From: Nitrospira sp.
GTDB lineage: Bacteria; Nitrospirota; Nitrospiria; Nitrospirales; Nitrospiraceae
Direction of reading: 5' to 3'
DNA: 64,000 bases
NCBI GenBank assembly: GCA_018242665.1
Contig: JAFEBL010000003.1
Span: 1-64,000, forward strand
The position numbers and the translations under genes were made by a program. This document shows, one piece after another, positions 1 to 64,000 of the stretch. The notes beneath the pieces were generated by a model. It saw only the letters and a list, made by a program, of their open reading frames with translations, was not told the DNA's origin and did not search any database. Within the stretch, counting starts at the first letter, position 1. Each line of letters begins with the position of its first letter.

Positions 1-100
1 TGATGTTCAGCGGGCCGTCACCCGGCACTTCGGCGACAATCGCGCAAATCTTGGTGGTTCCGATAGCGAGACCGACCAGGAGATGATCCCGCTTAGACAC
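1..100 (-). CDS. ftsA: Cell division protein FtsA, N-terminal fragment cut by window edge
   Basis: Only about 33 N-terminal codons are present (reads SKRDHLLVGLAIGTTKICAI). The stretch LAIGTTKICAIVAEV is the phosphate-1 strand of the actin/Hsp70-fold FtsA, which tethers FtsZ to the membrane. I prefer GTG at 100 because AAGGGGG lies 8 bases upstream. An earlier in-frame GTG at 109 would overlap the ftsQ stop as GTGA. It is the last visible gene of the dcw operon, directly after ftsQ; ftsZ would be expected next, outside the window. Confidence 0.85.
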   Translation of the reverse strand, partial: MSKRDHLLVGLAIGTTKICAIVAEVPGDGPLNI

Positions 101-105
101 TCGGC

Positions 106-975
106 TCACCCCCTTCCCCGAACAATGACGCGGTCGGCAAAGCGAAGATCGATTTCGTTCGCTCTGGCGCCCTCGCCGTCAAAGGCCACATCACGCAGTG
201 CGGGCCGCATTTTCAGAAACCGAGACCATTGCTGATTCATCGACGACTCACTGAACTGAAACGTCACGCCCTGGACCTCGACCACCAGGTTATTCAAATT
301 CCCCACATTGACGTCCGGCCGACCGCCGGTGGTCTGACCCACCATGCGCGCCAGAGCCGCGCCGACTTGCACAGGGCGGCGATCCTCGGCCTTTCCTTGT
401 GCCAGACGTCGCCCATCGACCCCTGACAACATCGGTAACGTCGGGTCATCACTGGACCCGAGATGTGCCAGCAACACACCCTCCGCATCGGTCAAGAGGT
501 TTTCGGCCAACGTGCGCACGACCACCGCCGGCTCGCGCTCGACGATGTCGATATGGATTTCGTGTAACGGCTTTAACACCACGGTGGCATCCTTGATCCA
601 GGGATGGGTTTTCACCCGGTCTGCCAGCCACGTCGGATTGATGGAATACAGCGCGGTATCGGGTTTCAGCGCCAGCCGACCGATCACCTCTTTTCTGGTG
701 ACATGGTGCAGGCCGTTCACGGACACGGATCGCACCAGAAACCATTCCCGCGTGAGCGGTCCCACTTCTCTCGCCAGAACAAACAACCCCGAGCAGCCGC
801 CGACCAACACGGTCACCGTCGCCATCACGCGAAGAGAGATCAGCAAGCCTCTCCCCAATCGTGACCAGTATCCGCCTGCTGCAGCACCACGGCGGCGATC
901 CGGTCCGGATTCCGAACGGGCATTGGCCCGTGGAGTGATTTTGCTCGGTCGCGCCTTGCGCCATTCCAGCGACAT
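106..975 (-). CDS. ftsQ: Cell division protein FtsQ (POTRA domain)
   Basis: 289 residues. A basic cytoplasmic N-terminus (SLEWRKARPSKITPRAN...) is followed by one membrane segment near residues 45-65 (LLISLRVMATVTVLVGGCSG), then a POTRA domain starting FLVRSVSVNGLHHVTRKEV and a beta domain (TLPMLSGVDGR). FtsQ joins FtsL/FtsB in the divisome and the POTRA domain faces the periplasm. I start at ATG 975, two bases after the ddl stop; the longer open frame upstream is antisense-like composition inside ddl. Sequence conservation of the family is low, so position in the operon supports the call. Confidence 0.9.
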   Translation of the reverse strand: MSLEWRKARPSKITPRANARSESGPDRRRGAAAGGYWSRLGRGLLISLRVMATVTVLVGGCSGLFVLAREVGPLTREWFLVRSVSVNGLHHVTRKEVIGRLALKPDTALYSINPTWLADRVKTHPWIKDATVVLKPLHEIHIDIVEREPAVVVRTLAENLLTDAEGVLLAHLGSSDDPTLPMLSGVDGRRLAQGKAEDRRPVQVGAALARMVGQTTGGRPDVNVGNLNNLVVEVQGVTFQFSESSMNQQWSRFLKMRPALRDVAFDGEGARANEIDLRFADRVIVRGRG

Positions 976-977
976 CG

Positions 978-1967
978 CTACCTCACGGCTCGAAACGGTC
1001 CCGCCCCGGCTCGCCGGACCGCAGATTGAAGGATCCGTTCCGTCAACACATCGTAGGACAGACCTGCTTTGCCCGCCGCCATCGGCAACAAACTCGTCTC
1101 GGTCATCCCCGGCACCGTGTTGATTTCCAACACATAGGGCTTGCCCTTGGGGGTGATGCGAAAATCCACCCGCGCGGCCCCGCTGCAGCCCAACGCCTGA
1201 TAGGTCTCCATCGCCAACCGCGTGATCTGCTTGGTGACCGCGGCGGGAAGCGGCGCGGGACACACATACTGCGTCCGGCCCTTCTGATACTTTGCCGAGA
1301 AGTCGTAAAACCCGTCCGGCGCCACAATCTCCACGGCAGGGAGAACCGTTACCACCTCGTTCGCATCGCCCAACAACGAAACCGTCACTTCGTGCCCGGG
1401 AATATAGGCTTCCACCATCGCTTCCGCCTCATACTGATGAGCCGTGCGCAAGGCCTCCTTCCACTGCGAGGGCTTACGGACGATGGTGACCCCGATGGTC
1501 GATCCCTGGCTCGGCGGCTTCACGACCACCGGCAGCTTCAATTTGCAGCCCGTCAGAATACGGTTCAACGTGGGGGCCGTGCCGCGTCGCACGATGGTGC
1601 CGCGCGCCACCGGAATGCCGTGGGCAGCGAGCTCCGTCTTGGTGACCACCTTATGCATGCCGATCGCGCTGGCCCGCACACCTGATCCTGTGTAGGGCAT
1701 CCCCATGGTCTCTAAAAATCCCTGGATGGCGCCGTCTTCCCCGCCAGGTCCGTGTAACGCCAGGAATGCAATTTCGACTCGGTGCTCCTCCAAGGCGGAT
1801 GACAGATTCGAACTGACATCGATGGCCACCGCGTCGTAGCCGGTCCGCACGAGCGAACGATAGACGGCTTCGCCGGTTTTCAGCGACACGTCGCGTTCGG
1901 AGGACTGGCCTCCCATCAACACTCCAATCTTCGAACGAGTCAGCAGCTTCCGTCCCGTCACATCCAC
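978..1967 (-). CDS. ddl: D-alanine--D-alanine ligase
   Basis: 329 residues, ATP-grasp enzyme joining two D-alanines for peptidoglycan. Seen motifs: MGGQSSERDVSLKTG near the N-terminus, LHGPGGEDGAIQGFLE, PYTGSGVRASAIGMHK, the ATP loop KPPSQGSTIGV, and the metal/substrate site VDFRITPKGKPYVLEINTVPGMTETS. Length is normal for the family. It lies 19 bases after murB and 2 bases before ftsQ, so it should be co-transcribed in the dcw operon. Confidence 0.95.
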   Translation of the reverse strand: MDVTGRKLLTRSKIGVLMGGQSSERDVSLKTGEAVYRSLVRTGYDAVAIDVSSNLSSALEEHRVEIAFLALHGPGGEDGAIQGFLETMGMPYTGSGVRASAIGMHKVVTKTELAAHGIPVARGTIVRRGTAPTLNRILTGCKLKLPVVVKPPSQGSTIGVTIVRKPSQWKEALRTAHQYEAEAMVEAYIPGHEVTVSLLGDANEVVTVLPAVEIVAPDGFYDFSAKYQKGRTQYVCPAPLPAAVTKQITRLAMETYQALGCSGAARVDFRITPKGKPYVLEINTVPGMTETSLLPMAAGKAGLSYDVLTERILQSAVRRAGAGPFRAVR

Positions 1968-1986
1968 ATCCTTTCACCGGCCTGCA

Positions 1987-2937
1987 TCAGGCTTGGCCGA
2001 CGACCTTCAACTCCAGTTCCAACGTCACCCCCGTCTGCTTCTTGACCGCCGCACGAACCTTCTTGATTAGGGCCAGGACATCAGCCGCGCGGGCATGGCC
2101 CACGTTCACCATGAAATTCGCGTGCTTTTCGGAAACCTGCGCGTCTCCGACACGGGCCCCCTTGAGACCGGCGGCATCCACCAGGCGGCCGGCCGAATCG
2201 TGCGGAGGATTTTTAAAGACACAGCCGGCGCTCGGCAACGTCAACGGCTGGGTGTTCTTGCGATACTGGAGATAGTCCTTCACGGTCTTTTCGATGCGCC
2301 CATGGTCACCTGGCGTCATCTGCAACCACACACCGGCCACGATGCCGCGCGGCAGATGGGCACGTCGATAGCTGAAGGGAATCTCGCTGGCGGGAATATC
2401 CACGACCTGGCCCCGCACGTTCACCATGCGCACGGCCGTAAGTGCGTCTTTCATTTCCCCCAACCGCGTCCCTGCGTTCATGACCACACAACCGGCCACC
2501 GTGCCGGGAATACCGGCGCCCCACTCCAATCCGCTCAGGGATCGGCGAATCGCATATCCGATTAACGTCGGCATGCCCACGCCCCCATCCGCATACAGCA
2601 CATGCCCTGGCTCCTGACGAATATTCTTGAGTTGCCGGAGGCTGACCACGATGCCGCGGATCCCGCCGTCACGAACGAGCAGATTCGTCCCACCCACGAC
2701 GAACACCGGGAGGCGTTCGGCCCGAGCCTTCGCCACCACCCGGCACAGGTCATCCACATCGAGCGGCTCCACCAGGACTTCGGCCGGTCCCCCGATGCGG
2801 AACGACGTATAGGATTGCAACGAGGCCTGATGCGTGATCGTTCCACGGACTCCCTCAAGGATGTGCATCCAATCTTGCTTCGTTCTGGCCGGTCGTTCCG
2901 TGCGCGCCACACGTCTGCTCGCCTTCCGTGTCACCAC
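1987..2937 (-). CDS. murB: UDP-N-acetylenolpyruvoylglucosamine reductase MurB
   Basis: FAD enzyme reducing UDP-GlcNAc-enolpyruvate to UDP-MurNAc. Motifs: YTSFRIGGPAEVLVEP, VGGTNLLVRDGGIRGIVVSL, GAGIPGTVAGCVVMNAG, FSYRRAHLP and PSAGCVFKNP, where Cys stands at the position that is Ser in E. coli-type enzymes. The start is uncertain. GTG at 2937 lies 4 bases after the murC stop, which fits the tight packing of the operon; ATG at 2868 would give a shorter product beginning MHILEGVRG. Neither has a convincing Shine-Dalgarno sequence. Confidence 0.9.
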   Translation of the reverse strand: MVTRKASRRVARTERPARTKQDWMHILEGVRGTITHQASLQSYTSFRIGGPAEVLVEPLDVDDLCRVVAKARAERLPVFVVGGTNLLVRDGGIRGIVVSLRQLKNIRQEPGHVLYADGGVGMPTLIGYAIRRSLSGLEWGAGIPGTVAGCVVMNAGTRLGEMKDALTAVRMVNVRGQVVDIPASEIPFSYRRAHLPRGIVAGVWLQMTPGDHGRIEKTVKDYLQYRKNTQPLTLPSAGCVFKNPPHDSAGRLVDAAGLKGARVGDAQVSEKHANFMVNVGHARAADVLALIKKVRAAVKKQTGVTLELELKVVGQA

Positions 2938-2941
2938 CGCG

Positions 2942-4324
2942 TCACGCAGGCAGCCGGTCGAGAATCGCCAGCCCCGCTTTCCAGATATCCCCTGCACCGA
3001 GCGTGATCACGAGATCCCCGGCCTTCAATGTCGGCAACACCTGATCGGCAATCGCGTCCTTCCTCTCCACAAACGTGGCCGAGGGATGACCGGTCGCCTT
3101 CACCGCTTCGACCAGTTTCGCGCCGGAGACACCCGGAATCGGCTGCTCGCCAGCGGCATAAATCTCCGTCATAAACAGCGCATCGGCCTGATCAAACGCA
3201 TGCGAAAATTCTTGAATCAGATCGCGTGACCGGCTGTAGCGATGCGGTTGGAACAACACGACCACCCGGCGGTCCCAACCCTGTTTCGCGGCGGCGATGG
3301 TCGCCCGCACTTCGGTCGGATGGTGGCCATAGTCGTCCACCACCATGATCCCGGCCTTCTCCCCGCGCAGATGAAACCGGCGTTCAACGCCGCTGAACGC
3401 CGCCAAACCCTTGCGGATGAGGTCCACTGGGATATCCAATTCCAGACCGATCGCAATCGCCACCAACGAGTTGGACACGTTGTGAATGCCGGGAATACTG
3501 AGCCGGAATGGACCCAGGTTGCGGCCGCGGAAGAACACGCGAAACTCCGAGCCCCACTGCCGCAGCGAGATGTCGGTCGCGCGGAAATCCGGCACGTGAT
3601 CAGAATATTCGTTCAAGCCGTAGGTCTGGTACCGCTTGACCACGCGCGGCAACAGGTTGCGCAAGCGTTCATCATCGGAACAGAGCACGGCCAGCCCGTA
3701 AAACGGCACCTTATTCACAAATTCGAGGAAGCTGTCGTGGATCCGCTCCATGCTACCGTAATGGTCCAGATGCTCGCGATCGAGATTCGTCACCGCCGCG
3801 ATCGTCGGCGCCAACCGCAGGAAGGACCCGTCGCTTTCGTCCGCCTCGGCAATGAGCAAATCGCCACGCCCCAGTCGGGCATGACTCCCGAGCGCATTCA
3901 CTTTTCCGCCAATCACCATGGTGGGGTCCAACCCGCCCTGAGCCAGCACATTGGCCACCATCGACGTGGTGGTCGTTTTGCCGTGCGCGCCGGCAATGGC
4001 GACTCCAAACTTCAGACGCATCAACTCCGCCAACATCTCCGCGCGGGGAATAACCGGGATCTGCCGGGCCTTCGCCGCGACGACTTCGGGATTGGTTGCC
4101 GCCACCGCGGAGGAAATCACCACCACCTGCGCCTCGCCGATATTGGCTTCGTGGTGCCCGATGGCAATCCGTCCGCCCAACTCTTCCAGCCGTCGCGTGG
4201 TTTCGGACTGACTGAGATCCGACCCGCTGACTTTGTAGCCGAGCGTCAATAACACCTCGGCGATGCCGCTCATCCCAGATCCGCCGATTCCCACCAGATG
4301 AATATGTTGTGTCTTTCTGAACAT
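2942..4324 (-). CDS. murC: UDP-N-acetylmuramate--L-alanine ligase MurC
   Basis: 460 residues, Mur ligase adding L-Ala to UDP-MurNAc. The N-terminal Rossmann domain opens with HIHLVGIGGSGMSGIAEVLL. The ATP P-loop is GAHGKTTTTSM, the central domain has EADESDGSFL and DREHLDHYGS, and the C-terminal domain has DDYGHHPTEV and QPHRYSR. I start at ATG 4324 (MFRKTQHIHLVG), the usual MurC N-terminus. The longer open frame overlaps murG and has atypical Arg/Gln-rich composition. Confidence 0.94.
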   Translation of the reverse strand: MFRKTQHIHLVGIGGSGMSGIAEVLLTLGYKVSGSDLSQSETTRRLEELGGRIAIGHHEANIGEAQVVVISSAVAATNPEVVAAKARQIPVIPRAEMLAELMRLKFGVAIAGAHGKTTTTSMVANVLAQGGLDPTMVIGGKVNALGSHARLGRGDLLIAEADESDGSFLRLAPTIAAVTNLDREHLDHYGSMERIHDSFLEFVNKVPFYGLAVLCSDDERLRNLLPRVVKRYQTYGLNEYSDHVPDFRATDISLRQWGSEFRVFFRGRNLGPFRLSIPGIHNVSNSLVAIAIGLELDIPVDLIRKGLAAFSGVERRFHLRGEKAGIMVVDDYGHHPTEVRATIAAAKQGWDRRVVVLFQPHRYSRSRDLIQEFSHAFDQADALFMTEIYAAGEQPIPGVSGAKLVEAVKATGHPSATFVERKDAIADQVLPTLKAGDLVITLGAGDIWKAGLAILDRLPA

Positions 4325-4412
4325 CGCTGTCTGCCTTAGCTCCTGTACGCGAAATGGTCTGTGCGCGCCGCTCCTGTTCTGCTGTGGTTGTGATCGCTGC
4401 CGTTCCCGCTGT

Positions 4413-5528
4413 TCATAGGGCACACGCGCTTCCGCTGGCCTCATGGCGCCTCCTCATGACCTCGTAGCATTCCCGCACGATGGCCTCCGCCGCATCGCTG
4501 CGCCGCATATTCCAGCTCTGTCGGCTCATGGTCTGCAGGCGATCTGGCTCGTTGAAGATATCGTTGATGGATGTGGCCAACTTTGCACCGGTCAGCTCCG
4601 CTTGCGGTAACAGCACGGCGCCGCCGGCTTGAGCCATCACTTCTGCATTCCGCAGCTGATGATTGTAGATGGCCGTCGGCAGGGGGATCAGAATAGCGGG
4701 TTTGCCACAGACCGTGAGCTCGGCAATGGTCATCGCGCCGGCGCGTGCCACGACCAAGTCCGCTTCGCGAAGCACGGCAGGCATATCGTAGAGAAAGGGC
4801 ACCACCTGCGCAGACATTCTCGCCTGCTCATAGGCCGCGACCACTCTGGCATGATCCGCTTCACCCGTTTGATGGGTAATCGTCAGACGTCCCTTCAGCG
4901 CGCCGAGGAGCGGCAACGCGTCGATGACCGCGGAGTTAATGGCCTTGGCCCCCTGGCTACCGCCGAAAATCAACAGATGCCACGCGCTTCCGTCCGTGGC
5001 GGCACCGGACGCGGAAGATTCTAAAAAAGCTCGGCGCACGGGATTGCCGACCACACTCGTCTTTCGACGATCGAACCATTGCACCGTCGATTCGAATGCC
5101 AGAAAAATTCGGCGCACGAGCGGCGCAACGGCTTTGTTCGCCATACCCGGATAGGCATTTGGCTCTAAAATCACTCCAGGGATGCGACGCAGAAACGCCG
5201 CGAGCAGCATGGCCGGACTGGTATACCCGCCGACCCCGAACACCAAATCCGCCCCCTGCTGTTTGAGGACACGCAGCGATTGCCACAAGCTGACCGGCAG
5301 GGTGAACACGGCCTTTATCATCTCGAGCGGGCTTTTGCCCATCAGTGGATTCGCCGTGATGCACTGTAAGGGAAACCCTTCATGCGCCAACACCTTGCGC
5401 TCGATCCCGCGCCTCGTTCCGACGAACAGGATGCGCGTGGAAGGATCACGCCGGACAAACTCCCGTGCCACGGCAATCGCCGGATACAGATGGCCGCCAG
5501 TGCCGCCGGCTGCAATCACAATGGTCAT
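4413..5528 (-). CDS. murG: Lipid II synthase MurG (GT28 N-acetylglucosaminyltransferase)
   Basis: 371 residues. Transfers GlcNAc from UDP-GlcNAc to lipid I on the inner membrane face. Diagnostic motifs are AAGGTGGHLYPAIAVA at the N-terminus, GVGGYTSPAMLLAA, the second glycine loop FGGSQGAKAINSAV, and the UDP-binding part ARAGAMTIAEL. The start ATG overlaps the ftsW stop by four bases (ATGA, 5525-5528), so translational coupling is likely. An 88-base gap separates it from murC. Confidence 0.95.
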   Translation of the reverse strand: MTIVIAAGGTGGHLYPAIAVAREFVRRDPSTRILFVGTRRGIERKVLAHEGFPLQCITANPLMGKSPLEMIKAVFTLPVSLWQSLRVLKQQGADLVFGVGGYTSPAMLLAAFLRRIPGVILEPNAYPGMANKAVAPLVRRIFLAFESTVQWFDRRKTSVVGNPVRRAFLESSASGAATDGSAWHLLIFGGSQGAKAINSAVIDALPLLGALKGRLTITHQTGEADHARVVAAYEQARMSAQVVPFLYDMPAVLREADLVVARAGAMTIAELTVCGKPAILIPLPTAIYNHQLRNAEVMAQAGGAVLLPQAELTGAKLATSINDIFNEPDRLQTMSRQSWNMRRSDAAEAIVRECYEVMRRRHEASGSACAL

Positions 5529-6733
5529 TCCGTCACCACGCCCCGCTTCCGCACAGCGCGGGGAGGGCTGCCCTCCTTCCCCCCCTGCCGGTCCCGAGAA
5601 ATACTCAACAGGATACCCACGCCGAACAGATTGGCCAACAACGATGACCCGCCATAACTCACGAAGGGCAGAGTCAGCCCCTTGGTGGGCAGGAGCCCCG
5701 TCACGACGCCGGCGTTGACCAACGCCTGCATGCCGATCAACATCGTAATGCCCATCGCCAGATGGCGGCCGAAGGGGTGACGCGCACGGCCTGCGACTTG
5801 AAACCCCTTGATGACAAACAGACCGAACAGCAGCACGATCGTGACGGTCCCCAGCAGCCCCAACTCCTCGCCGACCAGGGCCAGCACAAAATCGGTATGC
5901 GCTTCCGGCAGGAAAAAGAGCTTCTGTTTACCTTCCCCCAACCCCACCCCGAAGGAACCGCCGCTTCCGAGCGCCAAAAAGGACTGCGTGATCTGAAAGC
6001 CCGCGCCGGAGGGATCCTTCGTGGGGTCCAAAAACATCAGAAATCGTTTCCACCGGTACGGCGACGTCAGGATGAGTGCGGCGACTCCGGTCAGAGCACA
6101 CAAAGACAAGATGGCGAGGTGTTTGATGCGCGCCCCAGCCAGGAACAGCAGTGTCGCCACCACGAGTCCCATCACCACCACCGTGCCCAGATCCGGTTCC
6201 AGCAGCACCAGTCCGCTCAGCAGGCCGATGACGATTAACGGTGGCAGCAAGCCCCGCGCGAACTGGGTAATCTGATCTTGCTTCTTGGTCAGATAGGCCG
6301 CGGCATAGATCACCGCCACAAATTTCGCGATCTCGGCCGGCTGGATGTTGATCGGCCCCAGGTGCAGCCACCGGCGTGCCCCCTTGGCCACATTCCCGAG
6401 CGACGGAATCAGCACCATCACCAGCAACAGGGTGGCTCCGCAGAGCAAGGGAATCGCTAGCTTCTTCCAGATCGTGTAGTCGATCCGCGAGATCCCGTGC
6501 ATGACCAACAGGCCGACGGCCAGCCACGCCACCTGACGCTTGAGGAAATACCAGGGATCGTGGAACCGGTTGCCCGCCACCACGGCACTGGCGCTGAACA
6601 CCATCACCACACCAATCAGCGTGAGCGCCAAGGTCACGGCCAGGAGCGCCGGATCCACCGGTACGCGCTTGGACGTCCGCTGGCTCGACGTCGACCAGGG
6701 CAACATCAGTGTGCCGAGTGCATGCTGTCCCAT
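5525..6733 (-). CDS. ftsW: Peptidoglycan glycosyltransferase FtsW (SEDS family)
   Basis: 402 residues with about ten hydrophobic segments from residue 26 on. SEDS features: VMVFSASAV in TM1, GARRWLHLGPINIQPAEIAKF, QITQSFLALGSGGSFGVGLG and the periplasmic loop LPEAHTDFVLALVGEELGL. It polymerises lipid II at the septum with FtsI. Its place between murD and murG fits FtsW rather than RodA. The start could also be Met10 (6706); neither has a clear ribosome site. Confidence 0.93.
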   Translation of the reverse strand: MGQHALGTLMLPWSTSSQRTSKRVPVDPALLAVTLALTLIGVVMVFSASAVVAGNRFHDPWYFLKRQVAWLAVGLLVMHGISRIDYTIWKKLAIPLLCGATLLLVMVLIPSLGNVAKGARRWLHLGPINIQPAEIAKFVAVIYAAAYLTKKQDQITQFARGLLPPLIVIGLLSGLVLLEPDLGTVVVMGLVVATLLFLAGARIKHLAILSLCALTGVAALILTSPYRWKRFLMFLDPTKDPSGAGFQITQSFLALGSGGSFGVGLGEGKQKLFFLPEAHTDFVLALVGEELGLLGTVTIVLLFGLFVIKGFQVAGRARHPFGRHLAMGITMLIGMQALVNAGVVTGLLPTKGLTLPFVSYGGSSLLANLFGVGILLSISRDRQGGKEGSPPRAVRKRGVVTE

Positions 6734-6766
6734 CGTGATGCTGTCATTCCTCCGTGCACGACCGGC

Positions 6767-8161
6767 TCATGCCGGAAGCGCCTGGACTAACGCTTTGAAT
6801 TGACGACCCCGATCCTGGTAATCCGCGAACATGTCGAAACTGGCGCAGGCCGGTGAGAGTAAGACCACCTCACCGGGCTGCGCCTCGCGAGCAGCAAGCT
6901 CCACGGCATCGCGGAGGGTCGCTGCAGGACGACACCGGTCGAAATTCCCCATCGCCGCTTGAATGCGGCCCGCCGCTTCCCCGATCAAAATCAGTCCCTT
7001 CACGCGCTCCCGGACAGCTCCCTCCAGGCGAGAAAAATCTCCCCCCTTGTCGCGGCCACCGGCGATCAACCAGATGGGTTGCTCGATCCCTTCCAGCGCC
7101 TTCAGCACCGCATCGACGTTTGTCCCTTTCGAATCATTGACGAACCGGACGCCGCGGCGCTCGCGCACCACTTCCAGGGCATGCTCCAATCCCGGAAACG
7201 ACCGGAGCACGGCACGGATCGCCTCGATGGAGCACCCGCACAGCAGGCCGTAGGTCACAGCAGCCATCACATTCTCGACATTGTGGAGGCCGATCAGCCG
7301 CATGTCGCTTCGGCGACAAATTTCTTCACGCTGCCCACGCACCGTCGTCACAATCAGATCGCCGTCCAGGACCGTGGCACCCGCTACGCCCGACACGGGT
7401 GCGCCACCGCGGCTGAATCCGATGACCGTTCCCTTGGTGCGCCCACGAAGCGACGCGACACGCGGATCGTCGAGATTGAACAGGGAATAGTCGCCGGCGG
7501 TTTGATGGGCGAAAATCCTCGCCTTGGCGGCCACATAGTCGTCCACCGAGGCATACCGGTCCATATGATCCAGAGTCACATTCAGAATCGACGCGACCCA
7601 GGGATGAAACTGTTCGGTTGTTTCAAGCTGAAAACTGGACACCTCGAACACCGCATACTCGTAGGGGGCGGGACTTCCCGGTTTCGCCTGCACGAAGGCC
7701 AGCGCGGCTTCGCTGGCGGCAATGCCAAGATTGCCGCCCACAAAGGCACGTTTCCCGCTCTCCTGGAGAAACTTGCCGATCAAGGTAACAGTCGTGCTTT
7801 TGCCGTTGGTGCCGGTCACGGCCACGATGGGCACGGTCACAAAGCGGGAGGCCAATTCCAGTTCCCCGATCACTCGAACACCTCTGGCCCGCACGCGATT
7901 GAGCGCGTCGAGTTGCGTGGGCACCCCCGGACTGATCACGACGAGATCCACGCCTTCCAATGCGGATTCATACTGCGCACCCACCCGTACGGCGATACCA
8001 GACTGATCCAGTTGCGGAAGGATCGCGCGTAACTCTTCCGGCTCTTTCCGGTCGGCCACGGTCACCCGAGCGCCGAGATGCTGTAACAATCGCGCCGCGC
8101 CGACCCCGCTCCTGGCTAATCCGACCACCGTCACCTGGAGATCTTTGACGTTCATCGCCAC
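6767..8161 (-). CDS. murD: UDP-N-acetylmuramoylalanine--D-glutamate ligase MurD
   Basis: 464 residues, Mur ligase adding D-Glu. N-terminal [20 protein letters not shown] loop [23 protein letters not shown]-type segment [27 protein letters not shown], and C-terminal [17 protein letters not shown] and [11 protein letters not shown] are all present. It starts 4 bases after the mraY stop. Start is ATG 8161 or the second Met at 8155. Confidence 0.95.
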
Positions 8162-8165
8162 AGTC

Positions 8166-9242
8166 CTAACGGAGTTTCAGCGTGCTCAAGCTGAGCAGCG
8201 CAAGCAAAATCGCAATGATCCACAGACGCACCACCACCTTCGGTTCGTCCCATCCCTTCATCTCAAAATGATGATGAATCGGAGCCATATTGAAGATTCG
8301 CTTTCCACGCAATTTGTACGAGCCGACCTGCAGGATGACGGAGAGCGCTTCAATGACGAAGACGCCGCCGACGAGCAGCAACAGGAGCTCGTGCTTACTG
8401 ATCACCGCCACGGTACCGAGCGCCGCGCCAAGAGGAAGCGAACCCACGTCACCCATGAATACGGAGGCCGGATAGGTGTTGAACCAGAGAAATCCCAAAC
8501 TCGACCCCAGAATCGCTCCGGTAAATATCGCGATCTCCCCTGCACCTTCGATGTAGGGGATGAGCAGATACTCAGCCATGACGCGATTCCCTGTGACATA
8601 GGCGACGATCGTATACGCCAGGGAGGCGATCATGACGGGACCGATGGCCAGGCCGTCGAGTCCATCGGTCAAATTGACGGCATTGGAGCTGCCGACGATG
8701 ACCAGAATGACGAACACGATATAGAACCAGCCCAGGTCGGGCGTAAAGTATTTGAAGAACGGCACGCTGAGTTTCGTCGTGTAGCTAGGGAGGGTGTAGA
8801 GAAACACGCCGATAGCCAGGGCCACCAGAAACTGGCCGGTAAATTTTTGCGCCGCCGAAAGCCCTTTCGATTGGCGCTTGATGAACTTCAAATAGTCGTC
8901 GGCGAATCCCACGGCGCCGAACCCCACGGTCGCCACCACGACCAGCCACACATACCGATTGGTCATGTCGGCCCAGAGCAGGGTCGATAACACCACGGCG
9001 AAGATGATGAGAATGCCGCCCATCGTCGGCGTCCCGCTCTTGGCCAAATGCCGTTTCGGTCCATCGTCCCGGATTTGCTGTCCGAGCTTGATCTCCTGCA
9101 GCTTCCGAATGACCCATGGGGCCATCACGAACGCGATCAAAAATGCCGTGACCGCGGCGTAGATAATGCGGAAACTCTGGTACCGGAACACGTTGAGAAA
9201 CGAAAACTGTGTGTGAAGTGGATACAGCCAGTTGTATAACAT
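8166..9242 (-). CDS. mraY: Phospho-N-acetylmuramoyl-pentapeptide-transferase MraY
   Basis: 358 residues, polytopic, about ten membrane segments. It makes lipid I from UDP-MurNAc-pentapeptide and undecaprenyl phosphate. Family signatures: [34 protein letters not shown] (catalytic Asp pair), [13 protein letters not shown], and the cytoplasmic [17 protein letters not shown] close to the C-terminus. The N-terminus MLYNWLYPL is typical. A 61-base spacer separates it from murF. Confidence 0.96.
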
Positions 9243-9303
9243 CCTACGGCATCTTTGTTTGCTCTCGAATCAGCGATTCCTCACGGTCTTGTGCCTATTC
9301 CTG

Positions 9304-10767
9304 CTAACAGGCTTTTCGCGCCACCCGCCGCATACCGGTCAGGGCGTCCACGACCTGCTCCATCCGCATTCCGCGCGAGGCCTTGACCAGCACCACATCG
9401 CCCTGTCGTACCATCCGTGCCAGGGCCGTCGCCGCCGCGTGGGCATCCGGATGTTCGGTAATCCGATCACCCGGCATCCCGGCTTGGCGCGCCCCTTCAG
9501 CCAGCTCTCGACCCAGCGCCCCGCAGGCCAGGAGATGTCCGATCCCCTGCGCGGCCAAAAACGCGCCCACCTCGTGATGCATTCGTTTGGTGTCCGTGCC
9601 CAGCTCCAACATGTCGCCCAGGGCCGCAATCGACCGCTTTCCCCGGCCCAGCTCCGCCAGCAGCTGAATGGCCGCCTTCATCGAGGCAGGGTTGGCGTTA
9701 TAACAATCGTTGATCACCCGCACACCATGGGAGACGCTGATTTGCGATCGCATTGCGGCGGGCCGAAACTTCGCTAACCCTTCGGCGATGGCGGAGCCGG
9801 ACAATCCCAAGGCATGCCCCACGGCCGCGGCCGCCAGGGCGTTGCTCACATTGTGCTGGCCCTGCGTTCGAATCCGCACCTCCGTTTGCCGGCTCTTCCC
9901 GGGCAGAATAAGCCCAAAGACCGTCCCGCCTTTGTCATCGGTTCGAACATTCGCGGCGCGAACGGTGGCCTTGGCGGACGCGCCGAATGCGACCACTCGG
10001 CATTGGGCTCGGGACGCGAGATACTCAAAATAGTCGTCATCGGCATTCAACGCCACGGCCCCGTCTTGCGGAAGGTGGTCCAGCAGCTCCGCCTTGGCCT
10101 GCGCCGATCCTTCCATACTGCCGAAAAATTCCAAATGGTCCGGCCCGATGTTGGTGATCACCCCGTGGGTCGGCCTGGCGATTTCGCACAATCTTGTCGT
10201 CTGCCCCTCTTGATCCACGCCCATTTCAATCACCGCGGCCTGATGACGCGGAGCAAGTTGAAACAGCGTCTGCGGCACGCCGATACGATTGTTCAGGTTG
10301 CCTTCCGTCTTCAGCGTCTTCCATCGCTGCGCGACGACATGAGCCACCATTTCCTTCGTGGTCGTCTTGCCGTTGCTGCCGGTGATGGCAATCACCGGAA
10401 TCGGGAACCGGTTGCGATAGTGCGTGGCCAGCCGCTGAAAGGCTTCGAGGGTATCCCGCACGCTCAGCACAATCGGAACGCCGCCCTGCTTTCGCATGGG
10501 GGGCAACTGGTATCCCTCCTGGACAATCGCACAGATGGCGCCCTGCGCGAAGGCTTTCGGCACGAATGCCTGCGCATCAAACCGTTCGCCTTGAAATGCG
10601 ATGAACAGATCCCCTTTTCGCACCAGCCGAGAATCAGTCACCACGCGCCGGATACGTTGCTTCCGGTCCTGCGGGCTTAACCCTGCCGGGGATTTGGCAC
10701 TCAGCACTTCGCAGATTTCTTCGACGGTAAATAGTGCCATAACGCCGCGACTGCCCGATTCCCGCAT
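9304..10767 (-). CDS. murF: UDP-N-acetylmuramoyl-tripeptide--D-alanyl-D-alanine ligase MurF
   Basis: 487 residues. Adds the D-Ala-D-Ala made by Ddl. Seen: TVEEICEVLSAK at the start, DSRLVRKGDLFIAFQGERFDAQAFV (UDP-binding domain), ITGSNGKTTTKEMV P-loop, EMGVDQEGQ, NIGPDHLEFFGS and INDCYNANPASMKAA. I choose ATG 10767 because GGAGG sits 5 bases upstream; GTG 10773 and ATG 10740 are alternatives. It follows murE by 18 bases. Confidence 0.94.
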   Translation of the reverse strand: MRESGSRGVMALFTVEEICEVLSAKSPAGLSPQDRKQRIRRVVTDSRLVRKGDLFIAFQGERFDAQAFVPKAFAQGAICAIVQEGYQLPPMRKQGGVPIVLSVRDTLEAFQRLATHYRNRFPIPVIAITGSNGKTTTKEMVAHVVAQRWKTLKTEGNLNNRIGVPQTLFQLAPRHQAAVIEMGVDQEGQTTRLCEIARPTHGVITNIGPDHLEFFGSMEGSAQAKAELLDHLPQDGAVALNADDDYFEYLASRAQCRVVAFGASAKATVRAANVRTDDKGGTVFGLILPGKSRQTEVRIRTQGQHNVSNALAAAAVGHALGLSGSAIAEGLAKFRPAAMRSQISVSHGVRVINDCYNANPASMKAAIQLLAELGRGKRSIAALGDMLELGTDTKRMHHEVGAFLAAQGIGHLLACGALGRELAEGARQAGMPGDRITEHPDAHAAATALARMVRQGDVVLVKASRGMRMEQVVDALTGMRRVARKAC

Positions 10768-10785
10768 GTGCACCTCCGCTGAGGT

Positions 10786-12288
10786 TCAGGATCGGAGCGT
10801 GCCGATCATCTCACGCGCGATTTCCCGATCATCGAAGTGATGCTTCGTCGTCCCCACGATCTGATAATCTTCGTGTCCCTTCCCCGCGATCAACACCATA
10901 TCCCCCGGCTTCGCTTCGCGAATGGCGGCTTCGATCGCCGCCCGCCGATCAGCCAGCATGTGATAGCGCACATGGCCTCGGTCCGCGAGCGCCGCCTTCA
11001 CTCCGATCTCGACCTCACGAAGAATCGCGGCCGGGTCTTCAGTGCGCGGATTGTCTGAGGTCAGAATCACCACATCACTATACTGCACAGCCGCGCGCCC
11101 CATTTTCGGACGCTTGGTGCGGTCCCGATCACCGCCGCAACCGAAGACGGTAATGATGCGCCCGGTGCGGAGCGCGTGTGCCGCCGTCAACAAGCGCACC
11201 AGAGCATCTTCCGTATGCGCATAGTCCACGACGACGGTAAAGTTCTGCCCGGCTTCGACACGTTCGAACCGCCCCGGCACATTCGAGACCGCCCCTACGG
11301 CGGCACGAACATGATCAAGCGTCAACCCTTCATGCAAGACGACGCCGATGGCGGCCAGCAGGTTGTAGACATTGTGCTCCCCGACCAACCGGCTCTGAAT
11401 CGCGCACGTGCCTGCCGGGCTACGAAGCGTAAAATCCGTCCCCGCGGCCGACATGCGCACATCCTCGGCACGAAGATCCGCCTGCTCACCAAGCCCATAG
11501 GTCCAGACAGGCACCGTGCAGGCGTCCTGCAGGCGGCGGCTCCAAGGATCATCGATATTGATGATCGCCCGCTTGCGCTCCTTACGCGCACCAGGCCTCC
11601 CCAAGTCCACGAAGAGTCTGCGCTTGGCCTGAAAATACCGTTCCATATCGACATGAAAGTCCAGATGGTCCTGCGTGAGATTCGTAAACACCGCGACATC
11701 GAACTCGGAACCGGCGGTTCGATCCAAGGCCAAGGCGTGAGACGACACTTCCATGACGACCGTATCCAACCGCGTCTCGACCATTCGTGCAAATAATTTC
11801 TGTAACTCCAACGCACCGGGGGTCGTGTGCGAAGCCGGAATCGACTCTTTGCCCACCAGATAGGCCACCGTGCCAATGAGACCGACCTGCCGATTCGCGG
11901 CTTCCAGCATGGTTTTCACGACATACGTGGTCGTGGTTTTGCCGTTCGTCCCAGTCACCCCAATCATTCGCAACGCAGACGAGGGCTCACCGTAAAATCG
12001 ACTGCCGATTATTCCCAACGCGGCTCGGGAGTCCTGCACGCGAATGGTCGGCGTCGAACCGGTCGCGACCGCGCGCCCCACCACAAGCGCCACCGCCCCC
12101 GCAGCCAGCACACGATCCACAAAGTCGTGGCCATCCACACGTTCGCCCTGCACGGCCACAAACAAAGACCCCGGCTCGACCTTGCGCGAGTCATCGGTCA
12201 ACCCGGTAATCGTAACCAGCTGGTTGCCGCTTCGCTCCAACACGCCAAGTCGTCCCTGAATGGGACTGATCAAGTCGTCCAGCGTCAT
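10786..12288 (-). CDS. murE: UDP-N-acetylmuramoyl-tripeptide synthetase MurE (meso-DAP type)
   Basis: 500 residues. Adds the third stem-peptide residue. P-loop GVTGTNGKTTTTYVV, substrate motifs TTPGALELQKLFARM and EVSSHALALDR, and C-terminal DYAHTEDAL and FGCGGDRDRTKRP are clear. The tetrapeptide DNPR in TSDNPRTEDPAAI is the signature of meso-diaminopimelate enzymes, so the cell wall is predicted to be DAP type. ATG 12288 begins one base after the ftsI stop. Confidence 0.95.
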   Translation of the reverse strand: MTLDDLISPIQGRLGVLERSGNQLVTITGLTDDSRKVEPGSLFVAVQGERVDGHDFVDRVLAAGAVALVVGRAVATGSTPTIRVQDSRAALGIIGSRFYGEPSSALRMIGVTGTNGKTTTTYVVKTMLEAANRQVGLIGTVAYLVGKESIPASHTTPGALELQKLFARMVETRLDTVVMEVSSHALALDRTAGSEFDVAVFTNLTQDHLDFHVDMERYFQAKRRLFVDLGRPGARKERKRAIINIDDPWSRRLQDACTVPVWTYGLGEQADLRAEDVRMSAAGTDFTLRSPAGTCAIQSRLVGEHNVYNLLAAIGVVLHEGLTLDHVRAAVGAVSNVPGRFERVEAGQNFTVVVDYAHTEDALVRLLTAAHALRTGRIITVFGCGGDRDRTKRPKMGRAAVQYSDVVILTSDNPRTEDPAAILREVEIGVKAALADRGHVRYHMLADRRAAIEAAIREAKPGDMVLIAGKGHEDYQIVGTTKHHFDDREIAREMIGTLRS

Positions 12289-12289
12289 C

Positions 12290-14008
12290 TCAGGATTCCA
12301 CGGCCGCCATCGCCAGCTTGACCGGCTCGTCCACTGCGACACCCAAGTAGTTCAAGACCTGCTCGCCCACGCGACGGAACACCGGCGCCGCTACCACCCC
12401 ACCCCAGCCCTCGCCACGCGGCTCGTCGATCACCACAATCATCGCCAAACGGGGATCTTCCGCAGGTACGTAGCCGAGAAACGACCCGACCAGGAGCGTA
12501 GATGAATACTTGCCGGTACGAGGATCAACTTTTTGAGCCGTGCCGGTTTTACCCGCGACACGAAAACCCGGAATAGCCGCCTTGCCGCCTGTCCCGTTGG
12601 TGACCACTCCTTCCAGAAGCGTCGTCAGCGTCCGCGCCGTGTCGGCAGAGATGACGCGCCGTTTGGCTTGCGGCATCGTCTGCGCCACCAATTGCCCCTT
12701 GGCATTGCGAATCTCGGACACCACATAGGGCTTCATCAGCACACCACCGTTGGCGATGGCCGAGACCGCCGTCACCATTTGCAGCGGAGTGACGCCGACC
12801 TCTTGCCCCATGGAGATGGAGGCCAGCGACCGTTTCCCCCATTGGCGAGGGCCCCGCAACAGGCCTGCAGTCTCGCCCGGCAAGTCGATGCCGGTCTTGT
12901 CACCAAAACCAAACTCCTTCAGATAGTCGTACACCCGCCATTCGCCCAGCGCCATGCCGACTTTCGCCGCCCCGATATTGCTCGATTTCTGGATCATCTG
13001 CGCGAAGGTCATCCACCCGGCCCGCTCGTGGTCGTGGATGATGGTGTTGGCGATCGCAAATTGACCATTCTCACCGTAAATCATGCTGCCGGGGGTCATC
13101 ACCTTTTCCTCGAGCGCCGCGGCGGCAATCACGCTCTTCATGGTGGAACCGGGCTCGTACGTGTCGGTCAATGCACGATTTCGCCACCGGTCCGGAACCA
13201 ACGCTCCCACCGTGTTGGGATCAAACCGTGGGCTCACCGCCATGGCCAGTACGGCGCCGGTCTTCGGATCCATCGCGATCAGCGTGCCCGACTTGGCGTT
13301 GGCCCGACTCACCGCCTCGTCCAATTCTTTCTCAGCAATATACTGAATGACTTCGTCAATGGTGAGGGTGAGACTATGTCCGGCTGCAGCGCCTTCTTCA
13401 TTGAGGCCCTTCGGAAATACTGCCCGCCCCAACGCATCACGCTGCAGCACCACCGCGCGTTTCTCTCCGTGCAGATACTGTTCGTAACGCAGCTCCACTC
13501 CTTCGAGGCCGCGATCATCCATACCCGCAAACCCGAGCACATGGGACAGCAACGGGCCTTTGGGATAGAAGCGACGCCCCTCCATCACCACCCCAACACC
13601 TTCGAGCCCCAACCGCTCAAGCCGTCGACCCTGCTCCGGATCGAGCTTTCTCGCCAGCCAGACGAAATGCCGTTCCTGCTTCAACTTCTTTTCGAGTTCC
13701 GTGGCTTTCACATGCAGAATCGGCGAAAGATTGCGCGCCGCCGCCACGGGATTTCCGAGCGAGGCGGGCACGCCAAACACAGACGGGACATCCATATTCA
13801 TGGCCAGGACTTTGCTGTTTCGGTCGTAGATCGTGCCGCGCGCCCCCTCCAACGTTACATTTTTCTGGTGCTGCCGATCGGCCTTCACCGTCAACGCCGC
13901 AGCCTGCAGCACTTGAAGATTCACGAGACGGACGATCACGAGCACGAAGGCCAGCACGAGGCCGCAGGCCACCACAATCCGGCGACCACGAAAGGACGTC
14001 GCTGCCAC
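12290..14008 (-). CDS. ftsI: Septal transpeptidase FtsI (class B penicillin-binding protein 3)
   Basis: 572 residues. Short cytoplasmic tail and one N-terminal membrane helix (residues about 10-28), a PBP dimerisation domain beginning near residue 50 (TLEGARGTIYDRN), then the transpeptidase domain. The three catalytic motifs are present: SxxK in EPGSTMKSVIAAA, SxN in KSSNIGAAK and KTG in VAGKTGTAQKVDPRTG. The start is GTG 14008, overlapping the ftsL stop (TAGTG). A C-terminal PASTA domain is absent. Confidence 0.95.
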   Translation of the reverse strand: MAATSFRGRRIVVACGLVLAFVLVIVRLVNLQVLQAAALTVKADRQHQKNVTLEGARGTIYDRNSKVLAMNMDVPSVFGVPASLGNPVAAARNLSPILHVKATELEKKLKQERHFVWLARKLDPEQGRRLERLGLEGVGVVMEGRRFYPKGPLLSHVLGFAGMDDRGLEGVELRYEQYLHGEKRAVVLQRDALGRAVFPKGLNEEGAAAGHSLTLTIDEVIQYIAEKELDEAVSRANAKSGTLIAMDPKTGAVLAMAVSPRFDPNTVGALVPDRWRNRALTDTYEPGSTMKSVIAAAALEEKVMTPGSMIYGENGQFAIANTIIHDHERAGWMTFAQMIQKSSNIGAAKVGMALGEWRVYDYLKEFGFGDKTGIDLPGETAGLLRGPRQWGKRSLASISMGQEVGVTPLQMVTAVSAIANGGVLMKPYVVSEIRNAKGQLVAQTMPQAKRRVISADTARTLTTLLEGVVTNGTGGKAAIPGFRVAGKTGTAQKVDPRTGKYSSTLLVGSFLGYVPAEDPRLAMIVVIDEPRGEGWGGVVAAPVFRRVGEQVLNYLGVAVDEPVKLAMAAVES

Positions 14009-14340
14009 TACCGCACTCTCCTCGGAACCATATTCCTTGCGATTCGCACCTCACCCTCCGCCGCGATCGGATTCGCCGGCGCTTCCGGCTCGATATTGAC
14101 GACGACGACCTGCCCCTTTTCCGGTTGCAGCATTCCTAACTTGTCGCTCGCAAGCCGTGCGATCCGCTCGGGCGCCGTCAGCCCAGACAGTTTGACCTGC
14201 AGCTCATCACGTTCACGCTCCAGCAGAACCTTCTGCGCTTTCAGCCGCTCGATGTGGTACCCGATGCGGACGATGTCCACTCGTTCCCACACGAAGAGCA
14301 AGACCAGCGAGGTGACCGCGGCAAACGCGACGGCTTTCAT
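14008..14340 (-). CDS. ftsL: Cell division protein FtsL
   Basis: 110 residues. One membrane segment at the N-terminus (VAFAAVTSLVLLFVWERVD), then a coiled-coil-prone stretch IERLKAQKVLLERERDELQVK and a short C-terminal tail, the normal FtsL/LppA-like layout. It bridges FtsQ/FtsB to FtsW/FtsI. I start at ATG 14340, which overlaps the rsmH stop as ATGA; an ATG three codons earlier lies inside rsmH. Identification rests on topology and position between rsmH and ftsI. Confidence 0.85.
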   Translation of the reverse strand: MKAVAFAAVTSLVLLFVWERVDIVRIGYHIERLKAQKVLLERERDELQVKLSGLTAPERIARLASDKLGMLQPEKGQVVVVNIEPEAPANPIAAEGEVRIARNMVPRRVR

Positions 14341-15260
14341 GGCATACACTCCTTGGCAATCCGTTCCACGACACGCAGCTTTGCACTACGCGATCGCGGG
14401 TTATGGTCACGCTCACTCTCCGAAGCCATGACCGGTTTTTTCGTCAACACCGCCACTGACGCCTCGGGCTCAGAGGCCATCGCCCGAAACGTATGCTTCA
14501 CGATTCGGTCTTCGAGGGAATGAAACGAGACGGCGCAGACACGGCCGCCCGGCACCAGCAAATCCACAGCGTCGCGAAGCGCCGGCTCAATCACGTCCAA
14601 CTCACGATTCACCGCGATCCGCAGCGCTTGAAACGTCCGGGTCGCGCAGTGAATTCGTCCGTGCCGGTACGATGCAGGCACGGCCCGCTCGACAAGTGCG
14701 GCGAGCTCCCAGGTGGTGCTGATGGCAGACTGCATTCTGGCCTGCACAATCGCGCGAGCGATCCTGCGCGAATAGCGCTCCTCACCGAGCTGATAGATCA
14801 GGTCGGCCAGCTCCGTCTCCGGAAGGTCGCGCACAAGATCTCCGGCAGTACGCCCTTCACGCTGGTCCATGCGCATATCCAACGGGCCGTCTTCCCTGAA
14901 GCTGAATCCCCGTTCCGGACGGTCGAGTTGTGGCGAAGACACACCCAGATCGAAGATCACGCCGTCCACCTGCGACAATCCGCTCTCAGCGACCACGGCT
15001 TTGATCTCCGAGAAATTTGCGTGCCGGAGATGAACGCGAGACCGGACATCCCGCAAACGCGAACGCGATTCCGAGAGCGCCGCCTCATCACGATCGATTC
15101 CCACGAGCATGCCATTGGGAGCGGTGCGTTCGAGAATCCGAGTCGCAAGCCCTGCATATCCAAGCGTGCAGTCCACGTACACTCCACCGGGTTTGCACTG
15201 CAGCCAGAACACGATCTCGTCGACCAATACCGGCTCATGGGATTCGCGAGCAGCATCCAT
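14337..15260 (-). CDS. rsmH: 16S rRNA (cytosine1402-N4)-methyltransferase RsmH (MraW)
   Basis: 307 residues, SAM-dependent methyltransferase. HEPVLVDEIVFWL, YVDCTLGYAGLA (SAM loop), GIDRDEAAL, GVIFDLGVSSPQLDRPERGFSFREDGPLDMRM-type motif (positions about 105-135) and the C-terminal SFHSLEDRIVKHTFR are diagnostic. It is the first gene of the dcw operon here; mraZ, which usually precedes it, is absent. The start codon is only about 33 bases from the predicted transcription start, and an MraZ-like operator lies in that leader. Confidence 0.95.
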   Translation of the reverse strand: MDAARESHEPVLVDEIVFWLQCKPGGVYVDCTLGYAGLATRILERTAPNGMLVGIDRDEAALSESRSRLRDVRSRVHLRHANFSEIKAVVAESGLSQVDGVIFDLGVSSPQLDRPERGFSFREDGPLDMRMDQREGRTAGDLVRDLPETELADLIYQLGEERYSRRIARAIVQARMQSAISTTWELAALVERAVPASYRHGRIHCATRTFQALRIAVNRELDVIEPALRDAVDLLVPGGRVCAVSFHSLEDRIVKHTFRAMASEPEASVAVLTKKPVMASESERDHNPRSRSAKLRVVERIAKECMP

Positions 15261-15262
15261 GA

Positions 15263-15287
15263 TCCACTTCCACCCACTTCATCCCAC
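15263..15287 (-). promoter_or_regulatory. MraZ-type operator: three GTGG(G/A) repeats at 10-bp period
   Basis: On the minus strand GTGGG (15287-15283), GTGGG (15277-15273) and GTGGA (15267-15263) recur with exactly five bases between them. This matches the known MraZ-box design of direct repeats separated by five bases in front of the dcw operon. The box lies between the predicted transcription start (near 15293) and the rsmH ATG (15260), so a bound repressor would block both transcription and the ribosome site. No mraZ is present in the window. Confidence 0.7.
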
Positions 15288-15298
15288 TCATGCGCTGG

Positions 15299-15326
15299 AG
15301 TATACACCCAACCAAATAGCTGTCAA
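15299..15326 (-). promoter_or_regulatory. Sigma70-type promoter of the dcw operon
   Basis: Minus strand: -35 TTGACA at 15326-15321 (perfect), 16-base spacer, -10 TATACT at 15304-15299. Predicted start of transcription near 15293. The only open way downstream is into rsmH. Confidence 0.75.
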
Positions 15327-15393
15327 CAGATTTTGCCTCTATTTATCAAGAATTTTGTTCGCTTTAGACACAGTGATTTCCAGGAGGTATCTC

Positions 15394-15552
15394 GTGGCAA
15401 AGTTATCCACATTTGGGGATAAATCTGTGGGAAACCACTCCACCATGAACGGAAATTTGAAGCCAGAAATACGAGGCAGTCAGGAGGCGTCCCTCCAAAA
15501 TCAGGCACATAGCAATACCAGCATTAGGGAAGTTCCAGCAGCTGGAACATGA
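15394..15552 (+). CDS. Possible 52-residue peptide, doubtful
   Basis: Frame opens at GTG 15394, six bases after AGGAGG (15382-15387), and ends with TGA at 15552. Product VAKLSTFGDKSVGNHSTMNG... has no recognised motif and is polar with no membrane segment. It runs against both neighbours and across the DnaA-box pair. The ribosome site is its only support; it may be chance. Confidence 0.2.
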   Translation: MAKLSTFGDKSVGNHSTMNGNLKPEIRGSQEASLQNQAHSNTSIREVPAAGT

Positions 15553-15574
15553 AGCGGGAATTTGGCAGGAATGA

Positions 15575-16876
15575 CTACGGATACAGCCGATAGAGCAGTC
15601 GAGGAAAGGGAATGGTTTCGCGGACGTGCTCGAGTCCGCAGATCCAGGCAACCGCCCGCTCGATCCCCATGCCGAACCCGGCGTGCGGAACCGAGCCGTA
15701 TCGACGAAGATCCAGGTACCATCGGAATGCTTCGACCGGCAACTGATGTTCGGTGAGCCGCGCCAACAATCTTTCATGGGAATGCATACGCTGTCCGCCG
15801 CCGATGATTTCCCCGTACCCTTCGGGAGCCAGTACATCCATACAGAGTGCCAGGTCAGGGCGCTGCGGATCTGCCTCCATATAGAAGGCCTTGAGCGCCG
15901 CGGGATATCGGTGCACGATCACAGGGCGATCAAACTCTTTGGACAGGATCGTTTCATCATCGGCGCCGAAATCGTCTCCCGATTTGGCCGGAAGACCTTT
16001 TTGTTGAAGAATATCGATCGCCTCGTCATACGTGATACGCGGGAACGGCGCCGTCACCCGTTCCAGCTTTGCCACATCCCGCTCCAGCAACTGCAACTCC
16101 GCGCGCCGCGTCCTCAGCACCGCCGCGACGATCTCGATCAGAAATTGCTCAGCCAACTCCATCATGTCCGCCAATTGGGCAAACGCGACCTCCGGCTCCA
16201 CCATCCAAAACTCCATCAAGTGCCGGCGTGTCTTGGACTTCTCGGCCCGAAATGTCGGACCGAAGCAATAGACTTTTCCGAATGCGGCGGCGGTGGCTTC
16301 ACTGTAGAGTTGGCCACTCTGGGTCAGATAGGCGGTCTCGTCGAAATACTGCGTCTGAAACAGGGTCGTCGTGCCCTCGCAGGCATTGGGCGTAAATATC
16401 GGCGCATCGACCAGTGTGAACCCCCGGTCATCGAAAAAATTCCTGCTGGCGCGGATGATTTCATGTCGAATACGTATAATTGCATGCTGCCGGCTGGAGC
16501 GCAGCCAGAGATGACGATGTTCCATTAAGAAGCCGGTGCCATGCTCCTTGGGTTGGATCGGAAACGGTTCCGCCACCTGCAATACTTCAAGCCCCGACAC
16601 GTCGAGTTCATAGCCGCCCGGCGCGCGCGCATCCTGTCGCAACGTGCCGGTCACCACGACACTCGACTCTTGCGTGAGCTCCGCCGATCGTGCGAACTGG
16701 TCCTCACCGACCGTGCCCCTGCTGACGACCGCCTGTATCTCCCCGGTGCCGTCTCGCAGGATCAGGAAATGGAGCTTGCCTTTATCGCGTCGGCTGCGGA
16801 GCCAACCTCGAATCGTTACGGCCTGTCCGGCATGGGCAGGCGCTTCGTCAATGTAAATCACAGGCATGGAGGACAT
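15575..16876 (-). CDS. asnS: Asparaginyl-tRNA synthetase
   Basis: 433 residues, class II synthetase of the Asp/Asn group. N-terminal OB-fold anticodon-binding domain ([23 protein letters not shown]), then the catalytic domain with motif 2 [21 protein letters not shown] and motif 3 [21 protein letters not shown]. The fragment EPEVAF after motif 2 and the C-terminal [11 protein letters not shown] favour AsnRS over AspRS. Start ATG 16876 or the fourth codon ATG 16867. It is upstream of the dcw promoter and probably a separate unit. Confidence 0.94.
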
Positions 16877-16970
16877 CCTTTGTCACGAGGAAGGTGTCGA
16901 GAGATGCACATGGGCGGAGGGTAACGAACGACGACGGGCTTTTCAAGCGCATCACAATTCGCCCCTTTCG

Positions 16971-16999
16971 TTGACACAATGCCGGCCTCGGGGCATCAT
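16971..16999 (+). promoter_or_regulatory. Promoter of the secreted repeat protein, candidate leaderless
   Basis: TTGACA at 16971-16976, 17-base spacer, CATCAT at 16994-16999. Transcription would start near 17006, only about three bases before ATG 17009. The -10 is weak (four of six), so this is tentative. Confidence 0.4.
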
Positions 17000-17008
17000 C
17001 ACAGTACC

Positions 17009-18100
17009 ATGCACGACATTGCCACACGCTCTCGATATCGACGCTTTCCGCTGCTGTTAGGGCTCACCCTTCTGGCCTTCTCCCCCGCCGCACAGGCAGG
17101 GGAATTCAGAACGGACAACCCCCTCAACCAGCCGGGAAAGATTTATTGGTGCCCGAACCGGACTGCCGACAAACGTATCACCGCTACCCCCGAGCCGGGT
17201 TGCACCGCACTCTACGATGCGGATCGCGACGACAAGAAGGCAGAAAAGGGCGACCATGCCGACCAGAACAGCACAACCAGCAAGGAGCCGCTGAAGATCC
17301 TCGACATTCAAAATGAGGCGTCGAAATTCACGCGCGAGTATCGGGAGTTTTTGGACTGCTGCGCGAGCGAATGGGATTCCCTCGATCGCATCGACGAACT
17401 ACTGGAACAGTCCAATCACATTTTGATGTCGGTTCAGCAAAAGGGCATATACAACAGCGCGGGATTCGGCGTCGGCGCAGGCGCGGCCGGCTTGGGTGGC
17501 GGCCCCGGCCAATCGCCGAAACTCGGCACCTTTGCCCGCCAGTGGACGCTGAGCGAAATCGTCGGCACCGTCGCCATCGCGAGAGATGACCTCAAAAAAC
17601 TCAGGACCCGGATGAAGGGCCTCACCACACGATACGAAAAACTCGACTCACTCGATTACGAACAGCGCGGGAGAGAAGCACGACGCATTGAAGACGAACG
17701 TGAGGCGATTGCGCACGATCTCCAGCCAAAACGACCGTCTGCTTCTGCGCCAACCGGGATGGATATTCAGGATACCAGCATCCCGACCAGAATCGGCGGC
17801 GACATCGAGAATTCGCAGTTGAATCGTTCGCTCAACCCAAGCTTCGGCGCCGATATTGGGGCCACGGTCTCACCCTACAGTAATGTCAACGAATCGCTCC
17901 GCCCCCGAAGAGGGGAAGATCTCAAAGACAGTGTCTTGCCCGATCGTGTGGGGACTCACACGCAAGATACCACCTTACCCAATACGTTCGGATTTGAGAT
18001 CAATGCAGGCGAGAACGCTGACCATTCCTCTTCCACGCACATTCGTGGAGTCGGTCCCTCCATTGGCGATTCCTCCTTGAACAGCCAATCACGTCGATAG
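17009..18100 (+). CDS. Secreted protein with degenerate C-terminal repeats, unknown function
   Basis: 363 residues, family not recognised. A Sec signal peptide is clear (RYRRFPLLLGLTLLAFSPAAQAG). The middle part is charged and helical (NEASKFTREYREFLDCCAS, with a CC pair) and includes a short Gly/Ala-rich segment (GFGVGAGAAGLGGGPG). From about residue 245 the sequence turns into loose repeats of 20-30 residues built on G-D-I-x-x-S/T-x-L/I-P: MDIQDTSIPTRIG, DIENSQLNRSLNPSFG, EDLKDSVLPDRVG, THTQDTTLPNTFG. Start ATG 17009 gives the best signal peptide. Possibly an envelope or cell-surface protein; function unknown. Confidence 0.8.
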   Translation: MHDIATRSRYRRFPLLLGLTLLAFSPAAQAGEFRTDNPLNQPGKIYWCPNRTADKRITATPEPGCTALYDADRDDKKAEKGDHADQNSTTSKEPLKILDIQNEASKFTREYREFLDCCASEWDSLDRIDELLEQSNHILMSVQQKGIYNSAGFGVGAGAAGLGGGPGQSPKLGTFARQWTLSEIVGTVAIARDDLKKLRTRMKGLTTRYEKLDSLDYEQRGREARRIEDEREAIAHDLQPKRPSASAPTGMDIQDTSIPTRIGGDIENSQLNRSLNPSFGADIGATVSPYSNVNESLRPRRGEDLKDSVLPDRVGTHTQDTTLPNTFGFEINAGENADHSSSTHIRGVGPSIGDSSLNSQSRR

Positions 18101-18141
18101 TCTCAGCGCCCAACCGGCTGCGACCTAGGCAACAGCACCTG

Positions 18142-19164
18142 TTAGTCCTTTGGAAAGACCGACGGCATCGCCTGCCAATGGGCGCCGCCATCCACGCTCT
18201 TGTAGAGCCCGCTGCCGTTTGTGCCTGCGAACAGCACTTGTGGATCCATGGCGCTCTGAGCTAGTGAACGGATATTGGTGGTCGCCAGCCCTTCATTCAA
18301 CACTGTCCAGGTCTTGCCGCCATCGCCACTCCGGTGAATACCATCCCGCCCGGCGAGATACAGCACGCCGGCCTGCGCGCGATCCAGCACCATCGCCACA
18401 ATCATTTGATCCTGCAATGACTCACCGATGCGCACCCAGGTCGCCGCGCCATCGGTAGTTTTATAGAGCCCGGCCAGCGTCGCCGCATAGACCGTATCCG
18501 GCGCGAAAGGGTCAACTTGCACGGACGTCACGCCGAGCGCGCGCGACGTCTTCACCATGCCTTCCGGCACCAATCCGTGATTCACCTGCGCCCAATGCGC
18601 CCCTTGGTCATTCGTCTTGTACACGCCTCCGCTGGTGCCCGCATACATTACGGAGGGATGCGCGGGATCCATGCCCAGCGTCACGACCATCAACACTTCC
18701 TTCATCCCCTCCATCTTCTTGATCCATCGTTCCCCGGCATTCTTCGATTCGAATACGCCCATGGTCGTCGCGAGGAAGATGTGGTTGTCATCCGCCGGAT
18801 CGAAGACAAACTGATTCACAACGGACGAGATCGTTGCATCATCCAATCCGGTTCGAACCGAGGTCCAGCGCTGGCCGCCGTCATAACTCTTGTAAACGGC
18901 ATCCCCCTTCGTGCCCGCATAGATTGTGGCGGGATAGAGCGGATCGATCCCCATCGCAATCACGCGTGAGTGGCTCATCCCCTTCGACAGGTTACTCCAG
19001 GTCTTGCCTCCGTCACGGGATTTGTAGATGTAGTCGTTGGTGGCGATGTAGAGAATGTCGGGATTAGTGGGATGGAGTTGGATGACCACGACCGGGTCAC
19101 TGCCACCACATCCGCCGAGCAAGAGTGCGGCGAACAGGAACATACCGGCAAGAAATTTGGTCAT
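18142..19164 (-). CDS. Lipoprotein with BNR/sialidase-type beta-propeller repeats
   Basis: 340 residues. The N-terminus MTKFLAGMFLFAALLLGGCGG is a lipoprotein signal with Cys near residue 19. Then about six repeats of the form YKSRDGGKTW, YKSYDGGQRWTSV, FESKNAGERW, YKTNDQGAHW, YKTTDGAATW, HRSGDGGKTW, YKSVDGGAHW, each preceded by an Asp-Pro...-IYAGT strand. This is the Asp-box propeller of the sortilin/YCF48-like group. Likely a periplasmic scaffold or binding protein; catalytic glycosidase residues are not evident. Its upstream spacer is filled by a palindromic repeat element. Confidence 0.85.
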   Translation of the reverse strand: MTKFLAGMFLFAALLLGGCGGSDPVVVIQLHPTNPDILYIATNDYIYKSRDGGKTWSNLSKGMSHSRVIAMGIDPLYPATIYAGTKGDAVYKSYDGGQRWTSVRTGLDDATISSVVNQFVFDPADDNHIFLATTMGVFESKNAGERWIKKMEGMKEVLMVVTLGMDPAHPSVMYAGTSGGVYKTNDQGAHWAQVNHGLVPEGMVKTSRALGVTSVQVDPFAPDTVYAATLAGLYKTTDGAATWVRIGESLQDQMIVAMVLDRAQAGVLYLAGRDGIHRSGDGGKTWTVLNEGLATTNIRSLAQSAMDPQVLFAGTNGSGLYKSVDGGAHWQAMPSVFPKD

Positions 19165-19184
19165 GCGAGAACCGCGGCCCCACA

Positions 19185-19307
19185 GGGGATGGTCAAACAG
19201 GTCGCCCAGCAAGGCCGCAGCGAGGGAAGAGGCGAGGCGTACTGTGCTTGTACGTTGAGCCTCTGATCGACGCGAGAACGAAGCTGGGAGCCTGTTTCAC
19301 CATCCCC
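19185..19307 (+). repeat. Nested palindromic intergenic element, copy 1
   Basis: Outer arms 19185-19210 and 19283-19307 are inverted and pair over about 24 bases. Inside are the conserved AAGGCCGCAGCGAG and GACGCGAGAACG strands, a middle stem AGAGGC/GCCTCT, and the core GAGGCGTAC...GTACGTTGAG. It fills the gap between yajQ and the BNR lipoprotein gene. Relative to these minus-strand genes the element is in the antisense direction. Confidence 0.8.
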
Positions 19308-19310
19308 ACG

Positions 19311-19808
19311 CTAGCGGTAGTTGGTGAACTGCAGATCAATCCCAAAATCTTTCCCCTTGAGGAATGCGATCGCCGACTGCAGATCGTCTTTGCTCTTGCT
19401 GATCACTCGCACCTGTTCGCCCTGAATTTGCGCCTGCACCTTCAGCTTGGATTCCTTCACGGCCTTGGTAATTTCTTTCGCCTTCTCGGAGGAGATGCCG
19501 CTCTGGATCTTGATGGTTTGGCGAACGGTGGCGCCGAGCGCTTCCTCGACCTTGCCATAGTCGAATGCCTTGAGCGACACTCCGCGCTTGACACACTTGC
19601 TCTTGATAATTTCATTCACCGCATTGAGTTTGTACTCATCGTCGGACAAGACCACCAGTTCCTTTTCTTTCTCTTTCAACGTCAGCTCGGTCTTCGAATC
19701 CTTGAAGTCGAATCGCTGCTTGATCTCCTTCGTCGCCTGATCGACGACGTTTTTCATTTCCTGCATATTCACTTCCGACACCACATCGAATGATGATTGG
19801 TCAGCCAC
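19311..19808 (-). CDS. yajQ: YajQ family nucleotide-binding protein
   Basis: 165 residues, full length for the UPF0234/YajQ family. Typical sequence: [20 protein letters not shown] at the N-terminus, [14 protein letters not shown], and the C-terminal [19 protein letters not shown] and [10 protein letters not shown]. The family has two ferredoxin-like domains that bind nucleotides; in Xanthomonas a YajQ protein binds cyclic di-GMP. The PilZ protein about 2 kb away would fit a c-di-GMP theme, but that link is inference. Confidence 0.93.
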
Positions 19809-19835
19809 GATACCCTCCTTCTCCTTCCGTCACTC

Positions 19836-21842
19836 CTAGCAACAGCCGCCGCCATGCGGCAGCGTGAATTTGCGGTCGTCATGTCGATGAATCGCCGTCT
19901 GCGCACGACCGGCCGATCCGCCGCCCGCGGTCGCGATCACTTCACTGCTGCTGAACGGGCGCTTGAGAATGACATACCCATACCACTGCTTCATGCTATC
20001 GCTCAAGACGACGACTCCCAATACGGCCACAACTGCAACGAGCACGGCATCGAGATAGAGTGCAAAGGCCCGCCCCGCTGCCAGCGTCGCCGCCTTTGCC
20101 AGGAACATCCAGAACATTTCATACGAGCCGGCCAACGTAATGCCTCCCACGAACAACATGGGGATGGCCGTGACCCAGAGATAGGGCGACTTCCACATTT
20201 TGATTAACACGGTCGTGGCGATACAGAGCGCCAGCGTGCCCAGCAATTGATTGGCCGCACCGAACATCGGCCAGATCGTGGAAATACTTCCGGTCCCGAT
20301 CAAATACGCCCAGGATCCCACCACAAAGGCACTGCTCAGCAACACGCCAGGCCACCAGTTCATCTGCCGAAAGGGCGCGTAGACTCGACCGGCCATTTCC
20401 TGAATCAGGTATCGCGCGACACGTGTTCCGGTATCGATCGTCGTGAGAATGAAGAGGGCTTCGAAGACCAGCGCAAACTGATACCAATAGGCCATCAAGC
20501 CGGCCATGCCCGGCAACGCCGAAAAGATGGAGGCCATCCCCACCGCCAGCGAGACCGCGCCTCCAGGCCGCCCGGCAACATTGACCTCGACCAGCTGGGA
20601 CAACTCGGCAATGCGGGACGGCGCGAAACCCATGGCCGTCAGCGTCTCAGCCGATAACATCGTGTTGATGGCCAGGTAGTCGCCGGGAATCAACACCGAG
20701 GCTGCAATCAGCGCCATCACGCCCACAAAGCTTTCCAACAGCATCGCCGCATACCCCACCACTGCCTGCGATTCCTGCTCGATCATCTTGGGAGTGGTCC
20801 CCGAAGACACCAGCGAGTGGAAGCCCGATATGGCGCCGCACGCGATCGTAATGAACAAAAACGGGAACAAGGTACCCGGAATAATGGGCCCCCCGCCGTT
20901 GGCGAATGAGGTCAGGCGCGGCATCTCAATCGTCGGCGCCATGAGAATCACGCCAAACCCCAGGAGGAACACCACGCCCAGCTTCATAAAGGTGGAGAGA
21001 TACCCACGCGGCACCAAAAGCATCCATCCCGGCAGAACCGACGCCAGAAATCCATAGCCAGCCAGTAGCCACACCAGCGCCGGTTTCTCAAACTCGAACA
21101 TCCAAGCATAGGACGATTGGCCGACCACGCGCCCGAACAGGACGGCGGCCAGCAGCAATACCAGACCAATCACCGACACCTCAGCGACTGCGCCAGGACG
21201 AAACTTCTGAAGATAGAAACCCATGATGAATCCAATGGGAATCGTCATGGCGATCGTGAAGGTGCCCCACGCGTTATGATAAAGCGCATTCACCACCGCA
21301 AAGCCGAGTCCCGCCAGCGCGACGACCACGATAAAGAGCACCGCCACCGCCGTCGCCGTGCCCGTAATGGACCCCAGTTCGTCATGCGCAATTTCCGGTA
21401 ACGAGCGGCCGTTGCGCCGCATCGAGGCGACCAGGATAATAAAATCCTGCACGGCCCCGGCCAGGACGGCGCCGATCACCAGCCAGAGGAAACCGGGCAA
21501 AAACCCGAACTGCGCCGCCAGCACCGGCCCGAGCAGCGGGCCAGCGCCCGCGATGGCGGCAAAATGATGACCGAACAGCACGACCCGATTGGTGGGATGA
21601 AAATTCACCCCGTCGTTCAACCGCACGGCCGGCGTCAGACGCTTGTTATCCAACTGCACCACCTGCCGGGCCAACCATCGGCCATAGAACCGATAGGCCA
21701 AGACATAGATACAGGCCGCCGCCACGACCAACCACAGACCGTTCACTTTTTCTGTGGGATTGACGACACCGACCACATGGGCAAGGGCCACAGCCCCGAG
21801 AACCGACAGCAGCATCCAGAGCACAGTCAACATGGGTTTCAT
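19836..21842 (-). CDS. cstA: Carbon starvation protein CstA-type transporter
   Basis: 668 residues, about 16 membrane segments. Family motifs: GVNFHPTNRVVLFGHHFAAIAG, AGPLLGPVLAAQFG, GAISGFHSLVSSGTTPKM, and WPMFGAANQLLGTLAL. CstA proteins import peptides or pyruvate. The C-terminal tail ends in HGGGCC, a possible metal-binding motif. Start ATG 21842 (MKPMLTVLW) is typical. No BtsS/BtsR-type two-component genes are adjacent. Confidence 0.93.
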   Translation of the reverse strand: MKPMLTVLWMLLSVLGAVALAHVVGVVNPTEKVNGLWLVVAAACIYVLAYRFYGRWLARQVVQLDNKRLTPAVRLNDGVNFHPTNRVVLFGHHFAAIAGAGPLLGPVLAAQFGFLPGFLWLVIGAVLAGAVQDFIILVASMRRNGRSLPEIAHDELGSITGTATAVAVLFIVVVALAGLGFAVVNALYHNAWGTFTIAMTIPIGFIMGFYLQKFRPGAVAEVSVIGLVLLLAAVLFGRVVGQSSYAWMFEFEKPALVWLLAGYGFLASVLPGWMLLVPRGYLSTFMKLGVVFLLGFGVILMAPTIEMPRLTSFANGGGPIIPGTLFPFLFITIACGAISGFHSLVSSGTTPKMIEQESQAVVGYAAMLLESFVGVMALIAASVLIPGDYLAINTMLSAETLTAMGFAPSRIAELSQLVEVNVAGRPGGAVSLAVGMASIFSALPGMAGLMAYWYQFALVFEALFILTTIDTGTRVARYLIQEMAGRVYAPFRQMNWWPGVLLSSAFVVGSWAYLIGTGSISTIWPMFGAANQLLGTLALCIATTVLIKMWKSPYLWVTAIPMLFVGGITLAGSYEMFWMFLAKAATLAAGRAFALYLDAVLVAVVAVLGVVVLSDSMKQWYGYVILKRPFSSSEVIATAGGGSAGRAQTAIHRHDDRKFTLPHGGGCC

Positions 21843-21969
21843 GCGCGGGATAGTAGCATAAACGCGGGGAGATAGAAGCGACGCGCGGCCACCTTTCCCA
21901 TGCGGCCATCCTGTAGGGAAACAGGAAGCGTCGTCGTGGAAGAGCGAGAACAGGGTCCACCGACTTTGC

Positions 21970-21975
21970 TATACT
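21970..21975 (+). promoter_or_regulatory. -10 element very close to the PilZ gene start
   Basis: TATACT at 21970-21975, preceded by TTGC. The -35 region is poor. Transcription would start near 21982, about four bases before ATG 21986, so the message may be leaderless. Confidence 0.35.
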
Positions 21976-21985
21976 TTCAGACGCC

Positions 21986-22381
21986 ATGCCACCCGACCGG
22001 CCCGCAGAGACATCAGCCCGAGAACGCCGCGAGTTTTATCGCATCACCGTGGTTCTGCCCGTCTGCATTCAATCGGAAACAGACCTCGAGGATTGTGCAT
22101 TCACGGAGAAATCCATCAACCTCAGTGGCGGCGGGATCGGCATGCCGGTCACCACACGCTACCCACTCGCGACACGTCTGTGCTTCACTATGCTCCTTCC
22201 CGACCAGGTCCGCTTCAAAGCCACGATCGAAGTGTTGTGGTTTGATACGCTTCCGGTCCCTGGTCCCGTCTATCGCCTTCATGCGCGCTTCGTGAAAATG
22301 AGCTCCCAGGACCGGGAGCTGTTGATCAGATATATCGTGCGCTTCCAACGCGACCATCTTCAAAATCACTATTCCGCCTAA
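21986..22381 (+). CDS. PilZ-domain protein (probable c-di-GMP receptor)
   Basis: 131 residues with one PilZ domain. The arginine-containing switch reads RERREFYRI and the second motif is NLSGGGIG (N/D-x-S-x-x-G), the two c-di-GMP contact motifs. No other domain is present, so it should act by contacting a partner. It is alone on the plus strand between minus-strand operons. No ribosome site is evident. Confidence 0.85.
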   Translation: MPPDRPAETSARERREFYRITVVLPVCIQSETDLEDCAFTEKSINLSGGGIGMPVTTRYPLATRLCFTMLLPDQVRFKATIEVLWFDTLPVPGPVYRLHARFVKMSSQDRELLIRYIVRFQRDHLQNHYSA

Positions 22382-22460
22382 CCACTCCTCCACTGGCGGC
22401 AGTTCTCGCACACAGCATCGGCCGATCGGTACGCCCCATCATTTCTCAACTGTGGGCTAT

Positions 22461-24116
22461 TCAGGGCGGGGAAACAACTCGATTAGGACCATCAGGCGTC
22501 TGACGGAGCCTTCCCGGCTCAGCCGGCCCATCCTGGAGGACCGGCTGGTAGATCTGATACCGCCCGATCGTTGCGACCAGGCGTATCCGGCGCTGGTTGA
22601 TCAGCGGGTTGTAGAAATGCGACTTGCGGCCGAAATCTCCCACCACCAGATAATCCGGGTGGTCGCGCAGCGGATCGTACGTGATGGGCACGCTGGGATT
22701 TTGATCATGTTGAATCATCTCCACCAAGGCGGCTGGAGGCGCATAGGTATACCGTCGATTCAGAAATAGGAACAATTCACTATCGTAGGTCTCGATCAAC
22801 GAGGTTGGTGGCGTCACTCGATGCACGTATTCGATCACCGCCGTGAGATCCCGATCATCCTCGCGAGAACGGAGGGCGTACCGTTCCTGCACCGCCACCC
22901 ACCCCATCACAACCAACAACAGCAGCAGCAAGACGGTCCCCGCGCGATCGCCACCATGGGACTCGCCTCGAACCAAAGCGGCTAACCTCCGCCCCATGAA
23001 AGTTAGAGAAAACCGGCCGGTGAGATCAGAGAACAAGGCCGCGGCAAACGGAGCTGCGATGAAGAGACCCGGCACCGCATATCTCGGTGCACCGGCGCAG
23101 AGCAGCGCAAACCAGGCCAGCCAGCTTCCTGCCAGCAGGAGGAGCATAGTTCGGACGGTGCGCTCAATCGACGGATGAGCCCCTTGCCGAACCGTATGAC
23201 TGAGGCTCCACGCTCCATACGCCAGCCCAGCCGTATACTCCGGCCAGCGAAGGATTGTGAGTTGGAGAGTTTCCACACGGATGGACGGAACCAGGACGAG
23301 CGCGATCGCTTGCGTCATTCCGGCGGTGGACGACTGCGGAAGGGTATGGCCAGCCAACGCGAGGTCTCTCACCACCACCAAGAACCGATATCCCAGCCAG
23401 GCTCCCGCCAACAGCCCGAGTGAACGTCGGGCCGTCGCCCAATCACGAGATATTCCAGCCAGGCAGGCCGTCCCCGCGAGCGATACCACGAAAAACGGGG
23501 CCACCTGCGCTTTCGCCATCCACGCGAGCGCCCAACATGCTCCAGCCGCCACCAGCCAGAGCCATTGGCGGGTACTGCGGAGCACGCAGGCGTATCCGGC
23601 GAGGAGAAAACAGAGCATGGGCATTTCGCCCAGTACTTGCCGACCGATCATTAAGGGGTGAATCTGCCAGCTCACAGGAACGGCGAGTGCGAGGAACAAT
23701 GCGGCAAGCGCGATCGGGCGATTGAAGGTACGACGGGCAACCACATACAGGAACAGAGACGCGAGAAACGTGTAACACAGTCCCACCATTCGTGCCTGCC
23801 AGATGCCGATGCCGAACAGGTGAAAACTCGCGGCAATCGAGGCCACCACCGGAAAATGCGCCGCGAGGGACGGCGGGGCCGGCGCACCGTTCAGCAGACA
23901 ACCGTAGTGCCCCAATTCCACCCAGGTCCGGGCGACACACACGGTCCATCCTTCGTCGAACCACAGCGGTGGAAAACTGTCCAGATGAAACAGCCCGGTG
24001 CCGAACACAACCAAGCAGAGCAGGAATGCAACGACGTAATCCGTCGCGTCGGAGGCACGCCCAAGGCGCTGGACGGCGCCGGCGTCAGTGGACACTGTGG
24101 CAACAGGAAGGGCCAT
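22461..24116 (-). CDS. GT39/ArnT-type membrane glycosyltransferase
   Basis: 551 residues with about ten membrane helices. Between the first two helices lies PPLWFDEGWTVCVARTWVE, the acidic first periplasmic loop seen in ArnT/Pmt-type (GT-C fold) enzymes that use polyprenyl-phosphate sugars. IHPLMIGRQVLGEMPMLCF and LAWMAKAQVAPF are further family-like segments. The C-terminal part is periplasmic. It is the last gene of the glycan locus and would place a sugar on a lipid-linked acceptor outside the membrane. Start ATG 24116 or 24137. Confidence 0.8.
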   Translation of the reverse strand: MALPVATVSTDAGAVQRLGRASDATDYVVAFLLCLVVFGTGLFHLDSFPPLWFDEGWTVCVARTWVELGHYGCLLNGAPAPPSLAAHFPVVASIAASFHLFGIGIWQARMVGLCYTFLASLFLYVVARRTFNRPIALAALFLALAVPVSWQIHPLMIGRQVLGEMPMLCFLLAGYACVLRSTRQWLWLVAAGACWALAWMAKAQVAPFFVVSLAGTACLAGISRDWATARRSLGLLAGAWLGYRFLVVVRDLALAGHTLPQSSTAGMTQAIALVLVPSIRVETLQLTILRWPEYTAGLAYGAWSLSHTVRQGAHPSIERTVRTMLLLLAGSWLAWFALLCAGAPRYAVPGLFIAAPFAAALFSDLTGRFSLTFMGRRLAALVRGESHGGDRAGTVLLLLLLVVMGWVAVQERYALRSREDDRDLTAVIEYVHRVTPPTSLIETYDSELFLFLNRRYTYAPPAALVEMIQHDQNPSVPITYDPLRDHPDYLVVGDFGRKSHFYNPLINQRRIRLVATIGRYQIYQPVLQDGPAEPGRLRQTPDGPNRVVSPP

Positions 24117-24170
24117 GGCTCGATAGGTTACCGACAAGCCGCTGCAGGGCCGGTTTCCGGAGTGTGCGAC

Positions 24171-25043
24171 TTACGGCATTCGATAGGCATAGAGAATCAC
24201 ATTCTGAAACCGCTGCGGCCCGTAAATCGGCATGCAGACTGCGTCTAATTGATAGTCGAACCCTTGCGTCTCCAAAGCAGTCAAAAACTCTCCGAGCCTG
24301 CCCCGCGCCCCGGCGATTTTGTGATGGTATTCAATCAACATCTCCTTCACCGCAGGCAGTTGCCCGCTGCCGATGAGATCGCTCAACACGGCGGCTTCCG
24401 CGCCCTCCACATCGATCTTCAGGAAGTCCAGCGCTCGTCCCGCCAGTTGTTCGCGCAGCACGCTAGACAAGACGAGAGTGTTCACCGCGATGGTGTCTTT
24501 CGGCATGCGTTCAAATTGCAGGCTCATGCGCGGTGAGCCGGGCCGCGAATGGTCCACATGGAACGACGCGGTACCGGACACGTCGGACAGCGCGACATTG
24601 TAGAGATGCACGCCGGTCAGGTTGTTCGTCTCGACATTCCATTTCAACAGGGCAAAGGTGTCCGGGTCCGGTTCGAATGCATGGATGTCGCTGCCGGGAT
24701 GCAACCACTTGAAGAACAGCGTGGCTAAGCCGATGTTGGCCCCGCAATCGAAGATCACCGGATGCGCGTTGGCCGTCTGGAAATAGTATTCGTTCCGAAG
24801 GAGAATGACTCTGAGCAACAGGTGCAGGGTCCGATAGTCCAAGCACCGAACGGTAAATCCCCACACCCGGTCCTGCGTGAGCGGTCGAAACGGATTGACC
24901 AGCAGCAGCTTGATGGTGACCAGCAGATACCACCACAGGATCCGGGCCTTGATCCGCGCAGGGAACTGCCCGCGCAGCAGATAGGGCGCAAACATCAGCG
25001 TGTCGAAGACGACCTCGAAGAAGAACCAGATGCCCCTGTTCAT
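24171..25043 (-). CDS. FkbM family SAM-dependent methyltransferase
   Basis: 290 residues. The SAM motif is VIFDCGANIGLATLFFKWLHP followed by AFEPDPDTFALLKWNVETNN, and the FkbM hallmark FLKIDVEGAEAAVLSDL is present. The N-terminal 55 residues are hydrophobic and suggest membrane association. FkbM proteins O-methylate sugars or small molecules. It shares a four-base ATGA overlap with the larA-like gene, so both should be translated together. Confidence 0.88.
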   Translation of the reverse strand: MNRGIWFFFEVVFDTLMFAPYLLRGQFPARIKARILWWYLLVTIKLLLVNPFRPLTQDRVWGFTVRCLDYRTLHLLLRVILLRNEYYFQTANAHPVIFDCGANIGLATLFFKWLHPGSDIHAFEPDPDTFALLKWNVETNNLTGVHLYNVALSDVSGTASFHVDHSRPGSPRMSLQFERMPKDTIAVNTLVLSSVLREQLAGRALDFLKIDVEGAEAAVLSDLIGSGQLPAVKEMLIEYHHKIAGARGRLGEFLTALETQGFDYQLDAVCMPIYGPQRFQNVILYAYRMP

Positions 25044-26392
25044 CCCGCCTCCAGCCCGCCGCTTCGCGCCGGCATTGGGGTGAGATGGTCGACAACCGTT
25101 GCGGCTCCTTCATCCTGCACAAGACCCTCAGGCAGCAGAAACGGCGCGCAACGATAGACCGCCACCGTCACAGGCCCCTGTCCATGCCGCGCTTCCAACG
25201 CGGCCCGCAGCGCCGGCCAGGCTTCGAACCGCTGAGCATGAGGGAACATCGTGTGCAAATCCTTCCCCTCCAGACCGGGCGACAACACCATCAAGTGATG
25301 TTGCTTCTGACGAATCAATTTCATGACGGTGCCCAGCTTTTCGAACGGACGGTCCAAATCAGCCAAGCGAAAATGTTTGAGGCGTCTCGCCACGCGGGAC
25401 CAGAGCGGACTGTCCACAGGAAACAATTCATGCGTCCCCAGGCCAAGCGGACAAGCGGCAATCACCACGCGGGACGCGTTCGGCCCTGCACATTCGACCG
25501 GCCACATGCCGCGATCCTGGGCAAACTGCCAGCTGGTATCGAATGGATACATATCGGCCACGACAATATCCGCCTCAGGCACTACCGGCACGGTATACAT
25601 TCGCTGCGCCGCACGGACGCCTTCCTCATGGGCCTTGACCAGATCACCGGCAAACAAACCGCTGATTTCGCGACGGTGATTGAGCGTGACATTGGCAATA
25701 AAATCGAGGCCGACCTTCCTGGCGACCGCAATCATATCCTGCCGCAGCTCCGTATGGATCGAACCACCGCGTGTGCGCGACCCACGCAAGTAGTCGTGCA
25801 TCATCCTCGTGGTCTCCACGCCGCAGACGGCGGGAAGCACAATTTTGGCGCCGCCCGAGAACCCGGCGATCGGATGAGGATAGATGCACCCCACCCCGAT
25901 CTTCAGATCACAGTCCACCACTGTACGATTGATCTGAAGCGGCAGCCCGGCGGGCGATTTACCCAGATCCACGAGATCCCCCCGGCTGTCGTGCGCCACC
26001 ACGCGCACGGCCGGCGAAAGATTGGCGCCGACCTTCTTGGCCATATCTTGCGCGGAAGCGGGAGGATGCGTGCCACCGGCCAAGAGAATGGTTATTGCGC
26101 GTTCACTCAACCCGGCCTCTTTGAGCTCTGCAATGATTGACGGGAGCAGATCTGCCGCAGGAGTCGGCCGCGTGAGGTCGTCGACGATGATCACGCACTT
26201 GGTTTTCTCCTTGGCGATCTCGCGGAGTGGTGGGGAGCCGATAGGCTGACGCAGTTTCTCCCGCATCGCCGTGGCACTCACTGCCGGAGCGTCCTGAGGG
26301 CCGACTTCCATAATCTTCCACGCAGGCGGGAAATTGATCGGCAGCGGCTCATCGCCGAACCACGCCTTGGTACGCAACTGCACGTCGCTCAT
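25040..26392 (-). CDS. LarA-type nickel-pincer racemase/epimerase homologue
   Basis: 450 residues. Residues matching the catalytic set of Lactobacillus LarA (His108, His174, Lys184, His200) appear at 109, 173, 183 and 199, with identical spacing among the last three: LLAGGTHPP, YPHPIAGFSGGAKIVLPAV and TTRMMHD. VDDLTRPTP near residue 71 is the N-terminal family motif. LarA interconverts 2-hydroxyacid stereoisomers through a Ni-pincer nucleotide made by LarBCE, none of which is here. Four-base overlaps with GT2 upstream and FkbM downstream imply a role in the glycan pathway; the true substrate is unknown. Confidence 0.87.
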   Translation of the reverse strand: MSDVQLRTKAWFGDEPLPINFPPAWKIMEVGPQDAPAVSATAMREKLRQPIGSPPLREIAKEKTKCVIIVDDLTRPTPAADLLPSIIAELKEAGLSERAITILLAGGTHPPASAQDMAKKVGANLSPAVRVVAHDSRGDLVDLGKSPAGLPLQINRTVVDCDLKIGVGCIYPHPIAGFSGGAKIVLPAVCGVETTRMMHDYLRGSRTRGGSIHTELRQDMIAVARKVGLDFIANVTLNHRREISGLFAGDLVKAHEEGVRAAQRMYTVPVVPEADIVVADMYPFDTSWQFAQDRGMWPVECAGPNASRVVIAACPLGLGTHELFPVDSPLWSRVARRLKHFRLADLDRPFEKLGTVMKLIRQKQHHLMVLSPGLEGKDLHTMFPHAQRFEAWPALRAALEARHGQGPVTVAVYRCAPFLLPEGLVQDEGAATVVDHLTPMPARSGGLEAG

Positions 26393-27303
26393 GATTTCCG
26401 CTCCACCCTGGAAGACACCGCTTGCACCATGAGGTTCGCCCTCTCTTCACCCCGGGTCGCCGACATTCCCCGACACATCTCCCAGGCAAACCCGGCGGCC
26501 TGGCATTTTTCTCCCAGCCAAAACAGGCAGAAATGCCGTGTGCGCCGAAACTTGTGCCACTCAAACGGTCCCAGCATTTTCAGCCAGAACGCTTTCAGCC
26601 AACGCGGCTTGGCTTTCTTTCCGCCCTCACCCCACAACAGGCTGTCCTGAGGCACGATTCCGGCAGGATCCGCTCGCATGACACGGAACAACATCGCGAT
26701 CCCCTCGCCCCGTTGAAAAGCGTGGCGCAAGTGCTGCAGCCCGGTCGCCTGACGCAAGTGGGTGACGGGATTCGGGACATACACCATCTTGGTGCCCCGC
26801 TTCCGCAGCCGCCAAATCAATTCCCAATCCTCGCACGTGCCGGTAAAGAGCGGGTTGAAGATATACCCATCTTCCCGCTCACAGTTCAGGAGGCAATCCC
26901 GGCGAAAGAGAATGTTTCCGGTGTTGCCGACCAATCCTCCCGGATCGAGCTGCTCAACCGCCGGAAGCGAATTGAGACGGCGAATCGCGTCCAGGAGCGG
27001 ATCCGTTTCTATGAACGTGCCGCCGGCGACGGCCGCCGTATGCCGATCGAGCGCCGCCACCAATCGCTCCAACCAGTCCGGCGGGGGAATCCCGTCATCG
27101 TCGGCAAGCGCGATCAGGTCTCCTGTCGCATGGCCAATGCCTGTATTTCTCGCCCACGCCGCGCCACGCCTGTCTCGATCGAGGATGACCAGGACTTCAT
27201 CTGGCGGTCTGGTTTGTTTCGCGAGGGCAGCCTGACACAATGCGAGGGTGTCCCGCCCTACAGTCGGAATGACGACGGAGATCTTGTGCTGATCAGCCGG
27301 CAT
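26389..27303 (-). CDS. Family 2 glycosyltransferase
   Basis: 304 residues, GT-A fold. ISVVIPTVGRDTLALCQAAL at the N-terminus, DRDRRGAAWARNTGIGHA, then the metal-binding LIALADDDGIPPPDWL. Acceptor region includes GNTGNILFRRDCLL and TGTCEDWELIWRLRKRG, with the ED-x-E general base pattern. The C-terminal 80 residues are basic and aromatic (PRWLKAFWLKMLGPFEWHKF) and may bind the membrane surface. Overlaps the larA-like gene by four bases. Confidence 0.88.
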   Translation of the reverse strand: MPADQHKISVVIPTVGRDTLALCQAALAKQTRPPDEVLVILDRDRRGAAWARNTGIGHATGDLIALADDDGIPPPDWLERLVAALDRHTAAVAGGTFIETDPLLDAIRRLNSLPAVEQLDPGGLVGNTGNILFRRDCLLNCEREDGYIFNPLFTGTCEDWELIWRLRKRGTKMVYVPNPVTHLRQATGLQHLRHAFQRGEGIAMLFRVMRADPAGIVPQDSLLWGEGGKKAKPRWLKAFWLKMLGPFEWHKFRRTRHFCLFWLGEKCQAAGFAWEMCRGMSATRGEERANLMVQAVSSRVERKS

Positions 27304-27318
27304 CTTCAGCGTTCCCTC

Positions 27319-28863
27319 CTAGTTTGAGGCCGCGGCTTTCAACCGCGATAACAACGGAGCCAGCATTCGAAACATCGTTTCCCCCGCCTGCCGAAATGTG
27401 CCCGGCAAACTCTGCACGAGTGATTCCAGTTCGTTCACCTGGACAATTCCAAGGCTGAAGACGCCTGCCCAATAGAGCAAGACGCCGACGGCAATTCCCA
27501 CGAGAAGAGACAACATCGGTGTCGAGACGAGTGCAGAGAGACCGGCCATCGCGATACCGGTTATGGCCACGAGCACCAATAATCGTGACAGTGCCAGCCC
27601 TTCGAAGACGCTGACGTTTCGCCGCCGCAATATCCAGGCATAGCCACCCGCCACCAATGCAAAGGAGAGGGACGTCGCGCAAGCCGCGCCGGCTGCGCCA
27701 CCAGCGGGAATCAGCATCGCGCAGAGCCCGACATCCACCATGACCGTCACGAGCATGATCCGAATCAGAGACATACCTTCGCCGCCCGCTTGAATCACCG
27801 GCCACAGCACGCGGGCCAGGGAATAACACAACGCGCCGGGCACCAGCAGACGCAACCCCAGGGCCGCCTCTGTAAATTGGGAGCCGAAGTACACCGAGAT
27901 AATCCGATCGCCTAACACAAACACCACGATCAGCAGAAAGACCGTGCCCAGCATGACGTAGCGGACGAGACGACTCACCAGGTTGGTGACAGCTTCTACC
28001 CGCTCTTCAGCCCACAGCCGAGCCGTCGCTTGCAGCATCACCCCTTCGACCGCAATGGGAATGAACCAGACGAATTGGGACCATTGCACTGCCGCCGCGT
28101 ACAGGCCCGCCTGAGCTTCCCCTGCCAAGTGGCGAACGAGAATGATATCCAGTGAACAGAGCGTCATGTTGAGCACGGAAAAGACCATGGCCGACAATCC
28201 AAATCGAAGCATGGCGCCAGTCGACAAAGACGGGGCGCACTCAGACGCCGGCAGACCGAGTCCGTTGAGCGCGACCATGACCGCTCTCAGACAGGCGCCT
28301 GCCACAAATACATCAGCCACCAGGAGCCCAACAAACACCCCGACCACACCCATGCCTGTGACCGCCGCGATGATGCCAAAACTTCCTGCGATCAACACGC
28401 CGATAATGCCGGGCACCGCCGCACGCTCCTCATGCCGAAACCCGTGCAACACACCGCGCGCATAAAACCACATCTGGTCGAACACGAGGACGCCCACTAC
28501 GGCCAAGGCGATCGGTACCGGCGCCGTGCCTTGCGAGGCCGTGCTCCAAATGAGCCATCCCGCCGCAAGTCCCACAGACACCACTCCTACGCCATTGATG
28601 AGTGCGCCGGACCGAGCGACCGCCCGGCACCATGCCGCATCGTCAGGACGCTCTGCGATCCGCTTGGTCATCGTGGGCATCATGCCGACGTTCGCGAATT
28701 GCGAGGCGAGCAGGAGCACCGCCAGGTAATAGGCGTATTGACCATATCCCTCTATGCCTAGGTATCGCGCGAGAATGGGCAGGACGACGGCCGACGTGGC
28801 CAATTTGGCCATCGACCATCCACCGACGGAGAGAATCCCTTTAGAAACTGCTTTCGCCGACAT
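27319..28863 (-). CDS. Wzx-type polysaccharide flippase (MOP superfamily)
   Basis: 514 residues with about 14 membrane helices. N-terminal KGILSVGGWSMAKLATSAVVLPILARYLGIEGYGQYAYYLAV (first two helices) is the usual RfbX/Wzx opening. It would flip lipid-linked oligosaccharide to the periplasm. The gene sits between the glycosyltransferases, 15 bases before the GT2 gene. No Wzy polymerase was recognised, so the glycan may be short. Confidence 0.88.
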   Translation of the reverse strand: MSAKAVSKGILSVGGWSMAKLATSAVVLPILARYLGIEGYGQYAYYLAVLLLASQFANVGMMPTMTKRIAERPDDAAWCRAVARSGALINGVGVVSVGLAAGWLIWSTASQGTAPVPIALAVVGVLVFDQMWFYARGVLHGFRHEERAAVPGIIGVLIAGSFGIIAAVTGMGVVGVFVGLLVADVFVAGACLRAVMVALNGLGLPASECAPSLSTGAMLRFGLSAMVFSVLNMTLCSLDIILVRHLAGEAQAGLYAAAVQWSQFVWFIPIAVEGVMLQATARLWAEERVEAVTNLVSRLVRYVMLGTVFLLIVVFVLGDRIISVYFGSQFTEAALGLRLLVPGALCYSLARVLWPVIQAGGEGMSLIRIMLVTVMVDVGLCAMLIPAGGAAGAACATSLSFALVAGGYAWILRRRNVSVFEGLALSRLLVLVAITGIAMAGLSALVSTPMLSLLVGIAVGVLLYWAGVFSLGIVQVNELESLVQSLPGTFRQAGETMFRMLAPLLSRLKAAASN

Positions 28864-28924
28864 GACTCTTCAGCATCGAACGCCCCACCGTTTCGAAGTC
28901 GGTGTATGCAACCCTCACAGAGGC

Positions 28925-30034
28925 TTAGGCGGCAAACCGTGCATATTGCGCTTGATGGGCCGCCAGAGCCCGGGAAGTTTCGTAGGTGTCTCGCACATAG
29001 TCATAGGCGGCGCGACCCTTTTCCAGCGGCGCCTCGGCGAGCAGACTCCGAATCGCGGCGGCGTAGTCGTCATCATGCACTTGCTTTCCAAATCGCGTCG
29101 CAAACTGGTCCGGATCAACCCGGCTGATGATGGGACATCCATAGGCAGCGGCTTCCAGGAAGGTGAGTGGAAGACCTTCGCGCACCGCCGTGCTGACGAA
29201 AATCCAGGTATCCGAGAGCAACTGGTGCATGCGTTCAGGCTCACGAAACCGATTGATCAGGCCCGGCATTTCAAGGTTGGGCACGTCGCGATACCGCCGG
29301 CGCAATTCGGCGTCAAAACCGGTCTCCGCAGAAGCACTCCCCTTCCCTACGGCTACGAATCGATAGTCGGGGAACTGTGCAGCCAGTTCCAAAAACAACC
29401 AGGGGCGCTTGCGTTTGTCCCATCGAGCTACAAAGGTGATCGTCGGCCGCTCGCTTTTTCGAGGGAGTGCCGAGGGTACGTCGATGAGATTGGGCAGCAG
29501 CGTCGGCAACTGCGTAAGCCCATACAGGCGCTTGACCTTCTCCTTGAGAAAATGGGCCGGGCAATACACCGCATCGGCTCGCCGCACCGCTTGCCTGACG
29601 AGAAACCCTGATTCTGTGAAGTAGTTCAGCGGCGTCAGCAGGCGGCGCATCGGAGTGGCGTAGAGAAACTCCACCCACCAGTCGCTCAGTTCCCGCGGAT
29701 CCCGGCTGGTCACCAGATGCGCACGGCGCGGATGAATGCGTTGCGCCAGGTAGGTCAGGACCGTCGGATCCTGCGAGTGAAAAATGTCGGCTGTGGATTC
29801 CCGAATCAGGCGGCAGGCATCCATGACGTTGCGCGGCGAGAAGCTGCGAATCTCCACCCCGCCGATGGTTTCGATCGGTTGTTGCCCCTGGCGGCCCGGC
29901 ACGATGACACTGACTCGATGGCCTGACGACGCAAGACTCTCAGCCAGCTTCCGCGACATGCTGCCAAATCCGCCATAGATGCCCCAATCAAAATACTGAC
30001 TGGTCAGAATGCACACATGAGGCAGCTTCCTCAT
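28925..30034 (-). CDS. Family 4 glycosyltransferase
   Basis: 369 residues, GT-B fold. The N-terminal domain has VCILTSQYFDWGIYGGFGSMSRKLAESL, the C-terminal one TITFVARWDKRKRPWLFLELA and TAVREGLPLTFLEAAAYGCPI with the E-x7-E donor motif. I start at ATG 30034, which overlaps the stop of the preceding gene as ATGA; the longer frame upstream is inside that gene. Retaining enzyme using a nucleotide sugar in the cytoplasm. Confidence 0.88.
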   Translation of the reverse strand: MRKLPHVCILTSQYFDWGIYGGFGSMSRKLAESLASSGHRVSVIVPGRQGQQPIETIGGVEIRSFSPRNVMDACRLIRESTADIFHSQDPTVLTYLAQRIHPRRAHLVTSRDPRELSDWWVEFLYATPMRRLLTPLNYFTESGFLVRQAVRRADAVYCPAHFLKEKVKRLYGLTQLPTLLPNLIDVPSALPRKSERPTITFVARWDKRKRPWLFLELAAQFPDYRFVAVGKGSASAETGFDAELRRRYRDVPNLEMPGLINRFREPERMHQLLSDTWIFVSTAVREGLPLTFLEAAAYGCPIISRVDPDQFATRFGKQVHDDDYAAAIRSLLAEAPLEKGRAAYDYVRDTYETSRALAAHQAQYARFAA

Positions 30035-31242
30035 ACCCGAGGCTCCCTGGTCCAATCGCGGGCCATGTTCTGCGAACTGCGGGGATCCTTGGCTCGGCTG
30101 TCGACCGACGGAACCGCGATCTTCGCGCACAACTCCAAATAGCGGGTCGCAAGCGCCGGCCATCCGAATGCGAGCGCACGACGGCGACTCTCATCCCCCA
30201 TGCGCCGCCGCTGGTCGGCATTGGTCAGCAACCGCTGCAACGCGGTCGTGAGCGCCGAGACATCAGCCCATGGCACGATCTCACCGTTTGTTCCCTGCGT
30301 CACCAGTTCCGCGGTACCGCCCGTATCGGTCACAATCACCGGAAGGCCGGAGGCCATCGCTTCCAGGAGGGCAATCGACATGCCTTCATGCTGAGACGGG
30401 AGCACGAACACATCGGCCCCGTGATAGACAGGCGGCATATGTTCGCGCGGCACAAAGCCCTTGAACGTCACCACCTCGGCCACCTGTAATGTCGCCGCCA
30501 ATTCTCGCAACTGCGGCTCGGCATCTCCGGTCCCGACGAAGATCAGCGCCATCGGTTCTTGGTTCGCGGCTCGCAATTGGGCGAAGGCCTCTAACAGATG
30601 ATGCTGCCCTTTGCGCTCAATCAGCCGGGCGACACAGATCATGGTGAACGGCCGTCCGGGAGTCTTCGCGGCCGGGACAAACGCGTTCGTATCCACCCCG
30701 TTGGGAATTGTGACCAGAGGCAGTTCCGGCATCGTTCGATGCGCCAACGCGACCTGTTCCGCGCTGATCGCTGTCACGACACCGGCCCGGCGCCAGATCC
30801 TGGTGATGAACGGCGTCAACACCGGGTAGAGATAGTTGTATCGCGCCTCGAACCCCGGCACATCCGGCCCCTGTAACGATAAGACGTATGGGAGTCCATG
30901 CGTGAGACGCAACAGGTAACTGATGGCACCGGCCGGCACACCTGCGAAAGCGAAGCTCACATCATACCGATGTGTCGACGCCAACTGCCGGGCGAGACGC
31001 AGTCCCCGCCAACTATATCGCAGCAGCTCGCGATTGGTGGCATGATGAATGTTGTGATTGTCGACCGGCACCTTGTAGATCGTGATGCGATCGGCGAAGG
31101 CCTCGGTCTCGTATCGCGCCTTGGTCCGCGAGGACGTGACGAGATCCACCGTAACATCGGGCCGCAAGGCCATCTCTTCCAGCAAGTGCAGATTGACGAC
31201 GCCGGTGCCGCCCCCGAGGGGAGGGAACTCATTATCGAACAT
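30031..31242 (-). CDS. Family 4 glycosyltransferase
   Basis: 403 residues, GT-B fold. EFPPLGGGTGVVNLHLLEEM near the N-terminus, TIPNGVDTNAFVP, CVARLIERKGQHHLLEAF and PSQHEGMSIALLEAMASGLPVI (E-x7-E). The first beta strand appears to begin before the first ATG: in-frame codons upstream read AAIRIL, and AGGAG stands 9 bases before an ATT codon at 31254. A non-canonical start there is possible, and ATG 31242 is the conservative choice. Confidence 0.88.
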   Translation of the reverse strand: MFDNEFPPLGGGTGVVNLHLLEEMALRPDVTVDLVTSSRTKARYETEAFADRITIYKVPVDNHNIHHATNRELLRYSWRGLRLARQLASTHRYDVSFAFAGVPAGAISYLLRLTHGLPYVLSLQGPDVPGFEARYNYLYPVLTPFITRIWRRAGVVTAISAEQVALAHRTMPELPLVTIPNGVDTNAFVPAAKTPGRPFTMICVARLIERKGQHHLLEAFAQLRAANQEPMALIFVGTGDAEPQLRELAATLQVAEVVTFKGFVPREHMPPVYHGADVFVLPSQHEGMSIALLEAMASGLPVIVTDTGGTAELVTQGTNGEIVPWADVSALTTALQRLLTNADQRRRMGDESRRRALAFGWPALATRYLELCAKIAVPSVDSRAKDPRSSQNMARDWTREPRV

Positions 31243-31259
31243 GAGAATGCGAATGGCGG

Positions 31260-32435
31260 CTATCTCCTGGTCACGCGGCGGGCGACGTACAGCGGCCGGT
31301 GCTTGACTTCATCGGATATGCGTCCGATGTATTCCCCGATGACGCCGATGGTCATGAGCTGAATCCCTGCGAGAAAGAAAATCGACACGACGAGCGTGGT
31401 GAACCCGGCCACCCCGACACCGATGGTGAGTTTCTTGATGACATAAAACAGCGCCACCAGGAAGGACAGCAGTGAGACGGTAAAGCCCAGCAACGTAATG
31501 ATGCGCAATGGCATGTGGCTGAATGACACCAATCCATCCAGCGCCAGATAAATCAGCTTTCGAAGCGTGTATTTGGGGGTGCCGGCATGGCGCGCCTGGC
31601 GCTCATAGGGCACGCCGACTTGTTTGAACCCCACCCAGCTGCGGATGCCTCGCACAAATCGATTCCGTTCAGGCATGCGGACGAGCAGGTCAACCACTTT
31701 CCGGTCCATCACGCAGAAATCTCCAGCATCTAACGGGATCTCAATGTTGGCGACCCGTTGCAGCAACCGGTAGAATCCCGCATAGGCTAACCGTTTTCCC
31801 CACCATTCCTTTCGCTCGGTTCGTACCGCGTAGACCACTTCCCAGCCTTCTTGCCACTTGGCCAAAAAGGTGTGCAGGACTTCGGGAGGATCTTGGAGGT
31901 CGGCGTCCATAATACTGACGACACGCCCGCGGCAATGCTCCAGCCCGGCACTGATCGCGACTTGATGGCCGAAATTTCTGGCAAACTCAACGACGACGAC
32001 CCGCTGATCTTCCGCCTCCAAACGCCGCAACATCTCCGGACTCTGGTCATGGCTGCCGTCATCGACAAAGACAATCTCATAATCCAGCCCCTGTTCGGTG
32101 AGCGTCCGGGTGAGGCGGGTATGGAGCGTCTGCAAATTCTCTTCTTCGTTGAAGACCGGAATAACGATCGACAACATCGGCGAAGGAAGAGAAGCGGCAC
32201 CTTGCCCGAGAATGGCCGCGACCAAGGCCGGCGACTGGCGATGATCCTCGGCTGTGGAGGTCAGCTCCATGGCCGAGGCCAGGGCCCGACAGAACTCCAG
32301 CGCTTCTTGCGGATCCTGTGTCGGCGGCAACTGACGGCCGCTGGCGGGCTTCCGCCCTGTTGCGGGCGAAATCTCTTGTTGGCCAAACCAATCTCGAGGA
32401 CCGGACTGCGGTGATGGCTGCATTGGAACACTCAT
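31260..32435 (-). CDS. DPM1/GtrB-type polyprenyl-phosphate glycosyltransferase
   Basis: 391 residues. After a poorly conserved 85-residue N-terminal extension comes a GT2 domain: LSIVIPVFNEEENLQTLHTRL, IVFVDDGSHDQSPEML, VSIMDADLQDPPEVL. Two membrane helices follow near the C-terminus (IITLLGFTVSLLSFLVALFY and GFTTLVVSIFFLAGIQLMTIG). This layout makes polyprenyl-phosphate sugars that feed GT-C enzymes such as the GT39 protein at the end of the locus. ATG 32435 is 9 bases after a stable hairpin; ATG 32483 is upstream of it. Confidence 0.88.
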   Translation of the reverse strand: MSVPMQPSPQSGPRDWFGQQEISPATGRKPASGRQLPPTQDPQEALEFCRALASAMELTSTAEDHRQSPALVAAILGQGAASLPSPMLSIVIPVFNEEENLQTLHTRLTRTLTEQGLDYEIVFVDDGSHDQSPEMLRRLEAEDQRVVVVEFARNFGHQVAISAGLEHCRGRVVSIMDADLQDPPEVLHTFLAKWQEGWEVVYAVRTERKEWWGKRLAYAGFYRLLQRVANIEIPLDAGDFCVMDRKVVDLLVRMPERNRFVRGIRSWVGFKQVGVPYERQARHAGTPKYTLRKLIYLALDGLVSFSHMPLRIITLLGFTVSLLSFLVALFYVIKKLTIGVGVAGFTTLVVSIFFLAGIQLMTIGVIGEYIGRISDEVKHRPLYVARRVTRR

Positions 32436-32444
32436 GTATATTGA

Positions 32445-32470
32445 GTCGAAACCAGTCACCGGGTTTCGAC
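32445..32470 (-). promoter_or_regulatory. Inverted repeat before the GtrB-type gene
   Basis: GTCGAAACC (32445-32453) pairs with GGTTTCGAC (32462-32470), nine base pairs with an eight-base loop. It ends 9 bases before ATG 32435 and lacks a U-run, so it is more likely an operator or translational control hairpin than a terminator. Confidence 0.4.
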
Positions 32471-32624
32471 GGTATATCGGCAATGACTCTCTCAGTGTTG
32501 CTCCCTAGTGTAGCGGAGGAGGTCGATTTGAGCCATATCTTCCGGTGAAATCGCCATATAGGAATTTGGGAGATCCTGCTCTGCCTCAGCCTGACACAGA
32601 TCGCAGAGTAAGACGTGGTGAGGA

Positions 32625-33617
32625 TTATTTTCGAGAGGGAGAAGGATCAGCACCTTTGGTCAGCATCGCCAGGCAACCTAGCCCCAACGCAATCCAGACA
32701 AATTCCCGAAAACGCCGCAGAAGCGCGAACGTGATGCCTGTGACCTCGCCGTACCCGAACGCGGAAAGCAGAAACAGATTACCGGCATCCTGTGCACCCA
32801 AACTGCCTGGGATAAAAAACGTGCCTCCTTTGATAAACACGGAGAGCGCCCCGATGGCGATAGCCGGCAAGACATCGATGGGTTGCCCCATGCAGAGCAC
32901 CATGACGTAGACCTCTAATGCCTCCGCCAGCCAGCCGAGCAAGAACAAACCGGTTGAAAGGAGGAATGCCTGTCGCTGGTGGGAATAGAACCCTGCGATG
33001 GTGCGATCGAGTTCGAGCAACTGCTGCTCACGCGCCTCGAGAAACTGAATGCGCAGACCGATGCGTCGCAACAGAGTTAGAATCCACCCGAACATGCCTT
33101 GGCGCTGGACGATGACAAAGGCGCCGACGCCGAAGAGCAGGAGGCCCACGCTGACCAAGCCCGCGGTAATCGTCTGACCAGCCGATCCGCCGGAACCCAA
33201 TAGCCAGAATCCCAGGCCGATGCCTGCGAGAATGAACAGGATCTGCGCGACGGTCATGGTCGTTTTCGCCGTCACGACCGACGCGAGGCCCTCAACGAGT
33301 GGCACGCCATGGCGATTGAGAAGATAGGCCTTCAATGGTTCGCCCCCCACATAAGCGGGCATCGTCATGTTCACCGCTTCCCCGGCCGTCCTGATGGCCA
33401 GCACGCGCCAGAAGGGCACGTCATTGGCCCATGTCCCGAGCGTCACCCGCCAGCCATAGGCTTCGAACACATACATGAGGAGCGAGGGCAGGAGAATCAC
33501 CAGCATCGCGGCAGGGCTTAGCTGTGTGAGAGCGTCATAGATACGCCCGATGCCGATGTGCCAGATCAGTGCGGAGAGGGTCAGTGCCCCGAGGACAAGG
33601 AGGGCGGCCTTAAGCAC
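32625..33617 (-). CDS. UPF0104/lysylphosphatidylglycerol synthase-type membrane protein
   Basis: 330 residues, about eight membrane helices, of the LPG_synthase_TM (AglD-like) type. The pattern RTAGEAVNMTMPAYVGGEPLKAYLL and IKGGTFFIPGSLGAQDAGNLFLL are family hallmarks. Members act as lipid flippases or accompany glycosyl- and aminoacyl-transferases. It overlaps the CDP-alcohol phosphotransferase gene by eight bases, suggesting that it handles the product of that enzyme. Confidence 0.85.
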   Translation of the reverse strand: MLKAALLVLGALTLSALIWHIGIGRIYDALTQLSPAAMLVILLPSLLMYVFEAYGWRVTLGTWANDVPFWRVLAIRTAGEAVNMTMPAYVGGEPLKAYLLNRHGVPLVEGLASVVTAKTTMTVAQILFILAGIGLGFWLLGSGGSAGQTITAGLVSVGLLLFGVGAFVIVQRQGMFGWILTLLRRIGLRIQFLEAREQQLLELDRTIAGFYSHQRQAFLLSTGLFLLGWLAEALEVYVMVLCMGQPIDVLPAIAIGALSVFIKGGTFFIPGSLGAQDAGNLFLLSAFGYGEVTGITFALLRRFREFVWIALGLGCLAMLTKGADPSPSRK

Positions 33618-35064
33618 GGGCCCGTGCCGACGGTCGGATCACCCACAGCATCATCAACCAGAAGACGGTTGAGCCAAGTGCCGCCATCCATAAAAACCAG
33701 TCCAGCGTATCCATGAGGGCAAACAGGAAGACGACCACCGAGAAATCGCGACTCGCCACATTCTTGAGAATGAAGTCGGACCAGGCAGCCTGTTTCGGGG
33801 TATTCCAACCTCGCGTGGCCCCGATCTTTTGAGCCTTCGTCACCAGCCAGAATGCCATGGCATTGCCGAACACCGCTGCGCCTCCCAGCGCCAATGGCAC
33901 CCAGGCCTCGGGCGTATCGGCGTGGCGGACATAGGCCCCGCAGGCAATGCCGGCAAAGATAGCGATATGCACCACATTGTCCATGGCGATATCCAGCCAC
34001 GCGCCGAAGGGGGATTCCGTAAAGGTGAGGCGCGCCACTTCTCCATCGCAACAGTCGATGATCGCCGCGAGCTGAAACAACAGCGCTGCGACGATGCCCG
34101 CCGTATAGGTCCCCAGACCGAATCCGACCGCGGAGAGGAGCCCAACCGCGGTGGCCACCATCGTGATAGTGTTCGGGGAGCACTTTAATTGGAGGAAGAG
34201 CCGCGTCAAGAGCCGCGAAAAGGTCCGGTTGAAGTAGCGATCGACAAAACCTTCGGCCTCGCCTTTCAGCGAACGGAACAACGTGCGCTCGGCGTGACCG
34301 GCACTCGCTTGATCCCACACCTCGCGATACCAGAGTCCGGCGTGGGACGCGGCGGCCACCACTCGCACTCGGCCTTCGATGGCGGCCCGTTCCAGCCAAC
34401 GACGCATGGGAGTCATCCCAGAGGGTTCCGTGACGCCGCTCGACGAGGCCATGGCCACCCCGCCGGGCGGGTTCAAAATGCTGGCGGGCAGCACGACCAG
34501 GTCGGCCGCGACTTGATGCCCCTGCTGGCCGGGCTGATTGTGGAATGAAACCAGGCGTCCTTCCTGAAATGCGACCACCGGATTCCGCCGACCAACCGCC
34601 GGTTCGACCGGCCCTGCCTCACGCGTGACCACCAGTGCTTCGCCGTCGCGCACGGTCTGCCGCAAATGTTCGATCAAGCCCTTGGAAAACACGGCCTGAA
34701 CTCCGGCCACGAGACAGAAACCTCGAACTTCAGCGGCCAGAGATTCCCATGTTCGCGGATCGTCGAGCGGAAATTCCCGCACCGGCATCCACCGGACTGG
34801 AATCGTCACCCGTGCTCCCCGCGCCAGCGCTTGCTTGAGCAGCTCTTCATCGGGACCGGCCAACACGATCAATTGGCGGATACCACCCCGTTGCAAGGTC
34901 AGGACCGTCCGCTGAAAGAGGCTCAACCCTCCGATGTGAGTCAGGGGGCCCACGTCGGCGAGACCTCGACCCGGACGATCGCCGAAGAGACCGGCCCCCG
35001 GCAGCAAAATGGCCGTGCTCAACCCCTGCAGTTCCGCGCCTCGTTGTAAGGTACTTTCACTCAT
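33610..35064 (-). CDS. CDP-alcohol phosphotransferase fused to a degenerate nucleotidyltransferase
   Basis: 484 residues. Residues about 15-240 resemble a nucleotidyltransferase fold, but the usual LAAGxGxRL...PK signature is replaced by LLPGAGLFGDRPGRG with no Lys at the expected place. From about 285 on there is a membrane CDP-alcohol phosphotransferase with an intact motif DGEVAR-x8-G-x3-D-x3-D within its fourth part (residues about 340-362). The design resembles archaeal and thermophile IPCT/DIPPS fusions. In this locus it may transfer a CMP-activated phosphonate to a lipid or glycan alcohol; the substrate is inferred. Confidence 0.82.
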   Translation of the reverse strand: MSESTLQRGAELQGLSTAILLPGAGLFGDRPGRGLADVGPLTHIGGLSLFQRTVLTLQRGGIRQLIVLAGPDEELLKQALARGARVTIPVRWMPVREFPLDDPRTWESLAAEVRGFCLVAGVQAVFSKGLIEHLRQTVRDGEALVVTREAGPVEPAVGRRNPVVAFQEGRLVSFHNQPGQQGHQVAADLVVLPASILNPPGGVAMASSSGVTEPSGMTPMRRWLERAAIEGRVRVVAAASHAGLWYREVWDQASAGHAERTLFRSLKGEAEGFVDRYFNRTFSRLLTRLFLQLKCSPNTITMVATAVGLLSAVGFGLGTYTAGIVAALLFQLAAIIDCCDGEVARLTFTESPFGAWLDIAMDNVVHIAIFAGIACGAYVRHADTPEAWVPLALGGAAVFGNAMAFWLVTKAQKIGATRGWNTPKQAAWSDFILKNVASRDFSVVVFLFALMDTLDWFLWMAALGSTVFWLMMLWVIRPSARARA

Positions 35065-35103
35065 CGTCGATCACGTCGCGATTTGAGGGAGGAGAGTCTC
35101 CCT

Positions 35104-35823
35104 TTACAGCCTCGGCAGAACTTCCCGCTCCGCCTTCGTCACATCTTCAGGAAAATCAATTTCGGTCCAGGGCAATCCTCCGATTTTCTCATGCCCAACC
35201 TTCACGTCCCGGAAGTAGTGCAACAACCCATCTTCGTATTCCATGTCCCAGCGGTCTTGATCGATGTAGCCCTTGAGGGAGGCGATCACATGCGCCGTAT
35301 CCGCCCGCCGCACCCGGAGGAACCCGACACCTTCGCCGGCAAGATCGTACCGATCCGGCACCTTCTTGCTCAAGGCGATGACGCGGTCACCCTGCACCAC
35401 CACCATGCATTCCTCGCCCGTTTGCTTCACCGCGTCATCCATCAGCAGGCAATTTTCATACGGTGATGCCACAAGACGCCGAAGGATTTCTCGATGAAAC
35501 AACACGTCTGCATCCATGATGACCACATCGTCGGTGAGCGCTTGCCTGGCGATCCATAACGATGAAATGCTGCCGCGATGGAACTCCTCGTTCACGAGAT
35601 AAGAAATATCGACCCCATGGCACTGCGGTCCCACGGCAGCCCTGATCATCTCCTGCTTGTATCCGACCACGATGGTAGCCTGTCGGATCTTCACGGACGC
35701 CAGAGATTCCAGATAGCGAGACAACAAGGTCTGCCCGCCGATCTCGATCAGGCATTTCGGCTTATGCTGGGTCACCGGCCAGAGACGTTTCCCGACTCCT
35801 GCCGCAAGGATGATCGCTTTCAT
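35104..35823 (-). CDS. Nucleotidyltransferase, probable phosphonate cytidylyltransferase (PntC/LicC-like)
   Basis: 239 residues. Intact signature AIILAAGVGKRLWPVTQHKPKCLIEIGGQ, with the metal-binding VVIMDADVLFH. LPWTEIDFPEDVTKAE near the end is typical of LicC-type CTP transferases. In Treponema PntC this domain is fused to an AEP aminotransferase. Here the two are separate genes joined by a four-base ATGA overlap, which supports activation of aminoethylphosphonate to CMP-AEP. A sugar-1-phosphate substrate cannot be excluded. Confidence 0.8.
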   Translation of the reverse strand: MKAIILAAGVGKRLWPVTQHKPKCLIEIGGQTLLSRYLESLASVKIRQATIVVGYKQEMIRAAVGPQCHGVDISYLVNEEFHRGSISSLWIARQALTDDVVIMDADVLFHREILRRLVASPYENCLLMDDAVKQTGEECMVVVQGDRVIALSKKVPDRYDLAGEGVGFLRVRRADTAHVIASLKGYIDQDRWDMEYEDGLLHYFRDVKVGHEKIGGLPWTEIDFPEDVTKAEREVLPRL

Positions 35824-36914
35824 GCGCGAGCCGCCGCTCCGGCCAGCACTTCCTCGAACGCGCCCAGAAAGCCGTCGATCTGGGGTTCGGTCAGCGCTCC
35901 CATGTTGGCGACACGGAACACCTTCGACTCCAGCTGCCCTTGGCCGGCATAGATCACATACCCGCGGGCCTTGAGCTGATCATGCAATGTGGCATAGTCG
36001 AGACCGGCAGGCAGATGGAAGGCGGTAATTGTATTCGATTGCACGTCCACCGGCAGAAACGGCTGCACTCCCATGCCCGCCATCCGCTCCCTGATTCGCG
36101 TGGCCATACGCCGATACCGCTGGAATCGATTGGTCACCCCCTCTTCCAGCAATTCGTCCAGTGCCTCTTCAAATGCATAGTACACCTGCACGGCCGGCGT
36201 GAAGGGCACAATCCCTCGGCCCTGTTCATCGACATAATGGGTCAGGGTCAGATACCAGGACCGCTTCGGATATTTTCGCATCTGGTCCAGGAATCCCTTC
36301 CGGAGCAGGACAAACGAGACGCCGGGGAACCCTTGAATGCACTTGCCCGCCGTGCCCGCCACCATATAGATGTGCGACCCGGCAATGTCGATCGGTTCGC
36401 CGGCCAGACCACTAACGGAATCGAGGACGAATACCCGGTTGAGGCTGTCGACGACCTCCGCAATTTCTTTCACCGGGTTGATCAAGCCGGTCGTCGTCTC
36501 ATGATGCACCATCGACACCGCGTGCACTTCGGGATGCTGACGCAGGGCTAACCGGAGCCGTTCCGGATCAGGCCTGACGTGCCATTCCGACTTGAGTTCG
36601 GACACCCCGAGTCGCTGCAAGCCGATCATATTGGACAGCCGTTCGCCGTAGACCCCATTGTTGAGCACCAACATACGCTTGCCCAATGGAAGACAGGACA
36701 TGACCGCCGATTCGACGGCAGCCGTGCCGGACCCCGTTAAGACGACAGCCACGTACTCGGACTCCGCGCCGGGCACAAAGGCGGTGAGCAACTTCTGCTG
36801 AATGCGCAGCAGCATGTCGGAAAACTCGGATTCCCGATGGCAGATGTCCGGACGCAGCAACGCCTGCCGCACCCGCTCGCTCACATTTACCGGACCTGGA
36901 TTCAGAAGGATCAT
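35820..36914 (-). CDS. 2-aminoethylphosphonate--pyruvate aminotransferase-like (PhnW/AEPT)
   Basis: 364 residues, PLP fold type I. NPGPVNVSERVRQALLRPDICHRE opens it. GSGTAAVESAV is the phosphate loop, MVHHETTTGLINPVKEI is close to the PhnW signature, LDSVSGLAGEPIDI holds the PLP Asp, and AGTAGKCIQGFPGVSFVLL carries the Schiff-base Lys in the PhnW-like KCIxGxPG setting. In biosynthesis it would aminate phosphonoacetaldehyde from the decarboxylase genes just upstream. Serine-glyoxylate-type transaminases share the fold, but context favours AEP. Confidence 0.85.
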   Translation of the reverse strand: MILLNPGPVNVSERVRQALLRPDICHRESEFSDMLLRIQQKLLTAFVPGAESEYVAVVLTGSGTAAVESAVMSCLPLGKRMLVLNNGVYGERLSNMIGLQRLGVSELKSEWHVRPDPERLRLALRQHPEVHAVSMVHHETTTGLINPVKEIAEVVDSLNRVFVLDSVSGLAGEPIDIAGSHIYMVAGTAGKCIQGFPGVSFVLLRKGFLDQMRKYPKRSWYLTLTHYVDEQGRGIVPFTPAVQVYYAFEEALDELLEEGVTNRFQRYRRMATRIRERMAGMGVQPFLPVDVQSNTITAFHLPAGLDYATLHDQLKARGYVIYAGQGQLESKVFRVANMGALTEPQIDGFLGAFEEVLAGAAARA

Positions 36915-36983
36915 GGTTCTACCTCAGGCTGTTGATCGGAACGGAGCAGGACGGGCTCACCCAGCACGTGCAGTGCGCCGCAA

Positions 36984-37562
36984 TTACTCAATGGCTTTCA
37001 TGAACCGCGCGGTGATGGCCGGCGGCTCCAAGGCAATCCGTCCGGCATCTTCGACAAACTCGTTCACCTTGACGAGCAACATGCTCGGTCCATCATTCTT
37101 CAACATATCTTTGAATTCGTAGACGAGATCCTCACGGTCCAACACACGTTCGACCGCCACATACCCGGCCGCCTTCGCGACCTTTTCCAGCTGAACAACG
37201 TTGGAGATGGTCGGTTGGTTTCCCGTCGAGCCGTACACTTCGTTGTCGAACACCACATGGACAAAATTTTTCGGCCGCAAGGCGCCCACGGTGGCGAGCG
37301 TGCCCATCCCCATCAGCACATTGCCGTCCCCGTCGAAGACAATCACTTTCTTGGAAGGCTTTGAAAGCGCCACGCCCAAACCAATGGCGGCGGCATTGCC
37401 CATCGAGCCGATCATATAAAAATGCGTCGGCCGATCGGCAAGTTTTTGGGCTTCCCGCGAAGGGAATCCGTTGCAGATGATGACCGGTTGATCCGTCAGC
37501 AATTCGAGCAACGCGGCCATCGCCTGCGCCCGACTCTGCATCGTGCCTTCTTCTGGCCTCAC
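36984..37562 (-). CDS. Phosphonopyruvate decarboxylase, TPP-binding (beta) subunit
   Basis: 192 residues, corresponding to the C-terminal half of single-chain Ppd. The TPP-diphosphate site is VFDGDGNVLMGMGTLATVG, followed by VFDNEVYGSTGNQPT, both very Ppd-like. MGNAAAIGLGVAL precedes it. Its ATG overlaps the alpha-subunit stop (ATGA), so the two should form a complex. The split resembles sulfopyruvate decarboxylase ComDE, but the alpha subunit is Ppd-like in sequence. Confidence 0.85.
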   Translation of the reverse strand: MRPEEGTMQSRAQAMAALLELLTDQPVIICNGFPSREAQKLADRPTHFYMIGSMGNAAAIGLGVALSKPSKKVIVFDGDGNVLMGMGTLATVGALRPKNFVHVVFDNEVYGSTGNQPTISNVVQLEKVAKAAGYVAVERVLDREDLVYEFKDMLKNDGPSMLLVKVNEFVEDAGRIALEPPAITARFMKAIE

Positions 37563-38056
37563 GGCTGCAACCCCTTGATGATGCCCTTCTTGATCAGGAG
37601 GGCCACCGGAATCCGCTGTTTCATGAAGGTCTGGGCCACCCAGCGAAGATCGTCCGCCATGGTCGGTTCCGAGAGGGTCCGATGAGGAATTTTCATCGTG
37701 TCGAGCAACTGCGGCATCGTCTCGCCCATCACCAGATGTTCCGGTGCATCCTTGCCCTCAAAGCCGCGCCAGGATACCAACAGGATACACGGCTGCCGAT
37801 AGATCATATTGAGCGAGAGCAGGGTATTCAACGACGTGCCGAGCCCGGAGTTTTGCATGAGCACGGCAGGAATTTTTCCCGCCATGAAGGCGCCGGCCGC
37901 CATGGCCACCGCTTCATCTTCGCGCACGGCGGGCGTGTACAATTTGCGGGTGAGCAATTCTTCGATGATGCCGCCCAACAGGGAATCAGGCACCCCCGTA
38001 AAGAAATTCACCCCCAGACTTTCAAGCGCCTGCACGAAGACGTCACTGTCGACCAT
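37559..38056 (-). CDS. Phosphonopyruvate decarboxylase, N-terminal (alpha) subunit
   Basis: 165 residues, the PYR domain half. GVNFFTGVPDSLLGGIIEEL and the segment VREDEAVAMAAGAFMAGKIP (with the Glu that activates TPP) followed by VLMQNSGLGTSLNTLLSLN match Ppd enzymes, which turn phosphonopyruvate into phosphonoacetaldehyde. SWRGFEGKDAPEHLVMG also follows the Ppd pattern. AGGAGC precedes ATG 38056. It is the first gene of the 15.6-kb locus. A PEP mutase gene is not found upstream or elsewhere in the window. Confidence 0.86.
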   Translation of the reverse strand: MVDSDVFVQALESLGVNFFTGVPDSLLGGIIEELLTRKLYTPAVREDEAVAMAAGAFMAGKIPAVLMQNSGLGTSLNTLLSLNMIYRQPCILLVSWRGFEGKDAPEHLVMGETMPQLLDTMKIPHRTLSEPTMADDLRWVAQTFMKQRIPVALLIKKGIIKGLQP

Positions 38057-38100
38057 GAACCATGCTCCTGTCGCCCAACTGGCCCCGGCACAAGAGGCGC

Positions 38101-38129
38101 ATTATAGCCAAGGGGTCCCTCATTCACAA
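38101..38129 (-). promoter_or_regulatory. Promoter of the phosphonate/glycan operon
   Basis: Minus strand: TTGTGA at 38129-38124, 17-base spacer, perfect TATAAT at 38106-38101. Transcription would start near 38094, leaving a leader of about 38 bases with AGGAG before the decarboxylase alpha gene. Confidence 0.7.
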
Positions 38130-38199
38130 GAACGCCGCGCACGAGTTGCCGCCACCGGAAGGACCGTGGTAGCGTGCCGACTAGGCCCGTTGAATCGCC

Positions 38200-38742
38200 A
38201 TGCGCAACGTGTTTTCAATATGGTCGCCTCTCTGCCTCATACCGCGTATCGGGTGCGTCATCGCGCTGCTGCTCGTCACAACCGGGCCGGCCTTCGCCAT
38301 CACGATGGCCAACGATCCGCACGGCTATCACGAACTCCGCTGGGGCATGCCTCTCACCGACATCTCGGACCTCATGGTGACGCGTGAGAATATCCACACG
38401 ACCGATTACACATTTCGCGATCGTGCCCCTGCCTATGCCGACATCCCGGTCGATAGTGTGCTGCTGTCCACCGTGGATGCCCAGTTCGCACGGGTCACCA
38501 TTCGCTACAGCGGCGCCCAGGCCCACAAGCAGGTGTTGCAATATCTCGAACGGACCTACGGCGCGATCGAGCGGCTTCCCGGGCAGATGATGCGGGGGCT
38601 GAACCAGCAATACACCTGGCGAGGACCGGACACAGAGATCAGCCTGACATACGAGGCCAACCGGGATCGAGGATTCATTTTCATCGAGAGCCGGAGCCTC
38701 GCTCCCCGCTTTCAAGATCGGATATCGGATACCGCGGAGTAA
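38200..38742 (+). CDS. Exported protein, paralogue 1 of a tandem pair
   Basis: 180 residues, no recognised family. A signal peptide ends about residue 33 (IALLLVTTGPAFA). The mature part starts NDPHGYHELRWGMPLTDISDL and contains FARVTIRYSG, LERTYGAIERLPGQMM and a C-terminal RGFIFIESRSL. These positions match the next gene one for one, so the two arose by duplication. A periplasmic location is likely, with a role in the envelope unknown. Confidence 0.8.
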   Translation: MRNVFSIWSPLCLIPRIGCVIALLLVTTGPAFAITMANDPHGYHELRWGMPLTDISDLMVTRENIHTTDYTFRDRAPAYADIPVDSVLLSTVDAQFARVTIRYSGAQAHKQVLQYLERTYGAIERLPGQMMRGLNQQYTWRGPDTEISLTYEANRDRGFIFIESRSLAPRFQDRISDTAE

Positions 38743-38748
38743 CCGGAT

Positions 38749-39285
38749 ATGCGCACAACAGGCACCCGCCCCCCATTCCGTTGGCTGATGACGAGTATCC
38801 TGGCGCTCGCGGTATGGATGCCCGTCACGTTCGCCCTGGCTGTTCCCATGGAGAATGATCCGAATGGGTTTGAAGGCATTCCTTGGGGAGCCGCCTTTAC
38901 CGAATCGGACCAGTTCGTGAAGGTCGAGGACGCCGGCCGAATCCAGACGTTTGAACTGGCCTCCACGCCCAGAAAGCTAGGCCCGGCGACGGTCGAGTCG
39001 ATGAAGTTCAGCACGGTCGAAGGCAAGTTCGCCCGCGTCATGGTCCGGTATACAGGCAAGGACACCCACGACCGGCTGCTGACATTCCTGCAACAACAAT
39101 TCGGCCCGATCGATCAGACCCCCGGCCAGATGGCCGGCGGCGCGGTGAAATTTTTCAACTGGCAGGGCCCCGATAGCGCCATCATCCTTCGCTACGATCT
39201 TCGCACCAGCCAAGGCGTGATTTTCTTCGAGAGCGAAGCGTTCCGTGTGAAATTGAACGAAGGCAATTTGCCTCCCGTCCCGTAA
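38749..39285 (+). CDS. Exported protein, paralogue 2 of a tandem pair
   Basis: 178 residues. Signal peptide to about residue 30 (ILALAVWMPVTFALA). Then NDPNGFEGIPWGAAFTESDQF, FARVMVRYTG, LQQQFGPIDQTPGQMAGG, FNWQGPDSAIILRYD and GVIFFESEAF, each aligned with its neighbour upstream. Starts 6 bases after the first gene's stop, so they form an operon. The conserved PGQM and GPD-x-x-I motifs define the family; function unknown. Confidence 0.8.
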   Translation: MRTTGTRPPFRWLMTSILALAVWMPVTFALAVPMENDPNGFEGIPWGAAFTESDQFVKVEDAGRIQTFELASTPRKLGPATVESMKFSTVEGKFARVMVRYTGKDTHDRLLTFLQQQFGPIDQTPGQMAGGAVKFFNWQGPDSAIILRYDLRTSQGVIFFESEAFRVKLNEGNLPPVP

Positions 39286-39353
39286 GCGATCTTCTACCAC
39301 TCCCTGTCCTCAACCGGGGCTTCCCGTGCAGTGGGACGGAATGTTCGCGATCC

Positions 39354-39403
39354 TTGTCACACTTCGTGCTTGCATGATACCTTGATCGGTGAGTAACCAC
39401 TCA
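39354..39403 (+). promoter_or_regulatory. Promoter and TetR operator of the efflux operon
   Basis: TTGTCA (39354-39359), 16-base spacer, GATACC (39376-39381). Downstream is a palindrome TGAGT-aacc-ACTCA (39390-39403), followed by a further TCACC. The palindrome lies just after the predicted start of transcription and 9 bases before the regulator's ATG, as expected for autorepression by the TetR protein. Confidence 0.6.
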
Positions 39404-39411
39404 CTCACCGG

Positions 39412-40071
39412 ATGTACGATGCCGTGAAAGCGACGATCGCCAGCCCCCGTCATGCCAGCCAGGATCGCCAGGCCAGCCTGATTTCTTCCGCCGCGAACTT
39501 GTTTGCCGCCAAAGGATTCAAAGGCACCACGACGAAAGAAATCGCCAAGGCCGCCGGCGTGAGCGAAGCTCTGGTGTTCAAGTATTTTCCGACCAAAAGG
39601 GCGCTGTACACTGCCATCCTGGCCGAAAAGGCTCCGCTGAGTGAGCTGCTAAGCGCTGTGGAAGAATTTGCGCGCAAACGCGACGACCATCGGGTCTTCA
39701 CGCTGATTGCCAGCTACCGCATCCGCCCGGGAGCCGACCCCACGATGTTGCGCCTGCTGCTCTTCAGCGCGCTGGAGGGCCATGAGCTGGCGGATATGTT
39801 TTTCGGCAAGCAACACCGGGTGTTTTACGACTACTTAGCCGGCTACATTCAGACCAGGATCGACGAAGGGGCCTTTCGTCCCATCGATCCCCTGTTGGCG
39901 GCGCGCGCCTTCATCGGCATGGTGGTCCACCACCGGCTGCTGCATGAAATTTTCGATGTGCCCTTGCACTGTCCCCATCAAGACATTGTCTCCACCTATG
40001 TGGAACTCTTCTTGAAAGGCCTCAAGCCTTCATCCACCGATAAGAAGCGAGGCCTGACCCGTGTCCGGTAA
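39412..40071 (+). CDS. TetR/AcrR family transcriptional regulator
   Basis: 219 residues. Helix-turn-helix at residues about 20-65: ISSAANLFAAKGFKGTTTKEIAKAAGVSEALVFKYFPTKRALYTAIL in TetR order. The C-terminal ligand domain is AcrR-like, with a final helix ending ELFLKGLKP. It overlaps the adaptor gene by 11 bases and should repress the whole efflux operon from the upstream palindrome. Confidence 0.9.
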   Translation: MYDAVKATIASPRHASQDRQASLISSAANLFAAKGFKGTTTKEIAKAAGVSEALVFKYFPTKRALYTAILAEKAPLSELLSAVEEFARKRDDHRVFTLIASYRIRPGADPTMLRLLLFSALEGHELADMFFGKQHRVFYDYLAGYIQTRIDEGAFRPIDPLLAARAFIGMVVHHRLLHEIFDVPLHCPHQDIVSTYVELFLKGLKPSSTDKKRGLTRVR

Positions 40072-41260
40072 CCCGATTCGACGGCATCCGATCGTCACTC
40101 TGGGCATCATCCTCTTCGTCGCCGTGGCGGCATTGGTTGCGTTCCGCCTCACCAGCGGCGCCAAGACCGACCCGCGCAAGAACCGGATCCTGACCGTGGG
40201 CACCATGACACCCATCAGGCAGGATCTCGACGTGCGGCTGACCTATACCGCCGATTTGATTCCAAACCAGCTCGTGAATATCTTCTCCCGCGTGGACGGC
40301 TACATTGCCAAGATCTATGTGGACAAGGGCGATCTCGTGAAGGCCAATCAGTTGCTGGTCGAGATCGACCATACCGATTACATCCATGCCGTGAATCAAG
40401 CCAAGGCCAATCTCTTGTCGGCGAAAGCGAAGGTCGTCCAGCAGGATGCCGGCGTGCGGAACGCCACCCTGACGCTCGATCGCATGCAAGCGTTGATCAA
40501 AGACCAGTTCGTCTCCCAACAGGATCTGGACACAGCGCTCGTGAACCGCGATGCCGCCGTCGCGTTGCAGGATTCCTTGCGTGCCCAGGTGCAGCAGATG
40601 ACCGTCGCCCTGGCTCAAGCCGAAACCAACCTGGCCTACTCCTACATTCGGGCTCCGTTTGCGGGTTATATCGCCGAACGCAACCTTGACCCCGGCGCCT
40701 ACGTCAGCGGCACGACCGCCAGCACCTCCACCGTTTCGCGCGGCATCTTGAGCGTGCACGACGTGGACACCGTGCGCACGTTGATCGAAGTCGTGGAGAA
40801 GGATGTGCCGCTCGTGCAAATCGGTCAGCGAGCCGACGTGCGGGCCGAAGCCTATCCCACTGAGGTCTTCGAGGGCCGGGTCACGCGCATTGTTCAGGCC
40901 TTGAACCGCGCCACCCGCACCATGACCGTGGAGGTCGATCTGCCGAACAAGGACCATCGCCTCAAAGGCGGCATGTTCGCCCGCGTCGAAGTCCTGGTCG
41001 GAAAACATCCCCAAGCGATTCAGATTCCGCTGGACGCCGTGAGCCGACTGGAAGAATCCCAGTATGTCTATGTGGTCAAGGACGGGAAGGCCCGTCAGGT
41101 GCCGGTTGAGCTGGGCGCGCTCGCCGAGAACCGTGTCGAAGTGCTGAAAGGCCTTGCGGGGGACGAGCAACTCATCGTCTCCGGCAAAGATCTGGTCAGC
41201 GAAGGCGTCCCGGTCCAAGTCCAACCACTGGGCAACGGGAAACGTGAGTCTCACAGCTAA
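40061..41260 (+). CDS. RND efflux periplasmic adaptor (membrane fusion protein)
   Basis: 399 residues. One N-terminal membrane anchor (IVTLGIILFVAVAALVAF), then the lipoyl half-motifs VDGYIAKIYVDKGDLVKANQLLVEID and AYSYIRAPFAGYIAERNLDPGAYV flanking a helical hairpin, and a beta-barrel with LNRATRTMTVEVDLPN and GGMFARVEV. The start is GTG 40061, inside the end of the regulator gene. Works with the RND pump downstream; no TolC-like outer-membrane gene is in the window. Confidence 0.92.
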   Translation: MSGNPIRRHPIVTLGIILFVAVAALVAFRLTSGAKTDPRKNRILTVGTMTPIRQDLDVRLTYTADLIPNQLVNIFSRVDGYIAKIYVDKGDLVKANQLLVEIDHTDYIHAVNQAKANLLSAKAKVVQQDAGVRNATLTLDRMQALIKDQFVSQQDLDTALVNRDAAVALQDSLRAQVQQMTVALAQAETNLAYSYIRAPFAGYIAERNLDPGAYVSGTTASTSTVSRGILSVHDVDTVRTLIEVVEKDVPLVQIGQRADVRAEAYPTEVFEGRVTRIVQALNRATRTMTVEVDLPNKDHRLKGGMFARVEVLVGKHPQAIQIPLDAVSRLEESQYVYVVKDGKARQVPVELGALAENRVEVLKGLAGDEQLIVSGKDLVSEGVPVQVQPLGNGKRESHS

Positions 41261-41299
41261 CGTACAACTGGGGCTCCAGGATTGACAGCATCGTCCTCG

Positions 41300-41333
41300 C
41301 GTTTCACCTCTAACGTTTTACCGTTCACGTCTC
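41300..41333 (+). repeat. GTTTCAC/GTTCACG-type short repeat cluster, copy 1
   Basis: GTTTCACCTC, AACGTTTTACC and GTTCACGTCTC follow one another at about 10-base steps just before the RND permease start. The same cluster occurs at 54540-54572 and, as an inverted pair, at 56470-56566. Confidence 0.45.
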
Positions 41334-41337
41334 CGCT

Positions 41338-44300
41338 ATGTGGCTGACACTCCTCGCGCTCCGCAATCGCATCGGCATCCTGATGTTGTCCCTGGCCATG
41401 GTGATCCTGGGGGCCACGTCGCTCGAACGCCTCCCGGTCGATCTCTTTCCCAACATCCAGGTGCCGGTCGCCTTTGTCGGGGTGATCTATAAAGGCGCAC
41501 CGCCGCTCGATATCGAACAGAGCGTCGTGTACCCCATTGAGAAAGCCGTCAGCTCCGCCTCCAACGTCGAACATGTGGAGTCCTTTGCCAAGCAAGGCAT
41601 CGGCGCGGTGCAGATCTGGTTCAACTGGGGCGCGGACATCAACGTCGGCCAGATGGAGGTGATGCAGCGCATCACCCAGATTTTGAACAGCCTCCCGCCC
41701 GGCATTCTGCAGCCCTTCATCGTCAAGTTCGACGTCTCCAACATTCCCGTCGCGTTCGTGACCGCGTCCGGCGGCGACCTCGACGAACGGGCGCTGTACG
41801 ACCTGGCCTATAACACCATCGCCCCGCAAATCGAACAAATCGCCAACGTCGCCGCCGCCACGGTCGAGGGCGGAAAGATCCGGCAGATCAACATCAATCT
41901 GGACCCGGCGTTGCTGCAGGCGCGCGGCCTCTCCATCCTCGATGTGGTCAAGGCGGTGAAGGCCTCCAACCTGATTCTGCCCTCGGGCGACATCAAGGCG
42001 GGAAACCTCGACTACAACGTCTTCACGAATACCCAGTTCAAGACGGTGGAACCGATCAACGACGTCGTCATCAAGATCGACGCGCGCGGCAATCCCGTGC
42101 GGGTGCGGGATGTCGGTGTGCTGACTGACTCGTCAGACATTCAAACCAACGTCGTCCGCACGGACGGCAAACGGTCGGTCTATCTCCGCGTCAACAAGCA
42201 GCCGGTCGCCAATACAGTGGAAGTGGTCGATGCGTTGCGCAAAGCGATTCCCAAAATGATCGGCATCCCACCCGGTGTGCAACTAGGGATTTCCTTCGAT
42301 CAATCGATCTATATCCGGCAATCGATCAAAAACCTGATCGAGCAGGCGCTGCACGGATCGTTGCTTGCGGCGGCGGTCATCCTCTTGTTCCTGAGAAACC
42401 TCACCAGCACATTAATTATCTCCGTCGCCATCCCGCTCTCGATTCTGGTGACGTTCATCGTGCTGTATTTCACCAATCAGACGCTAAACGTGTTCACGAT
42501 GGGCGGGCTGGCGCTGGGAATCGGTCGTCTGGTGGACGATTCGATCGTTGAACTCGAAAACATCCAACGCCATCTGAATGTCGACCGGAACCGCTGGGAC
42601 GCCATCGTGAACGCCGCACGCGAAGTGGCCATGCCGATCTTCGCGTCCACGGTCACGACCGTCGTCGTCTTCCTGCCGATGTTTTTTATCGTCGGCATCG
42701 CGCGGCTCCTGCTCATTCCGCTGACACTCACAATCGCCATCGCGCTCTTCACCTCGTTCTTCGTCTCGCGGACGGTCACCCCGGCGCTCTGTTATCGCTT
42801 CTTGAAGTCCGAACAGGAAGCGCACCGTTCTCTGCCGGCTTGGTTCGTGCGCATCATGCAGTGGAGCCAACGCCGTTACGAAGCCCTCGACGAAGGGTAT
42901 GAACGCAGCCTGCGATGGGTGCTGGCCCATCGCCGTACGCTATTGGTTGCCGTGGTCGCGCTGTTCGTGAGTTCGCTCGCCTTGTTGCCCTTTATCGGGA
43001 CCGAATTTTTGCCGGTGTCGGATGAAAGCCAGTTCCGTATCGTCTTGCGCGCGCCCGTCGGCCAGCGGGTAGAAAAAACCGTCGATCAGGTCGCTGAGGT
43101 GGAACGGGTGCTGCGGGAAAAGATTCCGCCGGACGAGTTGGAAGCGATCGCCTCCAGCACCGGCGTGCTCGCGCAGGGTCGCTCCTCCTTGTTTAATCCC
43201 AACACGGGACCGCATACCTCGGTCATCTCGGTCTATCTGGCGTCTCCCGACAAGCGGCGGCGCAACCAGGTCGAAATTATGAACGCCGTCCGGCCGTCGA
43301 TAGTCAAACTCTTCCCCGGCGTGGCGATGTTTTTCGATCCGGGCGGTCTGGTCAAACGCGTGACGAGCTTCGGCTCGCAAAAATCCATCGACGTGGAAAT
43401 TTACGGCTACGACTTCGAGAAGGCCCGCACCGTCATCCAGCAGGTGCAGGAGATCATGCACAAGATCCCCGGCATGGCGGACATCGAAGTCAGCCGCGAG
43501 GAGAACTACCCCGAAGTGAACGTGGTGGTGGATCGTGAAAAGGCCGCCCTTCTGGGGATCAGCGAAACGGACGTCGCGAATGCCGTGTTGTTTTCCATGA
43601 ACGGCAACGGTCAGACCGACCCGATCATCTACACCGATCCCCAGAACGGGAACGAGTACTACATCAGCGCCTGGCTCGCCGAAGAACATCGCAAGGATCT
43701 AACAGCCATCGAGCATGTGCTGCTCACGACCAAAAACGGCGAGCCGGTGCTGCTGAAGAATCTAGCCACGCTGAAGCTGAACGCGGGTCCCGTCAAGATC
43801 GAGCGTAAATACTTCCAGCGGGTCGTCCACATCACCGCCAACCCCGTCGGCCGCGATCTCGGCGCGATAGCCCAAGACCTCGAAACGGCCTTTGGCCAGA
43901 TGCAGTTGCCCACAGGATTCAGTATCAGGCTGGCCGGCCAGATCCAGCAACAACGAGAGACGTTCGAAGGCCTCATGTACGCCAGCGCCTTGGCGTTAAT
44001 TCTGGTGTATATGGTGATGGCCGCCCAATTTAAGTCGCTGATCGATCCCTTCATCATCATGTTTTCGGTGCCGATGGGTATTCCCGGCGTGATCGTGATT
44101 CTCTACCTGACGAACACCACGATCTCGACCTCATCGCTGATGGGCATCATCATGATGCTGGGCATCGTCGTCTCGAACGGCGTCCTGCTGGTGGATTACA
44201 CCAACGTGCTGCGACGCCGGGGGCTGAACCTTTCGACCGCCGTCGTCACGGCCTCGCGCACCAGATTGCGACCGATTTTAATGACCTCGCTCGCCACGGT

Positions 44301-44517
44301 GGTGGGCCTCATCCCGATGGCCATCGGGTTAGGAACCGGCAGTGAAACCAACGCGCCGCTGGCACGCGCCGTTGTGGGCGGTCTCACCGTCTCGACCATC
44401 CTGACGCTCTTCCTTGTCCCAACCGTCTATACAATGCTGGAAGAACGGTTTCCGCGTCGAGCGGACGAACTGGGTGAGACCTCGGCAGAAGCTGAGTTGG
44501 CGGGACAACAGGCCTAG
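41338..44517 (+). CDS. RND efflux permease (AcrB/HAE1-type)
   Basis: 1059 residues with 12 membrane helices and two large periplasmic loops. LERLPVDLFPNIQVPV opens it. In TM4 the proton-relay pair is kept (GRLVDDSIVELENIQRHL), and RTRLRPILMTSLATVVGLIPMAIG is in place. In TM10 the Lys equivalent to AcrB Lys940 is Ser (GIVVSNGVLLVDY), so the relay differs from AcrB. The substrate range cannot be read from sequence. The 77-base spacer before it carries GTTTCAC-like repeats. Confidence 0.92.
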   Translation: MWLTLLALRNRIGILMLSLAMVILGATSLERLPVDLFPNIQVPVAFVGVIYKGAPPLDIEQSVVYPIEKAVSSASNVEHVESFAKQGIGAVQIWFNWGADINVGQMEVMQRITQILNSLPPGILQPFIVKFDVSNIPVAFVTASGGDLDERALYDLAYNTIAPQIEQIANVAAATVEGGKIRQININLDPALLQARGLSILDVVKAVKASNLILPSGDIKAGNLDYNVFTNTQFKTVEPINDVVIKIDARGNPVRVRDVGVLTDSSDIQTNVVRTDGKRSVYLRVNKQPVANTVEVVDALRKAIPKMIGIPPGVQLGISFDQSIYIRQSIKNLIEQALHGSLLAAAVILLFLRNLTSTLIISVAIPLSILVTFIVLYFTNQTLNVFTMGGLALGIGRLVDDSIVELENIQRHLNVDRNRWDAIVNAAREVAMPIFASTVTTVVVFLPMFFIVGIARLLLIPLTLTIAIALFTSFFVSRTVTPALCYRFLKSEQEAHRSLPAWFVRIMQWSQRRYEALDEGYERSLRWVLAHRRTLLVAVVALFVSSLALLPFIGTEFLPVSDESQFRIVLRAPVGQRVEKTVDQVAEVERVLREKIPPDELEAIASSTGVLAQGRSSLFNPNTGPHTSVISVYLASPDKRRRNQVEIMNAVRPSIVKLFPGVAMFFDPGGLVKRVTSFGSQKSIDVEIYGYDFEKARTVIQQVQEIMHKIPGMADIEVSREENYPEVNVVVDREKAALLGISETDVANAVLFSMNGNGQTDPIIYTDPQNGNEYYISAWLAEEHRKDLTAIEHVLLTTKNGEPVLLKNLATLKLNAGPVKIERKYFQRVVHITANPVGRDLGAIAQDLETAFGQMQLPTGFSIRLAGQIQQQRETFEGLMYASALALILVYMVMAAQFKSLIDPFIIMFSVPMGIPGVIVILYLTNTTISTSSLMGIIMMLGIVVSNGVLLVDYTNVLRRRGLNLSTAVVTASRTRLRPILMTSLATVVGLIPMAIGLGTGSETNAPLARAVVGGLTVSTILTLFLVPTVYTMLEERFPRRADELGETSAEAELAGQQA

Positions 44518-44594
44518 CAGGATGCGGAAACAGTCCGCTGGCGGCCTTTCTCAACAGCCTGCAAAGAGTCTGTCCGAGTCATCCTTCGTCGCGA

Positions 44595-44716
44595 GGCAAA
44601 CGAGCTGTTGGTAGATGCGAGGCCGCAGGCGAGAAAAAACCGGAGGCGTATTCGCTGCAATACGTTGAGGATTTTTTCGCGCTGAGAACGATGCAGATGC
44701 CGGCAGCTCGTTTGCC
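44595..44716 (+). repeat. Nested palindromic intergenic element, copy 2
   Basis: Outer arms 44595-44618 and 44693-44716 pair; a further pair ATGACTC/GAGTCAT lies outside (44576-44582 with 44730-44736). Middle stem GCGAGAAAAAA/TTTTTTCGC. The core loop stem is GTATT...AATAC, where other copies have GTACCC...GGGTAC, a compensatory change. It lies between the convergent RND permease and SCP2 genes. Confidence 0.8.
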
Positions 44717-44746
44717 GTAGCAGAACGGCATGACTCGGAGAGACTC

Positions 44747-45091
44747 TTACGGACGGAGACTGGGGAAGAGTGAGGCCAACTGCATCGCCAGCCCCATGTC
44801 ACCACTGATGCGAAGGCGACCGGTCATAGCAATCATGGTGCCGCTAACCTGGCCGTTCAAGACACGCAGGCAATCTTCACCTGACATCGCGAGCGTGACA
44901 TTCGGATCCGGATGCGTGCCCTCTGACACCTGGCACACACCATTCCGAATCTGCACGAGATACTGCCCCCCGTCGGCCCCGTTCAAATCGAACTGGTAGA
45001 CGACATCCAGGCCTTCGGCCGCCTCAGGATCCAGCTTGTCGGCGAGCGTGTTGAAGAACGCGCGTACTGTTTTCGGTTGTGAGTGAGTCAT
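44747..45091 (-). CDS. SCP2 sterol-binding-domain protein
   Basis: 114 residues, a single SCP2-like domain. VVYQFDLNGADGGQYLVQI followed by DPNVTLAMSGEDCLRVLNG and a C-terminal GRLRISGDMGLAMQLASLF are the expected pattern of a lipid-binding cavity. Start chosen at ATG 45091 (MTHSQPKTV). Such domains bind fatty-acyl or isoprenoid lipids; the ligand is not known. Confidence 0.85.
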   Translation of the reverse strand: MTHSQPKTVRAFFNTLADKLDPEAAEGLDVVYQFDLNGADGGQYLVQIRNGVCQVSEGTHPDPNVTLAMSGEDCLRVLNGQVSGTMIAMTGRLRISGDMGLAMQLASLFPSLRP

Positions 45092-45142
45092 GCGATGGCG
45101 CCCCGGCAAGAGAACGTCCCCCGCCGGGGCGGACGTACCAGG

Positions 45143-45586
45143 CTAGTATCGCAACATGGCCCGATGGCTCGAACGACGGGCACCGAAGAAGGCCTTGGAG
45201 AATTCTTCGACGACGGTCGGCTCGTAACCTTTGCAACTGAAAATATCGAGATAGGCGCTGTTGGTGTCGTTGGCGAAGTGGCCGCTGATCAAGGAGGTCT
45301 CGATCAGCTGCACCATGCTGTAGCCCGCCACGCGACCTTCACCGAAATTGACGATCTGGCAGGCGCCATATCGCTTCATTTCGATCAATTCGCAGAGCTG
45401 CACTACGTAGGCTTCAATTTGTTTGGCGTCGCGAATGCGTTCAGGAATGCAATCGTGGAGGTCAACGGAGGTGCAAATGCCCCAGGCCTTGCCGGGTCCG
45501 ACAGAGTCCGGATGGACGGCGGAGTCAGCAATCCTGGCTGAGGATGATGAGATGTCGTCGGAGGTGGCACCTTCGGCGTTGTGCAT
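45143..45586 (-). CDS. Divergent S-adenosylmethionine decarboxylase (SpeD/SpeH)-like protein
   Basis: 147 residues. GICTSVDLHDCIPERIRDAKQIEAY and the segment IETSLISGHFANDTNSAYLDIFSC align with prokaryotic AdoMetDC. Equivalents of Thermotoga Ser63 (pyruvoyl precursor), Ser66, His68 and Cys83 are kept with exact spacing, but the usual SHxSIHTWPE block is changed: His64 is Leu and the Pro-Glu pair is Asn-Asp. A pyruvoyl decarboxylase with changed specificity is possible. ATG 45586 has AAAGG upstream and follows a good promoter, so the longer open frame is rejected. Confidence 0.7.
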   Translation of the reverse strand: MHNAEGATSDDISSSSARIADSAVHPDSVGPGKAWGICTSVDLHDCIPERIRDAKQIEAYVVQLCELIEMKRYGACQIVNFGEGRVAGYSMVQLIETSLISGHFANDTNSAYLDIFSCKGYEPTVVEEFSKAFFGARRSSHRAMLRY

Positions 45587-45640
45587 ATGCGATACGACCT
45601 TTCTGTTGGGGGTGGTGGGAGTGGTGACGCATGTATTTGC

Positions 45641-45669
45641 ACTATACTGAACGATTGAAACACTGTAAA
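45641..45669 (-). promoter_or_regulatory. Promoter of the SpeD-like gene
   Basis: Minus strand TTTACA at 45669-45664, 17-base spacer, TATAGT at 45646-45641. Transcription would begin near 45635, giving a leader of about 49 bases before ATG 45586. Confidence 0.6.
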
Positions 45670-45741
45670 TATTTATCTCCGAAATTTCTCGCGCCGCGCG
45701 TGCATTGACAAACTTGCGACCCCTTAGCGAGAATGCCGCCC

Positions 45742-45927
45742 ATGACTGACACATCCACACCCAAGTCCGCTGCCTCCGCCCCGACCGCTGAATTGCCCGA
45801 CCGCCTCTGTACCTGGTGTAAGGTCGCCATGACCAAACGCCTCGTCGCGGGAGGACAATTCATTCACTACACCTGCCCCAAGTGCGTCTTTCAGCACACC
45901 ACGAAGCGAACGCCCCAGGCCCAATAG
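45742..45927 (+). CDS. Small zinc-ribbon-like protein
   Basis: 61 residues, unknown family. Two CxxC knuckles, CTWC and CPKC, 20 residues apart with a His/Tyr-rich connector (FIHYTCPKC), suggest one zinc site. The first 20 residues are Ser/Pro/Thr-rich and probably disordered. Start ATG 45742 (MTDTSTPK); ATG 45733 is also possible. A palindromic element follows the gene. Confidence 0.6.
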   Translation: MTDTSTPKSAASAPTAELPDRLCTWCKVAMTKRLVAGGQFIHYTCPKCVFQHTTKRTPQAQ

Positions 45928-45948
45928 ACTCTTAGATCCTTCGCCGTG

Positions 45949-45985
45949 CGGCGAGAACGATGCTGGCGCCCGCTTTCAGAGCCTC
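45949..45985 (+). repeat. Degenerate right half of the palindromic element
   Basis: GGCGAGAACG followed by GCTGGCGCCCGCTTTCA matches the right arm of copy 3 next door (GAGAACGCCGCTGGCGGCCGCTTTCA), but the left half and core are missing. It looks like a decayed or truncated neighbour copy. Confidence 0.5.
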
Positions 45986-45993
45986 GACAACCA

Positions 45994-46114
45994 GGCCGAT
46001 CAAAGAGGGCGTCCAGCAAGGCCGCAAGGAGCATGACGACTGAGGCGTACCCTCTGGGTACGTCGCAGGGAGGCATGCGATAGAGAACGCCGCTGGCGGC
46101 CGCTTTCATCGGCC
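45994..46114 (+). repeat. Nested palindromic intergenic element, copy 3
   Basis: Outer arms 45994-46017 and 46092-46114 pair. The middle stem is GCATG/CATGC and the core loop GTACCCTCTGGGTAC is a perfect hairpin. Conserved strands AAGGCCGCA and GAGAACGC are present. It fills the gap between a plus-strand and a minus-strand gene that converge. Confidence 0.8.
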
Positions 46115-46115
46115 G

Positions 46116-46826
46116 TCACTCGTCGTAATACTTTTCGCGATAAATCGGACACAACCCCTTGGCATTGATCAAAGCCGTTACATCCTTGATCATCCCGTTC
46201 CCGCCGCAGAGATAGACGGCAAGATTTTTCACAGAAGAGATCCGCTCCTTCACCAGCGCCGTGACGCGCCCGCTCGCTCCCTGCCACCCCGGCTCCGGCC
46301 GTGACAGTGTGGTAATGAAGGTAAAGTGAGGATGGGTCGCGGCCAGCGCAGCCCATTCCTCCTGCCAGTAGAGATCCCGTTGGCTACGAAGCCCCCAGAA
46401 CAGCGTGACCGGCCGATCGGGCTGCCGCTGCAATTGCGCCAGGATCATGCTCCGCATGGGCGCGATGCCGGTTCCCGTTGCGACGAACAGCAGATCCTTC
46501 GTCCCGTCGTCCCGGAGGTAAAACGCGCCCGCCGGGCCCTTGAATGACGTCCGGTCCCCTTCACGCAGGCTAAACAGATAACTTGAACCGGGCCCGCCTT
46601 GAACGAGATTCAGGACGAGGAGGATTCGCTCTGACTGCTCCGGCGGGGACGCAATGGAATAGGGCCTGGTCACGGGGCGGGGCTGTCCCGCCTTCGGCAC
46701 CTCGAACGAGACGAATTGTCCGGCTTTAGACATGATGCTCGCTGGCTCCAGCAGGCGCAGCTCAATGGCCCGCACGTCATGCGTCAGATCCTGAATCCGG
46801 CTCACTTCGGACATGAACGTGTTCAC
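46116..46826 (-). CDS. Ferredoxin-NADP reductase-like flavoprotein
   Basis: About 236 residues, one FAD plus one NAD(P) domain and no ferredoxin domain. RPVTRPYSIASPPEQS is the FAD motif RxYS, LLFVATGTGIAPMRSMI is the NAD(P) site, FWGLRSQRDLYWQEEW and VYLCGGNGMIKDV complete the pattern. It transfers electrons between NAD(P)H and a protein partner. GTG 46826 has GAGG 9 bases upstream; ATG 46814 and TTG 46835 are alternatives. Confidence 0.87.
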   Translation of the reverse strand: MNTFMSEVSRIQDLTHDVRAIELRLLEPASIMSKAGQFVSFEVPKAGQPRPVTRPYSIASPPEQSERILLVLNLVQGGPGSSYLFSLREGDRTSFKGPAGAFYLRDDGTKDLLFVATGTGIAPMRSMILAQLQRQPDRPVTLFWGLRSQRDLYWQEEWAALAATHPHFTFITTLSRPEPGWQGASGRVTALVKERISSVKNLAVYLCGGNGMIKDVTALINAKGLCPIYREKYYDE

Positions 46827-46868
46827 AGCAGCCAACCTCGAGACAGATGATTGTGGTGGAAAATCCGG

Positions 46869-47582
46869 TCAGCCACGACCGGAGGGCAGCAAGAGATGCG
46901 TCTCATACGTCATGATACCAAGAAATGCGGCGAGGCCGAGGTAATACAGACCATAGCTCACCCTGGTGGAAAGCGGCACCTCATAGTAGCGTTCAGGCAA
47001 GCCATGGGGACCGCCACGGAACGTGGACATCACATGCGGGATCGCCATGATCGCGATCAAGAGCAACATAGGACTGTGGTTCATGACGAACAGCCCGATC
47101 AGGATCGGGACACCCACCCACCAGACCTTGGGTGAGATAATGGCCGTAATGCGTCCGCCGTCCAAGGGAGAGAGTGGAATGAGGTTGAACAGATTGATCA
47201 TAAATCCGGCATAGGCCAGGGCCAGCAGCAATTGGCTCTGGGTATATTCGGCCGCGTAATAACAGATCACGGCGGCGATGGTCCCGGCAACCGGCCCGGC
47301 AATTCCCACATAGGCCTCGGTTTCCACATCCATCGGCTGTTCTTTGAGTTGGATCCAGGCGCCGACGAAGGGAATGAAGGTCGGAGCCCCCACATTCAGG
47401 TTGCGCTGTTTGGCGGCAGTGTAATGCCCCAACTCGTGAAACAGAATCAGCAGCACGAAGCCAACCGCGTACCACCAGCCGAAGATGAAACTGTACGCCA
47501 CCATCGACAGCAGCATGGTCCCGCCGGTGAGCGCGATCTTGCCGAACTTGAGTCCGCCGAGAAGCAGCAGAAGGATCTTCAC
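46869..47582 (-). CDS. Site-2 (M50) membrane metalloprotease
   Basis: 237 residues, about six membrane helices. The zinc motif is LFHELGHYTAAK (HExxH) in the second helix and the third ligand lies in NLIPLSPLDGGR. No PDZ or CBS domain is visible, so it is a minimal form. I choose GTG 47582, which overlaps the stop of the previous gene as GTGA; the long N-terminal extension of the open frame is an antisense shadow of that gene. Substrate unknown. Confidence 0.87.
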   Translation of the reverse strand: MKILLLLLGGLKFGKIALTGGTMLLSMVAYSFIFGWWYAVGFVLLILFHELGHYTAAKQRNLNVGAPTFIPFVGAWIQLKEQPMDVETEAYVGIAGPVAGTIAAVICYYAAEYTQSQLLLALAYAGFMINLFNLIPLSPLDGGRITAIISPKVWWVGVPILIGLFVMNHSPMLLLIAIMAIPHVMSTFRGGPHGLPERYYEVPLSTRVSYGLYYLGLAAFLGIMTYETHLLLPSGRG

Positions 47583-48481
47583 GACGACACCCCTCCGCCG
47601 CCGCCCGGCTGCTCCGCTTGCGGTTTCTTCTTCAAGTATTTGGCGGCCAACCCGCCGAGCGCGATGACCAACAGCATGAACAACTTCTTTCCTGCCACCA
47701 ACAAGGGAATGATGAAGGCCCACAGCTTCGCCAATAGACCGGACTTGACGGCGGCGCCCGCGATCAGCGCCGTCAGGCCGACCGCCGCCACCTTGTCGGT
47801 GGTGCTGTTGAAATCGGTGTATCGCTTCCCTTCGACGAACTCCACGTTGGCCAACAACTGGCTGACATGCGGCTTCAGCACCGGCAGCTGCTCCAGCGAG
47901 CCCACCATGTTCATGCTGAGATACCCCTGTCGTCCCAAGGCCAACGTATTGTAATTGACCCCCACCGGCGATTCGGGTTCCTGCGCCGAGATCGCCCATA
48001 CCACCTTGTTCGCCGCCTTGTCATAATGCGGCTTCTCTTCCCACCCGCGAATGATCAGCGGTCGAAACCCTTGCGCCTGGCGGTTCTTGTTGTCTTCCTC
48101 CGTGCCTTCTTTGATGGACGTCATCAGCGCATCGGCATCCCAATTGGCCGCGTCGTCGTCCTTCACGTACCCCGCATCGATATAACGCACGACCATGAAC
48201 CACTGTTCGGCTTCGCCGGTCGCCGTGATCAGCCCCAGCTCGGAACCGGAGGGGAAGTTCCCCATTCTCTTCAGCAGCGCTTGTGTCTCCTGCGCACCAA
48301 GGAATTGATAGCCCTTAGGCAGCTTCAGCAACGCCTGATCGCCCAGCTTGGCTTCGGTGGGCCCCTCCAGCCAATGAAGGCCTGATGGTTTCGAATGTGA
48401 TTCCTCAGCTATGGCCGGCAGAGTCCAGACGCAAAGCGTCACGGCAACGATGACCAGCAGGCGAATCATATGCCATCTCAT
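47579..48481 (-). CDS. DUF2167-type membrane-anchored protein
   Basis: 300 residues. Signal peptide (LLVIVAVTLCVWTLPAIA), a periplasmic domain with ALLKLPKGYQFLGAQETQALL and WFMVVRYIDAGYVKDDDAANWDADALM, then two membrane segments near the C-terminus (residues about 245-290) and a Gly-rich tail. The sequence fits the DUF2167 family, whose function is not known. AAGGAG is 8 bases before ATG 48481. Translational coupling to the M50 protease suggests a functional pair. Confidence 0.8.
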   Translation of the reverse strand: MRWHMIRLLVIVAVTLCVWTLPAIAEESHSKPSGLHWLEGPTEAKLGDQALLKLPKGYQFLGAQETQALLKRMGNFPSGSELGLITATGEAEQWFMVVRYIDAGYVKDDDAANWDADALMTSIKEGTEEDNKNRQAQGFRPLIIRGWEEKPHYDKAANKVVWAISAQEPESPVGVNYNTLALGRQGYLSMNMVGSLEQLPVLKPHVSQLLANVEFVEGKRYTDFNSTTDKVAAVGLTALIAGAAVKSGLLAKLWAFIIPLLVAGKKLFMLLVIALGGLAAKYLKKKPQAEQPGGGGGVSS

Positions 48482-48577
48482 AACCGGGTCTCCTTAAGAA
48501 CTATTCGTGCGGTCTGCAAAACAATAGCGGCGGCTCGCCATCGGCAAATAGGCTGTTATACTCAGCTCCGTAGCGTT

Positions 48578-48820
48578 TCAGCTATCTGTATCTCGGCGAA
48601 AGATGTCGATTTTTGAATATACGCCTGCTTCTTCTACCAAAGTAGTTATGGAAAACAGATCTGTTTCCAAAGACTCACACCCGTTCAGAAGTGGATAAGA
48701 CAAGGTCCATTTGTAGGGCAAAGATCCTGCACATTTTACCTCGAGACTTGAATCTTCACAGAGCAAAGACTGAACGAAGCCCATGAATTCTCGGCACAAC
48801 TCATCAGAATTTGCACACAT
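48578..48820 (-). CDS. Small hypothetical protein, uncertain
   Basis: 80 residues, no recognised family (MCANSDELCREFMGFVQSLL...). Four Cys, no membrane segment. The DNA is more AT-rich than its surroundings and the ribosome site is poor. May be a gene of foreign origin, a remnant, or chance. Confidence 0.3.
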   Translation of the reverse strand: MCANSDELCREFMGFVQSLLCEDSSLEVKCAGSLPYKWTLSYPLLNGCESLETDLFSITTLVEEAGVYSKIDIFRRDTDS

Positions 48821-48947
48821 GTCCCAGCAGCGCCATCACGAACCACTCGACCGGTCAGCTCGCCTCGGCTCATACCGCAGCTCCATCAACATCCAGTACA
48901 ATATGAACGCCTCCCATCGACCGACGACCCAAATTCGGACCGTCGGT

Positions 48948-49640
48948 TTACGCGCGTGCCGCTTCAAGGATCAGCGCGGTGACTTCAACCGGGCGCGACG
49001 CCAATGAGGCGTGACTGGCGTCCAGTTCAATCTTCTTAACCGGATTCATGCGATCGGCCATCATCTGTTGGTTTTTCGGATTGATCATCCGGTCGTTGAG
49101 CGAGACCTGATAATAGCTCGGCCTCTTCCTCCAAGCGGGCGCCGTCACGTTGTCGCCGAAAGTGGTCCCGATTGGAGCCTTTTGGGTCACGGCCATGACC
49201 AGCGCTTCGTGTTCCGATAAATCCTGACAGAAGCTTTCCCGGAACTTTTCAGGCTTGATCCATAGGAAGCCATCACTGTCAGCCGCAATATTTTCGAAAG
49301 CTGCAGGCGGTGTCGCTTGCGAAATCTGGCCCGCGCTTTCGCCCGCGTCCGGGGCGAAGGCGGCAATGTAAACCAACGCCTTCACGTTCGGTATGTCGCC
49401 TGCTTGCGTAATCACCTTGCCGCCATATGAGTGACCGACCAGCACGACAGGGCCTTTGATCTGAGCGACCATCTTGCGGGTGCGCTCCGCATCATCCGCG
49501 AGAGATGTCAGCGGATTCTCAACCGCATGGATGTCATTCGCCCCATAGCCATGCTTGCGCAACTCATTGATGACCTTGGCCCAATGGGCTGCGCCGCCCC
49601 AAAATCCATGCACCAAAACAATGTGTGACTTGTCAGACAT
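48948..49640 (-). CDS. Alpha/beta hydrolase
   Basis: 230 residues. IVLVHGFWGGAAHW is the oxyanion segment, VVLVGHSYGGKVI holds the nucleophile Ser, and ELDASHASLASRP carries the catalytic His. The overall pattern is like salicylate/methyl-ester esterase (EstC-like) hydrolases with a short cap. AGGAGG stands before ATG 49640. A palindrome lies in the promoter region. Substrate not predictable. Confidence 0.88.
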   Translation of the reverse strand: MSDKSHIVLVHGFWGGAAHWAKVINELRKHGYGANDIHAVENPLTSLADDAERTRKMVAQIKGPVVLVGHSYGGKVITQAGDIPNVKALVYIAAFAPDAGESAGQISQATPPAAFENIAADSDGFLWIKPEKFRESFCQDLSEHEALVMAVTQKAPIGTTFGDNVTAPAWRKRPSYYQVSLNDRMINPKNQQMMADRMNPVKKIELDASHASLASRPVEVTALILEAARA

Positions 49641-49686
49641 GTGATCCTCCTAGAAGCGGTGATTACTGGCAGCCGAATGATGTTCG

Positions 49687-49697
49687 TACATTATGTA
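49687..49697 (-). promoter_or_regulatory. Palindrome TACATTATGTA before the hydrolase gene
   Basis: An 11-base perfect palindrome about 47 bases upstream of the hydrolase start, overlapping a CATAAT that could serve as -10. It could be the operator of a MarR- or HxlR-type repressor; no such gene is next to it. Confidence 0.35.
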
Positions 49698-49797
49698 TGG
49701 TAACTGAGTGACATTGCTCTATGTCTTGCCCCCGAGATTAGTCATCGGAGACAGCTTTCCACCCATCTCGGCCATTTCCGATGTAGGGGTTCACTGC

Positions 49798-50910
49798 CTA
49801 GTACACCATGGTGGTCAAGGACAGCGGCCCGACGGCCGTCTTGTCCAATACCTTGACCGCGACCCGGCCGATGACACGGCCGTCTTCCGCTTCCACATCG
49901 ACGCGCCAATCCCCTGGATCGAGGCCTTCCTTGAAGGTGTAGGCGCGATACCCTCCCTCTCGCCCACCGGAAATCTTGAGCGGAATGCGATCGGCATCGC
50001 GAAATGGTTGACCGGTGTCAGGGCGGTAATACCAGTGATGATAGATCGTCGTTTTGAGCGCCACCGGCGCAAACACCGCCGTGAAGCAATAGACAGGGTC
50101 GTCGGCCGGGATGACATTGTCCGAGGTCTTCCACACCTCATACCAGGACTTTTCAAAACTCAACTCGTACCGGTCACCCGAGCGCTTCACCTCATGATAC
50201 ATCCCACCATGCTTCAACGAGAGCGGCACCGGCGGAATCCAGTTCATAAAATAGAAGCCGACCAGCAGCGCAATCAGGCCAAGTGCCGGGGCAGCGGCCC
50301 ACGTCGCCTCGCGTCTGGTTCGGGCGGCATTCCGCCAATAGATCAATTGCACAACCCGCAGCACGACCAATATGGTCAAGACCGCCCCCGCCAGAAAAAT
50401 CACCGCATTCATCCATCCAGTCATGACCGGCAGGAAAAAGGTGAAGAACGCAAAACAGACCAGGGCGTAGAGGCTGACCAGCAGCTGCACGTTCGACAAC
50501 CGGCTGCGGAGGAATTCGTTCGCCACGAGGAACGCCACGAGCACGCAAAAAAACACAGCCGTTCCGGCGAAGGTGGCGCTCTTGGAATAGAAGATGGCGT
50601 AGGCGCTGAAGAGCCCACCCAATAGGAACTGAATGGCCATCGGGGCATAAGGCTTGGCCTGCACAACCCATTTCATGAAGAACGGCGCGTCCGGCGGCAG
50701 ATCCTCCACCGTGGCGTCCTGGGTTCCCAAACGCCCGGTCAGGACGATCAAAAATCCCAACAGCGTAAGGTAGGCCAACAGCAGCAGGTTATCCCGTAGA
50801 CGGTCGATCCGCGTTAATACCAGCGTGTCGTAGGTCACCCCGCTAAAGAAAAACAGCGGCGGCAGGTAGGGCTTACCCAAAACCGATTGAAACCGTTGTA
50901 ATGAGACCAT
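49798..50910 (-). CDS. Membrane protein with C-terminal DUF2914-like domain
   Basis: 370 residues. About seven membrane helices in residues 30-250, then a soluble domain of about 120 residues (KTTIYHHWYYRPDTGQPFRD, PGDWRVDVEAEDGRVIGRVAV), which matches the DUF2914 pattern of aromatic residues and the W-R-V-x-V-x-x-x-D-G strand. Start ATG 50910. Function unknown. Two palindromic elements lie upstream. Confidence 0.8.
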   Translation of the reverse strand: MVSLQRFQSVLGKPYLPPLFFFSGVTYDTLVLTRIDRLRDNLLLLAYLTLLGFLIVLTGRLGTQDATVEDLPPDAPFFMKWVVQAKPYAPMAIQFLLGGLFSAYAIFYSKSATFAGTAVFFCVLVAFLVANEFLRSRLSNVQLLVSLYALVCFAFFTFFLPVMTGWMNAVIFLAGAVLTILVVLRVVQLIYWRNAARTRREATWAAAPALGLIALLVGFYFMNWIPPVPLSLKHGGMYHEVKRSGDRYELSFEKSWYEVWKTSDNVIPADDPVYCFTAVFAPVALKTTIYHHWYYRPDTGQPFRDADRIPLKISGGREGGYRAYTFKEGLDPGDWRVDVEAEDGRVIGRVAVKVLDKTAVGPLSLTTMVY

Positions 50911-51049
50911 GCGCTAGATTTCAGGAGACGCAGGCGATTGTCAAACGAAGAGACGAATCAGGCGACGAAATCGAAAGGCCATGACTATGTGATAAATGGC
51001 GAGTCCATACCGCAGCAGAAAAGAATTCCTGGCATGCATGATGTCACCC
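50911..51049. other. First part of a 391-base gene-free spacer
   Basis: The spacer 50911-51301 holds no gene. The first 139 bases should carry the promoter of the DUF2914 gene, but I see no good -35/-10 pair. The rest is filled by two palindromic elements in tandem. Confidence 0.5.
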
Positions 51050-51168
51050 GGCGGCTCAACATGATCATCCAGCAAGGCCGCAGGGAGTGAAGGACCCGAG
51101 GCGTACCCTTCCGTACGTTGAGGGTCCGAAACGACCGAGAACGCAGCTGGGGATCATGTTCAGCCGCC
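51050..51168 (+). repeat. Nested palindromic intergenic element, copy 4
   Basis: Outer arms 51050-51073 and 51146-51168 are inverted with one mismatch and one extra base. Middle stem GGACCC/GGGTCC, core GAGGCGTAC...GTACGTTGAG, side strands AAGGCCGCAGGGAGTGA and CGACCGAGAACGC. Nine bases separate it from copy 5. Confidence 0.82.
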
Positions 51169-51177
51169 AAAACACTA

Positions 51178-51301
51178 CAGGATGCTCAAAACGGTTGTCC
51201 GGCAAGGCCGCAACGAGTGAGAGCGCGAGGCGTACGTTGCCTGGTACGTCGAGCCCTCGAACGACGCGAGAACGCCGCCGGACACCGTTTTCAGCATCCT
51301 G
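51178..51301 (+). repeat. Nested palindromic intergenic element, copy 5
   Basis: Outer arms 51178-51203 and 51277-51301 pair over about 25 bases with one bulge. Core GAGGCGTAC...GTACGTCGAG, side strands AAGGCCGCAACGAGTGA and GACGCGAGAACGC. It ends one base before the stop codon of the next minus-strand gene. The arms differ from those of copy 4, so this is not a simple recent tandem duplication. Confidence 0.82.
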
Positions 51302-52363
51302 TTACATGAAGGGAGGGAGCGGCGCATAGACGACCGGCATTCCCAACAGTCGTTCCAACCATCCGGCCATGTGCTCCTCCGCCAACGGAGCGCGATTGAG
51401 CCGCACCTCCAATTGAAACCCTCCGGCTGTGCCTACGATTCCGATGATGGCCGACGCATCTTCTCCCTCGGGCATCAATTCCTGTGTTTGAAACTCACAG
51501 AGGGTACTGTAAAGACGGCCCTGCGGCGCGATGGTCTCCAACACTTCCGGCAATTCACCCAGCGCGCAATGCACGGAGCAACGGTAGACGGAGCGAGCGC
51601 CGGGTTGCACGGCGGCAAACGCGTCTAATGCCTGATCAGAAAATCCCGTGAGGTAGGCCCGTACCCCGGCCGGCTGCGGCGCGAAGGTGGCGGCTAACCG
51701 GCTCGCCGGCACCAGAAATTCATACGCATCCAGCGTGTTGTACTCGAACTGGCAGGGCCCGAAGGCATCGGGCCAGGAACAGAAAAACGGGGTCGCGGGA
51801 TCTGAGGGACGTAAGACCACGTTGTCGTTGTCGACGAACGTTTCGACCGGCACATCCAGCGTGGCAATGGCATCGAGAAAAATAGCCCGACGCTCATCGA
51901 TCCACTCGGTGCGCTGGGCGTCTGCCCGCGTCTCGCCCGGTGTCACGACTTCTTGCGTATGGAGACGCACGCGAATGAAGGCATGGTTGTGCCGGAACCC
52001 GAGCCAGAACATGGACAGGGGGTGATGGAATCTCAGGCCGGGTTTGGTGCGCCAGGGGTGACTAATCGAGCAGTAGGTGCCGACATCCTGAAAGCGCTGA
52101 TAGACGGTGTGATAGCCACCCGCCAGCAGAAAGAAATCGCCCTTCCAGCCATCGCGAATGTGCACGAGGGTCACATCTTCCGTGGCCCAATGGTCCAGTA
52201 GATCGAAGGCCTCGGGAGAGTCGACCGCCCAGTCCTCCACATAACAGATGACGTCCTTGGCGGGGTGCGCCGGTTTCAGCCCCAAGGCTGCCAGGCGCTC
52301 CCCGACCGCAAGAACCTCTTGGAAGGTCAGTCGGCCGGAGGTCTCCCACCGCCGTTCACGCAC
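51302..52363 (-). CDS. Hypothetical protein, 353 residues
   Basis: No family recognised. Soluble, no signal peptide or membrane helix. Trp-, His- and Phe-rich (ISHPWRTKPGLRFHHPLSMFWL, RHNHAF) with acidic clusters (FVDNDNVVLRPSDP). The frame has good codon bias over its full length and no competing frame, so it is probably real. It precedes the lipoprotein gene on the same strand by 45 bases in the opposite transcription order, so the two may be co-transcribed. Confidence 0.7.
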   Translation of the reverse strand: MRERRWETSGRLTFQEVLAVGERLAALGLKPAHPAKDVICYVEDWAVDSPEAFDLLDHWATEDVTLVHIRDGWKGDFFLLAGGYHTVYQRFQDVGTYCSISHPWRTKPGLRFHHPLSMFWLGFRHNHAFIRVRLHTQEVVTPGETRADAQRTEWIDERRAIFLDAIATLDVPVETFVDNDNVVLRPSDPATPFFCSWPDAFGPCQFEYNTLDAYEFLVPASRLAATFAPQPAGVRAYLTGFSDQALDAFAAVQPGARSVYRCSVHCALGELPEVLETIAPQGRLYSTLCEFQTQELMPEGEDASAIIGIVGTAGGFQLEVRLNRAPLAEEHMAGWLERLLGMPVVYAPLPPFM

Positions 52364-52408
52364 AACGTCCCTCCGCAGGCTGCGTGTCGCTCTGAGACAT
52401 GGGACGTC

Positions 52409-53059
52409 TCACTTCACAGACTTCAGCGCACGGCCCTCGATTTTCGTATCGGCAATGAAGCGCTCGATGCCATCCTGCAGGAGGCCGGACATGAGGTTCT
52501 CGACATCTTCGCTGGTAAACCAGAACACCAGCTTAGTCTGCTCGCCCTGAATGTTCCGTTGCGTCGTGCTGTCATCCGCGAGATTCTTCACCTTGACGAC
52601 CAGCCGGCTCTCACCCGCCAACTTGGTGTTGAACACGCGGCTCTTGGCGTTCGCCGAAAAATTCAGAATTTCTCCGCCAATCACGATGTCCGCCCCCGAC
52701 ACCCCCACGCCAGACTGCACGACGCGCGCATCCCACCCGCGACGATTCCACCCGCGCCACCGCAAGGCTTCCGCCAAGGCTTCGGCAACGGTCACGCCTG
52801 GAGATCCGCCCGTGACGTTGAAGTTGGTCACGCCACCGCCCAGGTGGGTGCGCTGGCCGATCTTCGCCCGATCCGCCCGGAGGTCCTCAAATGGCTCGAT
52901 CACGATTTTCAACGGCTCAGGCTGGCCGCTCTGCACGAACGGTTGCTGCGGCTGCACATTGACCGACACCATTTCTCCGGTTCCGGCACAACCCCAGAGC
53001 AGCGCCAATCCCACTGCCAAACACAATTGACTCGCGATTCGACATCCCTGTGCAATCAC
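52409..53059 (-). CDS. Lipoprotein, YajG/DUF4410-like
   Basis: 216 residues. N-terminal LCLAVGLALLWGCAG is a lipoprotein signal with Cys near residue 24. The mature part has PLKIVIEPFEDLRADRAKIGQRTHLGGG, then VAEALAEALRWRGW and a GADIVIGGEILNFSANAKSR strand, the pattern of YajG/CsgG-related outer-membrane-linked lipoproteins that bind partners rather than catalyse. Exact family uncertain. Confidence 0.75.
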   Translation of the reverse strand: MIAQGCRIASQLCLAVGLALLWGCAGTGEMVSVNVQPQQPFVQSGQPEPLKIVIEPFEDLRADRAKIGQRTHLGGGVTNFNVTGGSPGVTVAEALAEALRWRGWNRRGWDARVVQSGVGVSGADIVIGGEILNFSANAKSRVFNTKLAGESRLVVKVKNLADDSTTQRNIQGEQTKLVFWFTSEDVENLMSGLLQDGIERFIADTKIEGRALKSVK

Positions 53060-53210
53060 ACATGCCTCCCTGTCAGTATGTGGCTGTACCGAAACGGGCC
53101 CAGTCTACCCAAGTCCTGGCCGGATAACAAACGGGAAGGGGCCCATAGCAGCAGGAAATTTCATGCGGAGCCGGGGCGAGTCCTCGGTCGAAGCCCGGCC
53201 CAACCGGCGG

Positions 53211-53828
53211 CTACGGCGTGAGAAGGGGAAGGAGGCTCCGGAAGGTTTCCCGCCCGAGTTCAGGGAGGCGTCCCTCGCGTAAGGCCAGAGAATCCAGCGG
53301 CACAAACCGGGCGATTTTGAACCAGGCCCGCCCGGACAAGACGGCGGCCAATTGCGCCTTCCGGTCGTGGGTGATCGGCAACGTATACCCTTCGCCCCGC
53401 TTCCACTCCCATAACGTGGGCGCCAAGGAGAGCTCCAGACCCTGACCGGCCAGCTGGTGAAACCGGTCAAAGAAGTTCTTTTTGCACTGCTTCACCTGAC
53501 CGCCCTCAACGATCATCGCAAAGACCAAATGATGGCCCCACCAACACAACGATCGAAAGGTGAACTTGTCATCACCAAGGAAATGTTTCGGATAGTCCAG
53601 ATATTGATAGGGGCACTGTTCGAGACGTTCGCCCTTCACGGATTGTGCCTTGGTCGGATCAAACCCGGGGGGAAGCAACAATGTCATTCGCGCCAGGTCC
53701 TCTTGCAACCCTGCTTGCAGAGCTACCAGCAACGTCTGCACCTTGAGGATGGTCCGCTCCTTCGCATGGAACAACTCCCGATCCCCGACCAAGGTCAGCT
53801 CAGCGGCTGTCAGACATTGTTCCTGCAA
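53211..53828 (-). CDS. Hypothetical protein, 205 residues
   Basis: Not recognised. Soluble; begins with a helical Leu/Glu-rich segment (LQAGLQEDLARMTLLLPPGF), followed by an aromatic middle (SLCWWGHHLVFAMIVEGG) and a basic stretch QVKQCKKNFFDRF. No catalytic motif seen. Good coding character and no competing frame. An element of the palindromic family lies just upstream. Confidence 0.65.
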   Translation of the reverse strand: MQEQCLTAAELTLVGDRELFHAKERTILKVQTLLVALQAGLQEDLARMTLLLPPGFDPTKAQSVKGERLEQCPYQYLDYPKHFLGDDKFTFRSLCWWGHHLVFAMIVEGGQVKQCKKNFFDRFHQLAGQGLELSLAPTLWEWKRGEGYTLPITHDRKAQLAAVLSGRAWFKIARFVPLDSLALREGRLPELGRETFRSLLPLLTP

Positions 53829-53901
53829 GGGAGAGTGCCCTCTCGTGCGTAACCGAATGAAGCATGATGTTGAACAGGGTCCGATTCAGCGAGCGATGGT
53901 C

Positions 53902-54023
53902 GGATGCTCAAACGGCCCGTCCGGCAAAGCCGCAGATGACGACAAGACCGGAGGCATACCCTTCGGGGTACGTTGAGGATCTTGTCGAGGCGAGAACGCA
54001 CCCGGCGGGTCGTTTCAGCACCC
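53902..54023 (+). repeat. Nested palindromic intergenic element, copy 6
   Basis: Outer arms 53902-53924 and 54002-54023 pair. Middle stem GACAAGA/TCTTGTC, core GGAGGCATACCCTTCGGGGT and ACGTTGAGG with a UUCG-type tetraloop. It lies between two minus-strand genes. Confidence 0.82.
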
Positions 54024-54025
54024 GG

Positions 54026-54406
54026 TTAGGTTTTTTGGAGGGACTCAAACACCGACACCTGCATATCGAACATGCGCCGGCATTCGCCACAACGCAACCC
54101 GACCTGATCGCGGATGACATCCAACTCCCTGATCGTGACGGACACGGGGTGGGCACGCAGGCAGTCTTCCAGCGATTCTCTGGCCGTTGGCATCGCTTTG
54201 GGTCTTTCGACTTCACCGCCGAGCGGGACGGCCGCAACCCGGCCCACCACCTGGTCGGCTGTCATCAGGTGCATCATGCGGCAGGATGTGCAGGCCACCA
54301 CGAGCCGGCCCTGTTCATCAATCCGCTTGAGCGAGAGACACAAAGGATGGACAGCAAAACACTGTTGGACAAATGCTCCGCTCTGAAACCGCTGTGTCAT
54401 AGCCAC
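54026..54406 (-). CDS. Hypothetical protein with two CxxC motifs
   Basis: 126 residues, not recognised. ACTSCRMMHLM and LRCGECRRMFDMQV, 60 residues apart, form two possible zinc knuckles, each followed by a Met-rich helix. MAMTQRFQSG at the start. Could be a metal or nucleic-acid binding protein. Start ATG 54406 or third codon. Confidence 0.6.
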   Translation of the reverse strand: MAMTQRFQSGAFVQQCFAVHPLCLSLKRIDEQGRLVVACTSCRMMHLMTADQVVGRVAAVPLGGEVERPKAMPTARESLEDCLRAHPVSVTIRELDVIRDQVGLRCGECRRMFDMQVSVFESLQKT

Positions 54407-54539
54407 CTATTGCAAGACCAGCCGATACGCTGTATCCGACTTCGTTCGTCGCTCGTGTAGCGTCGTTCGTCTGCAGAACAACACTCTGGCCTGGTGCTCA
54501 CGCGTAGGCCTCAGCGACACGCTCTCAATCCGTCCGGCC

Positions 54540-54572
54540 GCGTTTCACGTCTTATGTTTTACGCTGTACGAC
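54540..54572 (+). repeat. GTTTCAC/GTTTTAC short repeat cluster, copy 2
   Basis: GCGTTTCACGTCTTATGTTTTACG followed by GTACGACG, similar to the clusters at 41300 and 56537. It ends two bases before the stop of the next minus-strand gene. The rest of the 54407-54573 spacer shows nothing. Confidence 0.4.
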
Positions 54573-54573
54573 G

Positions 54574-54909
54574 CTACAGTTTGGTCAACCCGAGCATCAT
54601 GAGCACGCCAAGGGCGTAGGGAATCATACAGGAATACAGCACCGCGTTGAATGCTCGATCGGGGGTGCTCGACTGAATGGTGCGATCCTTGTAAATGAAT
54701 TCGTAGGCGAGAATGAGCAGCGTCAGGGTCAATACGAAGACCCGGCTGGTGCGAGGCCAGGTGTAATGGCCGCTCACGATGAAATTGGCCGTAAAGAATC
54801 CGCTGGAGACGAAGAGCAGCGGCGCGAGCACGTACCGAAGGGTATGGGAAAAGAAGACGTGCCAGGCCGGCCTGGTCGAACGTTGCTGCGGATCTAATAA
54901 GAGGGTCAT
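54574..54909 (-). CDS. Small membrane protein
   Basis: 111 residues with three membrane helices (YVLAPLLFVSSGFFTANFIV, VFVLTLTLLILAYEFIY, VLYSCMIPYALGVLMMLGL). No family recognised. Its ATG overlaps the stop of the zinc-finger gene upstream by four bases (ATGA), so the two are translated as a pair. Confidence 0.7.
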   Translation of the reverse strand: MTLLLDPQQRSTRPAWHVFFSHTLRYVLAPLLFVSSGFFTANFIVSGHYTWPRTSRVFVLTLTLLILAYEFIYKDRTIQSSTPDRAFNAVLYSCMIPYALGVLMMLGLTKL

Positions 54910-55190
54910 GACCCGACGGGCGCGGGTTGGCTGGACGGGATAGCCTGCTTTGCCTGCTCCTCGGCAGTCCGACAGCTCTTACAAATACGGGGACGCTGCT
55001 TGAGGAAGCTGATTTTCCCGCTCGCGAGACAACTATAATGGACGAACTCGTCACACACGGTGCAGCGTGACCAGCCGCCACGGAACATCGTTTTGTCACG
55101 GTAGAGCCCTTGCTGACAGACCTTGCAGTTCCGGGGTTCGATCCCCAGCAACATGGGCTCCCAGTCCCCACCGGCTTTCCGAATACTCAT
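54906..55190 (-). CDS. Small C1/FYVE-like zinc-finger protein
   Basis: 94 residues. Eight metal-ligand candidates in the order CKVC, CTVC, H-x-x-C and CKSC (NCKVCQQGLY, RCTVCDEFVHYSCLA, ICKSCR), a two-zinc arrangement similar to C1 or RING-type fingers. The C-terminus is Gln/Pro-rich. ATG 55190 (MSIRKAGGDW) lies about 2-3 bases from the predicted transcription start, with no ribosome site. Function unknown. Confidence 0.65.
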   Translation of the reverse strand: MSIRKAGGDWEPMLLGIEPRNCKVCQQGLYRDKTMFRGGWSRCTVCDEFVHYSCLASGKISFLKQRPRICKSCRTAEEQAKQAIPSSQPAPVGS

Positions 55191-55198
55191 GACGCGGG

Positions 55199-55204
55199 AG
55201 TATA
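55199..55204 (-). promoter_or_regulatory. -10 element next to the zinc-finger gene start
   Basis: TATACT (55204-55199, minus strand), with TTGTTT about 18 bases upstream. Transcription would begin near 55192, next to ATG 55190: a candidate leaderless message. Confidence 0.45.
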
Positions 55205-55278
55205 ACGAAGGGGTCGAAGAAAAAACAAGGAGGGAGAGGGAAGGAGAGCGGGCTGGTGGTCCCCCATGATCGCGCAAC

Positions 55279-55311
55279 GCGCGGCCTTGAAAGGCCCTCG
55301 TTGGACGCGCT
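55279..55311 (-). repeat. Short palindromic repeat around GGCCTT-tc-AAGGCC, copy 1
   Basis: Minus-strand sequence GCGCGTCCAACGAGGGCC followed by TTTCAAGGCCGCGCG is nearly identical over about 31 bases to plus-strand 62254-62285. The centre GGCCTTNNAAGGCC is a perfect palindrome. Confidence 0.6.
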
Positions 55312-55503
55312 CAATTCGGGGAAATCACCAGACAGCCCTCCTATAAGACAGACGTAAGAAGAACGCGCACGATCAGAATGTGCTCGTCCGATGCGCCCAG
55401 TGAAGGGCCACCGTGTGAGTCCCTCGGTAAGAGACGTAGGCATGATCAAATGCCTAGGCCGTGCCTTCCCCGAGCAAGAGGATGCCGGTTGGGCCCAGCT
55501 TCA

Positions 55504-55532
55504 TTGACACTCCTTCAACCCTTTTGCTACTC
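55504..55532 (+). promoter_or_regulatory. Promoter of the isoprenoid operon
   Basis: TTGACA at 55504-55509 and CTACTC at 55527-55532 after 17 bases (or TACTCT after 18). The -35 is perfect and the -10 weak. Confidence 0.45.
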
Positions 55533-55577
55533 TCCGCCGGTTCCGATCCGCTCATCGCCAATGTCAGCTATCTACCC

Positions 55578-56468
55578 ATGAACATTAAAGACTATCTCGA
55601 ACAGAAGCGGCTGGCAGTGGACCGTTTTCTCGATCAGGTCAGCCCTCCCGCCGCCACACCGCCCACGACGCTCCATGAGAGCATGCGGTACAGTTTGATG
55701 GCGGGTGGCAAGCGCGTCCGGCCGATCCTCACCATCGCCGCAGCAGAGGCGGTCGGCACCACACCGCCCGGGCTGATGGCCGTGGCCTGTTCGCTGGAAT
55801 TCATCCATACCTATTCCTTGATTCACGACGACTTGCCCTCAATGGATAACGACGACTTTCGTCGGGGCAAGCCGACCAACCATAAGGTATACGGCGAAGC
55901 GATGGCGATTCTAGCCGGCGACGCCCTGCTGACCATGGCCTTCGATCTCATCAGCCGGCCCGAGCTCATGAAAGGCTGTGAGCCCACCCGGCAGGTGCGC
56001 ATGCTTCAAGAACTAGCCTACGGATCCGGCAACATGGGCATGGTGGGCGGTCAGGTTTTCGACATCCAGGCCGAGAATCAGGACATCGATCTCCCCACGC
56101 TCCAGAACATCCACAAGCACAAGACCGGCATGCTGATTCGCGCCGCCGTGCGCATGGGCGCGATTGCGGCCGGGGCGACGGATCGGCAGCTCGACGACAT
56201 GACCGGGTATGCCGAGGACATCGGCCTGGCCTTCCAGATCGCCGACGATGTGTTGAATGTCACCGGAACACGCGAGGAGCTCGGCAAGAATCCCAATACC
56301 GATGCCGAGCGCGGGAAGAAGACCTATCCGACGTTTTACGGCGTCGACGGCGCACGCAAGCTGGCGGACGACTGTGTGACCCGCGCGATCGGCCGGCTGG
56401 ACACATTCGGCCCCTCAGCCGACCCGCTCCGCGAGATCGCGCGCTACATCACTGCGCGAAAGAACTGA
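55578..56468 (+). CDS. ispA: Short-chain polyprenyl diphosphate synthase (farnesyl/geranylgeranyl type)
   Basis: 296 residues. First Asp-rich motif in LIHDDLPSMDNDDFRRGKPT and second in IADDVLNVTG, with GGKRVRPILTIAAAE upstream. It condenses IPP with allylic diphosphates. The residues just before the first Asp motif (SLEFIHTYSLIHDD) have aromatic Tyr at the fifth position upstream, as in farnesyl diphosphate synthases. ATG 55578 (MNIKDYLEQK) is the standard start. The next genes, hpnA-like and CruF-like, use isoprenoid products. Confidence 0.9.
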   Translation: MNIKDYLEQKRLAVDRFLDQVSPPAATPPTTLHESMRYSLMAGGKRVRPILTIAAAEAVGTTPPGLMAVACSLEFIHTYSLIHDDLPSMDNDDFRRGKPTNHKVYGEAMAILAGDALLTMAFDLISRPELMKGCEPTRQVRMLQELAYGSGNMGMVGGQVFDIQAENQDIDLPTLQNIHKHKTGMLIRAAVRMGAIAAGATDRQLDDMTGYAEDIGLAFQIADDVLNVTGTREELGKNPNTDAERGKKTYPTFYGVDGARKLADDCVTRAIGRLDTFGPSADPLREIARYITARKN

Positions 56469-56469
56469 C

Positions 56470-56566
56470 GTGAGGCGTGAAACGTAAGACGTGAAAGGCA
56501 ATTCCTTCGTTCACACCATTCTCCCTCGCCATTTACCTTTCACCGTTCACGTCTCACGCTTCACGG
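56470..56566. repeat. Inverted pair of GTGAAAC/GTTTCAC-type clusters, copy 3
   Basis: The arm at 56470-56499 (CGTGAGGCGTGAAACG...) is inverted relative to 56537-56566 (...GTTCACGTCTCACGCTTCACG). The pair can form a hairpin of about 30 bp with scattered mismatches between ispA and the hpnA-like gene. Confidence 0.55.
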
Positions 56567-56576
56567 AATCTCACGC

Positions 56577-57560
56577 ATGAAAGCTCTCGTCACCGGCGCA
56601 ACCGGATTTGTCGGCGGGGCCGTGGCCCGCGCGCTGGTGAAGGCCGGAGTGGAGGTCCGGGTCATCTCCCGCGCAGGGGCTGATCTGCAGAACCTGGCCG
56701 GGCTCCCGGTGGAACAGGTACAGGGCGACCTCCGCGATCGCGACTCGCTTCGCCAGGCGCTTCACGGCTGCCGGCAGCTCTATCACGTCGCGGCGCATTA
56801 CGCGCTCTGGGCCAAAGATCCCTCCATCTTCTACGACATCAATGTCACCGGCACCAGAACGCTCCTTGAGACGGCTCGCGAGGTGGGCATCGAGCGTACG
56901 GTCTATTGCAGTACCATCGGCGCAATCGGCTTGCCCCCCGGTGGAGGATTGGGCACGGAAGACACGCCGGTTTCGCTCGAACAAATGGCAGGACATTACA
57001 AACGGTCCAAGTATCTTGCCGAGCAGGAAGTGCTGAAACTCGCGCGGGAAGGCCTGCCGGTCGTCATCGTGAACCCCAGCGCACCGGTCGGGGCCGCTGA
57101 TGTGAAACCGACCCCTACCGGCCAGATCATCGTAGACTTCATGAAGGGCCGGATGCCCGCCTACATCGAAACGGGTATGAATTTGATCGATGTCGACGAC
57201 GTGGCCCAGGGCCACCTGTTAGCGATGGAGAAGGGCCGACAGGGCGAACGCTACATTCTCGGCAATAAGAACCTGTTGCTGAACGACGTGTTTCAGATGC
57301 TCAGCCGGATCACGGGCGTGAAGGCGCCCTCCGTCAAGCTCCCTCGCCTGGCCATTCTGCCGTTGGCCTATGCGAATCAATGGCTCTCGAACCTGACCGG
57401 CGTGCCACCCCGGATCCCGCTCGAAGGCGTGAAGATGGCCAAGTACAAAATGCACTACGACTGCTCGAAGGCCATCCGCGAACTGGGGCTGCCCCAAACG
57501 CCGGTCGCGGTCGCGCTGGAGAAGGCGGTGCGGTGGTTTCGCGAGCATGGCTACGTGTAA
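56577..57560 (+). CDS. hpnA: Hopanoid-associated sugar epimerase HpnA-like (extended SDR)
   Basis: 327 residues. NAD-binding loop VTGATGFVGGAVARALV, active-site YxxxK in HYKRSKYLAEQEVLKLA, and NPSAPVGAADVKPTPTGQIIVDF, characteristic of the HpnA group of dihydroflavonol-reductase-like epimerases. In other bacteria hpnA lies beside hopanoid genes; squalene-hopene cyclase is not in this window. The start ATG 56577 gives the usual N-terminus. Confidence 0.87.
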   Translation: MKALVTGATGFVGGAVARALVKAGVEVRVISRAGADLQNLAGLPVEQVQGDLRDRDSLRQALHGCRQLYHVAAHYALWAKDPSIFYDINVTGTRTLLETAREVGIERTVYCSTIGAIGLPPGGGLGTEDTPVSLEQMAGHYKRSKYLAEQEVLKLAREGLPVVIVNPSAPVGAADVKPTPTGQIIVDFMKGRMPAYIETGMNLIDVDDVAQGHLLAMEKGRQGERYILGNKNLLLNDVFQMLSRITGVKAPSVKLPRLAILPLAYANQWLSNLTGVPPRIPLEGVKMAKYKMHYDCSKAIRELGLPQTPVAVALEKAVRWFREHGYV

Positions 57561-57562
57561 TC

Positions 57563-57684
57563 GGATGCGGGAAAAAGCCTTCAGCTGCGTGCTCGGCTCG
57601 ACAAGATCCTCAACGTACTCCCAAGGGTACGCCTCCGGTCTTGTCAGCGCCTGCAGCCTCGCTGACAGACCTTTTTGAGCATCC
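57563..57684 (-). repeat. Nested palindromic intergenic element, copy 7 (reverse orientation)
   Basis: On the minus strand it shows the same order: outer arm GGATGCTCAAAAAGGTC, middle stem GACAAGA/TCTTGTC, core GGAGGCGTACCC and GTACGTTGAGG. The outer arms are 57563-57590 and 57653-57684. It lies between two plus-strand genes and, like the other copies, runs opposite to the neighbouring transcription. Confidence 0.8.
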
Positions 57685-57696
57685 TCGACTTGCCCG

Positions 57697-58506
57697 ATGG
57701 AATTTTTCTTTCTGTTTCTCAACACGATCTGGTTCCGCCCCTACGTGTTTGCCTTTCTGGCGGCGTTTTTGTTCTCAGCCATCGCGCTGATCGGCTGGCC
57801 GCGCACCTGGCGGTTCTGGCTCATCAGCTGGATCACGGCCTTCATCTGCGAGTACTCCTCCACGCGTAACGGCATTCCCTTCGGTTGGTACCACTACAAC
57901 GGCTCCACGGTCGGCCAGGAACTCTACCTGTCGAATATTCCCTTCATGGATTCGATCTCGTTTTCGTTCCTCCTGTTCGCCAGCTACTGCCTCGCCCTTC
58001 TGTTGCTGCTGCCGGTGGAACCGAAACAGGGAGACGCACACCCGCAACTCCCGCGCCTTTCATTCGCGCTGGCCGAGCGCACGTCATGGCGGGTCTTCAT
58101 CTTGACGGTGCTGTTCTTCGCCTTCATCGACATGGTGATCGATCCCGTCGCGCTGCGTGGCGACCGCTGGTTCCTCGGCAAAATCTATTATTATCCGGAC
58201 CCGGGCGTGCATTTCGGCGTGCCCATAGCCAACTACGTCGGGTGGGCGGTGGTCGGGGCCATTTCGCTCCTCATCTACTTTCCGCTCGACCGCCGCCTCG
58301 CCGCCTCGCTCCCACCTCAAACGCCTTCCACCACACATCGCCTCTTGCTTGGCGCAGGCCTCTATTACGGCGTGCTGCTCTTCAATCTGGCGGTCACCTT
58401 CTGGATCGGTGAATCATTGCAGGGCACGACCGGCCTCTTGATGTATGTGCCGGTCACCGCCATCCTGTTCCTACGATTGCTCCCCCCTGCTCCAGCCTCC
58501 GCTTGA
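57697..58506 (+). CDS. CruF/DUF422-type membrane protein (carotenoid 1',2'-hydratase family)
   Basis: 269 residues, about seven membrane helices. Family-like segments: EYSSTRNGIPFGWYHYNG, LSNIPFMDSISFSFLLFASY, FIDMVIDPVALRGDRWFLG and YYPDPGVHFGVPIANYVGW. CruF adds water to the psi-end of acyclic carotenoids such as lycopene. With the polyprenyl synthase and hpnA-like gene it forms a small isoprenoid cluster, although no phytoene synthase is visible here. Confidence 0.82.
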   Translation: MEFFFLFLNTIWFRPYVFAFLAAFLFSAIALIGWPRTWRFWLISWITAFICEYSSTRNGIPFGWYHYNGSTVGQELYLSNIPFMDSISFSFLLFASYCLALLLLLPVEPKQGDAHPQLPRLSFALAERTSWRVFILTVLFFAFIDMVIDPVALRGDRWFLGKIYYYPDPGVHFGVPIANYVGWAVVGAISLLIYFPLDRRLAASLPPQTPSTTHRLLLGAGLYYGVLLFNLAVTFWIGESLQGTTGLLMYVPVTAILFLRLLPPAPASA

Positions 58507-58615
58507 GCGGATTCGGTGTCACCTCATCCGACAGCCCGGCGCGATTGGCATTCATTCGAACGAGTCTGTATAGTGAGTGGACGGCTTGATGGTCTCGCTG
58601 AGAGGTATGCTGCGG

Positions 58616-59230
58616 ATGAAAAAAATCTGCGTGCTGCTGATGCTCGGATTCTTGGCCACTCTCGGAGTGTTAGGGTGGTTTGGGTACCAATCGTACACGA
58701 CAGGATTCAGCGCGAAAGCCGAACCGAATGAGCTGGAAGTGTTGATCGCTCGGCAAGTCCGTCATTTGGCGATTCCCTATGAAAATCGGCGACTCCGCAA
58801 TCCTCTGCCGCTGACCCAGGACTTGCTCAAGGATGCGAGGGCCCATTTCGCCGACCACTGCGCCGCTTGCCATGCCAATAACGGCAGCGGGGACACCGTC
58901 ATCGGGAAAAATGTCTACCCGAAGTCGCCGGATCTCCGCCTCCCCGACACGCAAACGATGTCGGATGGGGAGATGTTCTTCATCATTCAGAATGGCATCC
59001 GATTCACGGCTATGCCCGGCTGGGGCACCGGCGACCCCGCGAAGGACCGCGGGAGTTGGGAACTCGTGCATTTCATTCGCCACCTGCCAAGTATTACCGA
59101 GGAAGAACTGCAGGAAATGGCGGCGCTGAATCCGAAGACAAAACACGAACTCGAAGAAGAATCGATGATCGATCAGTTTCTGGGCGGGAACGATGCCGCG
59201 GCCGGCGCGACCGGCGCGCACCGCCATTAA
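58616..59230 (+). CDS. Exported mono-haem cytochrome c
   Basis: 204 residues. An N-terminal hydrophobic segment (ICVLLMLGFLATLGVLGWFGY) serves as signal or anchor. The haem motif is HCAACHANNGSGDT and the distal Met lies in RFTAMPGWGTGDP. The C-terminal 40 residues are acidic and helical with a His/Ala-rich tail. Start ATG 58616 is chosen for a compact signal; four earlier in-frame Met codons exist. The redox partner is not known. Confidence 0.88.
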   Translation: MKKICVLLMLGFLATLGVLGWFGYQSYTTGFSAKAEPNELEVLIARQVRHLAIPYENRRLRNPLPLTQDLLKDARAHFADHCAACHANNGSGDTVIGKNVYPKSPDLRLPDTQTMSDGEMFFIIQNGIRFTAMPGWGTGDPAKDRGSWELVHFIRHLPSITEEELQEMAALNPKTKHELEEESMIDQFLGGNDAAAGATGAHRH

Positions 59231-59253
59231 TGCCCCAACGAAAGGATCTTCCC

Positions 59254-59574
59254 GTGACATTCCTTCGCCTCTTCATCTTCGCGTTACTCCTCATCTGCGC
59301 CCCGGCTGTCGTGTCCGCCCACGGCACTGGTCAGCATGTGCTCGGCGTGGTCTCAGCCATTGATGCCACCCATATCGAAATCAAAACACCCAAAGGCCAG
59401 ATCGTCTCAGTCCGCCTGACCGACAAAACCCAATACAAGGTCCGGAATCTTCGGCGCCCGAAGAGCCCTCCGCAGGTGGGAGATCGGGTCGTGGTCGAAG
59501 CGGAGAAGGGCACCGACGGGCTGACGGCCACGGAAGTGCACTATTCCGATTCACAGCCGAAAACGGCCCAGTAA
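59254..59574 (+). CDS. Small exported protein with OB-like domain (DUF5666-like)
   Basis: 106 residues. Signal peptide FLRLFIFALLLICAPAVVSA, then a domain of about 80 residues: VLGVVSAIDATHIEIKTPKG, VRLTDKTQYKVRN, VGDRVVVEAEKG. Its strand pattern fits the DUF5666/OB-fold group of periplasmic proteins. GTG 59254 has AAAGGA 7 bases upstream; ATG 59230 overlaps the cytochrome stop but has no ribosome site. Confidence 0.75.
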   Translation: MTFLRLFIFALLLICAPAVVSAHGTGQHVLGVVSAIDATHIEIKTPKGQIVSVRLTDKTQYKVRNLRRPKSPPQVGDRVVVEAEKGTDGLTATEVHYSDSQPKTAQ

Positions 59575-59584
59575 GGACGGTTCC

Positions 59585-60058
59585 ATGCGCGTTTTTCAAC
59601 TCTCACACAGCCGGTATGATGGCCAGGGCAGCGACGGCCTTCGTCCGCTGGTCATGCGCGTGCTCATCATGGGCCTCGCCGTGTTTCTGGCCGTGACGAT
59701 CGTGCCCGGCATTGAGTCGAACAGCCTCGGCGCCGGCGTCGCCGCCGTCCTGGTCCTGACGTTGTTGAATACCCTCATCAGGCCGCTGTTGTACCTGCTG
59801 GCACTGCCCTTGATCGTGGTGTCGCTCGGCCTGTTCATGGTCGTCATCAATGCCCTGCTGCTGCAGGTGACCGCCGCTCTCGTCAAAGGGTTTACGGTGA
59901 CGGGGTTCGGCGCATCGTTCTGGGGCGCGTTGGTGATCAGCCTCGTCAGCAGCCTCCTCAATATGCTGCTGGTGGTGGAGCATAGTCGCGTGGAAACCAG
60001 CCACCGTTCACATCGCCCGCCGACCATCATCAACCCGGATGGGTCAGAGCACTCGTGA
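59585..60058 (+). CDS. Phage-holin-4-type small membrane protein (chromosomal)
   Basis: 157 residues with four hydrophobic segments. GLAVFLAVTIVPGIESNSLGAGVAAVLVLTLLNTLIRPLLYLLALPL is typical of the phage_holin_4_2/YvlD family, which is chromosomal and not phage-linked. The C-terminus is short and polar. Starts 10 bases after the DUF5666-like gene, so probably one operon with cytochrome c. Function unknown. Confidence 0.82.
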   Translation: MRVFQLSHSRYDGQGSDGLRPLVMRVLIMGLAVFLAVTIVPGIESNSLGAGVAAVLVLTLLNTLIRPLLYLLALPLIVVSLGLFMVVINALLLQVTAALVKGFTVTGFGASFWGALVISLVSSLLNMLLVVEHSRVETSHRSHRPPTIINPDGSEHS

Positions 60059-60092
60059 ACGCTGCGACTTTCCTTGAGTTACTCTGATATGA

Positions 60093-60254
60093 CTGTTACA
60101 ATGCGCCCCGACGCTCGATCTTCACCGCGGAGAGCGCACCACCTATAACGAGCACCATGCTTCGAACTGGCAGCGGGTTCTCGCCCACGATCAGCACAAC
60201 ACGTATCGATGGGCCGCCGATCTCCCCCTGCCGATTTGCCGGCATCATGCATAG
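60093..60254 (+). pseudogene. Coding-like open frame without ATG, possible remnant
   Basis: Between stops at 60090 and 60252 an open frame of 53 codons reads LDLHRGERTTYNEHHASNWQ and RVLAHDQHNTYRWAADLPLP with biased third positions, but has no ATG or GTG start (only CTG 60093). It ends six bases before the histidine-kinase-like ATG. Either a remnant, a CTG-started peptide or chance. Confidence 0.25.
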
Positions 60255-60260
60255 AGGTCG

Positions 60261-62090
60261 ATGAGTCCCTCAGCCGAATCAGCCAAAACCGCCGCAGAAA
60301 CCCATCTTCAACGCACCCTGACTTCCGTGCTCAACGGCTTGCCGGCCGACGCCGCCTTGGTGGCGATTTTCCATCAGGAGCAAGGACCGCTGACCACACA
60401 GGTGCATCGAGGGTTCACGCCGCGCGATGTCCAGTCCATTGTCCGCACGCTCTCCTCGCAGAAAGTACTGACCGCCATCCCGGCCGGCAACGATCCTGAC
60501 GCCTCACGCACCTTGCGGCTCCGGCTGGTCACGCCCGGCGCCAAATCCCTGCTGGGAGTGCCGCTCCGCCAGCGCAACCGCACCTACGGCTTCCTCGTCA
60601 TCGGACGAAAAGACAACGCCGTGTTTGCGAAAAAAGATAAGACGATGCTCGAGCAGACCAGCGACGACATCACGAAGGCGCTGGAACGGGATAACCTCTT
60701 TGATCTGAATATGCTGTTGAGCCGGCCATTGGTCGTGCAGGAGCCACAGCCGGTCGTGGCCGTCCAGGATGCCTTCAACCAGCCGACATCCCATGCGACC
60801 CCGGAGATTCAAGGCAAAATCGTCGCCCTGCTCAATGAACTGGACCAGACCCTGGCATTTGATCGCGCCTGGATCGGCGCCTATGACCCACTCGCCGGCA
60901 ACGTCGAGGTGCTCGGTATCGCCGGGGAACAAAAGACCGACCCCAAAGATCAGAAAAAGGATCTGAAAGCCGGCCAGCGCCTGACGCTCGATGCCTCAGC
61001 CGCCGGCTGGGTGGTGCGTCACCGGAAGCCACGGGTCGATCATGACCTCGCCTCCACGCAAGGCCGCTTTCTCGATCACAAGCATTTGTATAAGGACCGC
61101 TTCCAGTCGTCGTTGGTCCTGCCATTTTTCCTGCGCGGGCAAGTCGGCGGCACGATCACGCTGGCCTCAAAGGAAGCAGACCGCTATGCGGTGACCGACG
61201 CCCGCTTGCTCGAGCCGATCAACCTCAAATTAGTGGATCTGCTCCAAGCTGCGCCGCCGGCGGCGACAGGCGCCGTCAAAACCGAAGGTGCGCCCGATGC
61301 CGAGCCCGGCTCCCCCGCACTGATTTCGGCTGAACCGGTCATCAGAAAGCAGGAGCGTCAGGCCGCGATCGGAGAGTTCAGCGCCTTCCTCGCTACAGAA
61401 ATCCGCGAGCCATTGGGGTCCATTCGCGCGCAATTGGAGGAAGTGACGGCAGAGGGCATTCTTGATTTCGACCCCCAGACCCGTGTCGAGAACGCCATGC
61501 GCGACCTGATTCGCATCGAGGCGATCCTCAATGAGATCCTCGACTTCGCCAAGCCACTGGACCTCAACCGCCGTCTCTGCCGCGTCCCCGAAATGGTCGA
61601 AAACGCCCTGACCGTGGTGGCCACGGAACTGGAAGCCACCCGCATTCAAGTCGTCAAGGAGTATCCCGGTGTATTGGCGCCGGTGCGGGCCGATGAAGCC
61701 AAGATGCAGCAAGTCTTCTTGAGCATTTTCAAGAATGCCATCGAAGCGATGACGCCCGGCGGCATCCTGACCATCAGCATGAGCAACCAGCGGTCTGGAA
61801 AACATCTGGAAGTCCAGATCCTCATCAAGAACAACGGGGCACCGATCCCGCCGGAACATGTGGACAAGGTGTTTGAGCCGTTCTTCACGACGAAACGTTC
61901 CGGCACCGGTCTTGGCTTGGCAACCGTGAAAAAGATTGTGGAAGAACATCAGGGCAGCATTGGCATTGCCGGCACCCCCGGCGAGGGCACAACCGTGACC
62001 ATTCGCCTACCCGGCGTCAGCCGTGGGCCTGCGCACCGCTATCGTGGCCGCGGACGCCGCCCACCGCGTCGTCCCACCGCCGCATCCTAA
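60261..62090 (+). CDS. GAF-domain histidine-kinase-like protein lacking the phospho-acceptor His
   Basis: 609 residues. Two GAF-like domains (about 20-150 and 175-330), then the kinase core. Where HisKA proteins have A-H-E-I-R-x-P-L, this has FLATEIREPLGSI, so the phospho-accepting His is Thr. The ATPase half has an N-box (SIFKNAIEAMTPGG) and G2 (GTGLGLATVKKIVEEHQG), but G1 is NNGAPI where DxGxG is expected. It is probably a pseudokinase or works by other means. No response regulator is adjacent. AGAGG precedes ATG 60261. Confidence 0.85.
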   Translation: MSPSAESAKTAAETHLQRTLTSVLNGLPADAALVAIFHQEQGPLTTQVHRGFTPRDVQSIVRTLSSQKVLTAIPAGNDPDASRTLRLRLVTPGAKSLLGVPLRQRNRTYGFLVIGRKDNAVFAKKDKTMLEQTSDDITKALERDNLFDLNMLLSRPLVVQEPQPVVAVQDAFNQPTSHATPEIQGKIVALLNELDQTLAFDRAWIGAYDPLAGNVEVLGIAGEQKTDPKDQKKDLKAGQRLTLDASAAGWVVRHRKPRVDHDLASTQGRFLDHKHLYKDRFQSSLVLPFFLRGQVGGTITLASKEADRYAVTDARLLEPINLKLVDLLQAAPPAATGAVKTEGAPDAEPGSPALISAEPVIRKQERQAAIGEFSAFLATEIREPLGSIRAQLEEVTAEGILDFDPQTRVENAMRDLIRIEAILNEILDFAKPLDLNRRLCRVPEMVENALTVVATELEATRIQVVKEYPGVLAPVRADEAKMQQVFLSIFKNAIEAMTPGGILTISMSNQRSGKHLEVQILIKNNGAPIPPEHVDKVFEPFFTTKRSGTGLGLATVKKIVEEHQGSIGIAGTPGEGTTVTIRLPGVSRGPAHRYRGRGRRPPRRPTAAS

Positions 62091-62253
62091 TTCCTCCTGC
62101 GTCTTCCGTCGAACAAGCGGTTGGCAATGGCAATCGACCTTATTTTGCCGCGTCACCCCTCTGTTTCACCAAGCTGAACGTTCTAGACTTCACGCATTGC
62201 AAGGCAACCGCCATTCTTGATCTCAAAGGCCGGGCAAGGTGAGCCTCCTCCTG

Positions 62254-62285
62254 CGCGCGTCCAACGAGGGCCTTCCAAGGCCGCG
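62254..62285 (+). repeat. Short palindromic repeat around GGCCTT-cc-AAGGCC, copy 2
   Basis: GCGCGTCCAACGAGGGCC followed by TTCCAAGGCCGCG; near-identical to the minus-strand copy at 55279-55311. The flanks of the two copies differ, so the unit is about 31 bases. Confidence 0.6.
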
Positions 62286-62430
62286 TCCCGCTTACCCAAT
62301 TGCCCCGCACACCTGCGGGTGGTCGTCGAAGCCGTCCATCTGCGCGCATGGGCCGAGCACATTCCTATTGTGCGCGGTCTGCGAGCAACTGGGTGGCCTC
62401 AGGACCACCCGCTCCCCTCCCCCTTTATTC

Positions 62431-62459
62431 TTGACACAGCTTCTTCGGGCAGCTAAGAT
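62431..62459 (+). promoter_or_regulatory. Promoter of the small exported protein
   Basis: TTGACA (62431-62436), 17-base spacer, TAAGAT (62454-62459), transcription from about 62466 and a leader of about 69 bases ending in AAGGAG before ATG 62535. Confidence 0.75.
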
Positions 62460-62534
62460 TCCGGCACTCTTAAGGCTTTTAACGTCTATATTCTCGACCA
62501 CCATACTTTCACATTCTTTCAAAGGAGTAGGGGT

Positions 62535-62903
62535 ATGAAACTCGTGATCGGCAGCGTCGCGACCCTTGCAGGTGTTTTGTTTCTGTGTTCGATGGCCTCC
62601 GCAAACCCGGCGCTGTTGCCGAAGCACGAAGGTTATCCGATGAAGAACGACGGCAGCCCGGTGAACGGACAGCCGACCGCCAATGATCCGGGACAGGGCG
62701 ACGCGCGCGGGGAATCCACCCTGCTCAAGTCTGCCAATTCGTCCTCCAAGCATGCCGAGCAGAAGTTGACCAAGACGGACAATGCGCGCATCACCGAAGG
62801 CCAGGGCGCAGGCCGCTTGCCGAACGTGCAGGGTCCGCAGATCAAGATCGAGCCACCTGTGACCTCCGCGACCAAGATCACCGGCGAGCGCAAGATCGAC
62901 TAA
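62535..62903 (+). CDS. Small exported protein, unknown family
   Basis: 122 residues. Signal peptide MKLVIGSVATLAGVLFLCSM-ASA, then a low-complexity polar chain rich in Gly, Asn, Lys and Pro (GYPMKNDGSPVNGQPTANDP, GRLPNVQGPQIKIEPPV), probably unfolded. It has its own strong promoter, AAGGAG ribosome site and a textbook terminator, so expression is likely high. Function unknown. Confidence 0.78.
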   Translation: MKLVIGSVATLAGVLFLCSMASANPALLPKHEGYPMKNDGSPVNGQPTANDPGQGDARGESTLLKSANSSSKHAEQKLTKTDNARITEGQGAGRLPNVQGPQIKIEPPVTSATKITGERKID

Positions 62904-62932
62904 TTCTCGTTTTCTAGATTCTGTGCTACGAA

Positions 62933-62962
62933 GGGGAAGCCGTACTCCGGCTTCCCCTTTTT
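62933..62962 (+). terminator. Rho-independent terminator
   Basis: Stem GGGGAAGCCG (62933-62942) and CGGCTTCCCC (62948-62957), five-base loop, then TTTTT (62958-62962). It ends the small exported gene and its T-run touches the stop codon of the DNA glycosylase gene on the other strand. Confidence 0.9.
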
Positions 62963-63542
62963 ATTTCTTGGGGAGCGACCGTTTGACATTGGGACGGCGG
63001 GGGCTTGACGTCTCCGTCTCCAAACGAAACCGCCACGGTTTGTGAGCCCACTCCCCAGCATAGTCTACCCCGATACGCGGATGGCAGTTGAGCAAGCCGT
63101 CCTGGAGGGCCTCGCCGCGATCCTCAAACCAGAGGGACTGGCCGAGCGTCAGATCGCAACGATTCAGCCGGCGGTCGATATCGAACGCGCGGGTCAACCG
63201 TCCTGGTCCATCGATGAGTGTCCCTTCGCATTCCACCGCTCGCAGAAGGATCGCCGCCGGAAATCCTTCCTGTTCCGTGACCACATTCAGCATTTCATAC
63301 ATGCCATAGCAAAGGTAGACATAGGCATGGCCGGGCGGACCGAACAACACGTCCGTTCGTACCGTCCGTCCCTTCGAAGCATGACAGGCCTTATCCTCCG
63401 TGCCGATGTAGGCCTCCACTTCGATGATTCTTCCACTCGTCAGCCGACCGTCTCGCTCACGCAGGAGATACTTTCCGACCAACGAACGAGCCACGTCGAG
63501 GGTCGGTCGATTGAAATACTCACGAGGCAAGATCATCGCCAC
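62961..63542 (-). CDS. 3-methyladenine DNA glycosylase (AAG/MPG family)
   Basis: 193 residues. Typical AAG sequence: ILPREYFNRPTLDVARSLVGK, GRIIEVEAYIGTEDKACHAS (with the catalytic Glu), FGPPGHAYVYLCYGMYEMLNVV and ILLRAVE followed by DGPGRLTRAFDI. It excises alkylated purines and hypoxanthine by base flipping. Length is normal. Start ATG 63542 or the third codon. Confidence 0.94.
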   Translation of the reverse strand: MAMILPREYFNRPTLDVARSLVGKYLLRERDGRLTSGRIIEVEAYIGTEDKACHASKGRTVRTDVLFGPPGHAYVYLCYGMYEMLNVVTEQEGFPAAILLRAVECEGTLIDGPGRLTRAFDIDRRLNRCDLTLGQSLWFEDRGEALQDGLLNCHPRIGVDYAGEWAHKPWRFRLETETSSPRRPNVKRSLPKK

Positions 63543-63620
63543 TCCAAAGCAACGTATCCAGACGAGCTCGAATCGTAAATGTTCATGAGCCGTCGTTTCA
63601 ATCGAGGGGAAGTGGCCGGC

Positions 63621-64000
63621 TCAAAAATATTGGGTGATGCCCACCTGCACCAACCAATTCTGAACCGGCACGAACAGATGCGCGGCGTCCACCCTCAACA
63701 GGGTATTGGATAAAAATGTTGGGATCACGCGCAGGCCAGCCCCAACATTGACCGCGCCTTGCCAGGCCCGCACCTGCCCGGTTTCCGTGAACGACTCAAA
63801 GGCTCCGGCGTCCGAGAACAGGACACCTTGTAGAGCCCACCGTGGCGCAACCTTGACCGCGTGACGAAGTTCAACATTCGCATAGCTGTGTGTCCGGTTG
63901 CGATACAGATTGTCGGAAAGCCCCCGAACCCCGGTGATACTGCCGAGTAGCAGGCTATGGTTGGGATTGCCGCTGTTGTTGACGGCCTCAGCCACGGCGT
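63621..64000 (-). CDS. Omp85/BamA-like outer membrane barrel, C-terminal fragment
   Basis: About 126 residues, continuing beyond the right window edge. LGSITGVRGLSDNLYRNRTH includes the VRGL/F-type loop-6 motif of the Omp85 family, ELRHAVKV and LQGVLFSDAGAF are the following barrel strands, and the chain ends with aromatic QYF as outer-membrane proteins do. Which Omp85 subfamily it belongs to cannot be told from this part. Confidence 0.75.
   Translation of the reverse strand, partial: AVAEAVNNSGNPNHSLLLGSITGVRGLSDNLYRNRTHSYANVELRHAVKVAPRWALQGVLFSDAGAFESFTETGQVRAWQGAVNVGAGLRVIPTFLSNTLLRVDAAHLFVPVQNWLVQVGITQYF

Follow-up and report, generated by a model that had tools for sequence, protein, structure and literature searches.

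A LarA-type protein encoded among glycan-assembly genes in Nitrospira: conserved gene linkage and a candidate role in surface glycan assembly

The association of a larA gene with glycan-assembly genes, found here in the window (the whole stretch of 64,000 nucleotides of Nitrospira sp. DNA that was analysed), is real, conserved and recurrent, and has no description in the literature searched: none of 5.39 million open papers searched by text paired the nickel-pincer with a glycan, and the literature searches brought up nothing relevant on LarA in connection with O-antigens, Nitrospira or glycans. As far as sequence and gene neighbourhood indicate, the product of this gene would be a nickel-pincer (NPN)-dependent 2-hydroxy-acid racemase or epimerase of a LarA subclade that stands apart from the lactate and malate racemases and that functions in Wzx-dependent surface glycan assembly, a reading to which we give moderate confidence. 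The features that form its basis are observed, namely the cofactor and catalytic residues, the NPN genes of the genome, the conserved linkage, purifying selection on the gene and the separate clade. To our knowledge, every NPN enzyme whose function is established works on a small metabolite, for example lactate, malate, 2-hydroxyglutarate or gluconate. What would be new here is the branch and its role, the family itself being known.

The larA gene, its residues and its cluster

The larA reading frame begins with ATG and lies on the minus strand (Table 1); translating this span on the plus strand does not give the gene. At each end the gene shares the four bases ATGA with a neighbour, GT2 on one side and FkbM on the other, exactly as the original prediction had placed them. 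The Pfam Lar_N domain covers the N-terminal 200 residues of the product, no second Pfam domain was found in it, and its similarity to LarA proteins drops beyond residue ~330. Searching with phmmer against solved LarA structures returned the malate racemase Mar2 as the best match (E = 2.7e-41), and L. plantarum LarA was matched with E = 1.3e-38. Judged by its Lar_N domain and its residues, the protein is clearly LarA-like and a member of the NPN-dependent superfamily, and it is the sole Lar_N protein encoded in a genome that is 99.9% complete. Since dN/dS (NG86) ranged from 0.03 to 0.18 (about 0.13) against 13 of 14 orthologues, being saturated in one pair, the gene is maintained by purifying selection.

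Table 1. Features of the window, with positions counted from its first nucleotide
Feature	Position	Strand	Basis or remark
PMT_2-type (GT-C) glycosyltransferase	22461..24137	minus	PF13231; adjoins larA in all Nitrospira loci
FkbM-type methyltransferase, optional partner	24171..25043	minus	PF05050 68.3 bits
LarA-type protein, 450 aa	25040..26392	minus	Lar_N 172.9 bits (cut-off 23.3)
H199 codon (LarA H200, nickel ligand)	25796..25798	minus	alignment
K183 codon (LarA K184, holds NPN)	25844..25846	minus	alignment
H173 codon (LarA H174, acid/base)	25874..25876	minus	alignment
H109 codon (LarA H108, acid/base)	26066..26068	minus	alignment
R75 codon (LarA R75, NPN and carboxylate contact)	26168..26170	minus	alignment
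GT2 glycosyltransferase	26389..27303	minus	PF00535
Wzx-type polysaccharide flippase	27319..28863	minus	PF01943/PF13440; in all Nitrospira larA loci
GT4 glycosyltransferase, listed start probably upstream of the true one	28925..30163	minus	PF13439/PF00534
GT4 glycosyltransferase	30031..31242	minus	PF00534 146.9 bits
GT2, polyprenyl-phosphate sugar transferase type, PgfS/ArnC-like	31260..32483	minus	PF00535 116 bits
Flippase-like membrane protein, start of conserved upstream block	32625..33617	minus	PF03706 118.6 bits
Nucleotidyltransferase-type N-terminus fused to CDP-alcohol phosphotransferase, IPCT/DIPPS-like	33610..35064	minus	PF01066
Nucleotidyltransferase, possibly AEP cytidylyltransferase (candidate PntC-like role)	35104..35823	minus	PF00483/PF12804
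2-aminoethylphosphonate transaminase-like (PhnW-like)	35820..36914	minus	TIGR03301 344.7 bits, just under 360.8
Split TPP decarboxylase, phosphonopyruvate/sulfopyruvate decarboxylase-like, two genes	36984..38056	minus	TIGR03846/TIGR03297 and TIGR03297/TIGR03845, under cut-offs

The four catalytic residues expected from the original prediction are indeed in place, as H109, H173, K183 and H199 align with H108, H174, K184 and H200 of LarA; the equivalent of LarA R75 is also present, and all five residues are invariant across 15 Nitrospira sequences. Structures of LarA with substrate revealed that the carboxylate is bound by Arg73, Gln295, Lys298 and both His residues, and that the 2-hydroxyl group is contacted by His107 and Tyr294 (PMC11851776). 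In our alignment, which is uncertain in the C-domain, Y294 and Q295 correspond to Q289 and F290 of the window protein, K298 corresponds to R294 after a one-residue insertion, and an equivalent of W358 was not placed; the LarA loop F175-F176 reads P174-I175. On this alignment, the C-domain substrate contacts (the Y294/Q295/K298/W358 region) appear not to be conserved as in lactate racemases. The Phe at the Q295 position is common to the window protein, to the homologue of genome G236 and to those of genus g4, and not to those of family f7 (these lineages are described below). The stretch from residue 333 to 372 is basic, with several invariant Arg residues, which would be in keeping with either an anionic substrate or a membrane surface; a basic C-domain segment was nevertheless rejected as a signature of the glycan-linked group because it gave no clean separation (G145, net +9). 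An AlphaFold2 model from the 15 Nitrospira sequences reached a pLDDT of only 49.8 because the alignment was shallow.

These apparent differences lend some weight to an alternative in which the protein binds NPN and performs another hydride-mediated reaction on a glycan precursor (e.g. redox or dehydration), with no simple stereo-inversion. The positions of Q295 and Y294 are occupied by F and Q, K298 is displaced by the insertion, and the related g4 proteins carry Gln at the position of the second catalytic His (H174), with a His one residue on. This altered pair is, by sequence comparison, distinct from the published Asn variant, and owing to the Gln the mechanism in g4 may differ. Reactions of other kinds have been raised by the authors of an earlier study for LarAHs that lack H174 or K298 (PMC7583248). 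In the Nitrospira proteins, however, both catalytic His residues and all NPN residues are invariant, and a reaction other than stereo-inversion, if worth serious consideration, appears unlikely.

Around larA, two GT2 genes, two GT4 genes and the genes for Wzx, PMT_2 and FkbM form one co-directional run, a composition which identifies a Wzx-dependent surface glycan cluster. Pfam and NCBIfam models picked out no carboxylate-activating enzyme in the Nitrospira larA cluster, so here the acid may be carried within a sugar, or an enzyme that these models do not recognise may add it. ComA and ComB, which make the 2-hydroxy acid 3-sulfolactate from phosphoenolpyruvate and sulfite, were considered as a source of sulfolactate in Nitrospira and rejected, as ComA was absent from the 12 Nitrospira genomes tested, the source genome included.

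Recurrence and loss of larA in Nitrospira and its relatives

Orthologues of larA, with 71-88% identity, are present in 21 of 29 Nitrospira genomes, the named relatives carrying them including Candidatus Nitrospira defluvii. The LarA-FkbM-GT2 neighbourhood at issue in the original prediction is not confined to this strain, which would have refuted that prediction: it is met again in other genomes of the genus, in a second one and, with other partners, in other families. It is, however, Wzx and PMT that are constant, while FkbM is not. The Wzx and PMT genes flank larA in all 20 other Nitrospira loci and a GT2 gene is adjacent in all but one (G014), whereas FkbM adjoins larA in a minority of loci and lies beyond PMT in one genome. 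Being absent or moved in most orthologous loci, FkbM was dropped as a fixed partner of larA. The second genus (g171, genome G415) keeps the order dpm-type GT2 - Wzx - GT2 - LarA - FkbM - PMT, with a LarA that is 60% identical to that of the window; the two GT4 genes were not recognised there.

Genomes without larA are informative regarding the unit to which the gene belongs. In three of them (G004, G006 and G028) the glycan stretch including larA is missing and the upstream phosphonate-type genes are kept, the fusion of nucleotidyltransferase and CDP-alcohol phosphotransferase being retained in seven of the eight larA-less Nitrospira genomes and the flippase-like gene in two genomes that lost larA. 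Two further genomes (G011 and G025) keep Wzx, GT2 and PMT, with a larA remnant between GT2 and PMT. As this remnant consists of the first ~15 codons and an out-of-frame piece resembling the C-terminus (L120 9700-10000 and L121 10000-10300), larA was once present in these genomes and was then deleted. The larA gene belongs with the glycan cassette, not with the phosphonate genes, and can be lost while the cassette is kept.

Searches for LarA homologues in 395 genomes of the phylum, and in 269 of class Nitrospiria, yielded few. LarA is borne by 29 of the 269 genomes of the class and lies among glycan-assembly genes in all 29, in three cluster architectures: that of Nitrospira and G415, that of genus g4 and that of family f7. 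Genus g4, which is of the same family and comprises four genomes (loci L114, L115, L116 and L176), has the order ComA - ComB - ATP-grasp - acyltransferase 3 - LarA - ATP-grasp - GT4 - FemAB, the ComB gene of G133 not being resolved by the ORF filter. Both ComA and ComB of g4 score under the NCBIfam equivalog cut-offs, and ComA was specific to this genus among the genomes tested. Family f7 (three genomes) has a GNAT-like protein, LarA and an AMP-forming ligase in succession. In one of its members, G267, the LarA cluster holds PMT/Wzy/Wzx and GT4 genes, with larE, larB and larC1 directly upstream of larA in the same glycan cluster, and the ligase shows similarity to the model for exosortase-associated acyl-CoA ligases (390.8 bits, below the cut-off of 592); in the other two, UDP-glucose dehydrogenase, GT2 and APS kinase/ATP sulfurylase lie by LarA. 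Outside the class, G236 presents a fourth architecture, in which a LarA (40% identity over its whole length) lies next to a GT2/radical-SAM pair and to an ABC exporter accompanied by GT4 genes. A search of plasmids returned only distant LarA homologues (25-36% identical).

In a maximum-likelihood tree the window protein grouped with those of G236, G145, g4 and f7 (support 100/99) and stood apart from the racemases of solved structure (lactate, broad-range and malate) and from other Nitrospirota homologues; since HGR, HHR/PLR and GntE were not among the proteins in the tree, a characterised group could yet fall within this clade or next to it. Only G145, which sits on a long branch, is a member outside a glycan cluster, with HAD, methyltransferase and aminotransferase neighbours. 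The neighbours of canonical-clade loci were DUF4147/MOFRL, DcuC carriers, aconitase, altronate dehydratase, FAD-linked oxidase, PALP and RNB, and no glycosyltransferase was found beside these loci in what is a control of limited depth, few neighbours having been scanned per locus; G234a, which groups with the canonical clade, had no glycan neighbours either.

These data bear on the possibility that larA encodes an ordinary catabolic racemase of the lactate or malate type that lies in a glycan operon by chance. Its best family scores are indeed those with the NCBIfam malate racemase (NF052593, 243 bits) and lactate racemase (NF033504, 219.4 bits) models, and gene context is not always predictive of LarAH activity (PMC7583248). 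However, the scores are far under the respective cut-offs of 500 and 460, as are those with the LarAH10 model (189 bits, far under its cut-off) and the hexonate (GntE) model (38.3 bits against 500), which counts against assignment to the LarA groups having models, and the protein falls in a separate clade. In addition, the glycan linkage recurs with differing partners, and larA is missing together with the glycan stretch in the three genomes mentioned above; we consider a chance placement of a catabolic racemase to be quite unlikely.

Cofactor genes with and without larA

A search for larB, larC and larE had been suggested as a check on the original prediction, and all three were found in the genome, outside the glycan cluster, so that their absence, named there as grounds for refutation, does not apply. 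The larC gene (C36:43834-44961, 442 bits) scores over both the LarC1 and LarC2 cut-offs, larB adjoins it (NF033503, 284.8 bits against 175), and larE is located at C17:123889-124647 (313.6 bits against 150). Among the Nitrospira genomes, larC is present in 28 of 29 and is kept without larA in G004 (a single contig), G006, G009, G011, G024, G025 and G028, with larB accompanying it in the larA-less genomes examined; on this ground the idea that the NPN genes serve only this LarA was rejected. Since larB and larC are kept without larA, Nitrospira probably has another, non-LarA client of NPN, and the presence of larBCE therefore permits, and does not prove, NPN loading of LarA. A published survey (PMC11796402) reported larB, larC and larE in the absence of larA for approximately 15% of genomes and put forward an NPN protein that awaits identification; the larA-less Nitrospira with larB and larC represent a further bacterial case of this question.

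As a separate observation, a contig of G005 (C16, L143 3220-11857) carries larE, larB and a short larC1 together with QRPTase-like and nucleotidyltransferase-like genes, and also encodes a DctM/NMT1_3 transporter nearby. A 517-aa protein of this locus (10304-11857, minus strand), which gave no Pfam, NCBIfam or Lar_N match, can be regarded as a candidate for an NPN enzyme other than LarA; G005 has 3% contamination, to which this contig may belong.

Proposed role and related systems

If loaded with NPN, which would be bound through R75, K183 and H199, the window protein would employ H109 and H173 alternately as acid and base in a proton-coupled hydride transfer to and from the cofactor, a scheme that is the published LarA mechanism (PMC7583248, PMC11851776), and would thereby invert the hydroxyl-bearing carbon next to the carboxylate of a 2-hydroxy acid. 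The role originally envisaged, in which a hydroxy acid of a surface glycan has its configuration inverted, finds partial support and remains a proposal: judged from the gene linkage, the product would end in the glycan. The inverted hydroxy acid or sugar acid would enter a lipid-linked glycan, as one of its units or as a substituent. The adjacent GT2/GT4 enzymes would make this glycan, Wzx would flip it and the PMT-type transferase would complete it. In the related clusters, the acid would seemingly be activated by an AMP-forming ligase or by ATP-grasp ligases, and the occurrence of such carboxylate-activating enzymes beside LarA in g4 and f7 fits the attachment of an acid.

That no enzyme of this kind was recognised in the Nitrospira cluster would also suit a role in which a free hydroxy acid is made (e.g. 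for osmotic or redox balance), the link to the glycan being one of co-regulation only; acyl ligases and acyltransferases, however, adjoin larA in the g4 and f7 clusters, and we deem a free product very unlikely. It is scarcely credible that the protein is no longer an NPN enzyme and is dead or structural. In favour of this reading, the cluster has on at least one occasion outlasted the deletion of its larA, and the C-domain appears to have diverged; against it, none of the NPN and catalytic residues varies among 15 sequences, dN/dS is about 0.13 and larEBC lie beside a LarA relative in G267.

With an NPN-dependent epimerase of glycan assembly as the preferred reading, there appears to be a marginally better than even chance that a whole nickel-pincer branch is dedicated to surface-polymer assembly, inverting the stereocentres of hydroxy or sugar acids for exported glycans in several lineages that differ in carboxylate activation (through an AMP ligase, through ATP-grasp together with sulfolactate synthase, or by no evident enzyme). 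The recurrence across lineages suggests that these proteins may determine the handedness of an acid unit in surface polymers. Were this true, a rare nickel chemistry would extend to cell-envelope polymers, the 3-sulfolactate from ComA/ComB in the g4 cluster would be a concrete candidate substrate, and the nickel cofactor would have a physiological role in an important group of nitrite oxidisers.

Among characterised systems, lactate racemase LarA (L. plantarum; PDB 5HUQ/6C1W) shares with the window protein Lar_N, the equivalents of R75/H108/H174/K184/H200 and the presence of larBCE in the genome, but appears to differ in its C-domain contacts and its FF loop (PI here), and the window gene lies in a glycan context, not among lactate genes. 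Mar2 of the LarAH6 family (PDB 6D6Z) is the closest solved relative, although the window protein is under the cut-off of the corresponding model and belongs to a separate clade. Nearest in concept are the D-gluconate 2-epimerases GntE (LarAH groups 18-20), NPN epimerases acting on a sugar acid, yet their EV/S loop is absent from the window protein. For the single-histidine group (LarASp and LarABw; PMC12611868) a place in carbohydrate metabolism was proposed from gene context; these proteins have Asn for one catalytic His and glycolysis-type neighbours, whereas the window protein keeps both His residues, has glycan-assembly neighbours and matches them at only E ~1e-13.

The decarboxylase, transaminase and nucleotidyltransferase encoded upstream in the window resemble the aminoethylphosphonate route of pnt clusters with PntC (PMC6697681), but, unlike these genes, larA of the window tracks with the downstream glycan cassette. 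The phosphonate-type genes (window 33610-38056, and L122) are probably, as judged from their sequences, concerned with aminoethylphosphonate tailoring of a surface molecule. The L122 locus (G000:C39, 8564-11434), elsewhere in the genome, encodes a separate PEP mutase-nucleotidyltransferase fusion and a full-length decarboxylase.
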